Source of the DNA: Siphonodentalium dalli
Taxonomy: Eukaryota > Mollusca > Scaphopoda > Gadilida > Siphonodentaliidae
Reading direction: 5' to 3'
NCBI GenBank assembly: GCA_032622095.1
Contig: CP136062.1
Coordinates: forward strand, 13,605,710-13,669,709
DNA length: 64,000 nucleotides
The translations under genes and the position numbers were made by a program. The notes beneath the pieces are model-generated. The model was not told the DNA's origin. It saw nothing but the letters and a program-made list of their open reading frames with translations, and made no database searches. Each line of letters starts with the position of its first letter. Positions within the stretch are counted from its first letter, which is position 1. This document shows, piece after piece, positions 1-64,000 of the stretch.

Positions 1-536
1 CTAACTTTGTTTTATGGTACACGTACTAACTTTGTTTTATGGTACACGTACTAACTTTGTTTTATGGCACACGTACTAACTTTGTTTTATGGTACACGTA
101 CTAACTTTGTTTTATGGTACACGTACTAACTTTGTTTTATGGTACACGTACTAACTTTGTTTTATGGCACACGTACTAACTTTGTTTTATGGTACACGTA
201 CTAACTTTGTTTTATGGTACACGTACTAACTTTGTTTTATGGTACACGTACTAACTTTGTTTTATGGTACACATACTAACTTTGTTTTATGGTACACGTA
301 CTAACTTTGTTTTATGGTACACGTACTAACTTTGTTTTATGGCACACGTACTAACTTTGTTTTATGGTACACGTACTAACTTTGTTTTATGGTACAGGTA
401 CTAACTTTGTTTTATGGTACACGTACTAACTTTGTTTTATGGTACACGTACTAACTTTGTTTTATGGTACACGTACTAACTTTGTTTTATGGTACACGTA
501 CTAACTTTGTTTTATGGTACACGTACTAACTTTGTT
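1..536. repeat. 25-bp minisatellite, about 21 copies, cut by window edge
   Basis: Head-to-tail copies of a 25-bp unit that includes CTAACTTTGTTTTATGG followed by TACACGTA. Copies differ by single bases (TAC/CAC, one CAGG). The period is not a multiple of three, so the ORFs crossing it are incidental. The array begins before the window. Confidence 0.97.
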
Positions 537-572
537 TTTTGGAATGGACACTTTTTACCACAATTTGCCATT

Positions 573-1821
573 TAGTGATGCGGACCGGACAGCTTTGGAC
601 CGGTCCGGTCCGCGGTCCAGGGGTGGACCACGGTCCAGTCTGGACTGGGTGTCACTGGACTGGACCGGACCGCTTTTTGCCGCCGGTCCGGTACTCTCCG
701 GTCCGGTCCATTATATTTTACTTCAGTTATAATAAAATATCGCGAATATTATTGCGTATTTGCCATCATACCAATTAGCAACGATGTATTGACGCATTCA
801 AGTGGTTAATATCTATTAAACGTTTGATGCCACGAAAACAATGTATATATGTTCAAATTTGTTAGAATAAACCATATGTTAATATGTCAATCATTCTGAA
901 AACATTTTCAAATTTGTTACTGCAAACCAAATGTTAAAATGTTAAGCATTCTGAAAACATTTTCAAAATATAAATATTGCTTGTTTTGTTCTAAATTGTT
1001 TTAAATAACTACTATCCTACACTGGCCAATACTATGTAGCACCCTATCAATGCGACAAACATGTCACTGAATGAGTATGGAACTATTTGTCATAGACAGT
1101 GTAACATGGCATCAACTAATCAATTTGGATGGATATCGAATCGAGTATTCTATTGTTTTTCACAGTTATAATTATCGAAGAAACATGCAAACCACATTAC
1201 ATAGTACATACACAGTCACATTAATCCAATAGTAGTTGTACTTAGGTATATAACTGTAATTGTCAGGACCATAGAATCAGCCTCCAAGACTCCAAGACTC
1301 CAATATTAATGTAGTAGTCATATATTATTACACATTTGTACATCAGTATAGTTGTTTCGTTTAAATTTCAATTTAATGAAAATAAGTATGATACGAATCA
1401 TGCATACGATCAGTTGAGTGCCATGTTAGATTGGTTATAACACATTCTGGCCCTAGTTATATATCTGTCCAATACATTTAATTAGTGCATGTTCGCATTA
1501 CTAGAAATACTATTATTGTGCATCGTTCCCAGTATATCCCACTAGAGACAGACAATGATGCATACAATCGGTAAACAGTGTAAGTTTTAACATATATGGA
1601 CTCATTGCAAACTCACTAACCTTATAGTTTGTACTATACAGAGTAAAAACTTTGAGAAAACAGAGAATTCATTAACATATAGCCTATTATAGGTGGACCG
1701 GACCGTTTTGGACTGGTCCAGGCATGTGTACCGGACCGGAATGGCCTGGACCGGACTGGACTGGACCGCCTTGACAGTGGACCGGACCACCCAAGGTGGT
1801 CCGGTCAGGTCCGCATCACTA
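573..1821. mobile_element. hAT-like non-autonomous element with GGACCGG-rich ends
   Basis: The ends are inverted repeats beginning TAGTGATGCGGACC (573) and ending GGTCCGCATCACTA (1821). Each is followed inward by about 120 bp of imperfect GGACCGG/GGTCC subrepeats. The flanking 8-mers, TTGCCATT (565-572) and TCGCCATT (1822-1829), agree at 7 of 8 positions and read as an aged 8-bp target-site duplication typical of hAT elements. The AT-rich centre has no transposase. Confidence 0.75.
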
Positions 1822-1829
1822 TCGCCATT

Positions 1830-2330
1830 CGTAAATTAGAATGTTCATGTCATTCGCAATTTATGCACAATGAACGCCCAGCTGACATCTCCAAGAGATA
1901 ACTAGTGTGCTTCTGATGAATGTACACTCCACCCACAAAAAAGTACATTTGCATAGAGCTACTGTCAAATGAACCCAATCAAGGCTCAAAATTATTATTT
2001 TTTAACTGTTTTCAAAAGTTCAAAAACTTTACATCGATTAATAAATACACATGCAATTCGACATAATTATATTCACTATGAATTGATCTGAAATTAAAAA
2101 AGGACTATTTTTTACTTTCAATGTGCTATTTGGCCAGAAGTGGCTTCTTGGACAGATACAGATTGTTTAAAATATTGCATTGGACAAAATGTCCGACAGA
2201 TACAGAAGTGCACTGGACATAAGCTATTTTTCATCGGACAATGACCGTGACCGGCCACTTATTTTGAGCCTTGAACCCAATACCATTATTTTTTTTTCGA
2301 TAGGGGCATGCATATATTTATGTAGCAGAA
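1830..2330. other. spacer, no gene seen
   Basis: AT-rich sequence with no coding pattern, splice-like exon or tandem repeat that I can recognise. It ends in a T-run just before the 82-bp array. Confidence 0.5.
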
Positions 2331-2820
2331 TGTAACACAGAACATGCTAACATGTGAGATACAGTATTAGAGATACTGTTCTTCTGTGGTATACATCGTG
2401 GTGAACGCAGCATGTAACACAGAACATGCTAACATGTGAGATACAGTATTAGAGATACTGTTCTTCTGTGGTATACATCGTGGTGAACGCAGCATGTAAC
2501 ACAGAACATGCTAACATGTGAGATACAGTATTAGAGATACTGTTCTTCTGTGGTATACATCGTGGTGAACGCAGCATGTAACACAGAACATGCTAACATG
2601 TGAGATACAGTATTAGAGATACTGTTCTTCTGTGGTATACATCGTGGTGAACGCAGCATGTAACACAGAACATGCTAACATGTGAGATACAGTATTAGAG
2701 ATACTGTTCTTCTGTGGTATACATCGTGGTGAACGCAGCATGCAACACAGAACATGCTAACATGTGAGATACAGTATTAGAGATACTGTTCTTCTGTGGT
2801 ATACATCGTGGTGAACGCAT
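2331..2820. repeat. 82-bp satellite, six near-identical copies
   Basis: Units begin at 2331, 2413, 2495, 2577, 2659 and 2741, an exact 82-bp period. The only clear difference is TGCAACAC for TGTAACAC in the last unit. Each unit contains an imperfect hairpin between ACACAGAACA and TGTTCTTCTGTGG, with GATACAGTATTAGAGATACTG inside it. Such uniformity implies recent amplification or homogenisation. Confidence 0.96.
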
Positions 2821-3500
2821 TGCTCGGGTCAAACTTATATGCATATGTGCCTAATCTATATATATAAAAGAGTAGAATCTGTCTATCTGTCCCTATTTCA
2901 CAAAGCACTGGACCAATTTCAATCAAAATTTGGTGTGGTGACTTGGGGTACCCTGCTGGAGGTTATAATGTAAACCTGCCTGCTCAGAGATTTGCGGGGG
3001 GAAATTCACTGTAAATAGCTGTATATAAATTTCTGTGCATACTATTTGTCATGGATGTTAACATTGACATGTAATTAGGATCGAGTCATTTTGGGGTCAT
3101 TCGGCCAAAAAAATCATGGCTGCCAGCTGCCATCTTGGATTTTAAAATTTTCAACAAAATACAACACGATAACTGCCTGCAGTCAGTTTAGCAGTTAGAA
3201 TTAAATTATTTCTCTTATTCTAAGGTGTTTTAAGCCAAACTCTTTGCAAAAACAGTCAAAAGATTTGCCGGAAAAAAAAATTGAGTTGCGGAAAAAATTG
3301 TTTGTTGGTCCCATCGACCAACCACCCACCCACCCTAGCATACGTGCCCAGAAAACATTTTGTGCCCCCCCCCCCCCCCCCCGGCCTGCTGAGAAATTTT
3401 GGTCATAAACAACATGCAAGGGGAATAAAAACTGCATCCTGGGTAATTGTTTTTTGAGAAATAAATATAAAAACCTGCCCATTTTTTGAAAAGAAGAGCA
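2821..3500. other. dispersed low-copy repeat and an 18-C run
   Basis: About 2860-3000 carries a spacer repeat ('ccaatttcaatcaaaatttgg', 'gacttggggtaccc') related to sequence near 31680-31790. A run of 18 C lies at 3365-3382; its length is likely to vary between molecules and between assemblies. I see no gene here. Confidence 0.5.
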
Positions 3501-3539
3501 TCGCTATAGTGTGGCAAAGTGAATCTTGGTAATACAGAC

Positions 3540-3712
3540 CTTTGGTGATTGTGGATTATTGTTGGGTTCTTCAGAGTGACTAGTACGAGAGTAGATTTCC
3601 TGACGGGCAGGCACATCCCCCGAAGATTTGTCAGTAAAAGAACAACTATCACTTCGTACAAGACCAGATCGGTCAGCCACCGCAGAATCACTGTAGCTTT
3701 CTTTAATATCCA
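3540..3712 (-). CDS. candidate 3' exon of the kinase gene (polar tail)
   Basis: A polar, Ser-rich reading frame is preceded by a good acceptor (ACCATTTTCAG) and can end at a GTCTGT donor after CCAAAG. It encodes 57 full codons opening DIKESYSDSAVADRSG and rich in Ser, Asp and Glu, much like the preceding kinase-tail exons. It begins with 2 nt of a split codon, so it cannot follow the 10902-11059 exon directly. The small candidate exon 7022-7058 has the right phase to bridge them. If the donor is not used, the frame runs on 11 codons to a TAG at 3504-3506, so this could instead be the last exon. Composition and splice signals are seen; membership of the kinase gene is inferred. Confidence 0.45.
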
Positions 3713-3713
3713 C

Positions 3714-4446
3714 TGAAAATGGTTAAAATATTAATAAGAAACCACCAGGCCACATGTACATGTCCCCCCGATTAAGGTGGCTTTATTCAGGGGTGCCGGA
3801 AGAGGGGGGCAGCTGACCCCCCTGCCCTTGACCAAGGGGGGCGAGTGGGGGCAGGACTTGCCCTTTTTCTGGAGACAGAAAATGCTTTTTGTGAGTTTAA
3901 TCTCGTGTTTTTATAGCAAAATGTGACTTTTTTGGTCCAAATACCACCAATTTCACAAGGAATATTAATTTTTTGTCAATTTTATCACAAAACGGCCAAA
4001 AAAAACCGATAAATACCATTAAAATAGGGATTTTTGCCACAATGAATTTATGGTTATTTTCCCGAGTTTGCGGAGAAAATGCCCTTTTTTGCGGAAAAGC
4101 GCCCTTTTTGTAGGCTCTGCCCCCCTACCCTTGGATGCTTCCAGCGCCCCTGGCTTTATTTGACTGGTTATAGCTTTTTTAGAAATGAAAAATTTGATTC
4201 TGGGAACAAACTTTGCTTCTGACTGACTATGTTAACTATTTCTGAATCATGCAATAATGGCAGCAAAAATCATCAGAATCATTCTCAAATTATAGTTGTC
4301 ACACAAAATTTGGGCCCAGATTATCAAATTATAAGTCAACAAAGACAATACCACTGGAACAAATAGGCAGACTGAACCCAAATTCGAACTTGACCTTTAT
4401 TTTCATATGAGTAATCCATCTACCAAATTTGAAAATACATAAGACT
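3714..4446. other. spacer or intron with dispersed repeat
   Basis: Contains low-complexity CCCC/GGGG stretches near 3770-3850 and 4110-4150. At about 4380-4440 there is a spacer-repeat phrase around 'cttgacc' and 'accaaattt' that recurs at 13.9-14.3, 24.5-25.3 and 26.2-26.5 kb. No exon recognised. Confidence 0.45.
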
Positions 4447-4509
4447 ACCCAGGATTCATACCCCTCTGTTAACTGGTACTCAGGATTCATACCCCTCTGT
4501 TAACTGGTA
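4447..4509. repeat. 31-bp minisatellite, left part (split by Tigger)
   Basis: Two copies of the 31-bp unit containing GGATTCATACCCCTCTG. The array stops at GGTA (4506-4509), where the Tigger element begins, and resumes in register at 6161. Confidence 0.9.
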
Positions 4510-6160
4510 CAGTTAATCCCGCTTTATCACATAGCCTCGGTGCAAGAGGAATTTATGTTAATAAGCGTGTATGTTAATGTGCGGAATTCCGATATTTGGC
4601 CCATTTTGTGTGTAATTTCTATGGACATTTGACCACGTTTTCCATCGCCATCATCAATCATTTAATATGACGGTTGTTTTATTTATTTTTTCTAATATTC
4701 TTCTTTTTATGTCACCAAAATTAACTTGACACAACATAACTTTAATGAATGATTGTAGAATCAATCTTCATGCATGTATTATGCATGAAAAAGAACCAGA
4801 AACAAGTCAATTTAAGCGCCGCGAGTCGGCTGCCATTTTCACTAAATTCGACATCCGGTTACAAGTCAGGAGGAGTAACTCTATCTGTAGTGAATAGGGG
4901 ATTTCCCGCTGGGAATTCCACAAAAAAAAAACAAGCTTTACTTTTACTTTCATTATTTATTATCATCTGTCAAACAAACATTAAAACAATAAAACAAATT
5001 AAATTATTACATAAACAATACACACACGGTCTCATCAGCATTGTAGATGTCGTCTGGAGAATATTTGTCAAGAAGCGTTTGCACTTCCTCGTCCAGCCAC
5101 TTTTCAGCAGCACGAAAATCAGCATCTTTTTTCTCTCCGTGGAAGCGTTTAAAAACTATCGAGTTTCTTTTCTGCCATCGACAGAGCCACCCAGTTGTTG
5201 GATTGAATTCTTTGTCTAGGTGTTTGGTGAGTTTTTTTTATTTGTCCATGATTATCTCTCCAGATAGTGGAAGATCCCGGCTACAAACATTCTCTACCCA
5301 CGTATTCAGCGCTTCTTCAACCATCGCATCTTTGCCTAATCGCTGTCGCTTCCTGTCGTGATTCTCCGTTGTTTCATACGTTTTTTTAATCTCGTCGCGT
5401 TTGTTGCTGATGTAAGAATTCTGCGTTTGTGAACACGCAAATTTCTTCGCTAACTCAGTCTGTGTGTACAGCTTTTGCTCAAGCAATTTAACAACTTCGT
5501 ATTTAACACCGAGTGACAAATCGTTACGTTTACGTTTAGACGTTTTGGAAGCTAGGTTATGATGAGAGATAGTATGGCTTGAGTTTTATATGATATGAGT
5601 CAGACAGCGTGGGACTATGTCACCGGGTTTAAGTAAACATACTCATCCGTTTCCTATTCATATAAATTAGGTTCTTATTTTAAGCGTGATCTCGGTGATG
5701 CAATGTCGCGACATATGAACGTTGCGGACACGGAATTCGAAGCCCTGTCAAAGTACATTAAAGTCCCATTATAAATGGATTAAACAGAGCACACATGCCA
5801 GATTGTAAGTGATAAAAACCAATTAGCTGGCAGCCAAGGGCAGGCCTATCAGTATCTTAAGCGCACATGTGGTCGTTCACAGCTTGTTTCTCTTTGTTTG
5901 CTGTCTTAAAAGCATTGATTGCATTACATAATTAACTATTATGGCCTCTCGATTAACTGACATGTGTGCATAGTTTCACCCATGTGGCTAACATGTTATT
6001 GCATATTTCTATATTTATAACCGGTGGTCTATCAAAATCTTATGTTATTAGAGGGTAGAAATTAACATATAATACAGTGTAAATGGTTTGGTGCAGGAAC
6101 AAAATATGGTTATAAACGGAATATTTTTGTATCCGTTATGTTAATAAGTGGGATCGTTTG
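4510..6160 (-). mobile_element. Tigger/pogo-like DNA transposon inserted in the 31-bp array
   Basis: The ends are related inverted repeats: CAGTTAATCCCGCTTTATCA at 4510, and the complement of AAGTGGGATCGTTTG ending at 6160. TA dinucleotides flank both ends (4508-4509 and 6161-6162), the duplication expected for Tc1/mariner-pogo elements. Removing the element and one TA restores an intact 31-bp unit, so the empty site is visible in the sequence. The element carries a decayed transposase on the minus strand. Confidence 0.88.
5032..5590 (-). pseudogene. Tigger/pogo transposase remnant (CENP-B-type DNA-binding part)
   Basis: Reading leftwards from about 5590, the frame gives a basic start (SKRKRNDLSLGVKYEVVKLL) and a helix-turn-helix with QTELAKKFACSQT. 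It then passes through LGKDAMVEEALNTWV and LPLSGEIIMDK, the order seen in CENP-B N-terminal plus Tc5-type DNA-binding domains of pogo/Tigger transposases. A stop or frame break lies at 5238. Beyond it another frame resumes with WLCRWQKRNSIVFKRFHGEK and YSPDDIYNADET, where NADE carries the first catalytic Asp of the DDE/D nuclease. Coding similarity ends at about 5032, before the second and third catalytic residues. The protein is therefore truncated as well as frameshifted. Confidence 0.85.
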
Positions 6161-6452
6161 TACTCAGGATTCATACCCCTCTGTTAATTTGTACTCAGGA
6201 TTCATACCCCTCTGTTAACTGGTACTCAGGATTCATACCCCTCTGTTAACTGGTACTCAGGATTCATACCCCTCTGTTAATTGGTACTCAGGATTCAAAC
6301 CCCTCTGTTAACTGGTACTCAGGATTCATACCCCTATGTTAACTGGTACTCAGGATTCATACCTCTCTGTTAATTGGTACTCAGGATTCATACCCCTCTG
6401 TTAACTGGTACTCATGATTCATACCCCTCTGTTAGCTAGTACTCAGGATTCT
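6161..6452. repeat. 31-bp minisatellite, right part
   Basis: About nine 31-bp copies containing GGATTCATACCCCTCTGTTA with few substitutions, continuing the array at 4447-4509. The last unit degrades after 6440. Confidence 0.93.
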
Positions 6453-6463
6453 TATGCCCATTT

Positions 6464-6838
6464 TAAAGTGATGTGAAACACTCCGATAGCGTGATCGAAT
6501 AGAAATTGAGAACAATCTTGTTAAAAAGTAGTTATTTGTTACAAATATTAATCCAGATTGATGATGCACACCGTCATTCTCATATATTAATTAAATGCAA
6601 TGACTATCGATGGCGAAATCATTTGTGTTATATTATCGCCAATAGTTGCGTCCCGAAACGAGATGTAAATATATACAATTGGGCATAGTTCAGATGATGT
6701 TTTTGATGGAGTGGTAGGGTCAATTTCTTTGAAATTTTTGGGGATGTTAGTAGAATGCTACATTATCCCCATGTTGTTATAGCACCTGAGTACTAACTTA
6801 TCAATTTCACGCATCCGAACAAATCCATAACATGTCTT
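6464..6838 (-). repeat. dispersed element, inverted copy of 15697-16076
   Basis: Read on the minus strand, this segment matches 15697-16076 over about 375 bp. Shared blocks include TTAAAGACAT, TTGTTCGGRTGCGTGAAA, CATTCTACTAACATC and, at the far end, GGAGTGTTTCACATCACTTT. In this copy a 70-codon ORF spans 6758-6970; the partner has a different, equally short ORF. Neither is clearly a gene. It is probably a SINE-like or MITE-like repeat. Confidence 0.75.
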
Positions 6839-7021
6839 TAACTGGTATTCAGGATTCAACAAGGCTGCACAATATTGGCCAAAGATTTTTTCTGGCCACT
6901 CCAAACCGTGTGTATGTATAATGTTTACAATATAAAGTACTGAAACCTGGTTTGATGATTTGGTTTTCACGTTGGTCTCCTAAAATGCGGAAAAATCCAC
7001 CCACAGCTGCTGGCTGTCAAC

Positions 7022-7058
7022 CCATCCGACCTTCACTGTAATCTTCTTCTCTCAATTC
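7022..7058 (-). CDS. candidate small exon bridging to the 3.6-kb exon
   Basis: A strong pyrimidine-rich acceptor (CTTTCTTCCGTAG) precedes an acidic/basic frame, ELREEDYSEGRM. It starts in phase 0, as required after the 10902-11059 exon. It can leave by a weak donor after position 7022 (37 nt), or after 7031 (28 nt). Both leave one nucleotide, which fits the exon at 3540-3712. The exon is very short and its donors are poor, so it rests mainly on phase matching. Confidence 0.3.
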
Positions 7059-7070
7059 CTACGGAAGAAA

Positions 7071-8052
7071 GCAGTGTTATGTCGTGTTTTGTTGACATAT
7101 ATTTACAAGAAAACCAATGTCAGAAATAGTAACGACTCGTCCATCTCCGACCACAACCCCAAGTGGGCTGCAGAACGACAAATGTCTATAAAAGTTGAAA
7201 TACAAACTATACCAAAAATCTTTTTCATTTCTTTTATTTGTAATTGACATATAGCTTGTCACAAACCAAAATTCAACATTATTGACATAATAATGTAAAG
7301 GATAATAAACAAAATTGAAATTCCCAACTACACCTTTTACCGGACTCAGCCTCTGGGTCACGCAGTTCAACTTTTAAATCCGTCCCACAAATTCCCAATA
7401 TCTATAAATAAAAATCCCAGCTTAAACTCCAGCGCCCAGTCGAAACAAGAATTTGGACACCAATATACATGCGTAACAATTCAAAATCAACGTAGCATTA
7501 AATGTTCAGCCACATGCAACAGGGATGACTTCCTTAAACACAAGGAGGAAAGTGGGCAGCGATGCATTTTCGATTTCATTTTGAATTTTTCTTGGTTCGC
7601 AAATAGTATGTTATAAATACCAAAGTAGTGTAAATAAAAATATATATATGGTACTTTGCTTCACTCCCCTCTTTCATTTTGGCCAATGTATGGTATACAA
7701 TACCAATTAACTTGACAAACGTTCTTCCTTCCTGCACTCTATCCCTCTACCCCCTCCTAAAATAATATTTTTCTCGAATCTATAACATCTGCTAAATTTA
7801 CGCTATATGGTATCAGTTCCGAGGAAAAGACTTGATGAAAGCCTTTCAGGATTGTTGTCTTATCCCCGTTTTTGAACATGTGTTGTAAATTATGTCAATT
7901 TGTTTGTATGAGTGGAATGTTGTATTCGAAAATAAAATATTGTTTACACTAAACACAAGAAGAAAGTCACAGATGAGGACGCTACACCCCACGTCACCTC
8001 CCGCCAACCTGAAACCAATCACTTCTTCAGATCAATGAGTGATCATTGACCT
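7071..8052. other. spacer or intron, nothing recognised
   Basis: AT-rich sequence. A 97-codon minus-strand ORF at 7077-7370 is hydrophobic and aromatic, has no family resemblance I can see, and does not fit the exon phases. No repeat family recognised. Confidence 0.4.
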
Positions 8053-8094
8053 CTACTTATGGCGTACGATTTTCCCCAAGTCAGCAATCATGTC
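8053..8094 (-). CDS. candidate alternative terminal exon of the kinase gene
   Basis: A good acceptor (TTGTGTCTACAG) is followed in phase 0 by 13 codons, DMIADLGKIVRHK, and a TAG stop at 8053-8055. The phase agrees with the end of the 10902-11059 exon, and joining them would give a 559-residue protein. The frame is also open upstream to 8412, but only the part after the acceptor joins sensibly. It competes with the 7022-7058/3540-3712 route, and both could be alternative ends. Confidence 0.35.
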   Translation of the reverse strand, partial: DMIADLGKIVRHK

Positions 8095-9679
8095 CTGTAG
8101 ACACAACGAAGAGCTGTCATCCATCACTGTTAGGGGTAAACTTCGAAAATCAAGAGGTATCACAGGATATTTTATACCAAAGCCATTCAATGAATGCCCC
8201 CCAGAAACATTGTAACATCTGCACAGGATTTGAGAAACCAATGTGATTTCAAGGTTCTGCCACACACAAAAGACATGAATACAACTGCATGACATGCAAC
8301 TAGGTATATCTCTAGTGTTGAAACGGTTAGGGATTTTGAAGAGTCGATAGAGGTAATCGAATACTAGCCAATTAATCAAACCCCTTCCAAAACTTCCTGT
8401 TTCTATGCCCATATATGTTTGTAAAAAATGGGCAGTGTGGCATCGCCTATTTGAGTATCAAATATTCCATTTCAGAACATTCAAATGGAAAACATGAGAC
8501 CTGTATTATCTCCCATTTTGCATGTGAATCTCCCAAGTTGATGCCTTATACCCCGTCAGACCCGTTTACTTTCCCGATTTCGGCGGGAGTCTCCTGATTT
8601 TGTGTCATTTCTCCTGTGCTCCCGGTCGGGAAACGAAATCTCCCGATTCAAAAGATAAAACCAAAAATTAGCCTACGGCTGTAGCAAGCAATAAGCCATG
8701 CATGCTATTGTGTTACAAATCAATTATGAGTATATCGCCTGCGAGTCAAACAGTGACAAAATGTTGACACAACCTCAACTCTCTTTTGTTTAACAACGTT
8801 GCATAAGTAAATGCGGTCTTTAATGTCCAGACAAGGATTATAATATATCAAACAAGAAGCCTTCCTTTTTGGCCACACTTAATAAAATATTGGTTTCTGT
8901 TCGTCCCGACCGACTGCTTTAAAACCGCCGACTCAAATTATTGTATTGCCGATTTTTTTTTTAAATATTTGTGTCGGTGGAAGTTCCGTTTCCATCTTTG
9001 TTTTATTCCGTGTTTTTTATACGCAATAACGGACCTCAAAATGTACTCACTTCAAATTCACCGATGTTACCTGACGTTACTGAATATATTTGGCGAAAAA
9101 ATTATCCGAGAACACCATTTTATAGTGTGCAAATATAGTTTTAATTGTTGTATTGCCTTGTTCGAAATAAACTGGATCCATAACTGCAAAATCATAATAT
9201 TATTCCCAACGATTTTAATTTAGAGACACTCAGAGTCAAGGCCGTTATTGTGGCAGATGCTACAAACAGTTTATATGATATTTAAATGAAAAATAATAAG
9301 TTTTTTCCATGATACTAACATTGAAAAAAATCTCCCTATTTTTCACTAAATCTCCCTATTTCTGAGGACAAATCTCCCTATTTCCAATTTTGAAAGTAAA
9401 CAGGTCTGTACCCCGCGCTCCTGCAACCTCCATATTATCTCACGATTAACCTCCATATTATCTCACGGTTTGGGGAAATGCATGTAATAAAATCAATTTA
9501 TTATTACACGCTATTAAATTACTGACTTGACTTTACCGGCTTGCCTTGTCGCGACTTATGTTTCGTATATTCTTGAAGCTATTTTGTTGCATCATTTCTC
9601 TAACATTACATGCGACAGGTGCCATAGTGACAAGTTATTACTGATCAATTGTGTCACACCGAAATAGACAGTGTACATA
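8095..9679. other. intron or spacer, nothing gene-like
   Basis: AT-rich. Small direct repeats of 'aaatctccctattt' occur at 9329-9390 and of 'cctccatattatctcac' near 9428-9465. ORFs are short and have no recognisable motif. Confidence 0.4.
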
Positions 9680-9790
9680 CAGTAATGTCCTAATTAATCG
9701 ACTCCTTAACCACATCAGAATTATGGGTAATTTTTCAGGATTTAGTTGGAAATATGGCTGCAGGTTGCCATTCATTGGAAAGCTCTCACC
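9680..9790 (+). repeat. dispersed MITE family C copy
   Basis: This copy opens CAGTAATGTCCTAATTAATC and continues through CAGAATTATGGGTAA, TTTTCAGGATTTAG and GGAAAGCTCTCAC. Other copies lie at 26888, 38755 and 49870 (plus) and at 22553 and 30128 (minus). Copies differ by scattered substitutions, so the family is moderately old. Confidence 0.8.
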
Positions 9791-9943
9791 ATAAAAGTAA
9801 CTGCATCCACAACATTGAGTTCAGATCAGGTCACTGAGTTCACCGCCATGCATGACTGATGGCAGCGCCCATCATCAAAGGAACAATACAATAAGGCTTT
9901 TAACAAGTTAATACATGCAGATATCAAACAGCCACTAACCACC

Positions 9944-10180
9944 TTAACCCTTTGAGTGCCAGGTCGATTTTTGTATCAACCCATATACCCTGTGCCAATG
10001 CATTCTCTTATATATGCGAGTCGACCATAGGTCGCCTCGCATATATAAGAGAATGCATTGGCCTAACATTTTTTTTTTTTTTTTTACAATTTTTTACAAT
10101 TTTAATAATTTATTCTTATATTCTTTAACAGACTTATTTTGTAGGTTTAGGGCCGATGAGATTGGCACTCAAAGGGTTAA
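9944..10180. mobile_element. TTAA-flanked (piggyBac-like) MITE containing a family A hairpin
   Basis: Bounded by TTAACCCTTTGAGTGCCA (9944) and TGGCACTCAAAGGGTTAA (ends 10180). The TTAA target duplication and CCCTTT-type ends are the piggyBac pattern. Inside, 9988-10062 is a perfect-looking hairpin (GCCAATGCATTCTCTTATAT and its complement) of family A, followed by T-rich sequence. Confidence 0.85.
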
Positions 10181-10504
10181 ACAGACATCCTTAAATCTAA
10201 CCCCTGCTCCTGCACAGCACCTATGCATGGGTTAGTGTCTTAAGGTAATTATTATAGGTACATGTAATTATTATAGGTAAGTGGTTGTCTGGCCAGGTGA
10301 TAACTCTACTGCCAAATATGTCTTCTTAGATTTAGTAAAGTATAAGAACATACTGGCTGAAAACCTATAGCTATCCATCATGTAATTTCCTCAATGCTCA
10401 AAACTCATAACCTCCATGCTGACAGCGACTGCTGGTCAAACACTATAGCCATTGAGCTCTGATAACTTTTCAGCTTGTTACCTGATTTTTGCGTGTCTGT
10501 CATT

Positions 10505-10842
10505 TGCAGGAGGTCCCCAGAGGGTGAATTTAGTGATGCATGGTCTCATCTGCTATGGGAGACATATAATAAGTTTTGAAGTTCCAAAATGGTGAATATT
10601 GTGACGTACACCCATTGGGAACCTTGATTATGCAATGTGTCATCTGCCAATTTGGGGATATAAAGAAACTAAGCTAAAAAAGAAATAGAATCTATGTGAA
10701 TAAGTTTCTGTAGAAAATTGATAATGAAGAAACTTTCCAAAGAAGATGAGGCCCAAGCATAATGAGGTCCCTAGAGTGTGAATTTAGTTATGCTAACCCG
10801 CTATTCACCCTCTGGGGGACCTCATTCTGCAAATGACAAACA
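10505..10842. repeat. family B foldback sequence with internal region
   Basis: The half-site GAGGTCCCCAGAGGGTGAAT at about 10511 and a fuller palindrome at 10759-10840 bracket a body ('tggggatataaagaaactaa'). That body reappears in opposite orientation at about 40680-40820. Confidence 0.7.
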
Positions 10843-10901
10843 CACTATAATCAGACTTGCCTATAAGTTGTTTTCCTTTCCGTCCAAGAAATTTTTCCTA
10901 C

Positions 10902-11059
10902 CTCCAGTGATTTATCTTTGTACCAATTCATTGCTGTGATCGTCTGAAATCTTTCTGACATCGTGGTTGGAGAACTGTCATCATTGTTCAGTTCTACATC
11001 TTGCACTGATGGGACAAACTTTTCAGTGGTTCCAAACCTCCTTTTCTGTTCCATGGAAT
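10902..11059 (-). CDS. kinase gene exon 10 (polar C-terminal tail)
   Basis: The acceptor TTTTTCAAG precedes 11059, and the exon ends in CTGGAG before the donor GTAGGA. It begins with 2 nt that complete the codon left by the 12255-12514 exon (giving Asp), holds 52 further codons and ends in phase 0. The segment is residues 494-546: SMEQKRRFGTTEKFVPSVQD, then an Asn/Asp/Ser-rich stretch, then MSERFQTITAMNWYKDKSLE. I see no known domain. It continues the hydrophilic tail that follows the kinase domain and could be a linker to a C-terminal interaction domain not identified here. The next exon is uncertain (8053-8094 or 7022-7058). Phase continuity with upstream exons makes it convincing. Confidence 0.78.
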
Positions 11060-11294
11060 CTTGAAAAATTTGTGTTATTTATTAATTGAAAAAAATCATT
11101 ATTTATATATACCCTCCAGTAAGAAACAGCTTCTTTGATTGGTCGGATAGCCTGGGAACATTTTATATGTTTACATCTCCACAAGAGAAACAAAGTTAAA
11201 TGTTCTGTCATCTCTCACTGGACTGCTTTACTCATGACGTCATTTACGTTGAATCTCATTGCGGAGAGCTAGACCAAGTCTGAGCCTAACATTT

Positions 11295-11384
11295 GCAGAA
11301 TGAGGTCAGAGGGTGAATTTAGTGATGCTATCCTTCATGGCAAGCAAGCATCGCCAAATTCAACCTCTGGGGACCTCATTCTGC
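11295..11384. repeat. family B palindromic MITE copy
   Basis: Palindrome from GCAGAATGAGGTC to GGACCTCATTCTGC, with 'gggtgaattt'/'aaattcaacc' arms and a short loop near 11338. Confidence 0.85.
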
Positions 11385-11430
11385 TTAGGCCTTTTCTTCT
11401 GGGAAGTATCTATAGTCTCATATTAAATAG

Positions 11431-11575
11431 AGGATCTCAAACGAGTTACTATTTTATACGGAATTTATCAACCGAGTTCACTAAATTCGATTTGAGCCGA
11501 GGTTTATCGAGGCTCAAATAGAATTTAGTGGACGAGGTTGATAAATTACGTATAAAATAGAATGAGTTTGAGATA
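11431..11575. repeat. 145-bp foldback hairpin
   Basis: The arms TTTATACGGAATTTATCAAC and TTGATAAATTACGTATAAAA, plus ACTAAATTCGATTTGAG and CTCAAATAGAATTTAGTG, pair around 'ccgaggtttatcgagg'. It interrupts a dispersed repeat whose uninterrupted copy lies at 39436-39600. Confidence 0.8.
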
Positions 11576-11901
11576 CTTTTTATCACATGATCGCTAAAAT
11601 TTTATCGAAAAGAACAATAAATTAACTGCAGCCAGCAAACTGTGGCCCAAAGAGCAGCGTGACGTCATTGCACGCGACGATATTACACGTGTCTATTACG
11701 CTCGAATATTACATAGGAAAATAGTGCTAATCATGTGATAAAATTGTTTTTAGTTACATTTTTCCTTCTGTCGAGTATCTATATCCCCTAATTTGCAGAA
11801 GATAAAATGCATTATCTAGGAGACTGATGGGTGAACATAACCAACTTCAACTGGGGAGCTTCAATCTGATCCTAGATCTGCCATAGCAGTTGAGAGCCTA
11901 A

Positions 11902-11994
11902 GCAGAATGAGGTGACCAGAGGGTTAATTTGGTGATGCTAGCGCACTATGCAGGATAGCGTCACTAAATTCACCCTCTGGGGACCTCATTCTGC
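11902..11994. repeat. family B palindromic MITE copy
   Basis: Palindrome GCAGAATGAGGTGACCAGAG ... CTCTGGGGACCTCATTCTGC. The arms are about 40 bp around the 'gctagcgcac' region. Confidence 0.88.
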
Positions 11995-12254
11995 AAATGT
12001 CAAACACACTACTGTGATTTTAGTGGTATGTTGTGACATTGATGACTGGAAGTTTATGTTCAACCGAGTCACTGAGCTGTAAAATTGTGGAACATAAAAC
12101 TTGATCTGTATTGTTTGGAATTTAATGTACCAAATAACAATATCATTCCATTTAAGCCATTAAAATAAAATATGTGTGTTCTCAGGTAATTATAATTAGA
12201 TCTCAATTTTGAGATTTTAATGCTACTTAATCAACGGATTGGTTAAAGAGATAC

Positions 12255-12514
12255 CTTCTGTTCTCTCATCATTATTTCCATCCTCTTCATTTAAACTGTT
12301 TTCTGGCTCCTTGGAGTTTGAAACAGCAATCAGTGGTTCAATGGGGTGTGTTGATAACAGCTTTACTGCAGTAATTTCCAGGTCGTCGCCTTCATTGCTC
12401 ACAGAGTTGGAAACTGTAACGCTTTCTGAACCTGAATTTAAGCTGGGATGTACATTCTGAAAGTTTTCACTTAGCTGCCTCGTTCTCTCCAGATTTAAAT
12501 CAATAGTTTCAGAT
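12255..12514 (-). CDS. kinase gene exon 9 (acidic Ser/Asn-rich tail)
   Basis: A strong acceptor (TTCTTATTTCAG) lies at 12515 and the donor is GTATCT after CAGAAG. The exon begins with one nucleotide completing the Ile codon left by exon 8. It encodes residues 408-493, starting SETIDLNLERTRQLSENFQN and continuing with acidic, Ser/Asn/Glu-rich sequence (SNEGDDLEITAVKLLSTHP, LNEEDGNNDERTE). It ends with one nucleotide used by exon 10. It has no cysteine or obvious domain and reads as a flexible linker or regulatory tail. Both neighbouring junctions are in phase, and the other two frames are closed near the start, which fixes the frame. Confidence 0.82.
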
Positions 12515-12539
12515 CTGAAATAAGAACAAACAGACCTTT

Positions 12540-13110
12540 CCGTAAGAAAAACACACAACAAGGGGAACTATTTTCTTCTCGCAATTCAGGGTGCAAGTTT
12601 CACAGGTGGTTTTTCTCAGACAAAGTGTCATTATGGGATCTCCATAATTAAATTAAATGGACAAAATTTGGTAAGAGGTATCTCAAAATAATAATGACAG
12701 TTTTTATACGACTCATAACCAATTACTTGTTATGATATGTTTTTTAAGCATTACAATATTATCAATATCCCAGTCATTTGTACAAGCCAACCAATGAACC
12801 GACTGCATACATTAATTATACTGGAAACAGGCGCTGCTCTATTTTGACATGACAAGCTGATTAGTACTCATTTAACGCATGAGCGTTGCAAACCAGTATG
12901 AGTGACCTTGCTCAAGGCACGAGATTAGAACAGATGAAAATCCAACATTTGCACGAGCTCAGATCAGCCAAGCCACTGTTATGTGAAACTCACACCGGAG
13001 GACTGCAGACTCATATTGTGTGTTGACAGCAACGACAAGTCTGACATGCGGAAGATTTCGGAAAAATTTGTCGATGAATTAACAGCAAGCGCACATGGCT
13101 ATAAGCATTC
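12540..13110. other. intron with dispersed repeat (paired with 13670-13810)
   Basis: The stretch 12545-12670 ('ctcgcaattca', 'gtttcacaggtggtttttctcagacaaa', 'ccattatgg') recurs at 13690-13805 and in part at 38115-38180, always near an AT-rich end. No exon seen. Confidence 0.5.
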
Positions 13111-13114
13111 AGTT

Positions 13115-13655
13115 GAGAAGACATTGTTAGAAATGTACGTTAGAAATGTACTTTAGAAATGTATGTTAGAAATGTACGTTAGAAATGTACATTAGAAATG
13201 TACGTTAGAAATGTACTTCAGAAATGTAAGTTAGAAATGTATGTTAGAAATGTATGTTAGAAATGTATATTAGAAATGTATGTTAGAAATGTATGTTAGA
13301 AATATACGTTAGAAATACATGTTACAAATGTACATTATAAATGTACGTTAGAAATGTACATTAGAAATGTATGTTAGAACTGTATGTTAGAAATATATGT
13401 TACATATATACGTTAGAAATGCATGTTAGAAATGTACGTTATAGTAATGTACGTTAGAAATGTATGTTAGAATGTATGTTAGAAATGTATGTTAGAAATG
13501 TACGCTAGAAATGTAACATTAGAAATGTATATTAGAAATGCATGTTAGAAATGTACATTAGAAATGTACATTAGAAATGTATGTTAGAATTGTATATTAG
13601 AAATGTATGTTAGAAAAGTACGTTAGAAATGTACGTTAGAAATGTATGTTAGAAA
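13115..13655. repeat. 13-bp minisatellite, about 40 degenerate copies
   Basis: Head-to-tail TTAGAAATGTACG with frequent changes at the last three bases (ACG/ATG/ACA/ATA) and a few length variants. It lies in intron 8 of the kinase gene. Confidence 0.95.
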
Positions 13656-13669
13656 TGACCTGTGGTTTA

Positions 13670-14640
13670 GAATACATAAGAAAAACATAGTAAGACAAAC
13701 TATTTTCCTCTCGCAATTCAGTGTATGGGTGCAAGTTTCATGGGTGGTTTTTCTCAGACAAAACTGGACAAAATGCCATTATGGATCCCCTTAATTAAAT
13801 GGACATGGCATGTTCGAACCACAAAACTATGTATAAATAAAAGGTCGCCGACCAAGTGTCCCCGAAAAGGTAGCTTTTTAGTAAGGATAGCTTTTTTTTA
13901 ACTATCAAAATTCATTGGACCGTGACCAAATTCAAACCTAGCCTTTGTCTTCTGAAACCAAATATCACGAGATACAGTTGAATTTAAAAACAATCAGATA
14001 ACTAAAAGTAAAGTTATCAACCGGAAACCAAAATAATGGGCAAATTCTAAGTCAACAAGGACCATAACTCGAGCAAAACTTGACCTGTATTTGGAGCTGA
14101 TATCCTCACATTCCAAATTTGGTTCAGATCCGATCACACAAATTAAAGTTATCATCCAGAAACCTCAACACGACAAATTTCTAAGTCCAAAAAGGGCCAT
14201 AACTGAGCTAAAAATGGGTGGACCAAACCCATATTCAAACTTGACGTGTGTTTTGAGCTGATAAACTAACATACCAAATTTGGTTTTGATCTGATAGACA
14301 AAAATAAAGTTCTCATCCGGAAATTTTTAACCCAGTGGCCAGTGACCTCATTTGAACAAATCTGAACCCCAGTCACCCGAGGACCGTTCAGACCAAATAT
14401 GACCCCATTTGGCCCGATGGTACTGGAGAAGAAGTTGTTTAAGAATTATGATGGAGGGAAAGAGTTAAGGTCTAGTAACCTAATTTGCACAAATCAGAAT
14501 GTGAGCCACCGCCAACTAGGGAACATCCACACCAAATATGAACCTATTCGGTCTTATGGTTCTGGAGAAGACGATTCTTGACAGATAGATGACGGAGGAG
14601 GAGTGATGACTATAGCTCCACCAATATAGTCAGTAAAGAA
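13670..14640. other. intronic dispersed spacer repeats
   Basis: 13690-13805 duplicates 12545-12670. From 13900 on there are several loosely tandem segments built around 'ccataactc', 'caaacttgacctgt', 'ccaaatttggtt' and 'tcatccggaaa'. The same phrases occur at 24.5-25.3 and 26.2-26.5 kb. No gene recognised. Confidence 0.55.
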
Positions 14641-14727
14641 GCAATATACTTTAAACATGCTGTTGAGACATATTTATGAGAGATAAGTCACTTATCTCTG
14701 GGTCAAAAATAACATTTTCAATAGATC

Positions 14728-15097
14728 TACCATGTAGTTCAGTGTGTAACGTATCTTTGACGGGAATATAACATTTTCAATAGAAAATACATATTCCCTA
14801 ATAAGATACTTACACACTGAACTCACATGTCCCTCCCAATATACATAATATATACATACATACATAACATAATATACATAATATATACATAATATATACA
14901 TAATATATACATATATACATAACGAGTGGACAAATGACCTTGACCTGCTACGTCATAATAATAATGATTCAAAAGGTACTTAAGCTATTTCGTACCAAAA
15001 TAATAAATTTTAAACGGATCTCATAGAATCCTTTCTTGTGAATAAAGATGAATATACCATGTAGTTCAGTGTGTAACGTATCTTTGACGGGAATATA
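14728..15097. repeat. identical 43-bp direct repeat plus an inverted copy
   Basis: The 43 bp at 14728-14770 are identical to 15055-15097 (core CATGTAGTTCAGTGTGTAAC). A diverged inverted copy at about 14785-14825 forms a roughly 100-bp hairpin with the first. The 15055-15097 copy forms the end of a 69-codon minus-strand open frame at 15057-15262. That frame cannot be joined in phase to exon 8 or exon 9. Confidence 0.8.
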
Positions 15098-15294
15098 GGG
15101 AGAAGTGGCACAATTTAGGGAGAAGATGTCTCCCAAGTCACCCAGGGTTCTAGCGGCACTGTTTTCTGGATGTGGATGTTGGAAACCACTCATTTGCTGA
15201 TTGGTAGAAAATAACTGCTGATAATTATCTGATTGACATATGAAATGGTCTGAGTGATGCAAGTGTCCTACAACGATTTCTCATATCTGTGTTT

Positions 15295-15447
15295 ATTACT
15301 CACATATTGATACTTGTTTCTATTGATACTGGTATAGGCCCAGTTATTACTCACATATTGACACTTGTTTCTGTTGATACTGGTATAGGCCCAGTTATTA
15401 CTCACGTATTTATATTGTTGATACTGGTATAGGCCCAGGAGGCCCAT
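15295..15447 (-). repeat. three 51-bp duplications of the exon 8 3' end with donor site
   Basis: Units start at 15295, 15346 and 15397. Each contains, on the minus strand, sequence like the last 20-odd bases of exon 8 (ACAAGTATCAATAT) followed by an intact GTGAGTAATA donor. The third is the most decayed. Two partial copies of the exon 8 5' part ('gagaaatc' after CACAG) also occur at 15266-15294 and 15470-15497. Together they form a local patchwork of exon 8 fragments inside intron 8. Confidence 0.85.
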
Positions 15448-15507
15448 TAACCATCATTCGATAAATGCGTCCTACCAAGATTTCTCATGACTGTGCCTAT
15501 TACTCAC

Positions 15508-15627
15508 ATATTGATACTTGCTTCTGTTGAAACTGGTATGAAGCTGGGAATCGTTTCAGGTCCATTAGGGTTCGGCCTATTATCTGATGCATGCGTCAAA
15601 CCAAGATTTCTCATGTCTGTGTTCAGT
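15508..15627 (-). CDS. kinase gene exon 8 (Pro/Asn-rich tail)
   Basis: A strong acceptor, TTTATTTGCAG, precedes 15627. The exon ends at AATAT before a consensus donor GTGAGT. One nucleotide completes the codon from exon 7, 39 codons follow, and two nucleotides are left for exon 9, so both junctions are in phase. Residues 368-406 begin LNTDMRNLGLTHASDNRPNP and end with IPSFIPVSTEASIN. No domain recognised. A nearer AG (in CACAGAC) would break the frame. Pieces of this exon and its donor are duplicated at 15266-15497. Confidence 0.72.
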
Positions 15628-15696
15628 CTGCAAATAAATTATCCTCCACAAATTATTGGTTAAAATTTGTCACATGACATAACTATTCCATCTAAG

Positions 15697-16076
15697 TTTA
15701 AAGACATATATTATGTACTTGTTCGGGTGCGTGAAACTGATCAGTTGGTGTTCATGCGCTACGCCAACTGGAGGAAATACCATTCTACTAACATCGCCAA
15801 AAATCTGAAGCAAATCGACCGTACCACTCCATCGAAAAATCGTCTGAACCACGCTCAATTGTAAATATTTACTACTCAAATCGGACGCTTCTATCAGTGA
15901 TAAACTAATGAAAACGATTTGGTCATCGGCAGTCACTGCATTTAATTAGTATATAAGAATGACGACGTGAGTTGTCAATTTAGATATATATTTCTAAAAT
16001 TAACTATACTTTGAACAAGATTATTCTCCATTTATATTTGATCACCCTACCGGAGTGTTTCACATCACTTTTCTAT
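15697..16076 (+). repeat. dispersed element, inverted partner of 6464-6838
   Basis: About 380 bp alignable by eye to the reverse complement of 6464-6838, including TTGTTCGGGTGCGTGAAAC and the end GGAGTGTTTCACATCACTTT. It carries a short ORF (15667-15864) of no recognisable family. Confidence 0.75.
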
Positions 16077-16374
16077 ACTGAATGGATTCTCCCATTCGGT
16101 TATAACAGAACACAGTGGAATAGTCCATTATTCATTTAGAGGGGTTTCAGGTAATAACAGCAGCCGACAGACAGAAAATCAGATAATACAAGAGCAGAAT
16201 TAATGATATCAATCGGTGGGAAATGTTTCCTAAGGTCTTTTGGGCATTATGGATAAACAGAAACAATTATTTGTATACGTTTTCGTTTCTAAGACCAACA
16301 TGATAATTACAATATTATTTAACAATTTGTAAAGTTACCAGAAGGAGAAGTCTTAGGACTTGTTCCGTTGAATA

Positions 16375-16376
16375 TC

Positions 16377-16431
<55 letters not shown>
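16375..16431. repeat. (ATG)n microsatellite, about 19 copies
   Basis: An uninterrupted trinucleotide run. Confidence 0.98.
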
Positions 16432-16433
<2 letters not shown>

Positions 16434-16794
16434 GCAAAATTGAAACGACTAGGGTATTTTGTAGTCGACTAGTCAACACCTACTATATATATAGAACAAT
16501 CAAAATCCCATACAGCTAGGATTATCAAAGTATTTTCTTTGACATCGAGGATCTGCCCATGTCACTGTGTTAGGTACGGGATTTTGAACCGCTATTTGTC
16601 ATCATAAATTTATTAAATCATGCATATTTATCATTATATTTATTGATGTTGACAGCCTATAGTGACAGATAAGTAGCATGAACATCACTCATATCATATA
16701 ATATTGGGGTAAACTTCAGCGTTGAAGTTATGTTATGTTCACGTATGATGGCGGCAAAGTAATGGTCATAAATCTATTATATATTTTGGAAGAT

Positions 16795-17385
16795 CTGTGT
16801 GTCTGTCTGTCTGTCTGTGTGTTCGCGATGAACTCGAAAACGACCCACCCGATTTCAATGAAACTTGGTATGTGAGGGTATTTTCGGCCGGGGACGAACA
16901 TAGGCATATTAATTTGTCCGTGCGACGTCACCTTGACCTTGAAATCGGGTCATTCCAAGGTCAAATGCCCAAATATCACGGGATTTCGATGAAACTTGGT
17001 ATGTGGGGGTACTTTCGTATGGGGAGTCTCATAAGCATATTCCTTTGCCCGTGCGACGTGACCTTGACCTTGAAATCGGGTCAATTCAAGGTCAAATCGC
17101 CAATTTTGATGGGATTTCGACGAAATTTTATACATAGGGTTACTTTTGTCCACTGGGTGTTTTGGACGGGTCAAATCGTGACCCCGACCTGACCTTGACC
17201 TTCAAAATGATCAATTCAAGGTCAAATCGCGTAAAACCGGATGGATTTCGACGGGTACTTTTGTCGGGTACTTTTGTTCGGGCAGTGTTTTTGACGGGTC
17301 AAATCGTGACCCCACTTGACCTTGGCCTTCAAAATAGACAATTCAAGGTCAAAGCCCGGACGAAGTCGGGTCACCTTCTAGTACT
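16795..17385. repeat. degenerate tandem repeat of about 132 bp, four to five units
   Basis: Starts in a (GTCT)n tract. Units are marked by 'gatttcratgaaacttgg' at about 16851 and 16984, and by weaker forms near 17115 and 17244. Each is followed by 'gaccttgaccttga' and 'ttcaaggtcaaa'. The ORFs through it are incidental. Confidence 0.75.
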
Positions 17386-17504
17386 ATATATAGAGAGACA
17401 CTTAAAAATAGCTGGATGCAACAAGCTTCTAAACTTCTGGTGCATGCGCAGTTAATTATTTCCTCTGATGTCATCACAACTGCGCATGTATATGGACTCT
17501 ATGT
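17386..17504. other. short spacer
   Basis: Contains 'atgcgcagttaatta' and 'actgcgcatgt' as an imperfect inverted pair (about 17443-17488). Nothing else recognised. Confidence 0.35.
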
Positions 17505-18050
17505 GTTAATTACAGGTGTGACATTTTACGTAACATTGAGTGAACTATTCCACTATACCCGTTTAACCGTTGGTCTATACTTTAGGGGTGTGTGGGTTAT
17601 ATGACAATGAGTCAATGACATGATTAGAAATCTGACTGATATATTGGCATATTCCAGCACAATATAAACCTAAATATACCAGCGCCCAGTTAGGAGTGAA
17701 GTGAACAAGTCGGAATCTGTTTAATCTTGTATCAGTCACCGCGTTGTCAAGACAACATATCTATTGCAACGTTGGATGTAGTCCATTTTTCACATGATAA
17801 TATCACAACTGTAACATTTTATGCAATGTTCAGCAAGCTATTCCACTCTACCATGTAACTGTTGGTTTATACTTTAGGGGTGTGTGGTTTGTATGACAAT
17901 GGGTCAATGACTTGATTAGAAATCTGACTGAGAACCCTAGGCTATCCAGCGCCCAGTCAGGAGTGAGTGTCAGTGAACATGTGGTCACGTTGAAATTGGT
18001 TTGATCTTGTATCAGCCACCACGTCGTTAAAACAATCATAACATCAGACA
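17505..18050. repeat. diverged direct duplication, period about 290 bp
   Basis: Blocks at about 17515-17755 ('ctttaggggtgtgtgg', 'gatttagaaatctgactga'-like, 'ccagcgcccagt', 'ttgtatcagtcacc') recur in the same order at about 17805-18040. A further 'ccagcgcccagtc' occurs at 7429. Confidence 0.7.
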
Positions 18051-18363
18051 AAGATTGTCATAGATCTAGGATGCCGCAATTTGAATATGTCAACATGTAA
18101 AGTAGCTCGCAGCTGATGCGACTTATAGCTGAACGGTGATTGTCCCAAAGAAACAACAAAGATGTCCCGCTATTCTAGGGCTTCACGGTTTTTCGGTATT
18201 GTCATACCGCGGTTTTATTTTTAATACTGTGTAGTCGGTATTGGATTTCTTGAATAGTCGGTATTCCGCTGCACACTATATTTTCTTCTTTTAGTCGGTT
18301 TTACGACAGCAAATTTCAATAAAATACATATTCTGAGGCACTAACGCGTGCCTGTAAGTAATG

Positions 18364-18500
18364 AACGAGAACTAGCGAGACGAAACGAGAACCAGCGAGA
18401 TGAAACGAGAACCAGCGAGATGAAACGAGAACCAGCGAGATGAAACGAGAACCAGCGAGATGAAACGAGAACCAGCGAGATGAAACGAGAACCAGCGAGA
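18364..18500. repeat. 20-bp minisatellite, about seven copies
   Basis: The unit GAAACGAGAACCAGCGAGAT has an exact 20-bp period with the ends slightly altered. Because 20 is not a multiple of three, the ORFs across it are incidental. Confidence 0.95.
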
Positions 18501-19480
18501 CAAGATGATAACCAGCCAGTTGCGTAACTGCAGCAAATTATCACGTTGTGCCAACACGTTGTACGCTGATGGATGTGTGTTTATAGTCGTCTCATATGCA
18601 GCTCAAATTAGTGTACACAAAGCAATAATTAGACCATGGTCGCCATCCATACAATTACGAAATGTAAACTATACTCTCCCCATTGTTTCCGTGCTAATGT
18701 TTATCCACCATCGAGACACCATGGATAAATACGTATTGCTTGGGGACCTTTTTAGTATAATCTCGACTTAAATCCCCTCATTGTATATGTGACCCGCCAT
18801 ATCAAATCCAGTCGGCCACCGTTGAGAATGGCCACCTGTCTTTACCGGCCGTATTGGCGATGTACGGACTGATTTTATTATATAAATGAACTGTCGTGAG
18901 CGGCCACCTGTCAAACGCGACCGACGAGTGGTATAAGTGGACAAAAATAGAAAAATATACCCTTAATGTGCGGCCACTTTATTGTCCAAAAGTAAATATT
19001 TCGATAGTTTTCAAAAGAAACCATTGTAAACAGGTAAAGTCGACTTCCGGTTATAGCAGAACATCTCATCAATATTCATGAGATGATTCGCTGTGCTCAG
19101 GCTTCATGGAAGCCCCTGTTGTGAGCCTTGTTATAAAGAAACCTATCGCTTGGTTAATTAAATGCATGTGTCATCGAATGTCTGGCGATAAACAATGAAT
19201 GAGGTGGCTATTCAATTAGAATGTATGAATGGAAGCCACTTGCCATGGGTTATGTTAAGAAAAGAAGGTTTATATAAACAAAGAACTGTTGTGTTTGGGT
19301 CGTTAGTGTGGATTACATATTCACACTTAATTTAGTATGCCTGATTGTTTTGAGCAAATACGCTTGTGCAATTGGCTTTCTCTCTGGAATATAAATAAGA
19401 GGGGGGGGGGATAAATATTTCAATCAGTATTTATACTTGATCTTGTGCTCTGTTCGTGGTGATATCGTAATTTAGTGAAA

Positions 19481-22086
19481 ATGTATAGTGTTGCAACTCC
19501 TTCCAAGAAACGTAAGATTCTTACTTTGGAAGAACGTATTAAAGTTTTAGATCGTTCTGAACATGGTGACAGTTCTAGAAAAATTGCTATAGACTTCGGT
19601 GTTGGTAAAACACAAATTCAGTCCATTGTGAAGGACAAGGATATGATCAAACACGAGTGGGAGAATGGTCATCAGGCGAATCGAAAGTATCTAAAGCCTA
19701 GGCGAACAACATACGGCGACCTCAACGAGCGAGTTTGGAAGTGGTTTTGTGTTGCGCGCAGCAAAAATGTCCCCATGTCCGGTCCACTGATACAGAATGC
19801 TGCCATCAAAGCATCCCTTGAGATGAATCATGATGATTTCACAGCTTCGAACAGCTGGTTGGAGAGTTTCCGGAATCATTATAACATTACATGGTCTGTT
19901 TTAAGTGGGGAAGGGGCGGCTGTTAACGAAACCACAGTCGACGAGTGGAAACAACGCCTTCCATCAATCACTGCTGGATATGACCCAAAAGATATTTTCA
20001 ATGCTGACGAGATGGGCCTATTCTACAGAGGACTACCAAATCGTTCGCTTGTTCACAAAGCTACCGATAGTAAGAAAGGTATTAAGCAAGCCAAAGAACG
20101 GTTGACAGTGCTTCTTGCTTGTAATTAGGGTCCTGCGAATATTCGATATTCAATTCGAGATTTGATTCGAAAGTCAAATTCGATTCGAATTCGAGTCGAA
20201 ATTGCCAACTCGAAATTTCGAATATACACTGATGGAAAAGTAGGCTGTTTACGGACAAGTACACACATCGATCTTAGCTGTTTTTGTGTCACTTAATTAC
20301 AGAAAATGATGTATATATGCACCTTATAATTCTTATTGTACATCGCGATTATATATATTAAATATAAGTATAACCAGCAATTAGCCACTATAGGACTACT
20401 AAATACGCCTGAATTCTAACTTTGAACATGATAGCCAAAAGCTCGGAGATCACCGATGGACCGACAACGCGCGTGAATAATAATAGCTATGAGACTGAGC
20501 AACCGCTATAGCGTTATCTGCCGTCTATCCGTCTCATATTCTGCATTATGTAGTATAGCTGAGAATTTAAACAACACGTGTTCCCGGCATCGGAGCGTTC
20601 TTTGACACTTGACAAAATGTCGTCGTTATCATGGTTATCTTAAACGTGAGATGAATGCAACCTGGTGTATAAATCGCAGGCATCTGGGACATTGACCCAT
20701 CTATGGAATCATCTGTCCAAGAAGCATCCAGCACTACATAATCAGGCTACCCTGCGACTGTTGTTGCATCTTCAAGTTTATAACAACGGGTGATTCCGAA
20801 TGTCGATTTGAAATTTTGCATGTACATGCAAACTGTACAAATTTCGCGTGATTTTAGTTCTGATAATCCGTTTAGTGGTTATATATTTATCGTCGTGACG
20901 GCCGCATAGACGTTTTTTTTAAATCTGCCTTTTTTTGTCGACAATTATCATTTGAAGTTAATAGTATTGCAAACGACGGTTCATCGCCACATAAGTTATG
21001 GTGGAACTTCGTGCATGTAGTTGATAGAACGTTTCACAAATCGTCTAATCGTTGACAAAACATGCCCAATTGAGAATGCAACACACAGATATGATTCGAT
21101 TCGATATTCGATTCGATTTCCAGAATTCGATTCGATATTCGATTCGATCAAAATCTCCAATTCGCAGGACTTGTAATTCAGTTGGAGAAAAACTGGACCC
21201 TGTAATCATAGGTAAATCGGCGAATCCGCGATGTTTCCGTGGTGTTCAAGTATCTTCTCTGGGAATTCAGTACCACGCAAACCAAAAGGCCTGGATGAAC
21301 GGAGACTTATTCTCGTCATGGTTGAAGAAGTTGAACAATAAAATGAAACGACAGAAACGGAATATTCTCATGTTCGTGGATAATTTTAGTGGCCATCCGA
21401 CTATTGAACTATCAAACATTAAGCTTGCATTTCTACCGGCAAACACAACATCCAAGCTCCAGCCATGTGACGCCGGTATTATTCAAGCCATGAAGCTGAA
21501 GTACAGAGGAGCAATGCTCAGTCACATCGTAACCAAAATTGACGAGATAGACACTGCCAGCGAAATTGTCAAATCCATTGACGTGTTAAAGGCAATCATG
21601 TGGGTGAAACAAGCATGGGGAAGTGTAAAAGAATCAACAATTCAAAAGTGTTATGAGAAATGTGGGTTCAATGTGAAGTGTGATGCCGAGAATGACGACG
21701 TATGCGAAACGGACGAAAAATTCAAAGAAGTTCTGAATGGAATGACCATGGTAGAATACGCCGACATTGACAAGGACTTGCCACAATGTGACGACTCGTG
21801 TGACCCAAATTGGGAAGATAACATTCTGTTGGGCAAAGGGGAAGCAGTAGATGCCCTAGATAGTGATGAAGAGTGTGTTGGAGATAGCTGTTCGTTGGAT
21901 ATAAACATCCCATTGCACGGCGAAGTTCTCGAAATGTTAGAAAAACTGATATCGTACAGTATTCACCATGGTTTGGGAGATGTACTGCAGTTTGCAGCAT
22001 CTACTCAATCGGCTATAGAGAGTAAGCAATTAGATAATAAGTTGGCAAGTCAGTCAAAACTTGAAAGATTCTTTAGTTCAAAGTGA
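19481..22086 (+). pseudogene. pogo/Tigger transposase gene split by a 1.04-kb insertion
   Basis: Two coding blocks, 19481-20126 and 21179-22086, are in the same frame once the intervening element and one 8-bp target copy are ignored; together they total 517 codons plus stop. Block 1 has a basic start, a CENP-B-like HTH (LTLEERIKVLD, SSRKIAIDFGVGKTQIQSIV), a second DNA-binding domain (VPMSGPLIQNAAIKA) and FNADEMGLFYR with the first catalytic Asp. Block 2 has VGEKLDPVIIGK, MFVDNFSGH with the second Asp, and LQPCDAGIIQ with the third, about 30 residues later. All three catalytic residues are present and length is normal for the family. The start is the ATG at 19481. The only lesion I see is the insertion. 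Confidence 0.9.
20127..21170. mobile_element. hAT-like non-autonomous element inside the transposase
   Basis: Flanked by perfect 8-bp duplications TTGTAATT (20119-20126 and 21171-21178). The ends are short inverted repeats, GTCCTGCGAAT at 20130 and ATTCGCAGGAC ending 21170. Both subterminal regions are rich in ATTCGATTCGA-like motifs, which could be transposase-binding sites. The 1044-bp body has no long ORF. The perfect target copies and intact host frame suggest a young insertion. Confidence 0.9.
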
Positions 22087-22340
22087 TTGTACTTCGAATG
22101 GCATCAACGAATTGAACATGCAAACACTTTGAACTAAACTGAAACTGACTTGTTGTTTCTTGTATAAATGTCTATTGAATTTGTTGTTATTATTGTTAAT
22201 AACACCGGAGGCTGTGGCAGTCTTCCCAAGGAATCTGCTAAAAATTAGACTCTGGCCCACACCTGGCGTCGCCGGCCAACTGTCATTAACAACCATTTTT
22301 CCTTAGCAAAATGGGTGGTCCCTCATAACAGGTTTTACTG

Positions 22341-22680
22341 AATATGCGAGTCGACCATAGGTCGCCTCGCATATATATAAGAGAATGCATTGGCCTAACA
22401 ATTTTTTACAATTTTAATAATTTTTTCTTGTATTCTTTAACAATTTTATAATTTCAGCCATACAGAGCCCCAGACAAACATGAGCAGACGACACTCTTCT
22501 ATATGCTTCTATATATGTGTGGGGCTCCCTGCAGGGTAATGGATGTTTTTTATTTCTCAGTGAGAACTTTCCGATGAATGGCAACAAGCCATATTTCCGA
22601 CAAAATCCTGAAAAGTTACCCATAATTCTGCTGTGGTTAAGGATTCGATTATTTAGGGCATTACTGTATTCAAATCGAAC
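22341..22680. repeat. composite of family A and family C fragments
   Basis: 22345-22395 is part of a family A hairpin ending GAGAATGCATTGGC. 22455-22540 is the inverted family A core (GAGCCCCAGACAAACATGAG ... GTGGGGCTCCCTGC). 22553-22676 is an inverted family C copy ending GGGCATTACTGTA. Confidence 0.75.
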
Positions 22681-22703
22681 TGTTGATACATGGGTAACAA
22701 TTA

Positions 22704-23310
22704 TAAATGTGAAGCAAAGATGTTTTATTTATCCATGTTCTTCTCGGTAAGAATGAAACAATATGTTTTATTTATCATGTTCTTCTCGGTAAGAACGAAA
22801 CAATATGTTTTATTTATCCATGTTCTTCTCGGTAAGAACGAAACAATATGTTTTATTTATCCATGTTCTTCTCGGTAAGAACGAAACAATATGTTTTATT
22901 TATCCATGTTCTTCTCGGTAAGAACGAAACAATATGTTTTATTTATCCATGTTCTTCTCGGTAAGAACGAAACAATATGTTTTATTTATCCATGTTCTTC
23001 TCGGTAAGAATGAAACAATATGTTTTATTTATCCAAGTTCTTCTCGGTAAGAACGAAACAATATGTTTTATTTATCCATGTTCTTCTCGGTAAGAACGAA
23101 ACAATATGTTTTATTTATCCATGTTCTTCTCGGTAAGAATGAAACAATATGTTTTATTTATCCATGTTCTTCTCGGTAAGAACGAAACAATATGTTTTAT
23201 TTATCCATGTTCTTCTCGGTAAGAACGAAACAATATGTTTTATTTATCATGTTCTTCTCGGTAAGAACGAAACAATATGTTTTATTTATCCATGTTCTTC
23301 TCGGTAATAA
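22704..23310. repeat. 43-bp minisatellite, about 14 copies
   Basis: Each unit contains TTCTTCTCGGTAAGAACGAA and ATATGTTTTATTTATCCATG, with two copies short by one base. Every unit carries a consensus plus-strand 5' splice site, CGGTAAGA. The kinase gene reads the other strand, so these do not serve it. Confidence 0.97.
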
Positions 23311-23315
23311 TGATT

Positions 23316-24000
23316 TAACCCTTTTTATACTAAATGGAATTTAAGTTATAATTAAAATTACAGTATACTTTCATGTACAATTATTTGTATTATTGATCTC
23401 TTTAGTTGAAATAAAATATTGTTTAAAGTGATACATACTGTACTCAAATGTTGTTGTTGGTTTCTATAGTCTGAGTCATGGAATAACGTAACCAGATTTC
23501 CATTATTTGAAAGTCTGTTGAGTACGAAGTAATGTTACAGATGGCAGATTAGCCGGAATGCGAAAATACCAATTGTCTTTGTCGAGTAATTTTTGGACAG
23601 TTTTCAAGCAAATGTATCAAATAAATGTTATATTATATGAATACTAGTCCCATATACTCATTTAAGTCATTGTATATCACCAGTCAGTGAGTGGCTTGAG
23701 TTTACACCTCGTATCAACATATTTTTTACATGATCATGTGTGCCACTCATTGGCCAATCCACTATCCGTGAATTATTTTCATTACGTCTTGTACACGGAA
23801 ATTTTAATTTAATTTATGGCTCCAGCCATAAATTTAATTTATATCAAATTAGTAACTTTGATTTTAAGATAACCTATTAACCTGAACGTTTACAGAATAC
23901 ATCTTCGACTCAAATTACTTACTTTTCTATATATTATCGATATTAGATCATCGATATTACCGGGAATTTATTGAAAATGGCGTACAGTACCCCTTTAAAC
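23316..24000. other. intron, nothing recognised
   Basis: AT-rich, with no repeat array or open frame of note. It ends next to the duplicated exon 7 junctions. Confidence 0.4.
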
Positions 24001-24198
24001 CAATTTAGTGATGGTTTCTCGTTATTTACATACGCAGTAGTGATGGTTTCTCGTTATTTACATACTCTGTAGTGATGGTTTCTTGTTATTTACATACTCT
24101 GTAGTGATGGTTTCTCGTTATTTACATACTCTGTAGTGATGGTTTCTTGTTATTTACATACTCTGTAGTGATGGTATCTCATTGAGTGGGCCCTAGTT
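24001..24198 (-). repeat. 32-bp array of duplicated exon 7 splice-donor junctions
   Basis: Six units start at 24007, 24039, 24071, 24103, 24135 and 24167. On the minus strand each reads AACGAGAAACCATCACTACA, then GA, then GTATGTAAAT. That closely matches the true exon 7 end (CAACGAGCAACCATCACCAC, TGA, GTATGTAAAT) at 24240-24207. The flanking 'tttaaaccaattta' also occurs on both sides (23995 and 24198). At least five intact donor-like sites therefore lie just downstream of the real one. Confidence 0.92.
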
Positions 24199-24215
24199 TA
24201 AACCAATTTACATAC

Positions 24216-24317
24216 TCAGTGGTGATGGTTGCTCGTTGAAGCGGCGGCTCAAGTCCTTCTGGGTATTGTTCGAATCTTCCACTCGTATCTGAAGTGATAT
24301 CCTCTCCAGTCAGAGAA
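24216..24317 (-). CDS. kinase gene exon 7 (post-kinase tail)
   Basis: An acceptor (ATTATTTTTAG) precedes 24317, and the exon ends ACTGA before GTATGT. It takes two nucleotides from exon 6, so the first split codon is Ser. It encodes residues 334-366 (SLTGEDITSDTSGRF, EQYPEGLEPPLQRATITT) and leaves two nucleotides for exon 8. The other two frames contain stops, so the frame is fixed. The sequence is hydrophilic with a Pro/Glu-rich part and no recognised domain. The last 23 bases and the donor are copied six times just downstream. Confidence 0.85.
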
Positions 24318-25947
24318 CTAAAAATAATTTGTATAGAAATAATATATCATGGCATTACATATCTTACATATAGAAATAATATATCATGATAAATGAGATA
24401 TTGGCTTTGCATGACCTAATCGACTTCTATAATGGTGTACCATCTCACTAATAATTTTTAAAAGATCAAATGACCACAATATCCCCCGATACGGTAGCTA
24501 ACTGAAGAATTGGCAATATTCGTAAAAATAAAAGTCTTCATCCGGAAACCTCAAATATTGAAAATTCGGCAAACTAAGGGCCATAACTGTGGTTGAAAAG
24601 TCGGACAAATCTGGTTTTTGAACTCAATCAAGATATTTTGAAAACCAGTTCCTATGCTAGACATAGGTCGATATTTAGTTATTGTGCAAAACGGCTGAAA
24701 ACCAAGAAATATCGGCAAATATGGCAAGAACTCTGCCAAAATAGGTCCAACCAAACTCAGAATCACAGGTTCCAATGATGCTAAGTTTTAACAAAATTGA
24801 CTATAAAAATCACAGACAGGTTCGGACAAAGATGCATCATCAGGATGTACAATTGTATGTCGAAAAATAGCAATAACTCCACAAAAATTACTCAAAAGCG
24901 CAGGTTGATATCTGAACCAAGATTTAACAAGAGCACGCAGTCGGGGCGTGGGATAATACGCCCGTTTCTGGAGTAGAGTGAGGTAAGGTTTAATTCCCAT
25001 ATTTGAACTTGATCTGTATACCAAATTTGGTTCAGTTCACTCGATTCAATCTAAAGTTATCATCCGGAAACCAAAATCGGACGGACGACAAACGGACAAC
25101 CCATTTACATAACACAACCGTTTTTTTCAAACAGGCGTATACAAAATTGACTGGAAAATGACGGAATACAGGCTTGGACAAAAGATGCTTCCCAGGATGT
25201 ACGATTCTATGTCGAAAAATGGCAATAATTCCACCAAAATGAGTCCGACCGAACATAATATTGCAGGTAGCAGGTTCCCATGCTGGTTTATATATGTGCT
25301 AAGTTTTAAAAACAATTATCAGAAAATGACAGAATACAGGCTGTGACAATGTTCCGGATGGATAGATGGACGAACAGATGTACGGACATTATTACATCGG
25401 ACATTTATGTATCTAATTTTAAGAAAAATGGATATTTATGTGGCTATTTTCCGTTAGGTGGCTAGCAACTTAACAGCATTCAGATGAACCATCAACAATG
25501 ATCTATTTGGCATAATCAGCCTATTTAATTTTGAATACTAAAAGTCCATAGATTTGGACATCCATGATCTGTCCACAGGAGATGTTCGGACAGGTTATGT
25601 GTCTAGTCACCCAATCAGTTTCTCCTATTCCACTGGCGTATTTGCTATATGCAAGTTTTTGAGTTTCAAAAACCTACTTTTGCTATAATTTGTCCATGTT
25701 CTGATTATATAATTTGAAATGTTATCACTATAAAACACTATATAGCCACCTAAAATTCGACCAATTACTTGATAGCCACATAAAATTTGTAGACACAGAA
25801 CTTATTTTAGCCAAATAATTCATAGCCACATATCCACGCAAATGTTGGTATGGTACAATACACGCAAGGATGAAGGTCAATACTATAGTCCTCGGATGGA
25901 ATGTTGAGGGACAATTAACACAGGTGCATTAAACTGTTCTGCCATAC
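24318..25947. other. intron with dispersed spacer repeats
   Basis: 24530-24790 and 24990-25370 contain related segments around 'catccggaaacc', 'ccataactg' and 'aaaattgactggaaaatgac' that recur within this intron and at 13.9-14.3 and 26.2-26.5 kb. No other exon fitted the phase between exons 6 and 7. Confidence 0.5.
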
Positions 25948-26012
25948 CTGGAAACTGGAAACCTCCCACGGAAATCTCTCATAATTTCCTCTTTATCTGC
26001 TCGATCTGAAAT
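25948..26012 (-). CDS. kinase gene exon 6 (short, just after the kinase domain)
   Basis: Uses the AG in ATCATTTAG just before 26012, giving 21 codons, ISDRADKEEIMRDFRGRFPV and Ser, plus two nucleotides; the donor is GTATGG after TTCCAG. A second AG 7 bp downstream (ATTTCAG) looks slightly better but would break the frame with exon 5. The upstream AG joins exon 5 (phase 0) and exon 7 (phase 2) perfectly. The charged sequence could form a short helix at the end of the kinase C-lobe. The exon is too short for an ORF scan and was found by phase matching. Confidence 0.75.
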
Positions 26013-26606
26013 CTAAATGATAATCACATTCACCTACAAATTATTGTTCCAAATCTGATAAAAAGTGACTGAGATATCTGCATGAATGGATAGAAAACCA
26101 TTTCATCTGATTAAATCAAAGAGGGATATAACATTTAGAATGAATAAAAGGTTGACGACAACGTGTCCCTGAAAAAGTGGCTCTTTAGTAAGGATATCTT
26201 TTTTATCATCGGACCGTGACCAAATTAAAACTTGGCCTTTGTCTTCTGAAATTTGAACCATGTACAAATTAGCAAGAGATTCAGTTGAATTTAAAAACAA
26301 TCAGATAACTAAAATTAAAGTTATCATCTGTAAACCTAAAAATGAAAACATTCTAAGTCGAAAAGGGGCCATAACTCTGGCAAAAATGTGCAAACCGAAC
26401 CAATATTCAAACTTGACCTGTGTTTTAGCTGATAAACTCACATAGCAAATTTGGTTTCGATCCGATAGTCCAAAATAAAGTTCTCATCCAAAAACTTTCC
26501 GAACAGATGCATGGCTAGATGGACTGATGGATGGACTCAAACGATGTCATTCTGCCCGTCTTTTACACTCTCACGATGGGAGCTGTTCATGTGCAGCATT
26601 AAAGAT

Positions 26607-26762
26607 CCTGTGCCAGTGCATTCTCTGATATATGCAAGGGAGTCTCGCATATATAAGAGAATGCACTGGCTTACAAGGTCAAGGTAAATATTGTTGGGCC
26701 AATGCATTCTCTTATATATGTGAGGCTCCCTAACATATATAAGAGAATGCATTGGTACAGGG
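26607..26762. repeat. degenerate family A double hairpin
   Basis: Two hairpins (GCATTCTCTGATATATGC... and GCCAATGCATTCTCTTATAT...) about 25 bp apart, between CCTGTGCCA and TGGTACAGGG. This is a shortened form of the elements at 27342, 51415 and 63266. Confidence 0.8.
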
Positions 26763-26887
26763 TTTTCGAAAAATTTCAGGAAGCTCCGGTCATGGAAGGT
26801 TAATTGCACTCTTATGACTAATCTCTGCACTAAATTTCATTTATATCCGATGTTTCTCAGGGAGACAGACAGAAAAATATTTGTTCC

Positions 26888-27002
26888 AGGTAAACAGTAA
26901 TGCCCTAAATAATCAACTCCTTAACCACAGAAGAATTATGGGTAATTGTTCAGGATTTAGTCGGAAATATGGCTTGATGCCATTCATCGGAAAGCTCACT
27001 GT
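26888..27002 (+). repeat. family C MITE copy
   Basis: Begins CAGTAATGCCCTAAATAATC and runs to GGAAAGCTCACTG. It is close to the copies at 38755 and 49870. Confidence 0.82.
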
Positions 27003-27317
27003 TTTTTGTTTTTTTACTTGATACACTCAGTCATTGGGTAATTTAATCAGCTAATACAACACTGCAAGGTACAAACATGGACGGAGACCGTGTCAACGAA
27101 CGCCACTTTTTGCAGATTGGCAGTAACACGTAGCCTCACATCATTAACCTCGTTACAAAACGCTACCAGATCACGGTAAGTGTCACCGCATATATACAGT
27201 GCACTACCGCGGGTCACCACAGTACTAGCATTCTTTATCACTGGTAATCCGGCGGTCCTGCGAATGTTGAGGTGGTAACGTGGTATCACACAGTAGCGCA
27301 ACCGTGATTTAGTGGTA

Positions 27318-27782
27318 TTAACCCTTTACCCAACAGAACGGCCCTGTGCCAATGCATTCTCTTATATATGCGAGTCGACCATAGGTCGCCTCGCATATAT
27401 AAGAGAATGCATTGGCTAAACACATATTAAAAATGATAAAATTGTCAAAGAATGTAGAAAAATATTATAAAAATTGTTTAAAAATGTAAGAAAAAATTAT
27501 AAAATTGTTAAAGAATGTAAGAAAAAATGGTAAAAAGTGTTAAAATAAGATTTTTTTTAGGCCAATGCATTCTCTTATATATGCGAGGCGACCTATGGTC
27601 GACTCGCATATATAAGAGAATGCATTGGCACAGGGCATAACTGTAACCTTCACAATGTGGTCAATGAACCGGTTCCAATGATATCCATATTTGTATGGTG
27701 TTATTGAGACAGACCGAAGATATTTTAAGCTGTTGAAGCTTTATTTGGGCATTTTTGGCCGTTTTGTTGGGTAAAGGGTTAA
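27318..27782. mobile_element. TTAA-flanked (piggyBac-like) MITE with a nested family A element
   Basis: The ends TTAACCCTTTACCCAACA (27318) and TGTTGGGTAAAGGGTTAA (ends 27782) form inverted repeats of about 26 bp. The four-base TTAA duplication fits piggyBac integration. The centre is occupied by a complete family A double-hairpin element (27342-27635). It sits in intron 5 of the kinase gene; intron 5 is the stretch between exons 5 and 6. Confidence 0.9.
27342..27635. mobile_element. family A double-hairpin element
   Basis: Outer inverted ends CCCTGTGCC and GGCACAGGG. Just inside each end is a 69-bp hairpin (GCCAATGCATTCTCTTATAT paired with its complement around 'tcgaccataggtcg'). The two hairpins are separated by an AT-rich core. 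Confidence 0.9.
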
Positions 27783-27864
27783 CACATGCATTAAAGCAGC
27801 TCGCTTATAAGAGCATACCTGTAGCTGATTTTAGAATCCATTAAGTAAATAAATAGATACATAC

Positions 27865-27959
27865 CTCTCCATAATTCTTAAAAAGATCTTCAACAGCATT
27901 ATTATAGCTCTCAATTGTCACATTGTCAGAGAAGTTTTCTGTTAGAATCATATGTATTT
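27865..27959 (-). CDS. kinase gene exon 5 (end of kinase C-lobe)
   Basis: The acceptor ATTTCAG lies above 27959 and the donor is a consensus GTATGT after GGAGAG. The first two bases complete the Glu codon begun in exon 4, and 31 codons follow, ending in phase 0. Residues 281-311 read IHMILTENFSDNVTIESYNN and then AVEDLFKNYGE. The start continues the final kinase helix: the RPIFTEI of exons 4-5 is the usual RP..EI/EL end of TKL kinase domains. It was found by splice logic. Confidence 0.85.
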
Positions 27960-28021
27960 CTGAAATAAAATGCAAATTTCAGAGATTCTGCAACCCACGA
28001 CAATGTCTTCCACATACCCCA

Positions 28022-28345
28022 AACCTCTACCCCCTATCAATCCAGAGCCCTCTACCCCCTATCAATCCAGAGCCCTCTACCCCCTATCAATCCAGAGCCC
28101 TCTACCCCCTATCAATCCAGAGCCCTCTACCCCCTATCAATCCAGAGCCCTCTACCCCCTATCAATCCAGAGCCCTCTACCCCCTATCAATCCAGAGCCC
28201 TCTACCCCCTATCAATCCAGAGCCCTCTACCCCCTATCAATCCAGAGCCCTCTACCCCCTATCAATCCAGAGCCCTCTACCCCCTATCAATCCAGAGCCC
28301 TCTACCCCATATCAATCCAGAGCCCTCTACCCCCTATCAATCCCG
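28022..28345. repeat. 25-bp minisatellite, about 13 near-identical copies
   Basis: Unit CCCTCTACCCCCTATCAATC plus CAGAG, with an exact period. Because the unit has no stop in two plus-strand frames, it yields 146-149-codon ORFs that are artefacts. The array lies 60 bp from the exon 5 acceptor, inside intron 4. Confidence 0.97.
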
Positions 28346-28624
28346 AGATTAATGCCTACATGAGCTGTGTATTATTATTTAATATTCATTATTGTTATGT
28401 TTACATTTATATATATTAGACATCAATTAGTTTCAATGTGCCTTACATAAAAAGGCTGAAATTTTCTAAGAAACAATAAAACAATTAGTCAACAACGAAG
28501 AAATTTTAAATAGGAGAAAGATATATCATATCAGTGTTACTGAAACCATACACAGCCGTGATAACAATAATTAAAATTCAAGTGATAGTCATTGCATTAA
28601 ATCATCTCCCACTAACTAAATAAA

Positions 28625-28998
28625 TGTGTTCACTATATGACATAGGATAATGCCTGGAAACCCTATAGGGAGCCCCACAAAGAGAGAAGATGTACTGCTG
28701 AGTGTCGTCTGCTACAGTTTAAGTGGGGGCTCCATATGGGGAATGATTATTATGTGTTCACTATATGACATAGGATAATGCCTGGAAACCCTATAGGGAG
28801 CCCCACAAAGAGAGAAGATGTACTGCTGAGTGTCGTCTGCTACAGTTTAAGTGGGGGCTCCATATGGGGAATGATTATTATGTGTTCACTATATGACATA
28901 GGATAATGCCTGGAAACCCTATAGGGAGCCCCACAAAGAGAGAAGCTGTACTGCTGAGTGTCGTCTGCTACAGTTTAAGTGGGGGCTCCATATGGGGA
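28625..28998. repeat. 128-bp tandem repeat, nearly three copies
   Basis: Starts at 28625, 28753 and 28881, almost identical. Each unit holds GGGAGCCCCACAAAGAGAG, then AGTGTCGTCTGCTAC, then GGGGGCTCCATATGGG, an inverted pair with a conserved centre. The same arrangement occurs in the core of family A elements. Confidence 0.93.
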
Positions 28999-28999
28999 T

Positions 29000-29326
29000 C
29001 GCAAACCCTTTCTTAATGATACGATATTGGATTTCCAAATGACAAAAGAAAATAGTAATACAAAATAAAACAAGTGATTGCACCAGCGGTGCTGGCAAAC
29101 CCCATGGTGACAAATTAAAACCTTTTCAAATAAACAAAGATAAAAAATTGTTGAATGGAAAACATGAATAAAACGATTGAACACTCAATTGATTGCCGTC
29201 ATAATACTGAACATTTCAAACCAAATTTCATTGATATCCGTCAACTGGTGGTGGAGACAAGGACAAAAAACCAACACTTCCTAATCTACAAAGAGGAATA
29301 AATCTCAAGTGGGAAAACTGGAAGAA
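29000..29326. other. intron, dispersed repeat fragments
   Basis: Contains 'ccaaatttcattgatatccgtcaa' and 'acaaagat..ataa' phrases that recur at 29450-29560 and 31500-31650. No exon recognised. Confidence 0.4.
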
Positions 29327-29444
29327 AAAAACGATTGAACACTCAATAAAACGATTGAACACTCAATAAAACGATTGAACACTCAATAAAACGATTGAAC
29401 ACTCAATAAAACGATTGAACACTCAATAAAACGATTGAACACTC
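29327..29444. repeat. 20-bp minisatellite, six copies
   Basis: The exact unit AAAACGATTGAACACTCAAT. The motif appears singly at 29170, 29570 and 31564, so the array grew from a dispersed spacer repeat. Confidence 0.95.
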
Positions 29445-30127
29445 CGTTGAATATCCAAATTTCTTTGAGATTCGTCAAACGGTGGTGGAGATATCTGCAC
29501 GGACGGACAAAAAACCAACATTTCCAGATAAACAAAGATGCATAACTCTAAGACAGAAAACCAGGAAGAAACGATTGAACACATTCAAGAAGGAAGTGTT
29601 GTTCCAGGATAAACTTATAAATCAGACGATAAATAAAAGATTGACGGAGAGCACCGGCTAGCAATATATTTCTTTTATAATTTATTAACGTTTTTGGTTA
29701 CAGTATACTCATATGATATTACAAATTTTCATGAGTTTTATACGTGAATGCAAATGCAAAAATAAATTTGTTTGCTTAAAGGCCCACTTAATTTTCAAAT
29801 CACCGATTATTTTTTTTATATTGCCTTGACGGTTTTGATAACAATCTATGCCATAAAATATGATTAAAGTACTATAATTCATCACCATTTGGAACATCTG
29901 TGTCTCAGAAGGTGCCCATAGAGTAATAGAAAATAGATGAAATAAAAAAATAATTTCCCCCGTTATGGCTCCCAGAATGCAACAGAATTCAAACTATAGT
30001 TTATTTTCCATTGAAAATTATAGACTTTGTGCAGAAACCTGGGCACAGAACAGACATTGATATCTCAACAAAAACAACATGTTCACAGTTTATTACATTG
30101 AATAAGTTGATAATACAATGTTTTCAT

Positions 30128-30188
30128 GAAAAGTTACCCATAATTATCCTGTGGTTAAGAAGTCGATTAATTAGGGCATTACTGTACA
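30128..30188 (-). repeat. family C MITE fragment
   Basis: Inverted partial copy: AAAGTTACCCATAATTATCC ... AGGGCATTACTGTA. Confidence 0.75.
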
Positions 30189-30369
30189 TGTCAATGGTTA
30201 TTCGGTATAATAAAAATAATGATGACCTAGTACGATGTGGATGTTGCAGATTGTCTCCCTTGGAACCATTATCTCCTTGGCTTTGCCTCAGGAGACAATG
30301 TGTTTCTTGGGGAGAGAATCCACATGGTCCACCTCGAAAAAGGTCAACATTTTCATAATAGTACAATAC

Positions 30370-30516
30370 CTGTGAAAATGGGTCTCTCTTTTGGTTCCTG
30401 CGCCCAGCAGCGGTCTATCAAACTGAGCACACCTTGTGAATACTGTTGGGTTATGTCCCTTAGAGCAGGCCGCTGTCCAGTTTTAACCATTTCAATAAGA
30501 ACTGCCAATAAAACAC
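30370..30516 (-). CDS. kinase gene exon 4 (kinase subdomains IX-XI)
   Basis: The acceptor is TTACATTCTGACAG and the donor GTATTG follows TTCACAG. The exon is 147 nt and completes the Gly codon of exon 3. It encodes VLLAVLIEMVKTGQRP, an LRDIT linker and LIDRCWAQEPKERPIFT. The CW..EP..RP motif is the subdomain XI signature of protein kinases, where the Arg salt-bridges to the APE-type glutamate. Residues 232-279, ending with one nucleotide for exon 5. The reading frame is the only open one that matches both neighbours. Confidence 0.93.
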
Positions 30517-30624
30517 CTGTCAGAATGTAAATAAAAGTGTTGATGTCATTGAAGCTCAACTTGGAGAGGGGCTAATGTCGAATGGCACAGTTAATGAAGC
30601 GATAAGGAATGCGGAAAGTTGGTA

Positions 30625-31260
30625 CGTCAATGTAATCTAGATGTCACCCGGAGGATCCATATGAAGTTTGGCGATGATCTGAAGACAAATATGGCCTGTA
30701 GGGTGTGCCAACAGATAAGTCTTACAAAGAGTAAATCCAAGATGGCCACTGGCGGCAATATTTTGAAACAAAAATCTAAAAAAAGGTAAGTTCATTATAG
30801 AGGTCACCCTTTGGATCCATATGAAGTTTAGGATTAGGGATGTGCCAAAGGATTTAGAGATGCAAAGTGTAAAATCCAAGCAGACTTGTTTTTCATCAAA
30901 ACAGATCTCAGAAAGAAATTAGTCATACAAAGACTAAAATCAAAGATGGTCACATTTTTAACAGAAATTGAGAAAAAATAGTAAGTTCCCATCTAGAGGT
31001 AACCCTGAAAATCCATATGAAGTTTGGTAACAATCAAATGAGAGATGTGACCTGTAGGGTTTTATAAAAGATTTAGTCATACAAAGAGTAAAATCCAAGA
31101 TGGCCACTGGCAGCCATGTTTTTTATCAGAATTCGGAAATATGGTAAGCTCCCATCTAGAGGTCACCCCCCAAGATTCAATGCAGTTTGGTGACAATCGG
31201 ATGAGAGATGTGACCTGTAGCATGTGATAACGGAAATTGATGATGGATCATGGATTGAAG
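30625..31260. repeat. degenerate tandem spacer repeat, four units of 160-190 bp
   Basis: Units are marked by 'gaggtcaccc..gatccatatgaagtttggtga' at about 30640, 30802, 30994 and 31160, each followed by 'aaatccaagatggccactggc'. Single related units occur at about 39640, 39730 and 51000. Confidence 0.75.
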
Positions 31261-31944
31261 CATGGACGATGGATGACCAATGCATGGCAATAGTTCAAAC
31301 TTGTCTTCATCAAGATGAGCTAACAAGAGAGTCAATGACTGTGGTGTCACTCAACTGACTGTAAAGACTGGGACTCTGTAGACTACAATAATCAGTTCAT
31401 ATCAAACAAGAGATGGACTGTTGTCCGGTGCATACCCCCTTGTGACATACCGCCTTGTGTGGGCATATCTATAACTTATGACTGCTATACTCAGACAGAT
31501 GACCCAAAAATCAGAATTTTCATATAAACAAAGATGAATAACTATGGAACGAAAAATATAACCAAAACGATTGAACACGCCATTGATTTTCCTCATAATG
31601 GTGAACATCCATACCAAATTTCATTGAGAATTGAGCATTATTGTTCAAGTTATGGACTGAACAGACATTGTTATAACTTCCGCCAGGGTACCCCGAGTCA
31701 CCACACCAAATTTGGTTAAAATCGGACCAGCAGTCTGGGATAAAAATCCAGACAGACAGATGGATGGACAGACAGATTTTACTCTTTTATTTATATAGAT
31801 AAGTTACTGACATGCTGTCAAATGTTATTTTTGACTTGAACTGTAAACAAGGATTAGCACCATGGAGCAGTAAATATCAGGCTAAAGATTCATGGTGGGC
31901 AGTGGGCCAGGACGAATATATATATTATTTTATATTAATAATAC

Positions 31945-32158
31945 CTTTGTATGGTCGCTTCTCAGAGCAGAGTTCCCACATACAGATGGAAAATGCATAA
32001 ATATCTCGAGATTGACGCCGTTTTGTGTTGACGTCTTGGAATAACTCGGGTGGAAGGTACTGAGTCGTCCCTCTAAGAGACTTGTCCTCTTTATTAACAT
32101 CCTCCAATGTAAGCGTTGTTGATTTGTCTTTAAGCTCACATAAACCAAAATCTGTGAC
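31945..32158 (-). CDS. kinase gene exon 3 (activation segment, subdomains VII-IX)
   Basis: The acceptor AGATTATTTCAG lies above 32158, and the donor GTATTA follows TACAAAG. It starts in phase 0 after the exon 2 Lys. Residues 160-230 contain DFG (162-164) in VTDFGLCELK and an activation loop with Thr/Ser and several Lys/Glu. LRGTTQYLPPELF places PPE at 195-197 in the APE position, and SRDIYAFSICMWELCSEKRP is subdomain IX with the conserved Asp. The Asp of DFG binds magnesium. TKL kinases commonly have this GT..Y.PPE form. The exon ends with one nucleotide completed by exon 4. Confidence 0.95.
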
Positions 32159-32162
32159 CTGA

Positions 32163-32500
32163 AATAATCTGTCTATACTAAAGCATCATTGATGAGTAGT
32201 TATCCCATAGGAAATGTTCAGACAATAAGTTTAACCCTTTCTATACTAAAGCATCATTGATGAGTAGTTATCCCATAGGAAATGTTAAGATAATTAAGTT
32301 TAACCCTTTCTATACTAAAGCATCATTGATGAGTAGTTATCCCATAAATGTTCAGATAATAAGTTTAACCCTTTCTATACTAAAGCATCATTGATAAGTA
32401 GTTGTCCAATAGGAAATGTTCAGATAATAAGTTGAACACTTTCTATACTAAAGCATCATTGATGAGCAGTTATCCCATAGCAAATGTTCAGATAATAAGT
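32163..32500. repeat. roughly 70-bp tandem repeat, five units, broken by later insertions
   Basis: Units contain TCTATACTAAAGCATCATTG, GAGTAGTTATCCCATAG and ATAATAAGTTTAACCC. The array ends at TTTAA (32500-32504), where a TTAA element begins. It resumes for 13 bp at 34571-34583, is broken again, and ends with one more unit at 37846-37880. Confidence 0.92.
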
Positions 32501-34570
32501 TTAAAGGATTTATTCGGTCTATAAACTACAAAACGCAATCGGAAAGCCCTCCCTGTTGTGATTAAAATGATCCAAGTCCCATTCATATCGCATAATAAAT
32601 AACCCGTAAAATAAATAAATAATACCACCACCGGTATTGGGAGATTTCCGTGACTAAACTACGAGTGCATGACGTAGTTGTTGGAGAGCAAATTAAAAAC
32701 ACAGATTCGGAGCCGGAGTTTATTATGCTGACTATGATGACGTAATCATAAGTCAGCCAATACTAAAATGCGGAGTGGTATGTGCGCGTGTTGTGTATAG
32801 ATTACATTGCCATTCAATGTGTTATCCAATTAAAGGAGATAGTGTGGCCGCTTTGGCCGTTTATCTGGAATAGAAAACAATAATTATGTGAATAAAGTAT
32901 TAGTAGCGCCTAGAATGGTTGTTTTTGTAGCCATTAATAACATGCCGCCACGTGTCTGCTTTGTTGAATAGAAGGCAGTAGTGCTTCGATTGTCTCGTAT
33001 TCACTCGGTGATTTGTAATCTCTCAGTGACTATTCATCAGTGTCAGTCGCGAACTAGTTTGCACTGTAAAATGCCCCAAAGTGAATATAGAGGGCGACAG
33101 ATGATCACATTCACCTGGTCATACATAAGAAGCGCCCAAATGTTATATAAACACTGTGCTGAATAATGTTAACTCTATTTAGGTGCTTTTGAATTTTGTT
33201 TTGTGTTTTTTTTTTTTTACTTTCAATATAAATATCCCGAATATCTGTCATCTCCACATATACCAAGTAGATGAAGTGTCTTCGGTTGTGGAAGGGCTAG
33301 CGATCCATTATTAAGTACCTCCAAAAAGACAACACAGTGCGTAATTTATAACGCTCTTTATTGTCTACCGCTTTTGGGAGACGGAAGCATGGACGCTCTT
33401 TATATTTAAATGTCACAACACCATACAAAATCACCCATGACATATCGAAATAGAGCACGTTCATAATTGAGAACGCTCTTTATTGTCTATACTGCGACGA
33501 AAACATGGACGCTCTTTATTAGGGGCAATCATTGGATTTTTTCTAGGCTAACAATTAAAAAAAATCCTCTATAGAAAGTCAATATCTGCATCAAAACGTA
33601 AAATAAAACGAAAAAAATAAACGAACAACAAACACAAACTGAAAAACCACGCCAGGCGAGCCTTCAATTAAAAAAAATATTGTTATGCCAAACTGCAGCC
33701 TAATTAATAATTATTGTAGTTTCGACAGTCTGTTGTGTATTCGAGTGAATTAATTTGTTTACGCACTTATCGATCTTGACTGGAAGGATTTTATCAAGCT
33801 GTTCACAGTCGCGCACTTCTCCACACACTATATTTCATGTGAAGAAACAGACAGGAACATTATTATGATGAATATACTTAGCTATCATGATACATGTACT
33901 AGTATAATAACCACCACCTTTTTAATAACACCCCATTTGTGTTTAATTGTACTCATATAGCGCACAACGGGATGACACTAGTGTGTGAACTAGCTTCCGA
34001 AATTGGTACCATACAATGAAGAAGAAGCTATATGGCCTAACTTGTATTATTTCAGAAACAGTTAAATTAATTTCGCACGAAATTTCGCTCGCTCATTGCA
34101 TTTCTGCATAAATTAATCTCATTTCACACAACTTTTATCGCCTCAAAGTGCATTTTAGCCATCATTATTCGTTATATAATCCAACATTCTAGCAAATCCA
34201 GTTCATAATTCAGCACATTCAAACAGTTTTATTCCGTGATCGCTATTTATTGTAAAGGCCTAGATAATTAACCGCTGACTGCAATATTTTACACGTAATT
34301 TATCAACTCGTTACGCGAATAGCAGAATTATTTTAAGCTCCACCCACCGGTAAGCGTCGATGCAGATGATCGGTCATGTGACTGCGTTGTGGTCATGTGA
34401 TCGCACTCACATGATTTACACTTCGGAAATTTCCGCGATTTTTTTAATATCATAATAAAAATACTATCTGCTCGATATTGAATTTTCTTGGCGAAATGGG
34501 TCTGTTAGACATATATTATTAGAATTATGACGATAAAAAAAAAAATTTTTTGACAGACTAATTCCTTTAA
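32501..34570. mobile_element. 2.07-kb TTAA-flanked (piggyBac-like) element
   Basis: TTAA occurs at both ends (32501-32504, 34567-34570). The ends are weak inverted repeats: AGGATTTATTCGGTCT inside the left end, and the complement of AGACTAATTCCT inside the right. Removing it with one TTAA restores the 70-bp unit (AAGTTTAACACTTTC). The body has no transposase ORF. It includes a roughly 130-bp direct repeat with 'acgctctttattgtcta' at 33350-33515. Confidence 0.75.
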
Positions 34571-34583
34571 CACTTTCTATACT

Positions 34584-37500
34584 CATGATGGGGAATCACG
34601 TGGTTTCGAGGTTGGTGAGTACCACGCATTGAAAATGTGCAAACGCACAAAATCATAATATACAAGGAACTGACACAAAACATAGCAGTTTGACTGTTAC
34701 AAGCATATGCTGGTTTATTTTTGAAACAAGTTGATACCTTAATTGTTCGGAATTACTTAGTGGTTTTCTATAACATTCTGACCAAAGTTGCCAGCTGGGA
34801 GTGCATGGAATACGGATACGGTGGGGTGGTAATAATCAGTAAGACCAGTCTATCATCTCAGGAACTCCATCATTCTCAAAATGTGGATTTTGTCGCAGCA
34901 TCATTCGACACGAAACATCAACATAAACCGCTAGTTGTTGGAGCTGTGTACAGACCAACGGATAACAACACAGAGTACAGTACAGCTCTATACTCAGAGA
35001 TAGAAACACTTTGTCGAAAGTACAGCCCCAACCCAACCTGGATAACGGGAGAATTCAACCTTCCAGACATTTGTTGGGAAACACATGAAGTCAAGGGCAC
35101 TGCATACTGCAATGCAATCAATAAAGACCTTCTGTCAACAATCGGCACTTGCGGCCTTAAACAAATCATCAACTTTCCTACAAGGAAAAAAGCTATTCTT
35201 GATTTGTTTCTCGCACACAGACCATCACTAGTGACCAGAGCGAAGGACCTACCAGGACTAAGCGACCATTCCATTGTCTGTGTTAAGTCAAGTATTATCT
35301 GTAGCACGAAGAAGCCAATAAAGAGGAAAATACATTTATGGACCAAAGCCGATACGACCAACCTCGCACAAGATGCCAAGGTTTTCTCTGACAAATTTTG
35401 CGAAAAACATGAGAAGACAAACGTCAATGACTTATGGCACGAAATGAAACAAGCTTTCCTCGGAATCATGGAAGAACATGTTCCATCAAAATACACAAGC
35501 ACAAGATTTAACCAACTGTGGATAGACAGAGACATCATCAGAATGACCAGGAGGAAAAAACGAGCTTACAAAAAAGCTAAAAAGACAGACAACAAAAAAG
35601 ACTGGCAACGTTTCAACCAACTGAAAAAAGACACCCAAAAATCGTGCAAAAAGAGATACAACAAATATGTGAATGAGATGGTATCGGACTCAGCAAACCC
35701 ACGGAAGCTATGGTCATTTATAAAGAGCAAGAAGAATGACAACACCGGCGTGGCTCCATTAAAGAAAGACGGGATAACATACACCGATCCCAAATTAAGG
35801 GCTGAAATATTAAACACTCAGTTTTCAGCGGTCTTCACAGTAGAAGATACATCCAACATCCCAGATCTTGAAACACCAGCAACACCAGAAGCTTCCAACA
35901 AAGATCTGACAATCGGAGTGGAAGGCGTCCTGAAGCTCCTGCGGAACAGCAACCCACACAGAGCTACTGGACCTGACGGCATACCAGCACAGTTCTTAAA
36001 AACCACATCATTTTCAATAGCACCAGCAGTAAGTTCCAGTAACACTGTTATTCCAGGCATCAGTTCATCAAGGCAAAATCCCTGACGATTGGAGATCAGC
36101 ACTCATAACACCGCTGTTCAAGAAAGGGGACAGGACACAATCAGCAAACTATCGTCCCATATCGCTCACTTCAATTATGTGTAAACATCTTGAACATATC
36201 ATCCATAGCCATATAATCTCCTATCTTGACTCCAACAAACTGCTAACTGATTCCCAACATGGCTTCCGTAAGAAGAGGTCATGTGTGACACAACTTATCA
36301 CAGCAGTGGACGACTTGGCCAAAGGCCTAGCCAACGGTGAACAGATCGACTATGTGTTCCTGGACTTTGCCAAGGCGTTTGACAAAGTCCTTCACCAACG
36401 CCTACTTCTCAAGCTCAGACACCTTCGTATCAACGAAGGGCTCATCATCTGGATCGAAGATTTTCTGCGAAACCGATCACAACAAGTTGTCCTCGAAGGA
36501 TGCACATCACCATCTGCACCAGTAATATCCGGCGTTCCACAAGGTACTGTCATGGGACCTCTACTGTTCTTGGTCTTTATTAACGATCTACCAAACAGCT
36601 AGTGTAACATCAAATGCAAAGCTCTTTGCGGACGACTGTCTGTTGTACAGAAAAATTGAATCAGCAGCAGACCAGGTACAGCTACAAGAAGATCTTGAAA
36701 CACTAGAAACCTGGGAACATAAATGGCAAATGGAATTGCACCCCACAAAGTGCCAAGTTCTGCAGGTCACTACAAAAAGAAAACCACTTCAATCAATCTA
36801 CACCATCCATAACCACAAGCTTGAAACAGTTGAATCGGCAAAATATCTGGGAGTGACCATCAGCAACAACTTAAAATGGAATACGCACATCAGCCAAATG
36901 GTAAAGAAAGCAAACAACACCTGTGCTTTTCTACGGCGTAACATTGGCAACTGCAAATCAGAAGTGAAAAACAAATGCTACAAGGCCATGGTACGACCAT
37001 TGACTGATTATGCAGCAAGCGTGTGGAACCCACATACAAAAGCAAACATCGACGATCTGGAGAAAGAACAAAACAGGGCAGCCAGGTGGGTGGCAAATGA
37101 CTACAACTGGAAGAGTGACATCCACGCCATAAAGAAGAAGCTGAGATGGGAATCACTGGAAAGTCGCAGATACATAGCAGACATGGTGATGTTCCATCGA
37201 GTAGTGTATGGCTCCGTTGATACTCCAGCAGACAATTACATCAGAAAGACAACAGCCAACACGAGAGGCCACCAGCAAAGGTACCATCTAACGTTTGCGG
37301 GGGTAGATGTCTACAAATTTTCATACTTCCCTCGGACAATAAAGTTTTGGAATGCTGTGGAAGTGGAGCAACGCACCACCAGAGACGAGAATCTCTTCAA
37401 GACCATGCTCTCATTCTGCTCCACTCCAAAAATGAAACATCTGAAAGCATAGAGACCAAAACAACTTGTAAATAACTACTTCACTGTAAATATGTGCACT

Positions 37501-37845
37501 TCCGACTCCGAGTACGGTGCGATAATACGCAAAATTGCGGTAAATGCACCTTATCAGAAGAAGAAGAAGAAGAATACAACAGTCCAAACATCTTGGAAAA
37601 TCCTTCAACTGACAAATTTGGTCAGAATGTTAGAGCATACAAATGTGAATTTGGACATAAATGAGGTATCAGCTTGTTTGAAAAATATTATAGCATCCAC
37701 TCGTAGCTATCAAAATACTACATAATATGTCATATCTTAGTTTATTACCTTTTGTCCTCGCTTATGGTTGCGTTTTAGATCGCCTCGGCCATTTTGAATG
37801 CGTGATACTCATCAACTCGAAACCACGTGATTGATCCCCACCGTG
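34584..37845. mobile_element. TIR element carrying a LINE, inserted in the 70-bp array
   Basis: Imperfect terminal inverted repeats of about 55 bp share TCACGTGGTTTCGAG and ATTGAAAATG/CATTTTGAAT-type blocks. The flanking ATACT (34579-34583 and 37846-37850) reads as a 5-bp target duplication, since removing the element leaves CTATACTAAAGCATC, the normal array unit. Most of its length is a LINE at 34790-37578. Confidence 0.8.
34790..37578 (+). pseudogene. jockey/CR1-type non-LTR retrotransposon, 5'-truncated and frameshifted
   Basis: Three consecutive frames make one polyprotein. 34790-36034 carries the C-terminal part of an AP-type endonuclease (GAVYRPTDNN, TGEFNLPDICW with Glu where Asp is usual, GLSDHSIV) and then a basic linker and the RT start (NPHRATGPDGIPAQFLK). 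A one-base shift near 36034 leads to [27 protein letters not shown] and [21 protein letters not shown] second shift near 36600 leads to LFADDCLLYR, the catalytic DD, and the RT thumb and tail up to 37452. The element ends at a (GAA)n tail at 37560-37578. The 5' end lacks the start of the endonuclease and any ORF1. It lies in intron 2 of the kinase gene and is not functional as it stands. Confidence 0.92.
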
Positions 37846-37899
37846 ATACTAAAGCATCATTGATGAGTAGTTATCCCATAGGAATAATAAAAGACAACG

Positions 37900-38750
37900 A
37901 TGAGAAACTCGTAGCCCGTTAATTTTAAACATGCATGTATTTACAAAATATAACCCCAAAAAAAACAGGAGTACTTTTGTTCATGTATTCAGCCATTTTG
38001 TGTGGCTTTAACTTGCAGCAAGGCATTACTGTTTGAAATGGTGATCACTGGCACAGTCCTTCCCAAGAGGAAAACACAGCGAGAGCATTTATTTGCTCCC
38101 ATACTTCAGAAGATGGGTGTAATATTGCACCCATACTATAATTGTAAGTTGGGTTTTTCTCAAACAAAATGTCATTGTGGAATAGACCTATATATGTCTA
38201 GTTACACTTTAATATGCCATAGTTGAACTGAGATGGTAATGGATCTAAATAAACCTTAAAATAGTTCACTATTGAACCAACAATTACAGTCTCCATTAGT
38301 ATTTTGAGAAGAGGGACGGGTGCAAATTTTAGTACCAGTGAATTGAAAATTACGAGTGCGTACGGGTGCGAGAGCAATCACTCCAATCTCCTGGGAAGGA
38401 CTGCTGGCATTGTCAGATTTGCAATGAGATTAGCGATTTTTTATATCTCATCCGGTCGATGTAGCTGCTCAGGCCTGATTTCATTTTTGAACTATGTTTT
38501 ATGTCTGAAATAGATGTACTTTTTAAACTATCTAATTAAAAAACGCCCCTGTGCCGATAACACTGTAATGTCATGCCAAATGGTAGAGTTTTTCCCCTCC
38601 TCCGACCCATATTATTGGGAATTGGTAAAATAATTTGTTCATGAATCAACTGTGGCAGATCAGTGTGCAGTTTATGGTCATAACTACTTAAATTTGAGCA
38701 TTTAATAATTATGTCAATAACCAGTATAATGTATAATTCATAACAATGTA
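37900..38750. other. intron, little recognised
   Basis: 38115-38180 shares the 'gggtttttctcaaacaaaatgtcatt' repeat with 12.6 and 13.7 kb. Otherwise there is no recognisable feature. Confidence 0.4.
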
Positions 38751-38754
38751 CAGT

Positions 38755-38857
38755 TATGCCCAAAATAATCAACTCCTTAACCACAGCAGAATTATGGGTA
38801 ACTTTTCAGGATTTAGTCAGAAATATGGCTTGTTGCCAATCATCGTAAAGCTCTTAG
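38755..38857 (+). repeat. family C MITE copy
   Basis: CAGTTATGCCCAAAATAATC to CATCGTAAAGCTCTT, with the family order of blocks. Confidence 0.8.
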
Positions 38858-38858
38858 T

Positions 38859-38995
38859 TCATTAAACTTCGTTCATTAAACTGCGTTCGTATTATACTTC
38901 ATTGATTAAACTGCGTTCATATTATACTTCATTGATTAAACTGCGTTCATATTATACTTCATTGATTAAACTGCGTTCATATTATACTTCGTTCA
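38859..38995. repeat. 30-bp minisatellite, about five copies
   Basis: Unit ATTAAACTGCGTTCATATTA plus TACTTCATTG. It is followed by inverted fragments (AATGAACG) at 39040-39052. Confidence 0.93.
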
Positions 38996-39410
38996 TTAAT
39001 TTTCATTTAAAATTTTGTTTTTAAACTTCGTTCATTAAACTCAAATGAACGTATAATAGTTTGAACATTGTTATCGTACAAGTTATATGACATGTGTATA
39101 TTATTACATAAAATAAAAATCAATAAAGTACATCCTAGTTTCTTTAAGCAAACATCTCATAATCCCCCCACACATCCTAATTAATTACCATTATAAATTC
39201 TAGGTGGGCGGGTTCTCACAGGGCAGGTTATCACACAGTGATATGGGCGGGTTGACTCAGGGGCGGGTAGTCACCGACCCATTTTTTATTATTTTGCCGA
39301 TCGCTTCGTGTAATCATTCCAAATCTCACAATTGTAATGGAATGCCAACTATTCAAGGGTTTTCCAACATTTCAAGGATTTATACATGACTATTATTAAA
39401 TGAGTTAGGT

Positions 39411-39980
39411 GAAATTCTGGGGACCTCATTCTGCTTAGGCTTAATCTTCTGGGAAGTATCTATTGTCTCAAATTAACATTGATTTAGTTAGTTTTTCCCT
39501 TCTGGGAAGTTTCTATATCCCCTAATTTGAAGAAGATAAAATGCATAACCGAGGTGAATAATGGATGAACATACCAATTTCAACTGGGAAACTTCAATCT
39601 GATCCTAGGTCTCAATTCGAAAAAATTTGATGAATCCCATCTAGTGGTCACCCTGAAGATCCATATGAAGTTTAGTGAGATCGGACGAGGGATGTTTTTC
39701 AACGAAATTCGAAAGAATTTGATGGCTCCCATCTATTAGGCCCTCAAAAGATCTGTATGAAGTTGGGTGATGATCGGCTGAGGGATGTGGTCTGCAGGGT
39801 GTGCCAAAGGATTTAGTCATGCAAAGCGTAAAATCAAAGATGGGTGCCAGCGAGTAATAATGGCCACAGGCAACTGATATTAAATCCATTTGCAGAATGA
39901 GGTCCCCAGAGGGTGAATTTAAGGATGCTATCCTGCATAGCAGGCTAGCATCACTAAATTCACCCTCTGGAGACTCATCT
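39411..39980. repeat. dispersed repeat with family B palindrome
   Basis: 39420-39605 matches 11375-11880 without that copy's inserted hairpin. 39892-39980 is a family B palindrome (GCAGAATGAGGTCCCCAGAG to its complement). Confidence 0.8.
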
Positions 39981-40031
39981 TCTCTGCCAAGTTTCTTTAT
40001 TATCAAATTTCTATTGAAATTTCTTCACATA

Positions 40032-40672
40032 TATATAGAATATGTAGCTAGTGTCGTCGCTTAAAATGTTTATGTCCGTGAGGGGGATTTGAGCATCTAA
40101 TGGGCAAGTCTCTGCCGAGTCCAAAAGATGCCAAATCCCCCGAGCGGACATAAACAGTTTTAGCGACAACATTTGCTACATATTTTATTTATCCATCACG
40201 CAAAACATGCATTTTGTGCGGTAAATCTGTCATTTTCCTCAGTTGTACATTCGTTACTTCGATGACGCCCTTAAATTTATTAGGTCAAGCAAACTAATTA
40301 GTATTCATGATGTGGCAAAACCGGAGTGCAGCTTAGAGCGAAATAGTTCGTTGGGTTTTTTAATAGTTATTCTAAGCTGAACTTCAGCTAATGGTTTATA
40401 GATGTTTTAGAGCGAAACACATATCCGATTACGAATTTTGTATCAATTGCAGTGAATTATGGACGATAAAAAGGTCCCAAAATCACAATGACGTCATTCA
40501 GGTCGGTTGACGTCCCTAGTTACCTGCGCAATTTGCATATGCAATTACATCATGAAAGTAGTACTAACCTAATAAAGATACGTTGACCTAATAAAGCTAC
40601 TTTGATGTAATAAACGTAACGTTTATTAGGCAGGCTTCATGTAGGCAATAGAGGTAGTGAGCGGTGGATAAA
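40032..40672. mobile_element. roughly 640-bp foldback insert within a family B-associated repeat
   Basis: It separates 'tttcttcacatatatatagaa' from 'ttttatttcttttttagttta', which are adjacent in the inverted copy at 10680-10710. Inside, 40040-40190 is a hairpin (ATGTTTATGTCCGTGAGGGG paired with CCCCCGAGCGGACATAAACA). A second inverted pair, 'tttatttatccatcacg' and 'cggtggataaatat', links 40182 with 40668. Exact ends are uncertain. Confidence 0.6.
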
Positions 40673-40826
40673 TATATTTTATTTCTTTTTTAGTTTAGTT
40701 TCTCTATATCCCCAAATTAGCAGACGACACATTGCATAATCGAGGTTCCCAATGGGTGTACATCACAATATTCACCATTTGTGAATTTCAGTCTGAGTCT
40801 ATGTCTCCCATAGCAGATGAGGCCAT

Positions 40827-40920
40827 GCAGAATGAGGTCCCCAGAGGGTGAATTTGGTGATGCTAGCCCACTATATGGGATAGCGTCACTAAGTTCACCC
40901 TCTGGGGACCGCATTCTGCA
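40827..40920. repeat. family B palindromic MITE copy
   Basis: GCAGAATGAGGTCCCCAGAG to CTCTGGGGACCGCATTCTGC. Confidence 0.9.
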
Positions 40921-41243
40921 AATGACAGGCATACTATTTCTAGATCTAGTTTCAATATTAACTCTCTCTCTCTGTCATCTGCTAATATTTCCAGCACTAC
41001 CCACCAAATGAATAATATACCATTCCAATGTATACTTTAAAAATTGATGGGAGATTCCATTTATTAAATAAAGGGTTTAAGTTGATATCCTGCTGGGCAC
41101 ACAATGTCTGTCTGTTTATGTACATCCCTCCAGATGACTAATAGATCATTCCAATATGTTCTTTTATATTTTATGGGAGAGTCCATTTATTAAATAAAGT
41201 GTTAAATATGAAATTATTTTAGTGAAATTGTAATGACTTTTAC

Positions 41244-41544
41244 CTTTGCCCGGAGTTTGTCATTGATAAGTATATTATCGCCTTTGAGATCACAGTGAAT
41301 AACTGGTATCAACTGTCCATGCAAAAACTCCATGGCACTGGCAACATCCATCATAAATTGGTATTTAATATCAACGGCCGCTCCAGGGAAGTCATCGATG
41401 AAATCTGGGACACTCCTGAACTCCATGTGCTCCAAGACGAGGCTATAATCCCCGATATCCAGGATGACACCATAAAAAATGACGATAGATTCGTGCTGAT
41501 AATCCAGCATCTTAATTGCTTCAGACTTCAGCAGCTTTATCCCC
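41244..41544 (-). CDS. kinase gene exon 2 (alpha-C helix to catalytic loop)
   Basis: The acceptor TCTTTACTTTAG precedes 41544, and the donor GTAAAAG follows GCAAAG. One nucleotide completes Arg59 from exon 1, and 100 codons follow. Features in order: LLKSEAIKML, with Glu67 of the alpha-C helix; HESIVIFYGV, the beta-4 region; YSLVLEHMEF, the hinge; DVASAMEFLHG, the alpha-E helix; and HCDLKGDNIL at 142-151, the catalytic loop with Asp144, Lys146 and Asn149. HCD in place of HRD marks a non-RD kinase, common among RIPK and IRAK families and other immune-signalling TKLs. All residues for phosphotransfer are present, so the enzyme is predicted active. Introns on both sides are large and full of transposons and satellite. 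Confidence 0.96.
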
Positions 41545-41559
41545 CTAAAGTAAAGAGTA

Positions 41560-42085
41560 AATAGTGAAATGAAAACATATGTTGTGTTCTAAAATATCCA
41601 AGATGATGTCATGAAATATGACGATAGATTCATGCTTATAACCAAACATCTTAGTTGCTTGATCCCAAGCTTGTAGTAAATAAGAATGTAACCATTTAAT
41701 CACGTTACATGTGTATCATGATCCATTTTAACAGATGTATTGTTATGCAGTTATTCCCACCTTTAGTTATATATTGTCGACAACATGTACATGTGCAGTT
41801 CCTTGGTGGCTTTGAGTGGTAAATCTGGTATTCAATAAAACCTAAAAGATATATTCAATTGTTTCAGAGTTACCATATAAACTAATGCATGGAGTGCTAT
41901 TATAAATACAAATAGGCAGGCTGAGACCTCTTCCATATTCAATGATACTAACCAATAAGCTAACATAACAAATATTACTTAATTTCAATAAATATTACTG
42001 AAGACATCATCCAGAAAAAAACTGGGATAGACACAAGTGATTTTTTAAGTTCCCCTAATTGTTTTTTTTTCGGAAGACAATAATA
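41560..42085. other. intron 1 proximal part, nothing recognised
   Basis: AT-rich. It contains a second partial copy of exon 2-like sequence near 41590-41655 ('aaatatccaagatgatgtcatgaaatatgacgatagattcatgc'), which resembles 41450-41500 and is probably a duplicated exon fragment. Confidence 0.5.
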
Positions 42086-42089
42086 AATG

Positions 42090-45000
42090 GCATTATTATT
42101 ATACCAGGTCACCGTTATTATTATACCAGGCCACCATTATTATTATACCAGGCCACCATTATACCAGGCCACCATTGTTATTATACCAGGCCACCATTAT
42201 TATTATACCAGGCCACCATTATTATTATACCAGGTCACCGTTATTATTATACCAGGCCACCATTATTATTATTATACCAGGCCACCATTATTAATATACC
42301 AGACCACCATTATTATTATACCAGGCCACCATTATACCAGGCCACCATTACTATTATACCACGCCACCATTATTATTATACCAGGTCACCATTATTATAC
42401 CAGGCCATTATTATTATACCAGGCCACCATTATACCAGGCCACCATTATTATTATACCAGTCCACCATTATACCAGGCCACCATTATTATTATACCAGGC
42501 CACCATTATTATACCAGGCCACCATCATTATTATACCAGGCCACCATAATTATTATTATACCAGGCCATCATTATTATTATACCAGGCCACCATTATTAT
42601 ACCAAGCCACCATTATTATACCAGGTCACCATTACTAGTATACCAGGCCACCATTATTATTATACCAGGTCACCATTATTATTATACCAGGCCACCATTA
42701 TTATACCAGGCCACCATTATTATTATACCAGGCCACCATTATACCAGGCCACCATTATTATTATACCAGGCCACCATTATTATTATACCAGGCCACCATT
42801 ATTATACCAAGCCACCATTATTTTACCAGGTCACCATTATTATTATACCAGGTCACCATTATTATTATTATACCAGGCCACCATTATTATTATTATACCA
42901 GGCCATCATTATTATTATACCAGGTCACCATTATACCAGGCCACCATTATTATTATACCAGGTCACCATTATTATTATACCAGGTCACCATTATACCAGG
43001 CCACCATTGTTATTATACCAGGTCACCATTATTATTATACCAGGCCACCATTATTATTATACCAGGTCACCATTATTATTATTATAGCAGGCCACCATTA
43101 TTATTATTATACGTTATACCATGCCACCATTATTATACCAGGCCATCATTATTATTATACGTTATACCAGGCCACCATTATTATTATACCAGGCCATCAT
43201 TATTATACCAGGCCACCATTATTATTATTATACCAGGCCACCATTATTATTATTATACCAGACCACCATTATTATTATACCAGGCCATCATTATTATTAT
43301 ACCAGGCCACCATTATTATACCAGGCCACCATTATTATTATACCAGGTCACCATTATTATACCAGGCCATCATTATTATTATACCAGGTCACCATTATTA
43401 TTATACCAGGCCACCATTATTATTATTATAGCAGGCCACCATTATGATTATACCAGGTCACCATTATTATTATACCAGGCCACCATTATTATTATTATAC
43501 CAGGCCACCATTATTATTATACCAGGCCATCATTATTATTATACCAGGCCACCATTATTATACCAGGCCACCATTATTATTATACCAGGTCACCATTATT
43601 ATTATACCAGGCCATCATTATTATTATACCAGGCCACCATTATTATTATACCAGGCCACCATTATTATTATACCAGGCCACCATTATTATTATACCAGGT
43701 CACCATTATTATTATACCAGGCCACCATTATTATTATTATAGCAGGCCACCATTATTATTATTATACCAGGCCACCATTATACCAGGCCATCATTATTAT
43801 TATACGTTATACCAGGCCACCATTATTATTATACCAGGCCACCATTATTATTATACCAGACCACCATTATTATTATACCAGGTCACCATTATTATATACC
43901 AGGTCACCATTATTATTATTATACCAGGTCACCATTATTATTATACCAGGCCACCATTATTATTATTATTATAGCAGACCACCATTATTATTATTATACC
44001 AGGCCATCATTATTATTATACGTTATACCAGGCCACCATTATTATTATACCAGGCCACCATTATTATTATACCAGACCACCATTATTATTATACCAGGTC
44101 ACCATTATTATATACCAGGTCACCATTATTATTATTATACCAGGTCACCGTTATTATTATACCAGGCCACCATTATTATACCAGGCCATCATTATTAATA
44201 TACGTTATACCAGGCCACCATTGTTATTATTATACCAGGCCACCATTATTATTATACCTATACCAGGCCACCATTATTATTATACCAGGCCACCATTATT
44301 ATTATACCAGGCCATCATTATTATTATCATACGTTATACCAGGCCACCATTGTTATTATTATACCAGGTCACCATTATTATAATTTATTATACCAGGTCA
44401 CCATCATTATTATTATACCAGGCCACCATTATTATTATACCAGGCCATCATTATTATTATACCAGGCCATCATTATTATTATACCAGGCCATCATTATTA
44501 TTATCATACGTTATACCAGGCCACCATTGTTATTATTATACCAGGTCACCATTATTATTATACCAGGTCACCATCATTATTATTATACCAGACCACCATT
44601 AGTATTATACCAGGCCACCATTATTATTATACCAGGCCATCATTATTATTATACCAGGCCATCATTATTATTATACCAGGTCACCATTGTTATTATTATA
44701 CCAGGTCACCGTTATTATTATACCAGGCCATCATTAGTATTATACCAGGCCATCATTATTATCATACCAGTTCACCAGTATTATACCAGGTCACCATTTT
44801 TATTATACCAGGCCACCATTATTATTATTATACCAGGCCATCATTATTATTATTATACCAGGCCATCATTATTATTATACCAGGCCACCATTGTTATTAT
44901 TATACCAGGCCATCATTATTATTATTATACCAGGCCATCATTATTATTATACCAGGCCACCATTGTTATTATTATACCAGGTCACCATTATTATTATACC

Positions 45001-47076
45001 AGGCCACCATCATTATTATTATACCAGGCCATCATTATTATTATTATACCAGGCCATCATTATTATTATTATACCAGGCCATCATTATTATTATACCAGG
45101 CCACCATTGTTATTATTATACCAGGTCACCATTGTTATTATTATACCAGGCCACCATTATTATTATACCAGGCCATCATTATTATTATACCAGGTCACCA
45201 TTATTATTATTATACCAGGTCACCATTGTTATTATACCAGGCCATCATTATTATTATACCAGGCCATCATTATTATTATACGTTATACCAGGCCATCATT
45301 ATTATTATACGTTATACCAGGCCACCGTTGTTATTATTATACCAGGCCACCATTATTATTATACCAGGCCATCATTATTATTATACCAGGTCACCATTGT
45401 TATTATTATACCAGGTCACCGTTATTATTATACCAGGCCATCATTAGTATTATACCAGGCCATCATTATTATCATACCAGTTCACCAGTATTATACCAGG
45501 TCACCATTTTTATTATACCAGGCCACCATTATTATTATTATACCAGGCCATCATTATTATTATTATACCAGGCCATCATTATTATTATACCAGGCCACCA
45601 TTGTTATTATTATACCAGGCCATCATTATTATTATTATACCAGGCCATCATTATTATTATACCAGGCCACCATTGTTATTATTATACCAGGTCACCATTA
45701 TTATTATACCAGGCCACCATCATTATTATTATACCAGGCCATCATTATTATTATTATACCAGGCCATCATTATTATTATTATACCAGGCCATCATTATTA
45801 TTATACCAGGCCACCATTGTTATTATTATACCAGGTCACCATTGTTATTATTATACCAGGCCACCATTATTATTATACCAGGCCATCATTATTATTATAC
45901 CAGGTCACCATTATTATTATTATACCAGGTCACCATTGTTATTATACCAGGCCATCATTATTATTATACCAGGCCATCATTATTATTATACGTTATACCA
46001 GGCCATCATTATTATTATACGTTATACCAGGCCACCGTTGTTATTATTATACCAGGCCACCATTATTATTATACCAGGCCATCATTATTATTATACCAGG
46101 TCACCATTATTATTATTATACCAGGTCACCATTGTTATTATACCAAGCCATCATTATTATTATACCAGGCCATTATTATTATTATTATACCAGGCCATCA
46201 TTATTATTATACGTTATACCAGGCCACCGTTGTTATTATTATACCAGGTCACCATTATTATTATACCAGGCCATCATTATTATTATACAAGGCCACCATT
46301 ATTATTATTATACCAGGCCACCATTATTATTATTATACCAGGCCATCATTATTATTATACAAGGCCACCATTATTATTATTATACCAGGCCATCATTATT
46401 ATTATACCAGGTCACCGTTATTATTATACCAGGCCATCATTATTATTATACCAGGCCACCATTATTATTATTATACCAGGTCACCATTGTTGTTATACCA
46501 GGCCATCATTATTATTATACCAGGCCATCATTATTATTATACGTTATACCATGCCATCATTATTATTATACAAGGCCACCATTATTATTATTATACCAGG
46601 CCACCATCATTATTATTATACCAGGCCATCATTATTATTATTATACAAGGCCACCATTATTATTATTATACCAGGCCATCATTATTATTATACCAGGCCA
46701 TCATTATTATTATACCAGGCCACCATTATTATTGTACCAGGCCACCCATTATTATTATTATTATATCAGGCCACCAATATTATACCAGGCCACCGTTATT
46801 ATACCAGGCCACCCATTATTATTGTACCAGGCCACCCATTATTATTATTATACCAGGCCACCAATATTATACCAGGCCACCATTATTATACCAGACCACC
46901 ATTAGTATTACACCAGCCGGTGTTATACCAGGCCACTGTTATTATACCAGGCCACCATTATTATTATTATTATACCAGGCCACCATTATTCCAGGCCACC
47001 AATTTTTATTATTATGGACCATTATTATTATTATTATACCAGGCCACCATTATTATTACACCAGACCACCATTATT
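42090..47076. repeat. 5-kb ATT-rich satellite in intron 1 of the kinase gene
   Basis: Hundreds of units of the pattern CCACC/CCATC followed by ATTATTATTATACCAGG. Length variation is mostly in multiples of three (extra ATT), with occasional ACGTTATACC variants. The sequence has few stops in one orientation, so it yields ORFs up to 757 codons encoding repeats such as YYTRPPLLLYQATI and IPGHH. Length changes by threes preserve the frame, but composition, context and repeat nature argue that this is non-coding. Higher-order structure is visible at 44617-46098. Confidence 0.97.
44617..46098. repeat. 710-bp higher-order tandem duplication inside the satellite
   Basis: Distinctive variants (TCATTAGTATTATACC, CCAGTTCACCAGTATTATAC, ACCATTTTTATTATACC, ACGTTATACCAGGCCACC) appear in the same order 710 bp apart, for example at 44711 and 45421, and at 45311 and 46021. 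The copies are identical by eye over roughly 770 bp, then diverge. This points to a recent unequal exchange or a replication slip on a large scale. Confidence 0.92.
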
Positions 47077-48052
47077 CAGGGTTTCCGCTACTACGGCAGG
47101 CAGGCCGTCTAGTAGCAGCCTCATTCCCCTCCCCAACCATGACTTAATATTGGCCACAAAATAGCCACTGATCCAGCTCAGCCCCCTTTTTACACAGGAC
47201 GTGTGTGATCACCGACACTGATGATTAAGAGACTGCAAGGAATCCTGTCTGATTAAGACGTGATCATCAGTAGCGCGGACCGTGTACACATTTGTCAACA
47301 CCATCCTGTGTAATGCTTTGTCGGCGAATGTTTAGTATTTATAATCAGCCTCTCAAATTTTAATTTTTACCATAGATTTCTGACTATAAGTCCCAACTTT
47401 CTGACACACTATTTTCCTCAAAATGCGCATTATACATTGGTAAGTCATTAGGGGGTGCTGAATTCTGAGCTGCAACCATGAACACAGGTGAGTTCTGGCA
47501 ATCACTATGATTGAACACCTATTGCCTCAAAACAAGGTCTGTATCAAAGAAATGTATTAATTAATTAATTAAAATATTAATAGTTATTATCAATGTATTT
47601 ATTAATACAAATTTATCCATCTTTTATCCATCATACGAATCCAGCATGAGGTTAACCCCCGTCTGAGGAAATTTTGATTTTCACCAAACTGTTTTGATTC
47701 AGTGGTACTGTGAATACAAAGAAAGCATGCAGAGCAGGTGATGACCCCTCTTTAATTAGTTCCTTTGATGTCGGCTTATAATATTGCTACTGTTATGAAA
47801 GTCATTCTATCCACTGTATAATGTGGTGCTTACATGCTTTTAGTTCATTAACTTGAGATAAAAGAAAGACGATCTGTTTTAATTTGGTTTCTATACCAAG
47901 CTTCATTGTTTCTGCTCATTGTCTCAAGTGCAAGAAAATGGCTACTTTTCCTGACTTTTCCTTGATAAACATCCAATTTTTTTCTCAAACAGGGCGCCGG
48001 GTATGTGCTTCCCAAATACGGCCACATTCCCCAATCCCTAGCGGAAACCCTG
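47077..48052. mobile_element. 976-bp TIR element within the satellite edge (hAT-like)
   Basis: The ends CAGGGTTTCCGCTA (47077) and TAGCGGAAACCCTG (ends 48052) are inverted repeats of about 14 bp. Satellite units occur on both sides (up to 47076, and 48053-48150), so it is an insertion. The flanking 8-mers CCATTATT and CAGGCCAT do not match, and the target duplication is lost or altered. It has no transposase-like ORF. Confidence 0.72.
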
Positions 48053-48249
48053 CAGGCCATCATTATTATTATATCAGGCAACCACTAATTTACAAGGCCA
48101 GCATTATTATTACACCAGGCCACCATTATTATACCAGGCCACCATTATTGGACATCAGAGACTGGCATAATACAGGACCAAATCATGTTTGGCTGCTTTC
48201 TTTTGCTGGATATCTCCACTCAGGCTTGAAGATACAGTGCCGGACATTT

Positions 48250-48342
48250 GCAGAATGAGGTCCCCAAGAGGGTGAATTTAGTTATGCTTCCCTGCACAGC
48301 GGAATAGCATCACAAAGTTCACCCTCTGGGGACCTCATTCTG
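48250..48342. repeat. family B palindromic MITE copy
   Basis: GCAGAATGAGGTCCCCAAGA to CTCTGGGGACCTCATTCTG. The preceding 'caggcttgaagatacagtgccggacattt' resembles the outer end seen at 48922. Confidence 0.88.
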
Positions 48343-48429
48343 TGTGGCCTCATGGGAGACCTAGACTCAGATTTAAGCTCAAATGTGGCCAATATTTTGA
48401 TGTGCTCCCATTGGGCGTCTGTTAATTTG

Positions 48430-49395
48430 GGGGTATAGAACATGTGTTCTGCATGGACATTATCTAAAGGTACAAGTGTTCTACCGGGACATGTGTTCTA
48501 TAAGGGACATGTGTTCTACAGGGACGAGTGTGCTAAGGGTACAGTGTTCAACATGGACCTGTGTTCTACAGGGATCTGTGTTCTACAGTGACCTATGTTC
48601 TAAAGGTCCATGTTCTCTACATGGACGTGTGTGCTAAAGGTACTGTGTTCAACATGGACCTGTGTTCTAAAGAGACCTGGGTTCTACAGGGATATGTATT
48701 CTACAGGGATATGTGTTCTACAGGAAACTGTGTTCTGCGGGGATATGTGTTCTAAAGGCCCATGTGTTCTACTGGGATCTGTGTTCTACAGAGACCGGTG
48801 TTCTACAGGGATCTTTGTTCTACAGGAACATGTCTTCTAAGAGACCTATGCTGTACAGGGATATGTGATATGTGTTATACGGGGACCTGTGTTCTACATT
48901 GATGTTTTACAGAGACCTGTGCAAGCCTTGAAATAGGGTGCCTGTCATTTGCAGAATGAGGTCCCCAGATGGTGAATTTAGTGATGCTACCCCACATAGC
49001 AGGCTAGCATCGATCACCAAATTCACCCTCTGTGAACCTCATTCTGCTGAGGTGTAAGCAGAATGAGGTCCCCAAAGGGTGAATTTGGTGATGCTAGCCC
49101 GCTATGGGATCACTAAATTCACCCTCTGGGGACCTCATTCTGAAAATGACAGACACCCTATTTCAAGGCTTGGACCTGTGTTCTACAGAGACCTGTATTC
49201 TACAGGGACATGTGTTCTACAGGAACATGTGTTCTACAGGGAACTGAGTTCTAAAGGGACCTATGCTGTACAGGAACATGTGTTCTACAGGGAACTGTGT
49301 TCTGAAGGGACCTATGCTGTACAGGGACATGTGTTCTACAGGGACATGTGTTCTACAGGGACATGTGTTCTACAGGGACATGTGTTCAAGTAAAG
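48430..49395. repeat. degenerate 18-bp minisatellite, interrupted
   Basis: Units such as GTGTTCTACAGGGACATGT with many substitutions (AAGG, AAAGAGACC). A 251-bp MITE interrupts it at 48922-49172. The final copies (49320-49385) are the most uniform. The array ends 20 bp from exon 1's donor. Confidence 0.92.
48922..49172. mobile_element. complete family B MITE (hAT-like) with 8-bp target duplication
   Basis: The outer ends CAAGCCTTGAAATAGGGTG and its complement enclose two family B palindromes (48951-49046 and 49058-49142). GACCTGTG flanks both ends (48914-48921 and 49173-49180), a perfect 8-bp duplication. This copy defines the family's ends and suggests it was moved by a hAT transposase. Confidence 0.92.
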
Positions 49396-49405
49396 AGCTA
49401 TTTAC

Positions 49406-49581
49406 CTCTCCGGCATTTCCCCGAACACATTGAGCTTCTTGACCGCAACTGTTCCATGTTGGTTGTGAACTGATTTTCTAACTTCGCTGTATCCACCACG
49501 GCCGAGAAGAGCTCCATGACTAGAAAAAGTTTCCTCCCTGTACACTATCAAATCTCTTGGTTGGCTGTTAGAAAGTGCCAT
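49406..49581 (-). CDS. kinase gene exon 1 (start, glycine loop, catalytic Lys); non-RD TKL kinase, RIPK/IRAK-like
   Basis: ATG at 49581 in good context (ACAATGG), with an in-frame TAG 15 bp upstream. The donor is GTAAAT after GAGAG. Residues 1-58 have no signal peptide or membrane segment, so the protein is probably cytosolic. LGRGGYSEV (26-34) is the ATP-binding glycine loop, and VAVKK (45-49) carries catalytic Lys48. The kinase domain thus begins almost at the N-terminus, as in RIPK-family proteins, and runs through exons 2-5. The family assignment rests on TKL-like motifs and the non-RD HCD loop. Raf- or MLK-like TKL kinases are less likely because no upstream domain exists. The role, by family, would be Ser/Thr phosphorylation in stress or immune signalling; the substrate is unknown. 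Confidence 0.9.
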
Positions 49582-49869
49582 TGTCACATGTTTCTATATC
49601 AGTTGATAGATGTAGTCAACACAGTATTTAAAATAACTTAAAACTCAGTAATTTTTTCTCACACCAATGTGTTCTGAAAGAAGAAAGTTAACCTTTGAAC
49701 ATTATGTTCTCGGAAGTTATTCATCCCGTTCTTTAATTGCTGAATTTCATCGCAATATGCAGAGTATTTCAAAGTAATTCTGCTATTTCTTCATGTTATC
49801 AAGTAGACTTGATATTCAGTCAGATGTTATAAGAAAAGTACACCGCGGATGTTTACAAGCCTGGAAATA
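49582..49869 (-). other. 5' flank / 5' UTR region of the kinase gene
   Basis: Sequence upstream of the start codon on the minus strand. I see no clear TATA box or other decisive promoter motif. A non-coding first exon further upstream cannot be excluded. Confidence 0.35.
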
Positions 49870-50030
49870 CAGTAATGCCCTAAATAATCTACTCCTTAAC
49901 CACAGCAGAATTATGGGTAACTTTTCAGGATTTAGTCGGAAATATGGCTTGTTGCCATTCATCGGAAAGCTCTCACTGAGAGCTTTCTGAAGAATGGCAA
50001 CAAGCCATATCTCCGACTAATTCCTGAAGG
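49870..50030 (+). repeat. family C MITE with inverted partial copy (hairpin)
   Basis: CAGTAATGCCCTAAATAATC to GGAAAGCTCTCACTG, then immediately an inverted, diverged partial copy (AGAGCTTTCTGAAGAATGGC ... ATTCCTGAAG). It lies about 290 bp upstream of the kinase start codon. Confidence 0.82.
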
Positions 50031-51403
50031 GGTCCCTCTCACCAAAAAAAGTGCTGAAGGATTTTGTGTATAAATATATTTTCAAAGCTTTCTCTATCCA
50101 AGTCATGACAGGCTAATATTATTGTATAACTACAACATTAATTTCTGAAACCCAAAGCTGTCATGACTTGGGGGCTAATAAATCTCTTTCTAAATCTCAT
50201 TCTCTTGCTGGCCAGGTCATTTAAATCCTAATCTTTATTATTCATATCTTAACAACTGCTTTCTTCTGTATTGTTCTTCTATTGACCAGCCACATAATAA
50301 TATGGCCCTAAGCTACTTCTGTCAAGCTCATTTCTTTTGTTAAATATATTTCCTTTATTTCTTATTACCTTATTATGTGTATAAACCAGATTTCATTAGT
50401 AACCAAAAAAGAGAGGAGGAGAACCATTCAAGTCATACTGTTTATTATATTATTTCGTACGGGATCCGACATTTGTTTCTACTATTTTTTGTTATTATCA
50501 TATTCCACTTGATCTACTCTGAGTGAATAATAAATAATTGAACATATCTAAGTTTTCTACTACGACTGATCTACCTGTACCATACGTGAGCTAATCTCCC
50601 CCATCACAAAATTACGGTCCGTTATAGTTAACACAGGTTTTGAAAATGTGCTGAGGGTTTGTGATTGGCACTAATGAAGTTACATTAACCGTGTTCATGA
50701 AAGTCTGGCATCCATCAGCAGTTCGTTTTCAGTTCAGTTTAATTTTCCTTGGAACTTATGCAATTATTCTCTCCAGACACGAAAACTATAAGTCATTTAG
50801 AATGAGATTTAAAAACCTGTGTACCCGTCAGCACCATATTTTAAGTCGAGTCGAGGAACCCACCAATCAAAGCTCAGAGTTTGTTAATTTCCCGAGATGT
50901 GACCCAGAAAACATGTGGTCAAACGGACAAATTGCAGATGAAGATGGATAACTCTAAAATGAAGTGGTGAAATTCGTAAAAAAATAGATAGCTCCAATCT
51001 AGAGGTAATCCTATAAAACACACCTGTAAAGTTTAAAAATATTTTTTCGATAAATTCTGGCTACATGGTGTGCCAATGGATTCAAATTTTAAATTTATAT
51101 TTTTCAATAAATTTAAGGAAAAAAAACGATTGCTCCCATCGTGAGGTTTGTGTCATTATTTGTTTAAAATATGTCTCAGTTGACCTATACACACCTGTTC
51201 CTCCCTTTAAAGTCGTCTCTTTCGCCCCCATTTTATAGGACCTTCACAGATTCGGGGGCCTACTGCAAATCATCACACCGATTTAATAACTAGATGACGA
51301 TGACACTGGTAGCTCGTGCATATCAATGCACATTTTCCATATTTATGTGTCGCATAAAACTGATGCTAAAAAATATCACACAAAAAATTCATAGGCATAG
51401 TCG
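50031..51403. other. intergenic, dispersed repeat fragments only
   Basis: 'gtcgaggaacccacc' with 'tcaaagctcagagtt' at 50855-50885 recurs at 52757-52790. 51000-51030 resembles the 30.6-kb spacer repeat. The 96-codon ORF at 50661-50951 overlaps this repeat and has no family signal. Confidence 0.45.
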
Positions 51404-51414
51404 GGATTTTTTTA

Positions 51415-51782
51415 CCCTGTGCCAATGCATTCTCTTATATATGCGAGTCGACCATAGGTCGCCTCGCATATATAAGAGAATGCATTGGCCTAACAATTTT
51501 TTATCATTTTTTTTAAATAAATGTTTCTTACAATTTTTAGGACATAAAATAAAAAACATCCATTACCCTGCAGGGAGCCCCACACATATATAGAAGCATA
51601 TAGAAGAGTGTCGTCTGCTCATGTTTGTCTGGGGCTCTGTATGGGTGAAATTATAAAATTGTTAAAGAATACAAGAAAAAATTATTAAAATTGTAAAAAA
51701 TTGTTAGGCCAATGCATTCTCTTATATATGTGAGGCGACCTATGGTCGACTCGCATATATAAGAGAATGCATTGGCACAGGG
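51415..51782. mobile_element. complete family A double-hairpin element
   Basis: The ends are CCCTGTGCCAATGCATTC and its complement, with a 69-bp hairpin at each end. The core contains GCAGGGAGCCCCACACATAT, AGTGTCGTCTGCTCATG and GGGGCTCTGTATGGG. It is nearly identical to 63266-63636. Confidence 0.92.
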
Positions 51783-52989
51783 TAAAATGAATTCATGTTC
51801 AAACTATTACTATACAAAGTTTGTGTTGAGTTTGGGATCAATAATGAGTGTTTTATTAGATCTTTTGTATAACACGTTTTGTGTTTGGCATAGAAAAGCC
51901 GAGCATAAGCTTTTGTTCGGCATTCAGTAACCAGTAATTAATTAGCTCACTGACCATGCAGTGAGTAAGTTGCTAATCGGCTTTATGAAACACATGTGTT
52001 TTGCATTTAACAATTCCCATCACCAATTTGTTTTCACAAATCAGGAACATGGGATTTTCATATTGAGACATTATTAGAAAATATTAGTCACACGATAAAC
52101 TGTCTAAGATTGAAGTAAAAATATACATGTAGACTAATAGAAAATAATTTAGACACCTCTTCAAATCTTATATTTTGCCACTGTTCGATTATGCAAATGT
52201 CATGATATGGGATAACTGTTACTTATATAAGGCAGAACTTCTTGAAAATTTACAACTTGCCACGTTGTTCAGTGGTGCATGTGATCAGGGGGACAAGTCA
52301 TACTTTACTTTATAAGGAAATGGGGTAGGCCTATATATACCACTTGCTAATATGAAAGTGGAAACTATTTTTTACTTCATGTGACACTTTCCCTTTATTC
52401 TATTATATTGTCTGAATGGACTAATTGTAATTATAATCAGATTTTTTTTTTAAATATTTTACTGAGAATTAACACGAAAACGGCTGACAAAACAAGTTTT
52501 TCTCAGAAAACAATATAAAGTTCTTATAGTACCCTAAAAGTTGCAGACAAACTTTTTCCTATTCCGTCCCCTGATTTTCGTACCATGGTCTATTTATTTT
52601 CAATAAACCTACATGTATTTACAACAACAAAATTGCCTCGTTTAGTTTCGTTTTCAGTTTATACATTTGTAGTTAAAGATGCATAATCCGATTAAGCGCC
52701 CCTCAATTACTACATGTATTTATTTGGATTCAGGGGTAAAATATATTTGATTCGAGTCGAGGAACCCACCTATCAAAGCTCAGAGTTATTAGATATCAAT
52801 TTTTTAAATCTATTATTTTTCACCATTGAGAATTAATAGCATGGCCCAGTAAACAGCTCCACGAGCCTTCGGTCTCAGACCAAATTGCAGATGAAGATAA
52901 ATCTACAATCAAGAGACTTTCTGTTGATAATAAGGCCAAATTTCGTCAAACAACATGTTCATAAATAACTCGTTTCGGGCAATTTTATA

Positions 52990-53815
52990 CTATATACCGC
53001 GCAAATACGGCCCCATATGAAGAAGGCCCTGTACGAAGACGGCCCCAGAGAAGTCGGCCCCATTAATTAGATGGGAGTTAAATGAAGCCTTAAACTGGCT
53101 TAATTTGACTGAGATAGTTGTGAAGTTAGCAACTTAATTTGAGAATGTTTATGTTGGTTAATTGTGAAGTTCGCAGTGCTATTTTAGTTATAACAACTCA
53201 ATGAACTTCACTTATGGGTAGTCACTGACGCTGAAATTTTCACCGGACATCAGCCCCTTTCGTTCCAGGGTACCCAAATGTAAATTTTATAAAAGATGGG
53301 TACCACACCCAACTGAAAATTTAATAAAGCTGGATGCCCAACTGAATGAAAGGGTGTGACATGCAGTGATCATTTCAGCATCACTGACAGCGACTCAGTT
53401 ATACAAAACAATGATAGTTGCTTACAGACAATGAAAGAAAGCTGCCAAGTACCGAATGAAGCCTTTAGCTAAAATATTCAACCTATCGAAGCTGTATAGA
53501 GACAGAGATTTGACAATAAGCCAGCTACTATGTAATAGGATTGCGGAAATTTCAGCACTCATAACTGACAATGACAATAGCAGCGACGACGACACTGTTT
53601 GAATTTATTGTTAATTGTATTAATACCATATATTATGTTATTTTGTCATTATTATTATTAGTTTCATATTTTTCTTATCATCAAATAAATAAAGAATGAT
53701 TTTAAACAATGTTTCTGTTATATATGGGGCTGACTTCGCGCAGGGCCGACTTCGCACAGGGCCGTCTTCGTATGGGGCCGACTTCGCACGGGGCCGACTT
53801 CTCCTGTATTTGTTG
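52990..53815. mobile_element. element with GAAGTCGGCCCC-type inverted subrepeats at both ends
   Basis: The left end has repeated 'acggcccca', 'gaagacggcccc' and 'gaagtcggcccc' (53002-53062). The right end has the inverse ('ggggccgacttcgcacgggg', 53725-53806). Arrays of short subterminal repeats like this often bind a transposase. A partial reading frame at 53434-53601 may be the tail of its own protein. Confidence 0.65.
53434..53601 (+). pseudogene. short coding remnant inside the GGCCGA-ended element
   Basis: A 55-codon open frame ending in TGA reads KKAAKYRMKPLAKIFNLSKL, continues with YRDRDLTISQLLCNRIAEIS and ends NDNSSDDDTV. Composition and amphipathic pattern look protein-coding; a TGA lies just before it. 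I do not recognise the family. Its position makes a decayed transposase C-terminus the likeliest reading. Confidence 0.4.
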
Positions 53816-54803
53816 ACAGTGGTTAGCATTATTTTTGGGCAATTAATCGATTCTGATAACTGAAGCGGCATTTCTAAAAATGTTGTTGTTGTTGGAATCT
53901 GATTATATGGGGACCATCAAATCGGATTGAGTACCTTTTAACAATTATTGCAACTAACTGTCAAAACAGGTCAAAACTCTTAAAAATTATAGGTGAGAGA
54001 CACTAGCCATCGACAACAAAGCCTGCCATGATAAGCTATATACATGTATATATACCAGTATATATGAGTGACCAAATCCCACATGGCAGATATTAATTAT
54101 CACCTATCAGCCAATAGAATAATCCACGGCAGAAGTTTGTGTTCGGCTTTTCTATGCCGAACACAAACGCGTTTTATACAGAAGATCTAATAAAACATTT
54201 ATTATTGACCAAACTCCACCAAACTTTGTATGGTAATAGTTTGAACATGAATACATAGATATGCCTATGAAGTTTATTTGTTATATATTTCCCATTATCT
54301 GAACCTGAGTTCGGTTATGTTTGGCTTTTATGAGGACCGATTGGTATAACTAATCTCTGTTTGTGATACCATTTAGAAATTTGATAAAATCTTCTTTTTG
54401 GGGACTTTTATATGTCCAGTAACTGTGATCTATTTCAGCTAATTGTTCACATTTGCCACTTTGCCAGACCTTCTAATTTTCCAATTGCATCATGTCAACA
54501 TGTGCTTTCAGTCTATTTTCAATAAATAAATAAATGTTGTCTCTCTCTGTTATTGAGTATTCAGGATGCCGGGGTAAATTTTAAGCCGGATACCTAAAGC
54601 CGCTTACACATGGGCGTGGTGCGGCCGACGCGGCACGGCCAACGCGGCCGGACGATCGAGTTTGTGCAGTCATGAAGCACGGGACCTTACACATTGGCGC
54701 GGCGCATCTACGCGCGGCGACATTTTTAATGAGCGGCGCGATTATTTTCAATGGAACCGTGAGCCATTTTGCAGAGTGATCGCGCGACGAATCACTGTCA
54801 GAT

Positions 54804-54985
54804 CAAAGCATTTATCCACACATATTCATCGGGTGTTGTAGTATATACTACCTTAAATTTAAGGGAAATCCCCAAAAATATCGTAAGTCTTTGTTGTGGG
54901 CTGATTGGCTTCCGCACCCTGTATTCTTTCTTTATATCATCTTCGATGAAGAAAAGTATCCGTGCGAACTGTTCCTTTGACGTTT
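54804..54985 (-). pseudogene. Harbinger transposase N-terminal fragment (continuation)
   Basis: Reads SKEQFARILFFIEDDIKKEY, then RVRKPISPQQRLTIFLGISL. The S.E.F..LL and R.PISP.QRL pattern directly follows the RR.WVHPIN block in Harbinger-type transposases. It ends at a TGA at 54804. The 72-codon plus-strand ORF over this place is a shadow. Confidence 0.8.
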
Positions 54986-54987
54986 GA

Positions 54988-57890
54988 GTTTGAGTTTGAG
55001 TTATTTATTCGTTCAACACATACAATTGTCAATAGACAATTGTCAATAGACAAATAATAACATAATTATACATAGTTATACAATTTCAACATAATAGTTA
55101 ATACATAGGAAGTAATAATAGAAAGTAGGAAGTGTGGTACCAATGTATTAATATGATATATGGTATTATGGAAGTAAGATATATTGAAGTTTACACTTAT
55201 AAGGTGCAACCCCCATGGTTAAACTTGATAATTATTTTTGAAATTTTATTTTTATTTTTCCGGTTATCCAATTCTTTTGTTATGTTTTTATATCTGAAAT
55301 GATGGGTGAATTATTCATCTGTTCCTGATTTAGGTTTTCCATTGAATGGACTGCTATTCGACATACTTTTCTAAAAGATGAAGTTTATATTTTCTTTTAA
55401 ATGTAAAAGTGTTTTTTAGGTTTTTATCTAAGGAATTCCATAGAGTTGTTCCAATGTTTCTTGTACAAAATGCTTTGGTATTGGTTCTCCTGTAACTAAC
55501 TCTGAAATTTTCAATTTGTCGCGTGTTGTGCTCATGTGATCCTTTGACAGTGACAAAGAATGTTTGTAAATTAGGGGGCAGAAGCTCATGTTTAGCTTTA
55601 TACATTGTAAAAAGTGTGTTCATTTTAGTCAAGTCATCAAGTTTCAGGATTTTATACTTCTGGAATATTGGAGTACTATATGGCTTCTGTATCCAGCTCC
55701 ATCAATTATTCTCATTGCTTTTTTTTGAAGGTTTCTGAGAGGGATAAGCCTGGTGCTATAAACATTTCCCCAGATTTCACAGCAATAATTTAAATAAGGA
55801 GCGATTAAACACTGATATAGTGAGACAAGTGCTGATTTGCCTATTTGTTTTTTGACTCGTAGCAACAAGGCCATGCTTTTGGAGATTTTAGTTTGAATAT
55901 GCTTGATTTGATCAGTCCAAGTTAGATTATGGTCTATATGAACATCTAGAAATTTAGTAGAGTACACACGTTCAATCTTGCTGCCATTTATATTAACATT
56001 TATGTCTCCAGTCTGTTCTTCCTTATTTCCGAATATCATGAAATTTGTTTTTAAGTATATTTAAGGACAGTTTGTTCACTTGAAACCAGGTATTTAATTT
56101 AACCAGTTCTCTGGATACGGTCCTACCTAGCGATTCTAATTTGTTTCCTTTAACTCGTTTGGGACTTGATTCTTTTGAGAAAACATTACTCACAGACGAG
56201 ATTGTTTGCAGAAATGCTCACTTCTATATAATTTTATAGCAATTTATGCGTTTATTCAATGTTGGGTCAGATCATTTGCCATGGCAGAATTCTCCGCGTG
56301 ACAACTCATACAATATGAGTGATCATCCGTAGTCTATAAATTTTCTAGAAATTTTGGGTAGATACCACCAAATTGCGACCGGTTACCATAGCAACATATT
56401 TTCGGAAATGTATGCGTTTGGGGCTGTAATTTCGCTATATGACGATACCTTTGCGACATTTTGAATCAAATATAAATTATTTCCAAAGTTAAATGATCCA
56501 GGAATATTTTGCCAACATCTGGAACTAGCCTTGCTCAAAAATCACCCATCACCGACAGAGGGCGCCATGCAAAATGGCCACCAAACCCCCGTTTTCTAAC
56601 GTTAAAATGCTTACTTTCATATCATTTTATAGCACTGTATGCGTTAATTTAATGCTGGGTCAGACCATTTGCCATGACAGAATTCTTCATCTGACAGCTG
56701 ATAATATATGAGTGATCATCCGTGATCTATGAATCTTCCAAAAATTTTGTTTGGGTAGATACCACCAAATTGCGACTGGCAAATTGCGACATGGCAACCG
56801 ATTTTCGGAAAATTATGCATTTGGGGGCTGTAATTTCGCTATACGAGATGTCTGCGTGTGACATTTTTAATCAAATGTAATTCATTTCCAAAAAATTGGA
56901 TCCAGGAATATACTTAAATTGCTCTCGCTTCTTGTTCCTTCTGCTGAAGGGGTCAAGATTCACCTGCCATGGTGATTGACAACCGAAAAAATTGTCTACG
57001 GCTTAGGCTACTGGGCGCCGCCATTTTGGAACAATGACATCACGAATCATGGCACGCGACCCCCACGTGACGCCAAAAATAGGTTACATCTTCATGGACC
57101 CCTCACTGAGTGATCGGCCTATATTGAATACATGATACTATGTGCAAAAACATTTAATTATAAAAGATTCATTCGCTGATAACAAGTGCATGAAGTGGGA
57201 AACGGATATATCCGTTTCCCGTCCTGTAGGTAATGTTTTGGGAAACGGATATATCCGTTTCCCGTCCTAAACGAGTTAAGGAACAAATTAGTGTCATCTG
57301 CAAATTAGTATAAAGAGTGAGGGACCTAGTATAGATCCTTGAGGAACACCACATTTGATTTCCAATGAATCTGATTCAGTACAATTAATAGATACGTATT
57401 GGTGTCTGTACTTCAGATAGCTTGAGAGCCAGTCATGACATATTCCTCTTATTCCATAATGGTCGAGTTTTGACAGTAAAATTTTATGATCAATTGTATC
57501 AAATGCCTTTTTTAGGTCAATAAATACTCCAAGAAGGTATTGTGATTCGTCTTTTGCATCTGAAATTTCTTCGACAAGTTCCATGATAGCTTGAGAGGTA
57601 GATCGGTTGTTTCTAAAGCCATATTGGCTGTCTGAGAGAATATTTTGTTTATCAAAGAATGACATTAGGCGTGTGTTATAAAGTTTTTCCAATATCTTTG
57701 ATATTTGGGGTACGTAGTAGTGAAACTGGTCTATAGTTTGAGAATTTTTTTTTGTCGCCTGATTTGAACAGTGGGATGACGCGCGCGTGCCGTTTTCATT
57801 GCATCTGGAAAACATCCTGTTTGAAAGGAGGCATTGAATATATGTGCTAGTGGGGTGGTAATATATGGCAAGGCTCTTTTAATAAAGTAT
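54988..57890 (-). pseudogene. jockey/CR1-like LINE, 5'-truncated, split by a TTAA element
   Basis: Reading from 57890 leftwards: PYITTPLAHIFNASFQTGCF, a frameshift, ISKILEKLYNTRL, DSQYGFRNNRSTSQAIMEL, FIDLKKAFDTIDHKILLSKL and CGVPQGSILGPSLFIL. Then the LQMTLICS-type frame gives ADDTNLF at the insertion site. After the insert (56150-57279) the frame resumes with ESLGRTVSRELVKLNTW, LSLNILKTNFMIFGNK and the C-terminal region to about 55354. It ends in a (CTCAAA)n-type tail at 54988-55010. It holds RT and tail only, with several shifts, so it is not functional. Confidence 0.9.
56150..57279. mobile_element. 1.13-kb TTAA-flanked (piggyBac-like) element inside the LINE
   Basis: Bounded by TTAACTCGTTTGGGAC and GTCCTAAACGAGTTAA. 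Removing it with one TTAA restores the LINE reading frame across the site. Near its right end are two copies of the palindrome GGAAACGGATATATCCGTTT (57199 and 57241), 42 bp apart. The body contains two diverged roughly 350-bp direct repeats ('gtaatttcgctata', 'gtgatcatccgt.atctat'). No transposase. Confidence 0.88.
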
Positions 57891-58166
57891 TGTATAAATT
57901 TGTCCTCATCTGAATTAGAGTTCACAGTATAAATGATTAAATACACCATGTAAATATCTCTTCTTATTAATTGGGTGTACCGAAAACCTTCTATTTCTCT
58001 TTTTTCGTTGTCGGTACAAATATTCCAGCGCTATTATAACAAGTGTGTCATCAGGCACTGCCTCCATTCTAGAAATTATGTTATGAAACACAATACTTCG
58101 GGCGTTTATATTATAATTATTCTGCCGCTGCCATGTGAAAGCGACACACTCTCGCGGCGATGACAA
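57890..58166 (-). pseudogene. Harbinger transposase N-terminal fragment (5' part)
   Basis: The frame includes ALEYLYRQRKKRNRRFSVHP, INKKRYLHGVFNHLYCEL and, after a one-base shift, NSDEDKFIQYF. The R-rich stretch followed by HPIN...F..LY.EL is characteristic of the N-terminal region of HARBI1-like transposases. The coding continues at 54804-54985 on the other side of the inserted LINE. The catalytic DDE region is absent. Confidence 0.8.
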
Positions 58167-58229
58167 ACAGTTTATTCGCTATATAACCGCGTCGGCCGCG
58201 CCGCGCCCATGTGTAAGCGGCTTAACTCC

Positions 58230-59030
58230 AGAGCCTGGTGGTGGGGTGCATGACCACCCTCCAATTTCCAAAATACTTCCTCTTGACTCGAGTGAATGAG
58301 TCATGTCGCATTTCTTGAAAGACTTGGAAATTTATATAACTAGATAGACGAGGAAAGGAATTCTAGTTTATATATCTTATAGTTTTAAAGTATGTCACTA
58401 TTCTCGCTCCGGTATAGGCCTTATACGTGTAGTTACTAGCAATTATATACCATATCTTTGGCCTTTCCAAAACTTTCCACTTTCAGATAGCATGGGAAAT
58501 TCCCAGTCTAAATATATCGTGCTTGATTTACTGAAACTACAACTTGTGAACGGATAATTTATGTTTTGTATGTGATAACTAACTTCTTATAAGCATTTTA
58601 TGTTTTCTTGCAACATGATTTTCCTGTACTGCTGTCTTTAGTTTGTTAAATTGGTAAAGTGCTTTAATTCAACTCAATTTCGATCAGAAAATGACACTTC
58701 CCATGTAATTTTCTCCGTTCCCAAATTCGCCCCCGTATTATTTCCGTCGTATTAATGACGTCACATTTTGCAGCAGGAAATGGCGTCTTGAACTCTTGCT
58801 CCATTTTACAGATGTTGTATGTCCGTGTAATAAACGAAACTACCTCTAATTGTGGAACTACAGACAATATCCATTATGTCTGACTTAGAGAAAGAGTTCC
58901 AGCAGTATGACGCATGTGGTTATTGGCCGGTTCATTTTCAGGTAGAAATTATATGAATCATGAATTGGTCCAGTATACCATCACAGATCACTGTCAGGTC
59001 ATGCAGGCACATCCTGAATTCCACTTACTT
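58230..59030. other. intergenic, nothing gene-like
   Basis: Short ORFs only. It ends in an (ACTT)n tract at 59022-59040, which belongs to the LINE tail that follows. Confidence 0.4.
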
Positions 59031-59039
59031 ACTTACTTA

Positions 59040-59895
59040 CTTCTTCTTCTTTACACTCACATTTGAGTAACCTCCTTTTGGAGTAACCAGGTACATGTAG
59101 ATAAAATATAGTCCACTAGATACCGTATGTACATTCAAATGGGTTTCATATGTACAAGTTTCCCCGAGATCAGCTTGAGATCTGTTAATGACTGTAGAAA
59201 ACAGCTGTATAAAATAGATATTTATGTGTGTGCCTGGATTCCATTGATCCTTTTGTTAGTTCGTGTTTCTCTGGCCATGTCGATGAATCTCTTCTGTCTG
59301 GAGCAGTGCAACAAGTAGCAGTATCGATTGGCTGCCAGGTTAAACATACTGCTGATTGTTTTGATGGAAGGATCCAATTTAGTGATATCTAAGATGGCTT
59401 GTATCTTCTGCTGATCATTGAGACGAGTAAAGTCAGCAGAGCATAGTTGTTGGTATTCATGTGTGAGCAGAGTCGTTACTTTTTCTCTGGTATCTTTTAG
59501 AGTTGAGCAGGTCAGAAGGAAGTGAATCAATATGTATGTCTTCGTCTTCTTCTCCACAAAGTCTGCATACGGTTCCATTCTTAGTCTTTTTAAAATGACG
59601 GCTTTCTAAGTTGTAGGTCATTGTTGCTAGTTGTAGTCGAATAGCAAGCATTGCAGCGGCTTTTTCTGGGTTGATGTCAGCTTTGAGTATTGGATGCGGT
59701 TTACCAGGCTGGAAAGCATGAGTACTCAGGTGTGTGAGGCTTTTAGAGATGCTGGCTTGCTCAGAAATTTGGTTTATCCAATATTTGGAAACAGCATACT
59801 TAGTCATGTTTTCCATTGTGTTTTGGAGAATGGGCTCTGGTGTAGATCTCTTGCATTTGGTAGTTCATATTTCAACATCAGTCTACTTGTAGCTA
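59040..59895 (-). pseudogene. 3' fragment of another LINE (C-terminal zinc-knuckle region)
   Basis: Minus-strand frames in series: LKYELPNARDLHQSPFSKTQ, a shift, AVSKYWINQISEQASISKSL through ADINPEKAAAMLAIRLQLAT, and TVCRLCGEEDEDIHH. A further shift gives FLLTCSTLKDTREKVTTLL and AANRYCYLLHCSRQKRFIDM. C..C...H....C spacing is usual at the C-terminus of many LINE ORF2 proteins. A (GAA)n(GTAA)n tail at 59022-59050 marks its 3' end. It differs from the two other LINEs in this window. Confidence 0.75.
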
Positions 59896-60267
59896 CAAAC
59901 CAGCTTACCACTGACTATTAATTATAGTGGTATTTCACTATTATAGTGGTATATGACCATAACATATTCATGTTTCCTATATTTGCATCGGGAATAGAAG
60001 ACGGCGCACACCAGTGCACAATCAAATTTCACTCTTAACAACATCGCAGCGAAGGAACCGTCTTCCGACAAAATTTGTTCGTTGTGCAATCTCTTTTACG
60101 ACTTTATTTATAATTTAATGCACCAGCTTTGTTATTCAATAATATTACTTATAATACAGTAATAGTAATATATTCCTTTCTAAATGACAATAACAGGATA
60201 ACTCAATCGCTCCTTCATTATAAATTAACAACATTTAAACTAATTGGATGCTAATTGAGTTGCTTAT

Positions 60268-62300
60268 CGCCCTTACCAAAATGTCCTAACATAATTCTCA
60301 TGAGAATCTGACGTTAGATTCTCACGTTAGAATCTCACGTGAGGTTTTTAATATGCAAATTAGCAAGATCTCATAAGAATTTTTTCTCACATGAGAAAGA
60401 ATCTTTCCTCACGTAAGAAATATTTTTTCTCACGTAAGAATTTTTTCTCACGTGAGAAAAAATCTTGCTAATTTGCATATTAAAAACCTCACGTGAGAAA
60501 TAATTTTTTCTCACGTAAGAAAGAATCATTTCTCACGTAAGAAAGAATCATTTGTCACGTGAGAAAGAATCATTTCTCACATGAGAAAGAATCATTTGTC
60601 ACGTGAGAAAGAATCATTTCTCTCGCGAGAAAAATCCTTTTTTCATGCATATAAGAAAAAATTCCTGTTCTATATATTTCAAAATATAATGACCAGTATA
60701 ACAAATAAGGACTATCTAATTCAAACAAATCTATGTGCTACCAAATTCATTTTGGTATCATTAACAATTTAACACTGTCATTTATCATCTTTTTAAGGTT
60801 ATAAAATAACAAACACTAGCTGTCATTGAGAATTTCCAGGCTTTCGGACTGCTTTTGCCCCCTTACCCCATTTTCTGCTTCTGGGGTCCCTGATCTTAAG
60901 AGGCATTTGTGGTGTGCGATGAATCTATATTGTACAAATGCAGATCTGTATTATCACACAAATCTCACACTAAATTTCAACTTAACTTTTCATAATATTT
61001 GATCAACCAATTTTTCAATTGCTGTTCAACATGTGTGCATGTTGTACACTGCAACATGTTAACTGCTCTTCGTGGAATATTCCAAATAACTGTAAAAATC
61101 ACTTCCATGAAACAATGAAAAATGCCATAAATGTTTATTTCCTAAAATTCATTCATTTTGTTAAAATAGATTTGCACATTTACTCTGTCTTAGAATCAAT
61201 TAACAATAACAGAATTTTATTTGATGTGATATGGGCCATCATTATTTATTCTAGAAATATAATTTAAGATATTTGAAAATAAAATTTAAATCATGTTGAA
61301 CTTTAATATATATACATGTACTGCATGTAGTCTACTGTCTACCTGGTTGATAAATTACATATTAGAACCTGCAGTAAAGGCAACACAAGAGACCACATGG
61401 CATAAAATCTTGCCATGATGCCAGATGCATGATGCCCTAAAGCCCTCTGCCATTTATATAAATATTTAAGGCTTACCTAGCATATAGTGTGTATCCCATG
61501 TTGTGGAACTTATCATTAAAGAATATCCACAAATAAAACAATAAATATAACTCCATGTTCCCCTTCTCGTGAATATAACACAACTTAAGCTTCTAGCACA
61601 GATATAAAGATAATTTACAGTCTAAATCATGCACAGCAACTGACATGTACAGGGAACTCCAGTAACTGTTTTGGCGCATTTTATATTTTGAATTCTCCAG
61701 CATACACCAGATCAGATTTATCAAGACCACATGTTCTAGATTAAATCATTTTACCCACCATTGAAATCTGACTTAAAAATATCTACCCTATTTCTAACAT
61801 ATTCTCATGTAAGAAAATCACACTTAGCTTACTTTTCTGGAATTGGAGACCACACAATTTAAAGACTGTATTTCTTATGAGATCTAACGTGAGAATTTCT
61901 GACTTTGAAAATATCCAATAAGTTTTTGTGAAAAAATTTCATTTCCTCATAAGAAATCACGTGAAAATTTCTTAACACCGAAATTTAAAAAAAACTTACT
62001 TGAAGGATGATAATTTCAAAGTCTATTTTTCTCATGAGAACTCAAATTAGAATTTGCAACTAAGAAAAATATACTATCGGTTCAGTGGAAATATTTCTAA
62101 GTCTGCATTTCTTACGAGATCTCATATTTCTCACGTGAGAAATTTTTCTCACATAAGACCCTTGGTTAGAAAATTTATTTCTAACATCTTCTCACAAGGT
62201 TCATGTTAGATTTCTCTGCTTTGCATATCTTTCTAATATGCTTCTCATGAGATTCTTATAAGATTCTAACAACTTCTCATGAGAAATTTCTGTATGGGCG
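60268..62300. mobile_element. 2.0-kb foldback element with CACGTG-rich arms
   Basis: The ends CGCCCTTAC (60268) and GTATGGGCG (ends 62300) are inverted. They are followed by long arms made of variants of TTCTCACGTGAGAAA, at 60295-60645 and 61800-62290. In the left arm, CACGTGAGGTTTTTAATATG (60342) and its complement near 60470 form an extra perfect inverted pair. The middle (60650-61800) is plain AT-rich DNA with no transposase. Foldback-type elements have this design. No target duplication identified. Confidence 0.75.
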
Positions 62301-62438
62301 TGTAACGTAATGATTGATCATTCTCCTGGACAAAATATATGTATAATACCGAATTAGTGCGACCCTGAATCATTTTCAATGATTTGCGTGAAATATGATT
62401 TTGGATTATCCCTCTTTTATCAAATTATGGAATACTAT

Positions 62439-62458
62439 GGGGGGGGGGGGGGGGGGGG
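62439..62458. repeat. 20-G homopolymer
   Basis: An uninterrupted run. It can form G-rich structures and its length is unreliable in assemblies. The two overlapping short ORFs with poly-Gly are artefacts of it. Confidence 0.95.
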
Positions 62459-62677
62459 TAATAACAAATTTGCAGGAAGGTATGCCGGGGTGGGTGGTCC
62501 GAGAGGCAAAAAACACGTCTTGGATCTCTATTTCTTACAACGATTGTTTGGTGTATCGTACAGTATGTCTAAAGAGTGCTACATGTAAGTAGCCTCATAG
62601 TTTCTTCTACATAGCATAAAATTCATATATATTGAATTCAAAGCCCTCTTCTACAGCATTTCCTTTTGCCGTAAATA

Positions 62678-62826
62678 ATTTTGAGGGCTGTTCTGGGTAT
62701 ACACTTTCAGAGATGTATCATGGAGTGTTCGTATTAATTATATAAATGTGATTTTGAGGGCTGTTCTGGGTATACGCATTCAGAGATGTATCATGGAGTG
62801 TTCATATTAATTATATAAATGTGATT
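62678..62826. repeat. 73-bp direct duplication
   Basis: 'ttgagggctgttctgggtat' occurs at 62681 and 62754, with the following 50 bp almost identical. A smaller direct repeat ('agagatgttagtccatgtga') occurs at 62937 and 62981. Confidence 0.9.
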
Positions 62827-63077
62827 TTGTTATATTACTTCAGGGTATTAAGAATGAGTCAGCTGAACAAGCGATGCTTAAATCATATGAGACGAGTGAT
62901 GCTCGTAAACCTGAGAATCGAAGCAAGAACCGATACAGAGATGTTAGTCCATGTGAGTTGATCTATATATAACCGATAAAGAGATGTTAGTCCATGTGAG
63001 TTGTTTATATAACTGATACAGAGATTCACCCTCTGGGGACCTCATAGTCATGTCCAGCCCTGAAAATATGGTGCCAG

Positions 63078-63182
63078 TCATTTGCAGAATGAGGTCCCCA
63101 AAAGGTGAATTTATTGACATTTCGGGACATACATGTAGTGGGCTAGCATCACTAAATTCACCTTCTGGGGACCTCATTCTGC
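63078..63182. repeat. family B palindromic MITE copy
   Basis: GCAGAATGAGGTCCCCAAAA to CTGGGGACCTCATTCTGC, with the outer 'ccagccctgaaaatatggtgcc' end visible at 63055. An extra half-site lies at 63026-63045. Confidence 0.88.
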
Positions 63183-63265
63183 TTAGGGCTCATCTGTGGA
63201 AAGTATTTTAATTATCAAATAACATGTTTTTAGCTCAAATCCAGTCATAAGTCGGGATATTTTTA

Positions 63266-63636
63266 CCCTGTGCCAATGCATTCTCTTATATATATGCGAG
63301 TCGACCATAGGTCGCCTCGCATATATAAGAGAATGCATTGGCCTAACAATTTTTTATCATTTTTTTTAAATAAATGTTTCTTACAATTTTTAGGACATAA
63401 AATAAAAAAACATCCATTACCCTGCAGGGAGCCCCACACATATATAGAAGCATATAGAAGAGTGTCGTCTGCTCATGTTTGTCTGGGGTTCTGTATGGGT
63501 GAAATTATAAAATTGTTAAAGAATACAAGAAAAAATTATTAGAATTGTAAAAAATTGTTAGGCCAATGCATTCTCTTATATATGCGAGGCGACCTATGGT
63601 CGACTCGCATATATAAGAGAATGCATTGGCACAGGG
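63266..63636. mobile_element. complete family A double-hairpin element
   Basis: 371 bp, nearly identical to 51415-51782. The flanks 'aaatccagtcataagtcgggatatttttaccc' and the inverted 'gggtaaaaaaatcccgactggattt' show the inverted repeat extends about 25 bp further on both sides. 'gatatggcgggtcacata' after it matches, inverted, the sequence at 18789. Confidence 0.92.
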
Positions 63637-64000
63637 TAAAAAAATCCCGACTGGATTTGATATGGCGGGTCACATATTTTCAGAATCTGCTGTGTGTAGA
63701 TTGATTCTCTCAAGAGTTCGCAAAGTGAACTTAGGCAGTCTTCATACCAAATTTTGGACCAGTTTTTAGCTCAACTTTTGTGAATAAAACATCACAAATG
63801 TGTTAAATATTGATGTATATTACCGACGCGTACATGTATAGCTAAAAAATTGTGACTTTTTAGCATGCTGTACCTAAGCTACTTGACTGACTTGAAATTA
63901 CAGGATGATCTCAACCAAATGAGGACAATCTTACTCAAAATCAAAACGAAACAATGGTCAGTTTCTTAATAAACTAATGCATTTTATAATCCAACAAGTC
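63637..64000. other. right end of window, no gene seen
   Basis: Spacer sequence with a phrase ('ataccaaattttggaccag') related to the dispersed spacer repeats. No ORF or exon recognised. Confidence 0.4.

Follow-up and report, generated by a model that had tools for sequence, protein, structure and literature searches.

A 32-bp minisatellite next to a predicted exon in a RIPK1-like kinase gene carries copies of the exon's edge and splice donor

A predicted kinase gene and the array next to its seventh exon

The window, i.e. the whole stretch of DNA that was analysed (64,000 bases), contains on its minus strand a predicted gene for a RIPK1-like kinase (Table 1). Exons 1-7 form one open, phase-consistent chain of 366 codons; the limits of exons 1-5 were set from homology, and those of exons 6-8 from phase and splice-site scores. 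Residues 22-281 of the chain match RIPK1 (best E = 1.9e-38), which accounts for the top 13 of 60 listed PDB sequences (2052 matched in all), and the Pfam kinase domain PF07714 was detected at residues 25-284 (2.7e-41). The host gene is thus predicted to encode a RIPK1-like kinase domain, RIPK1 being the closest among the PDB matches listed. In RIPK1, a death domain lies C-terminal of the kinase. The three minus-strand frames, scanned with Pfam over 101-10000, 10101-20000 and 20001-29900, showed no death domain, and this domain could be split between exons or lie beyond the window; downstream, these scans recognised no domain except a transposase.

Exon 6 starts in the phase in which exon 5 leaves, and itself leaves the phase needed by the single open frame of exon 7. 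By our own estimate, which was not computed, 24317-24216 is quite probably exon 7. The gene, strand, exon number and donor position named in the original prediction all fit the seven-exon chain with its RIPK1-like domain, exon 7 itself being predicted. Further downstream, candidate exon 8 is the sole open AG..GT stretch of 200-400 nt in which both sites score at least 4.5 (one on the minus strand, none on the plus strand), these limits having been set post hoc, after its scores of 4.7 and 4.7 were seen; by total score it comes fourth of 202, and some candidates in the plus-strand control of this stretch reach higher totals. A candidate ninth kinase exon (10902-11005; donor 8.2, acceptor -2.8) is in phase from candidate exon 8.

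Table 1. Predicted exons, the junction and its copies (positions in the window)
Feature	Positions	Strand	Remarks
Predicted exon 1, coding part	49406..49581	minus	Chain and kinase match
Predicted exon 2	41244..41544	minus	Chain and kinase match
Predicted exon 3	31945..32158	minus	Chain and kinase match
Predicted exon 4	30370..30516	minus	Chain and kinase match
Predicted exon 5, kinase domain end and tail start	27865..27959	minus	Chain and kinase match
Predicted exon 6	25948..26012	minus	Phase; donor score 9.3, acceptor -3.8
Predicted exon 7 of 102 nt, between an acceptor that precedes 24317 and a donor that follows 24216	24216..24317	minus	One open frame, in exon 6 phase
Original junction, with the 22 terminal bases of exon 7 and then GTATGTAAAT	24206..24237	minus	Reference copy
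In-frame TGA inside unit 1, ahead of every decoy junction	24179..24181	minus	
Unit 1, decoy donor at +54 nt (last exon base 24162)	24152..24183	minus	27/32 identical; donor score 3.13
Unit 2, decoy donor at +86 nt (last exon base 24130)	24120..24151	minus	28/32 identical; donor score 3.13
Unit 3, decoy donor at +118 nt (last exon base 24098)	24088..24119	minus	29/32 identical; donor score 3.13
Unit 4, decoy donor at +150 nt (last exon base 24066)	24056..24087	minus	28/32 identical; donor score 3.13
Unit 5, decoy donor at +182 nt (last exon base 24034)	24024..24055	minus	29/32 identical; donor score 1.43
Unit 6, partial, without donor, running into AAATTGGTTTAAAGGGG (echo of post-donor sequence)	24006..24023	minus	
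Candidate exon 8 (may instead be terminal)	12255..12514	minus	Open solely in the frame required by donor 24216

Beyond the donor of exon 7, TRF reports an array with a period of 32 bp at 24006-24180 (5.5 copies, 95% matches). Placed in register and read on the minus strand, the unit consists of AACGAGAAACCATCACTACAGA and then GTATGTAAAT. One further copy in this register lies on the transcriptionally upstream side, at 24237-24206, as AACGAGCAACCATCACCACTGA followed by GTATGTAAAT, the boundary between the two being the proposed exon end. This exon-edge 32-mer (22 exon and 10 intron bases, minus strand) was the reference against which the units were compared, with the totals listed in Table 1. 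In units 1-5, the exon part is identical to the exon 7 edge at 17, 18, 19, 18 and 19 of 22 bases, and the donor part is kept at 10/10 bases. Thus, of the six 32-bp units with an intact donor that had been proposed, five are complete and carry it in GTATGTAAAT, while the sixth (24023-24006) is partial and lacks the donor; likewise, the units do copy the last 22 or so exon bases, but not exactly. The first decoy junction lies 54 nt past the true junction, and the others follow in steps of 32, 32, 32 and 32 nt. A degenerate 24-mer of the junction, allowing at most three mismatches, was found at six places in the 64-kb window, i.e. the exon copy and the five units, and in 100 shuffles at a mean of 0.00 places.

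An exact 27-mer of the unit gave no matches in either viral_contigs or genome_contigs, which weighs little as neither is a collection of animal genomes. The exon 5-7 peptide, also searched outside animal-genome collections, gave pattern matches in 16 viral stretches, none of which was confirmed by tblastn. Judged by title, none of the papers listed in literature searches concerned this locus.

Reading frame and strength of the copied donors

Decoys 1-5 would extend predicted exon 7 by the distances given with the units in Table 1. The original prediction was that the 32-bp step shifts the frame and that use of a distal donor would thereby alter or truncate the tail. By contrast, decoys 1 and 4 stay in frame, and the frame makes no difference because the in-frame TGA at 24181-24179 precedes all five decoy junctions, at distances of 17, 49, 81, 113 and 145 nt. 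The expected truncation thus survives, by way of this common stop and not through a frame shift, and each decoy isoform would end ...TITTEYVNWFKLGPTQ. The stop reflects a single C/T difference, AATGAG in unit 1 versus AACGAG in the exon copy. Use of any decoy would therefore give one common truncated C-terminus, or decay. Under the 50-55-nt rule for decay, the own junctions of decoys 3-5 would trigger decay; an intron after exon 8, if present, would make all five decoy isoforms decay targets.

On a donor matrix, the true site scores 1.67, compared with 3.13 for each of decoys 1-4 and 1.43 for decoy 5, and the gain of decoys 1-4 over the true donor comes from an A that replaces T at position -3. 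In support of the row of equivalent sites proposed to follow 24216, four of the five decoys outscore the true donor, and the splicing machinery may thus meet several similar cut sites. An overlapping GTAAAT, 4 nt beyond each junction, scores 1.43 in all six places; if exon 7 were cut at its own GTAAAT, the resulting phase would not suit candidate exon 8. In duplexes with U1, for which the values represent the best pairing and not necessarily the splicing register, the true site reaches -5.3 kcal/mol and is the weakest of the seven exon donors (others -5.7 to -8.9), while decoys 1-4 reach -6.6 kcal/mol and decoy 5 reaches -3.5. Structured RNA in the array was ruled out as the transcribed array region is less stably folded than 100/100 shuffles (z +2.45).

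Other arrays in the window and the origin of the copies

The window contains 37 arrays, obtained by our own merging of 62 TRF rows, which cover 11,698 of its 64,000 bases. Arrays with at least four donor-like sites scoring at least 3.1 number 8/37 on the minus strand and 8/37 on the plus strand. Because such arrays are common, a row of donor-like sites alone is not evidence of function. By contrast, the exon 7 edge matches its own array at up to 29/32 positions (random 95th percentile 17/32), while the three other exon edges near arrays match at 14, 15 and 11 of 32 and have no edge copy; the random 95th percentiles for the four edges, from 400 stretches each, were 17, 17, 19 and 19. In total, the special feature of the locus is the copied exon edge, and not the donor-like rows.

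The three arrays without an exon-edge copy lie 19 nt from the exon 1 donor (49172-49387), 14 nt from the exon 3 acceptor (32172-32504) and 65 nt from the exon 5 acceptor (28024-28347). With distance thresholds that were all chosen post hoc, 3/13 exon edges lie at most 40 nt from an array (0.42 expected, P 0.008), 4/13, exon 7 included, at most 70 nt (0.74 expected, P 0.007) and 5/13 at most 150 nt (P 0.05); if candidate exon 8 is added, the respective counts are 3, 4 and 5 of 15 (P 0.017, 0.014 and 0.083). As these thresholds were picked after the data had been seen, purposeful placement of arrays at exon edges was not adopted and is kept as a lead only.

Among the remaining repeats, a 43-bp array at 22720-23307 (13.7 copies) has AATAAA in at least seven minus-strand units (23286-23029), and its consensus contains the donor-like motif GGTAAGAAC on the plus strand. 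A 5-kb array with a 22-bp or 47-bp unit (CATTATTATTATACCAGGCCAC) occupies 42091-47076 in intron 1 of the predicted kinase gene. The window also contains a match to the Tc5 transposase DNA-binding domain (5148-5324, minus strand; Pfam, E 2.5e-07) and two plus-strand open frames, 19463-20125 and 21049-22083, each a putative transposase by eye.

The flanks of the array bear on its origin. Next to the true donor stands AAATTGGTTTAAACTAGGGCCC, and the partial unit at the end continues into AAATTGGTTTAAAGGGG; the 13-nt echo AAATTGGTTTAAA is present at both places, past the true donor and past the last unit. The echo shows that the duplicated block spanned exon and intron, past the donor, and the array is flanked upstream and downstream by copies of the same intron piece. 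The simplest history, based on a single sequence, is probably a duplication of about 54 nt followed by expansion of a 32-nt core. Specifically, a segment from the last part of exon 7 into the first part of intron 7 in the RIPK1-like kinase gene would have been duplicated in tandem, first as the block of about 54 nt, and the core would then have been amplified to a minisatellite within the intron. The donor core is intact in every complete unit because the duplicated block included the donor. Our best reading is a local tandem duplication that expanded to a minisatellite and included a splice donor by chance.

Interpretation and known systems

We give an even chance to the explanation as a whole, namely that the junction was duplicated, the true donor is productive and some use of the decoys leads into a dead end. 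The donor at 24216 would give the productive message, as it is in frame with candidate exon 8 while all copies are preceded by the stop. Some pre-mRNAs would use the better-scoring copies 1-4, and the resulting messages would share the premature stop after YVNWFKLGPTQ and be truncated or decayed. Most likely, the array would be a by-product that leaks some splicing to this dead end, and repeat number may tune the amount. Decoy 5, which is weaker than the true donor by both matrix and U1 duplex, counts against this explanation.

It is possible, if somewhat unlikely, that exon 7 and its donor at 24216 are real and the copies inert, the array being a passive intronic minisatellite. The donor-rich arrays of the window (8/37 on each strand) fit this alternative, since their abundance suggests that donor-like sites are tolerated, and the splice site nearest the exon may be favoured; however, decoys 1-4 exceed the true donor by both matrix and U1 duplex, and the exons that they would create (156-252 nt) are of normal size.

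It seems unlikely that exon 7 is not an exon and that the array is just an intronic minisatellite of the ordinary type, the outermost and diverged copy of which resembles an exon end by chance. The sites of exon 7 are weak (acceptor -3.76, donor 1.67): 883 open AG..GT stretches of 60-250 nt on the minus strand and 1090 on the plus strand have sites that equal or better them, its donor is equalled or outscored by 950/3809 minus-strand GTs, and by combined score exon 7 ranks 58/369 within 20000-30600, or 42nd with the cut moved on by 4 nt to the overlapping GTAAAT. Against this, the sole open frame of exon 7 suits the phase of exon 6, candidate exon 8 suits the phase that exon 7 leaves, and the GC content of exon 7 (0.49) is in the top 4.9% of sampled 102-nt stretches. 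Codon usage was dropped as proof of exon 7: although its 0.186 bits per codon is equalled or exceeded by only 269/9335 open 33-codon windows on the minus strand and 245/14558 on the plus strand, this value proves little because kinase exons that were left out are hardly detected by the codon model (-0.165 to +0.054). Finally, it is very improbable that exon 7 is the last exon, with the frame running to the TGA at 24181-24179 and the array in a 3' untranslated region ending near the AATAAA at 23972: this AATAAA lies 207 nt past the stop and the downstream minus-strand Pfam scans recognised nothing beyond the transposase, but AATAAA occurs at 1.3 per kb on the minus strand, so that one at this place is expected often enough, and candidate exon 8 is in phase.

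Beyond the preferred explanation of a leaky by-product, we consider it quite doubtful that the number of donor copies acts as a heritable dial on a cell-death-type kinase, with the row of U1 sites perhaps shielding a long intron. As decoys 1-4 are better U1 sites and lead to a stop-containing dead end, more copies would mean more truncated or decayed product and less tail-bearing kinase; moreover, the U1 row may shield the intron from the AATAAA at 23972 and from the 43-bp array further on, which also carries AATAAA.

Should the copies be used, nature would have provided a set of almost identical 5' splice sites that compete with one another at constant intervals of 32 nt, in which the effects of distance and of small sequence differences on donor choice, and of minisatellite length on gene output, could be tested. 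If they are unused, strong look-alike donors would be ignored next to a weak true donor.

Intron gain by local tandem duplication likewise multiplies splice signals, with several copies in fission yeast, as described in PMC4974935; cases of this kind are ATP2A1, 24-bp AGGT repeats in fission yeast and potato RdRp. In those cases a new intron arises from the copied signals, whereas here the donor is multiplied within an existing predicted intron. Moreover, the AGGT needed by the Rogers model, which supplies the GT and AG of the new intron, is absent from the 32-nt units, in which AG and GT do not adjoin. Intron gain by tandem duplication is related in cause and not in outcome. The array resembles ordinary intronic minisatellites in its 32-nt unit and 95% matches between units, but differs in that the unit includes a predicted exon edge and donor, which the three other arrays at exon edges lack.

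The minisatellite of the human gene 6-16 (IFI6, G1P3) reportedly provides multiple splice donor sites, as stated in the title of Turri, Cuin and Porter (1995). That title stands in the reference lists of PMC4526556, PMC2572611 and PMC2915984, and according to a passage of PMC4526556, two downstream repeat units of the IFI6 minisatellite act as splice donor sites, which gives rise to three mRNA species. As expected of the IFI6 kind, a tandem repeat adjoins an exon (here predicted), and the donor core is present here in 5/5 complete units and absent from the partial sixth. By contrast, donor use at IFI6 is reported in transcripts while use of the donors described here is putative, and gene, unit and host are unrelated. 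Whether or not the copies are used, the principle is already cited for IFI6. In total, we conclude that the locus is unusual but likely of the IFI6 kind, for which a minisatellite with multiple donors has already been cited.
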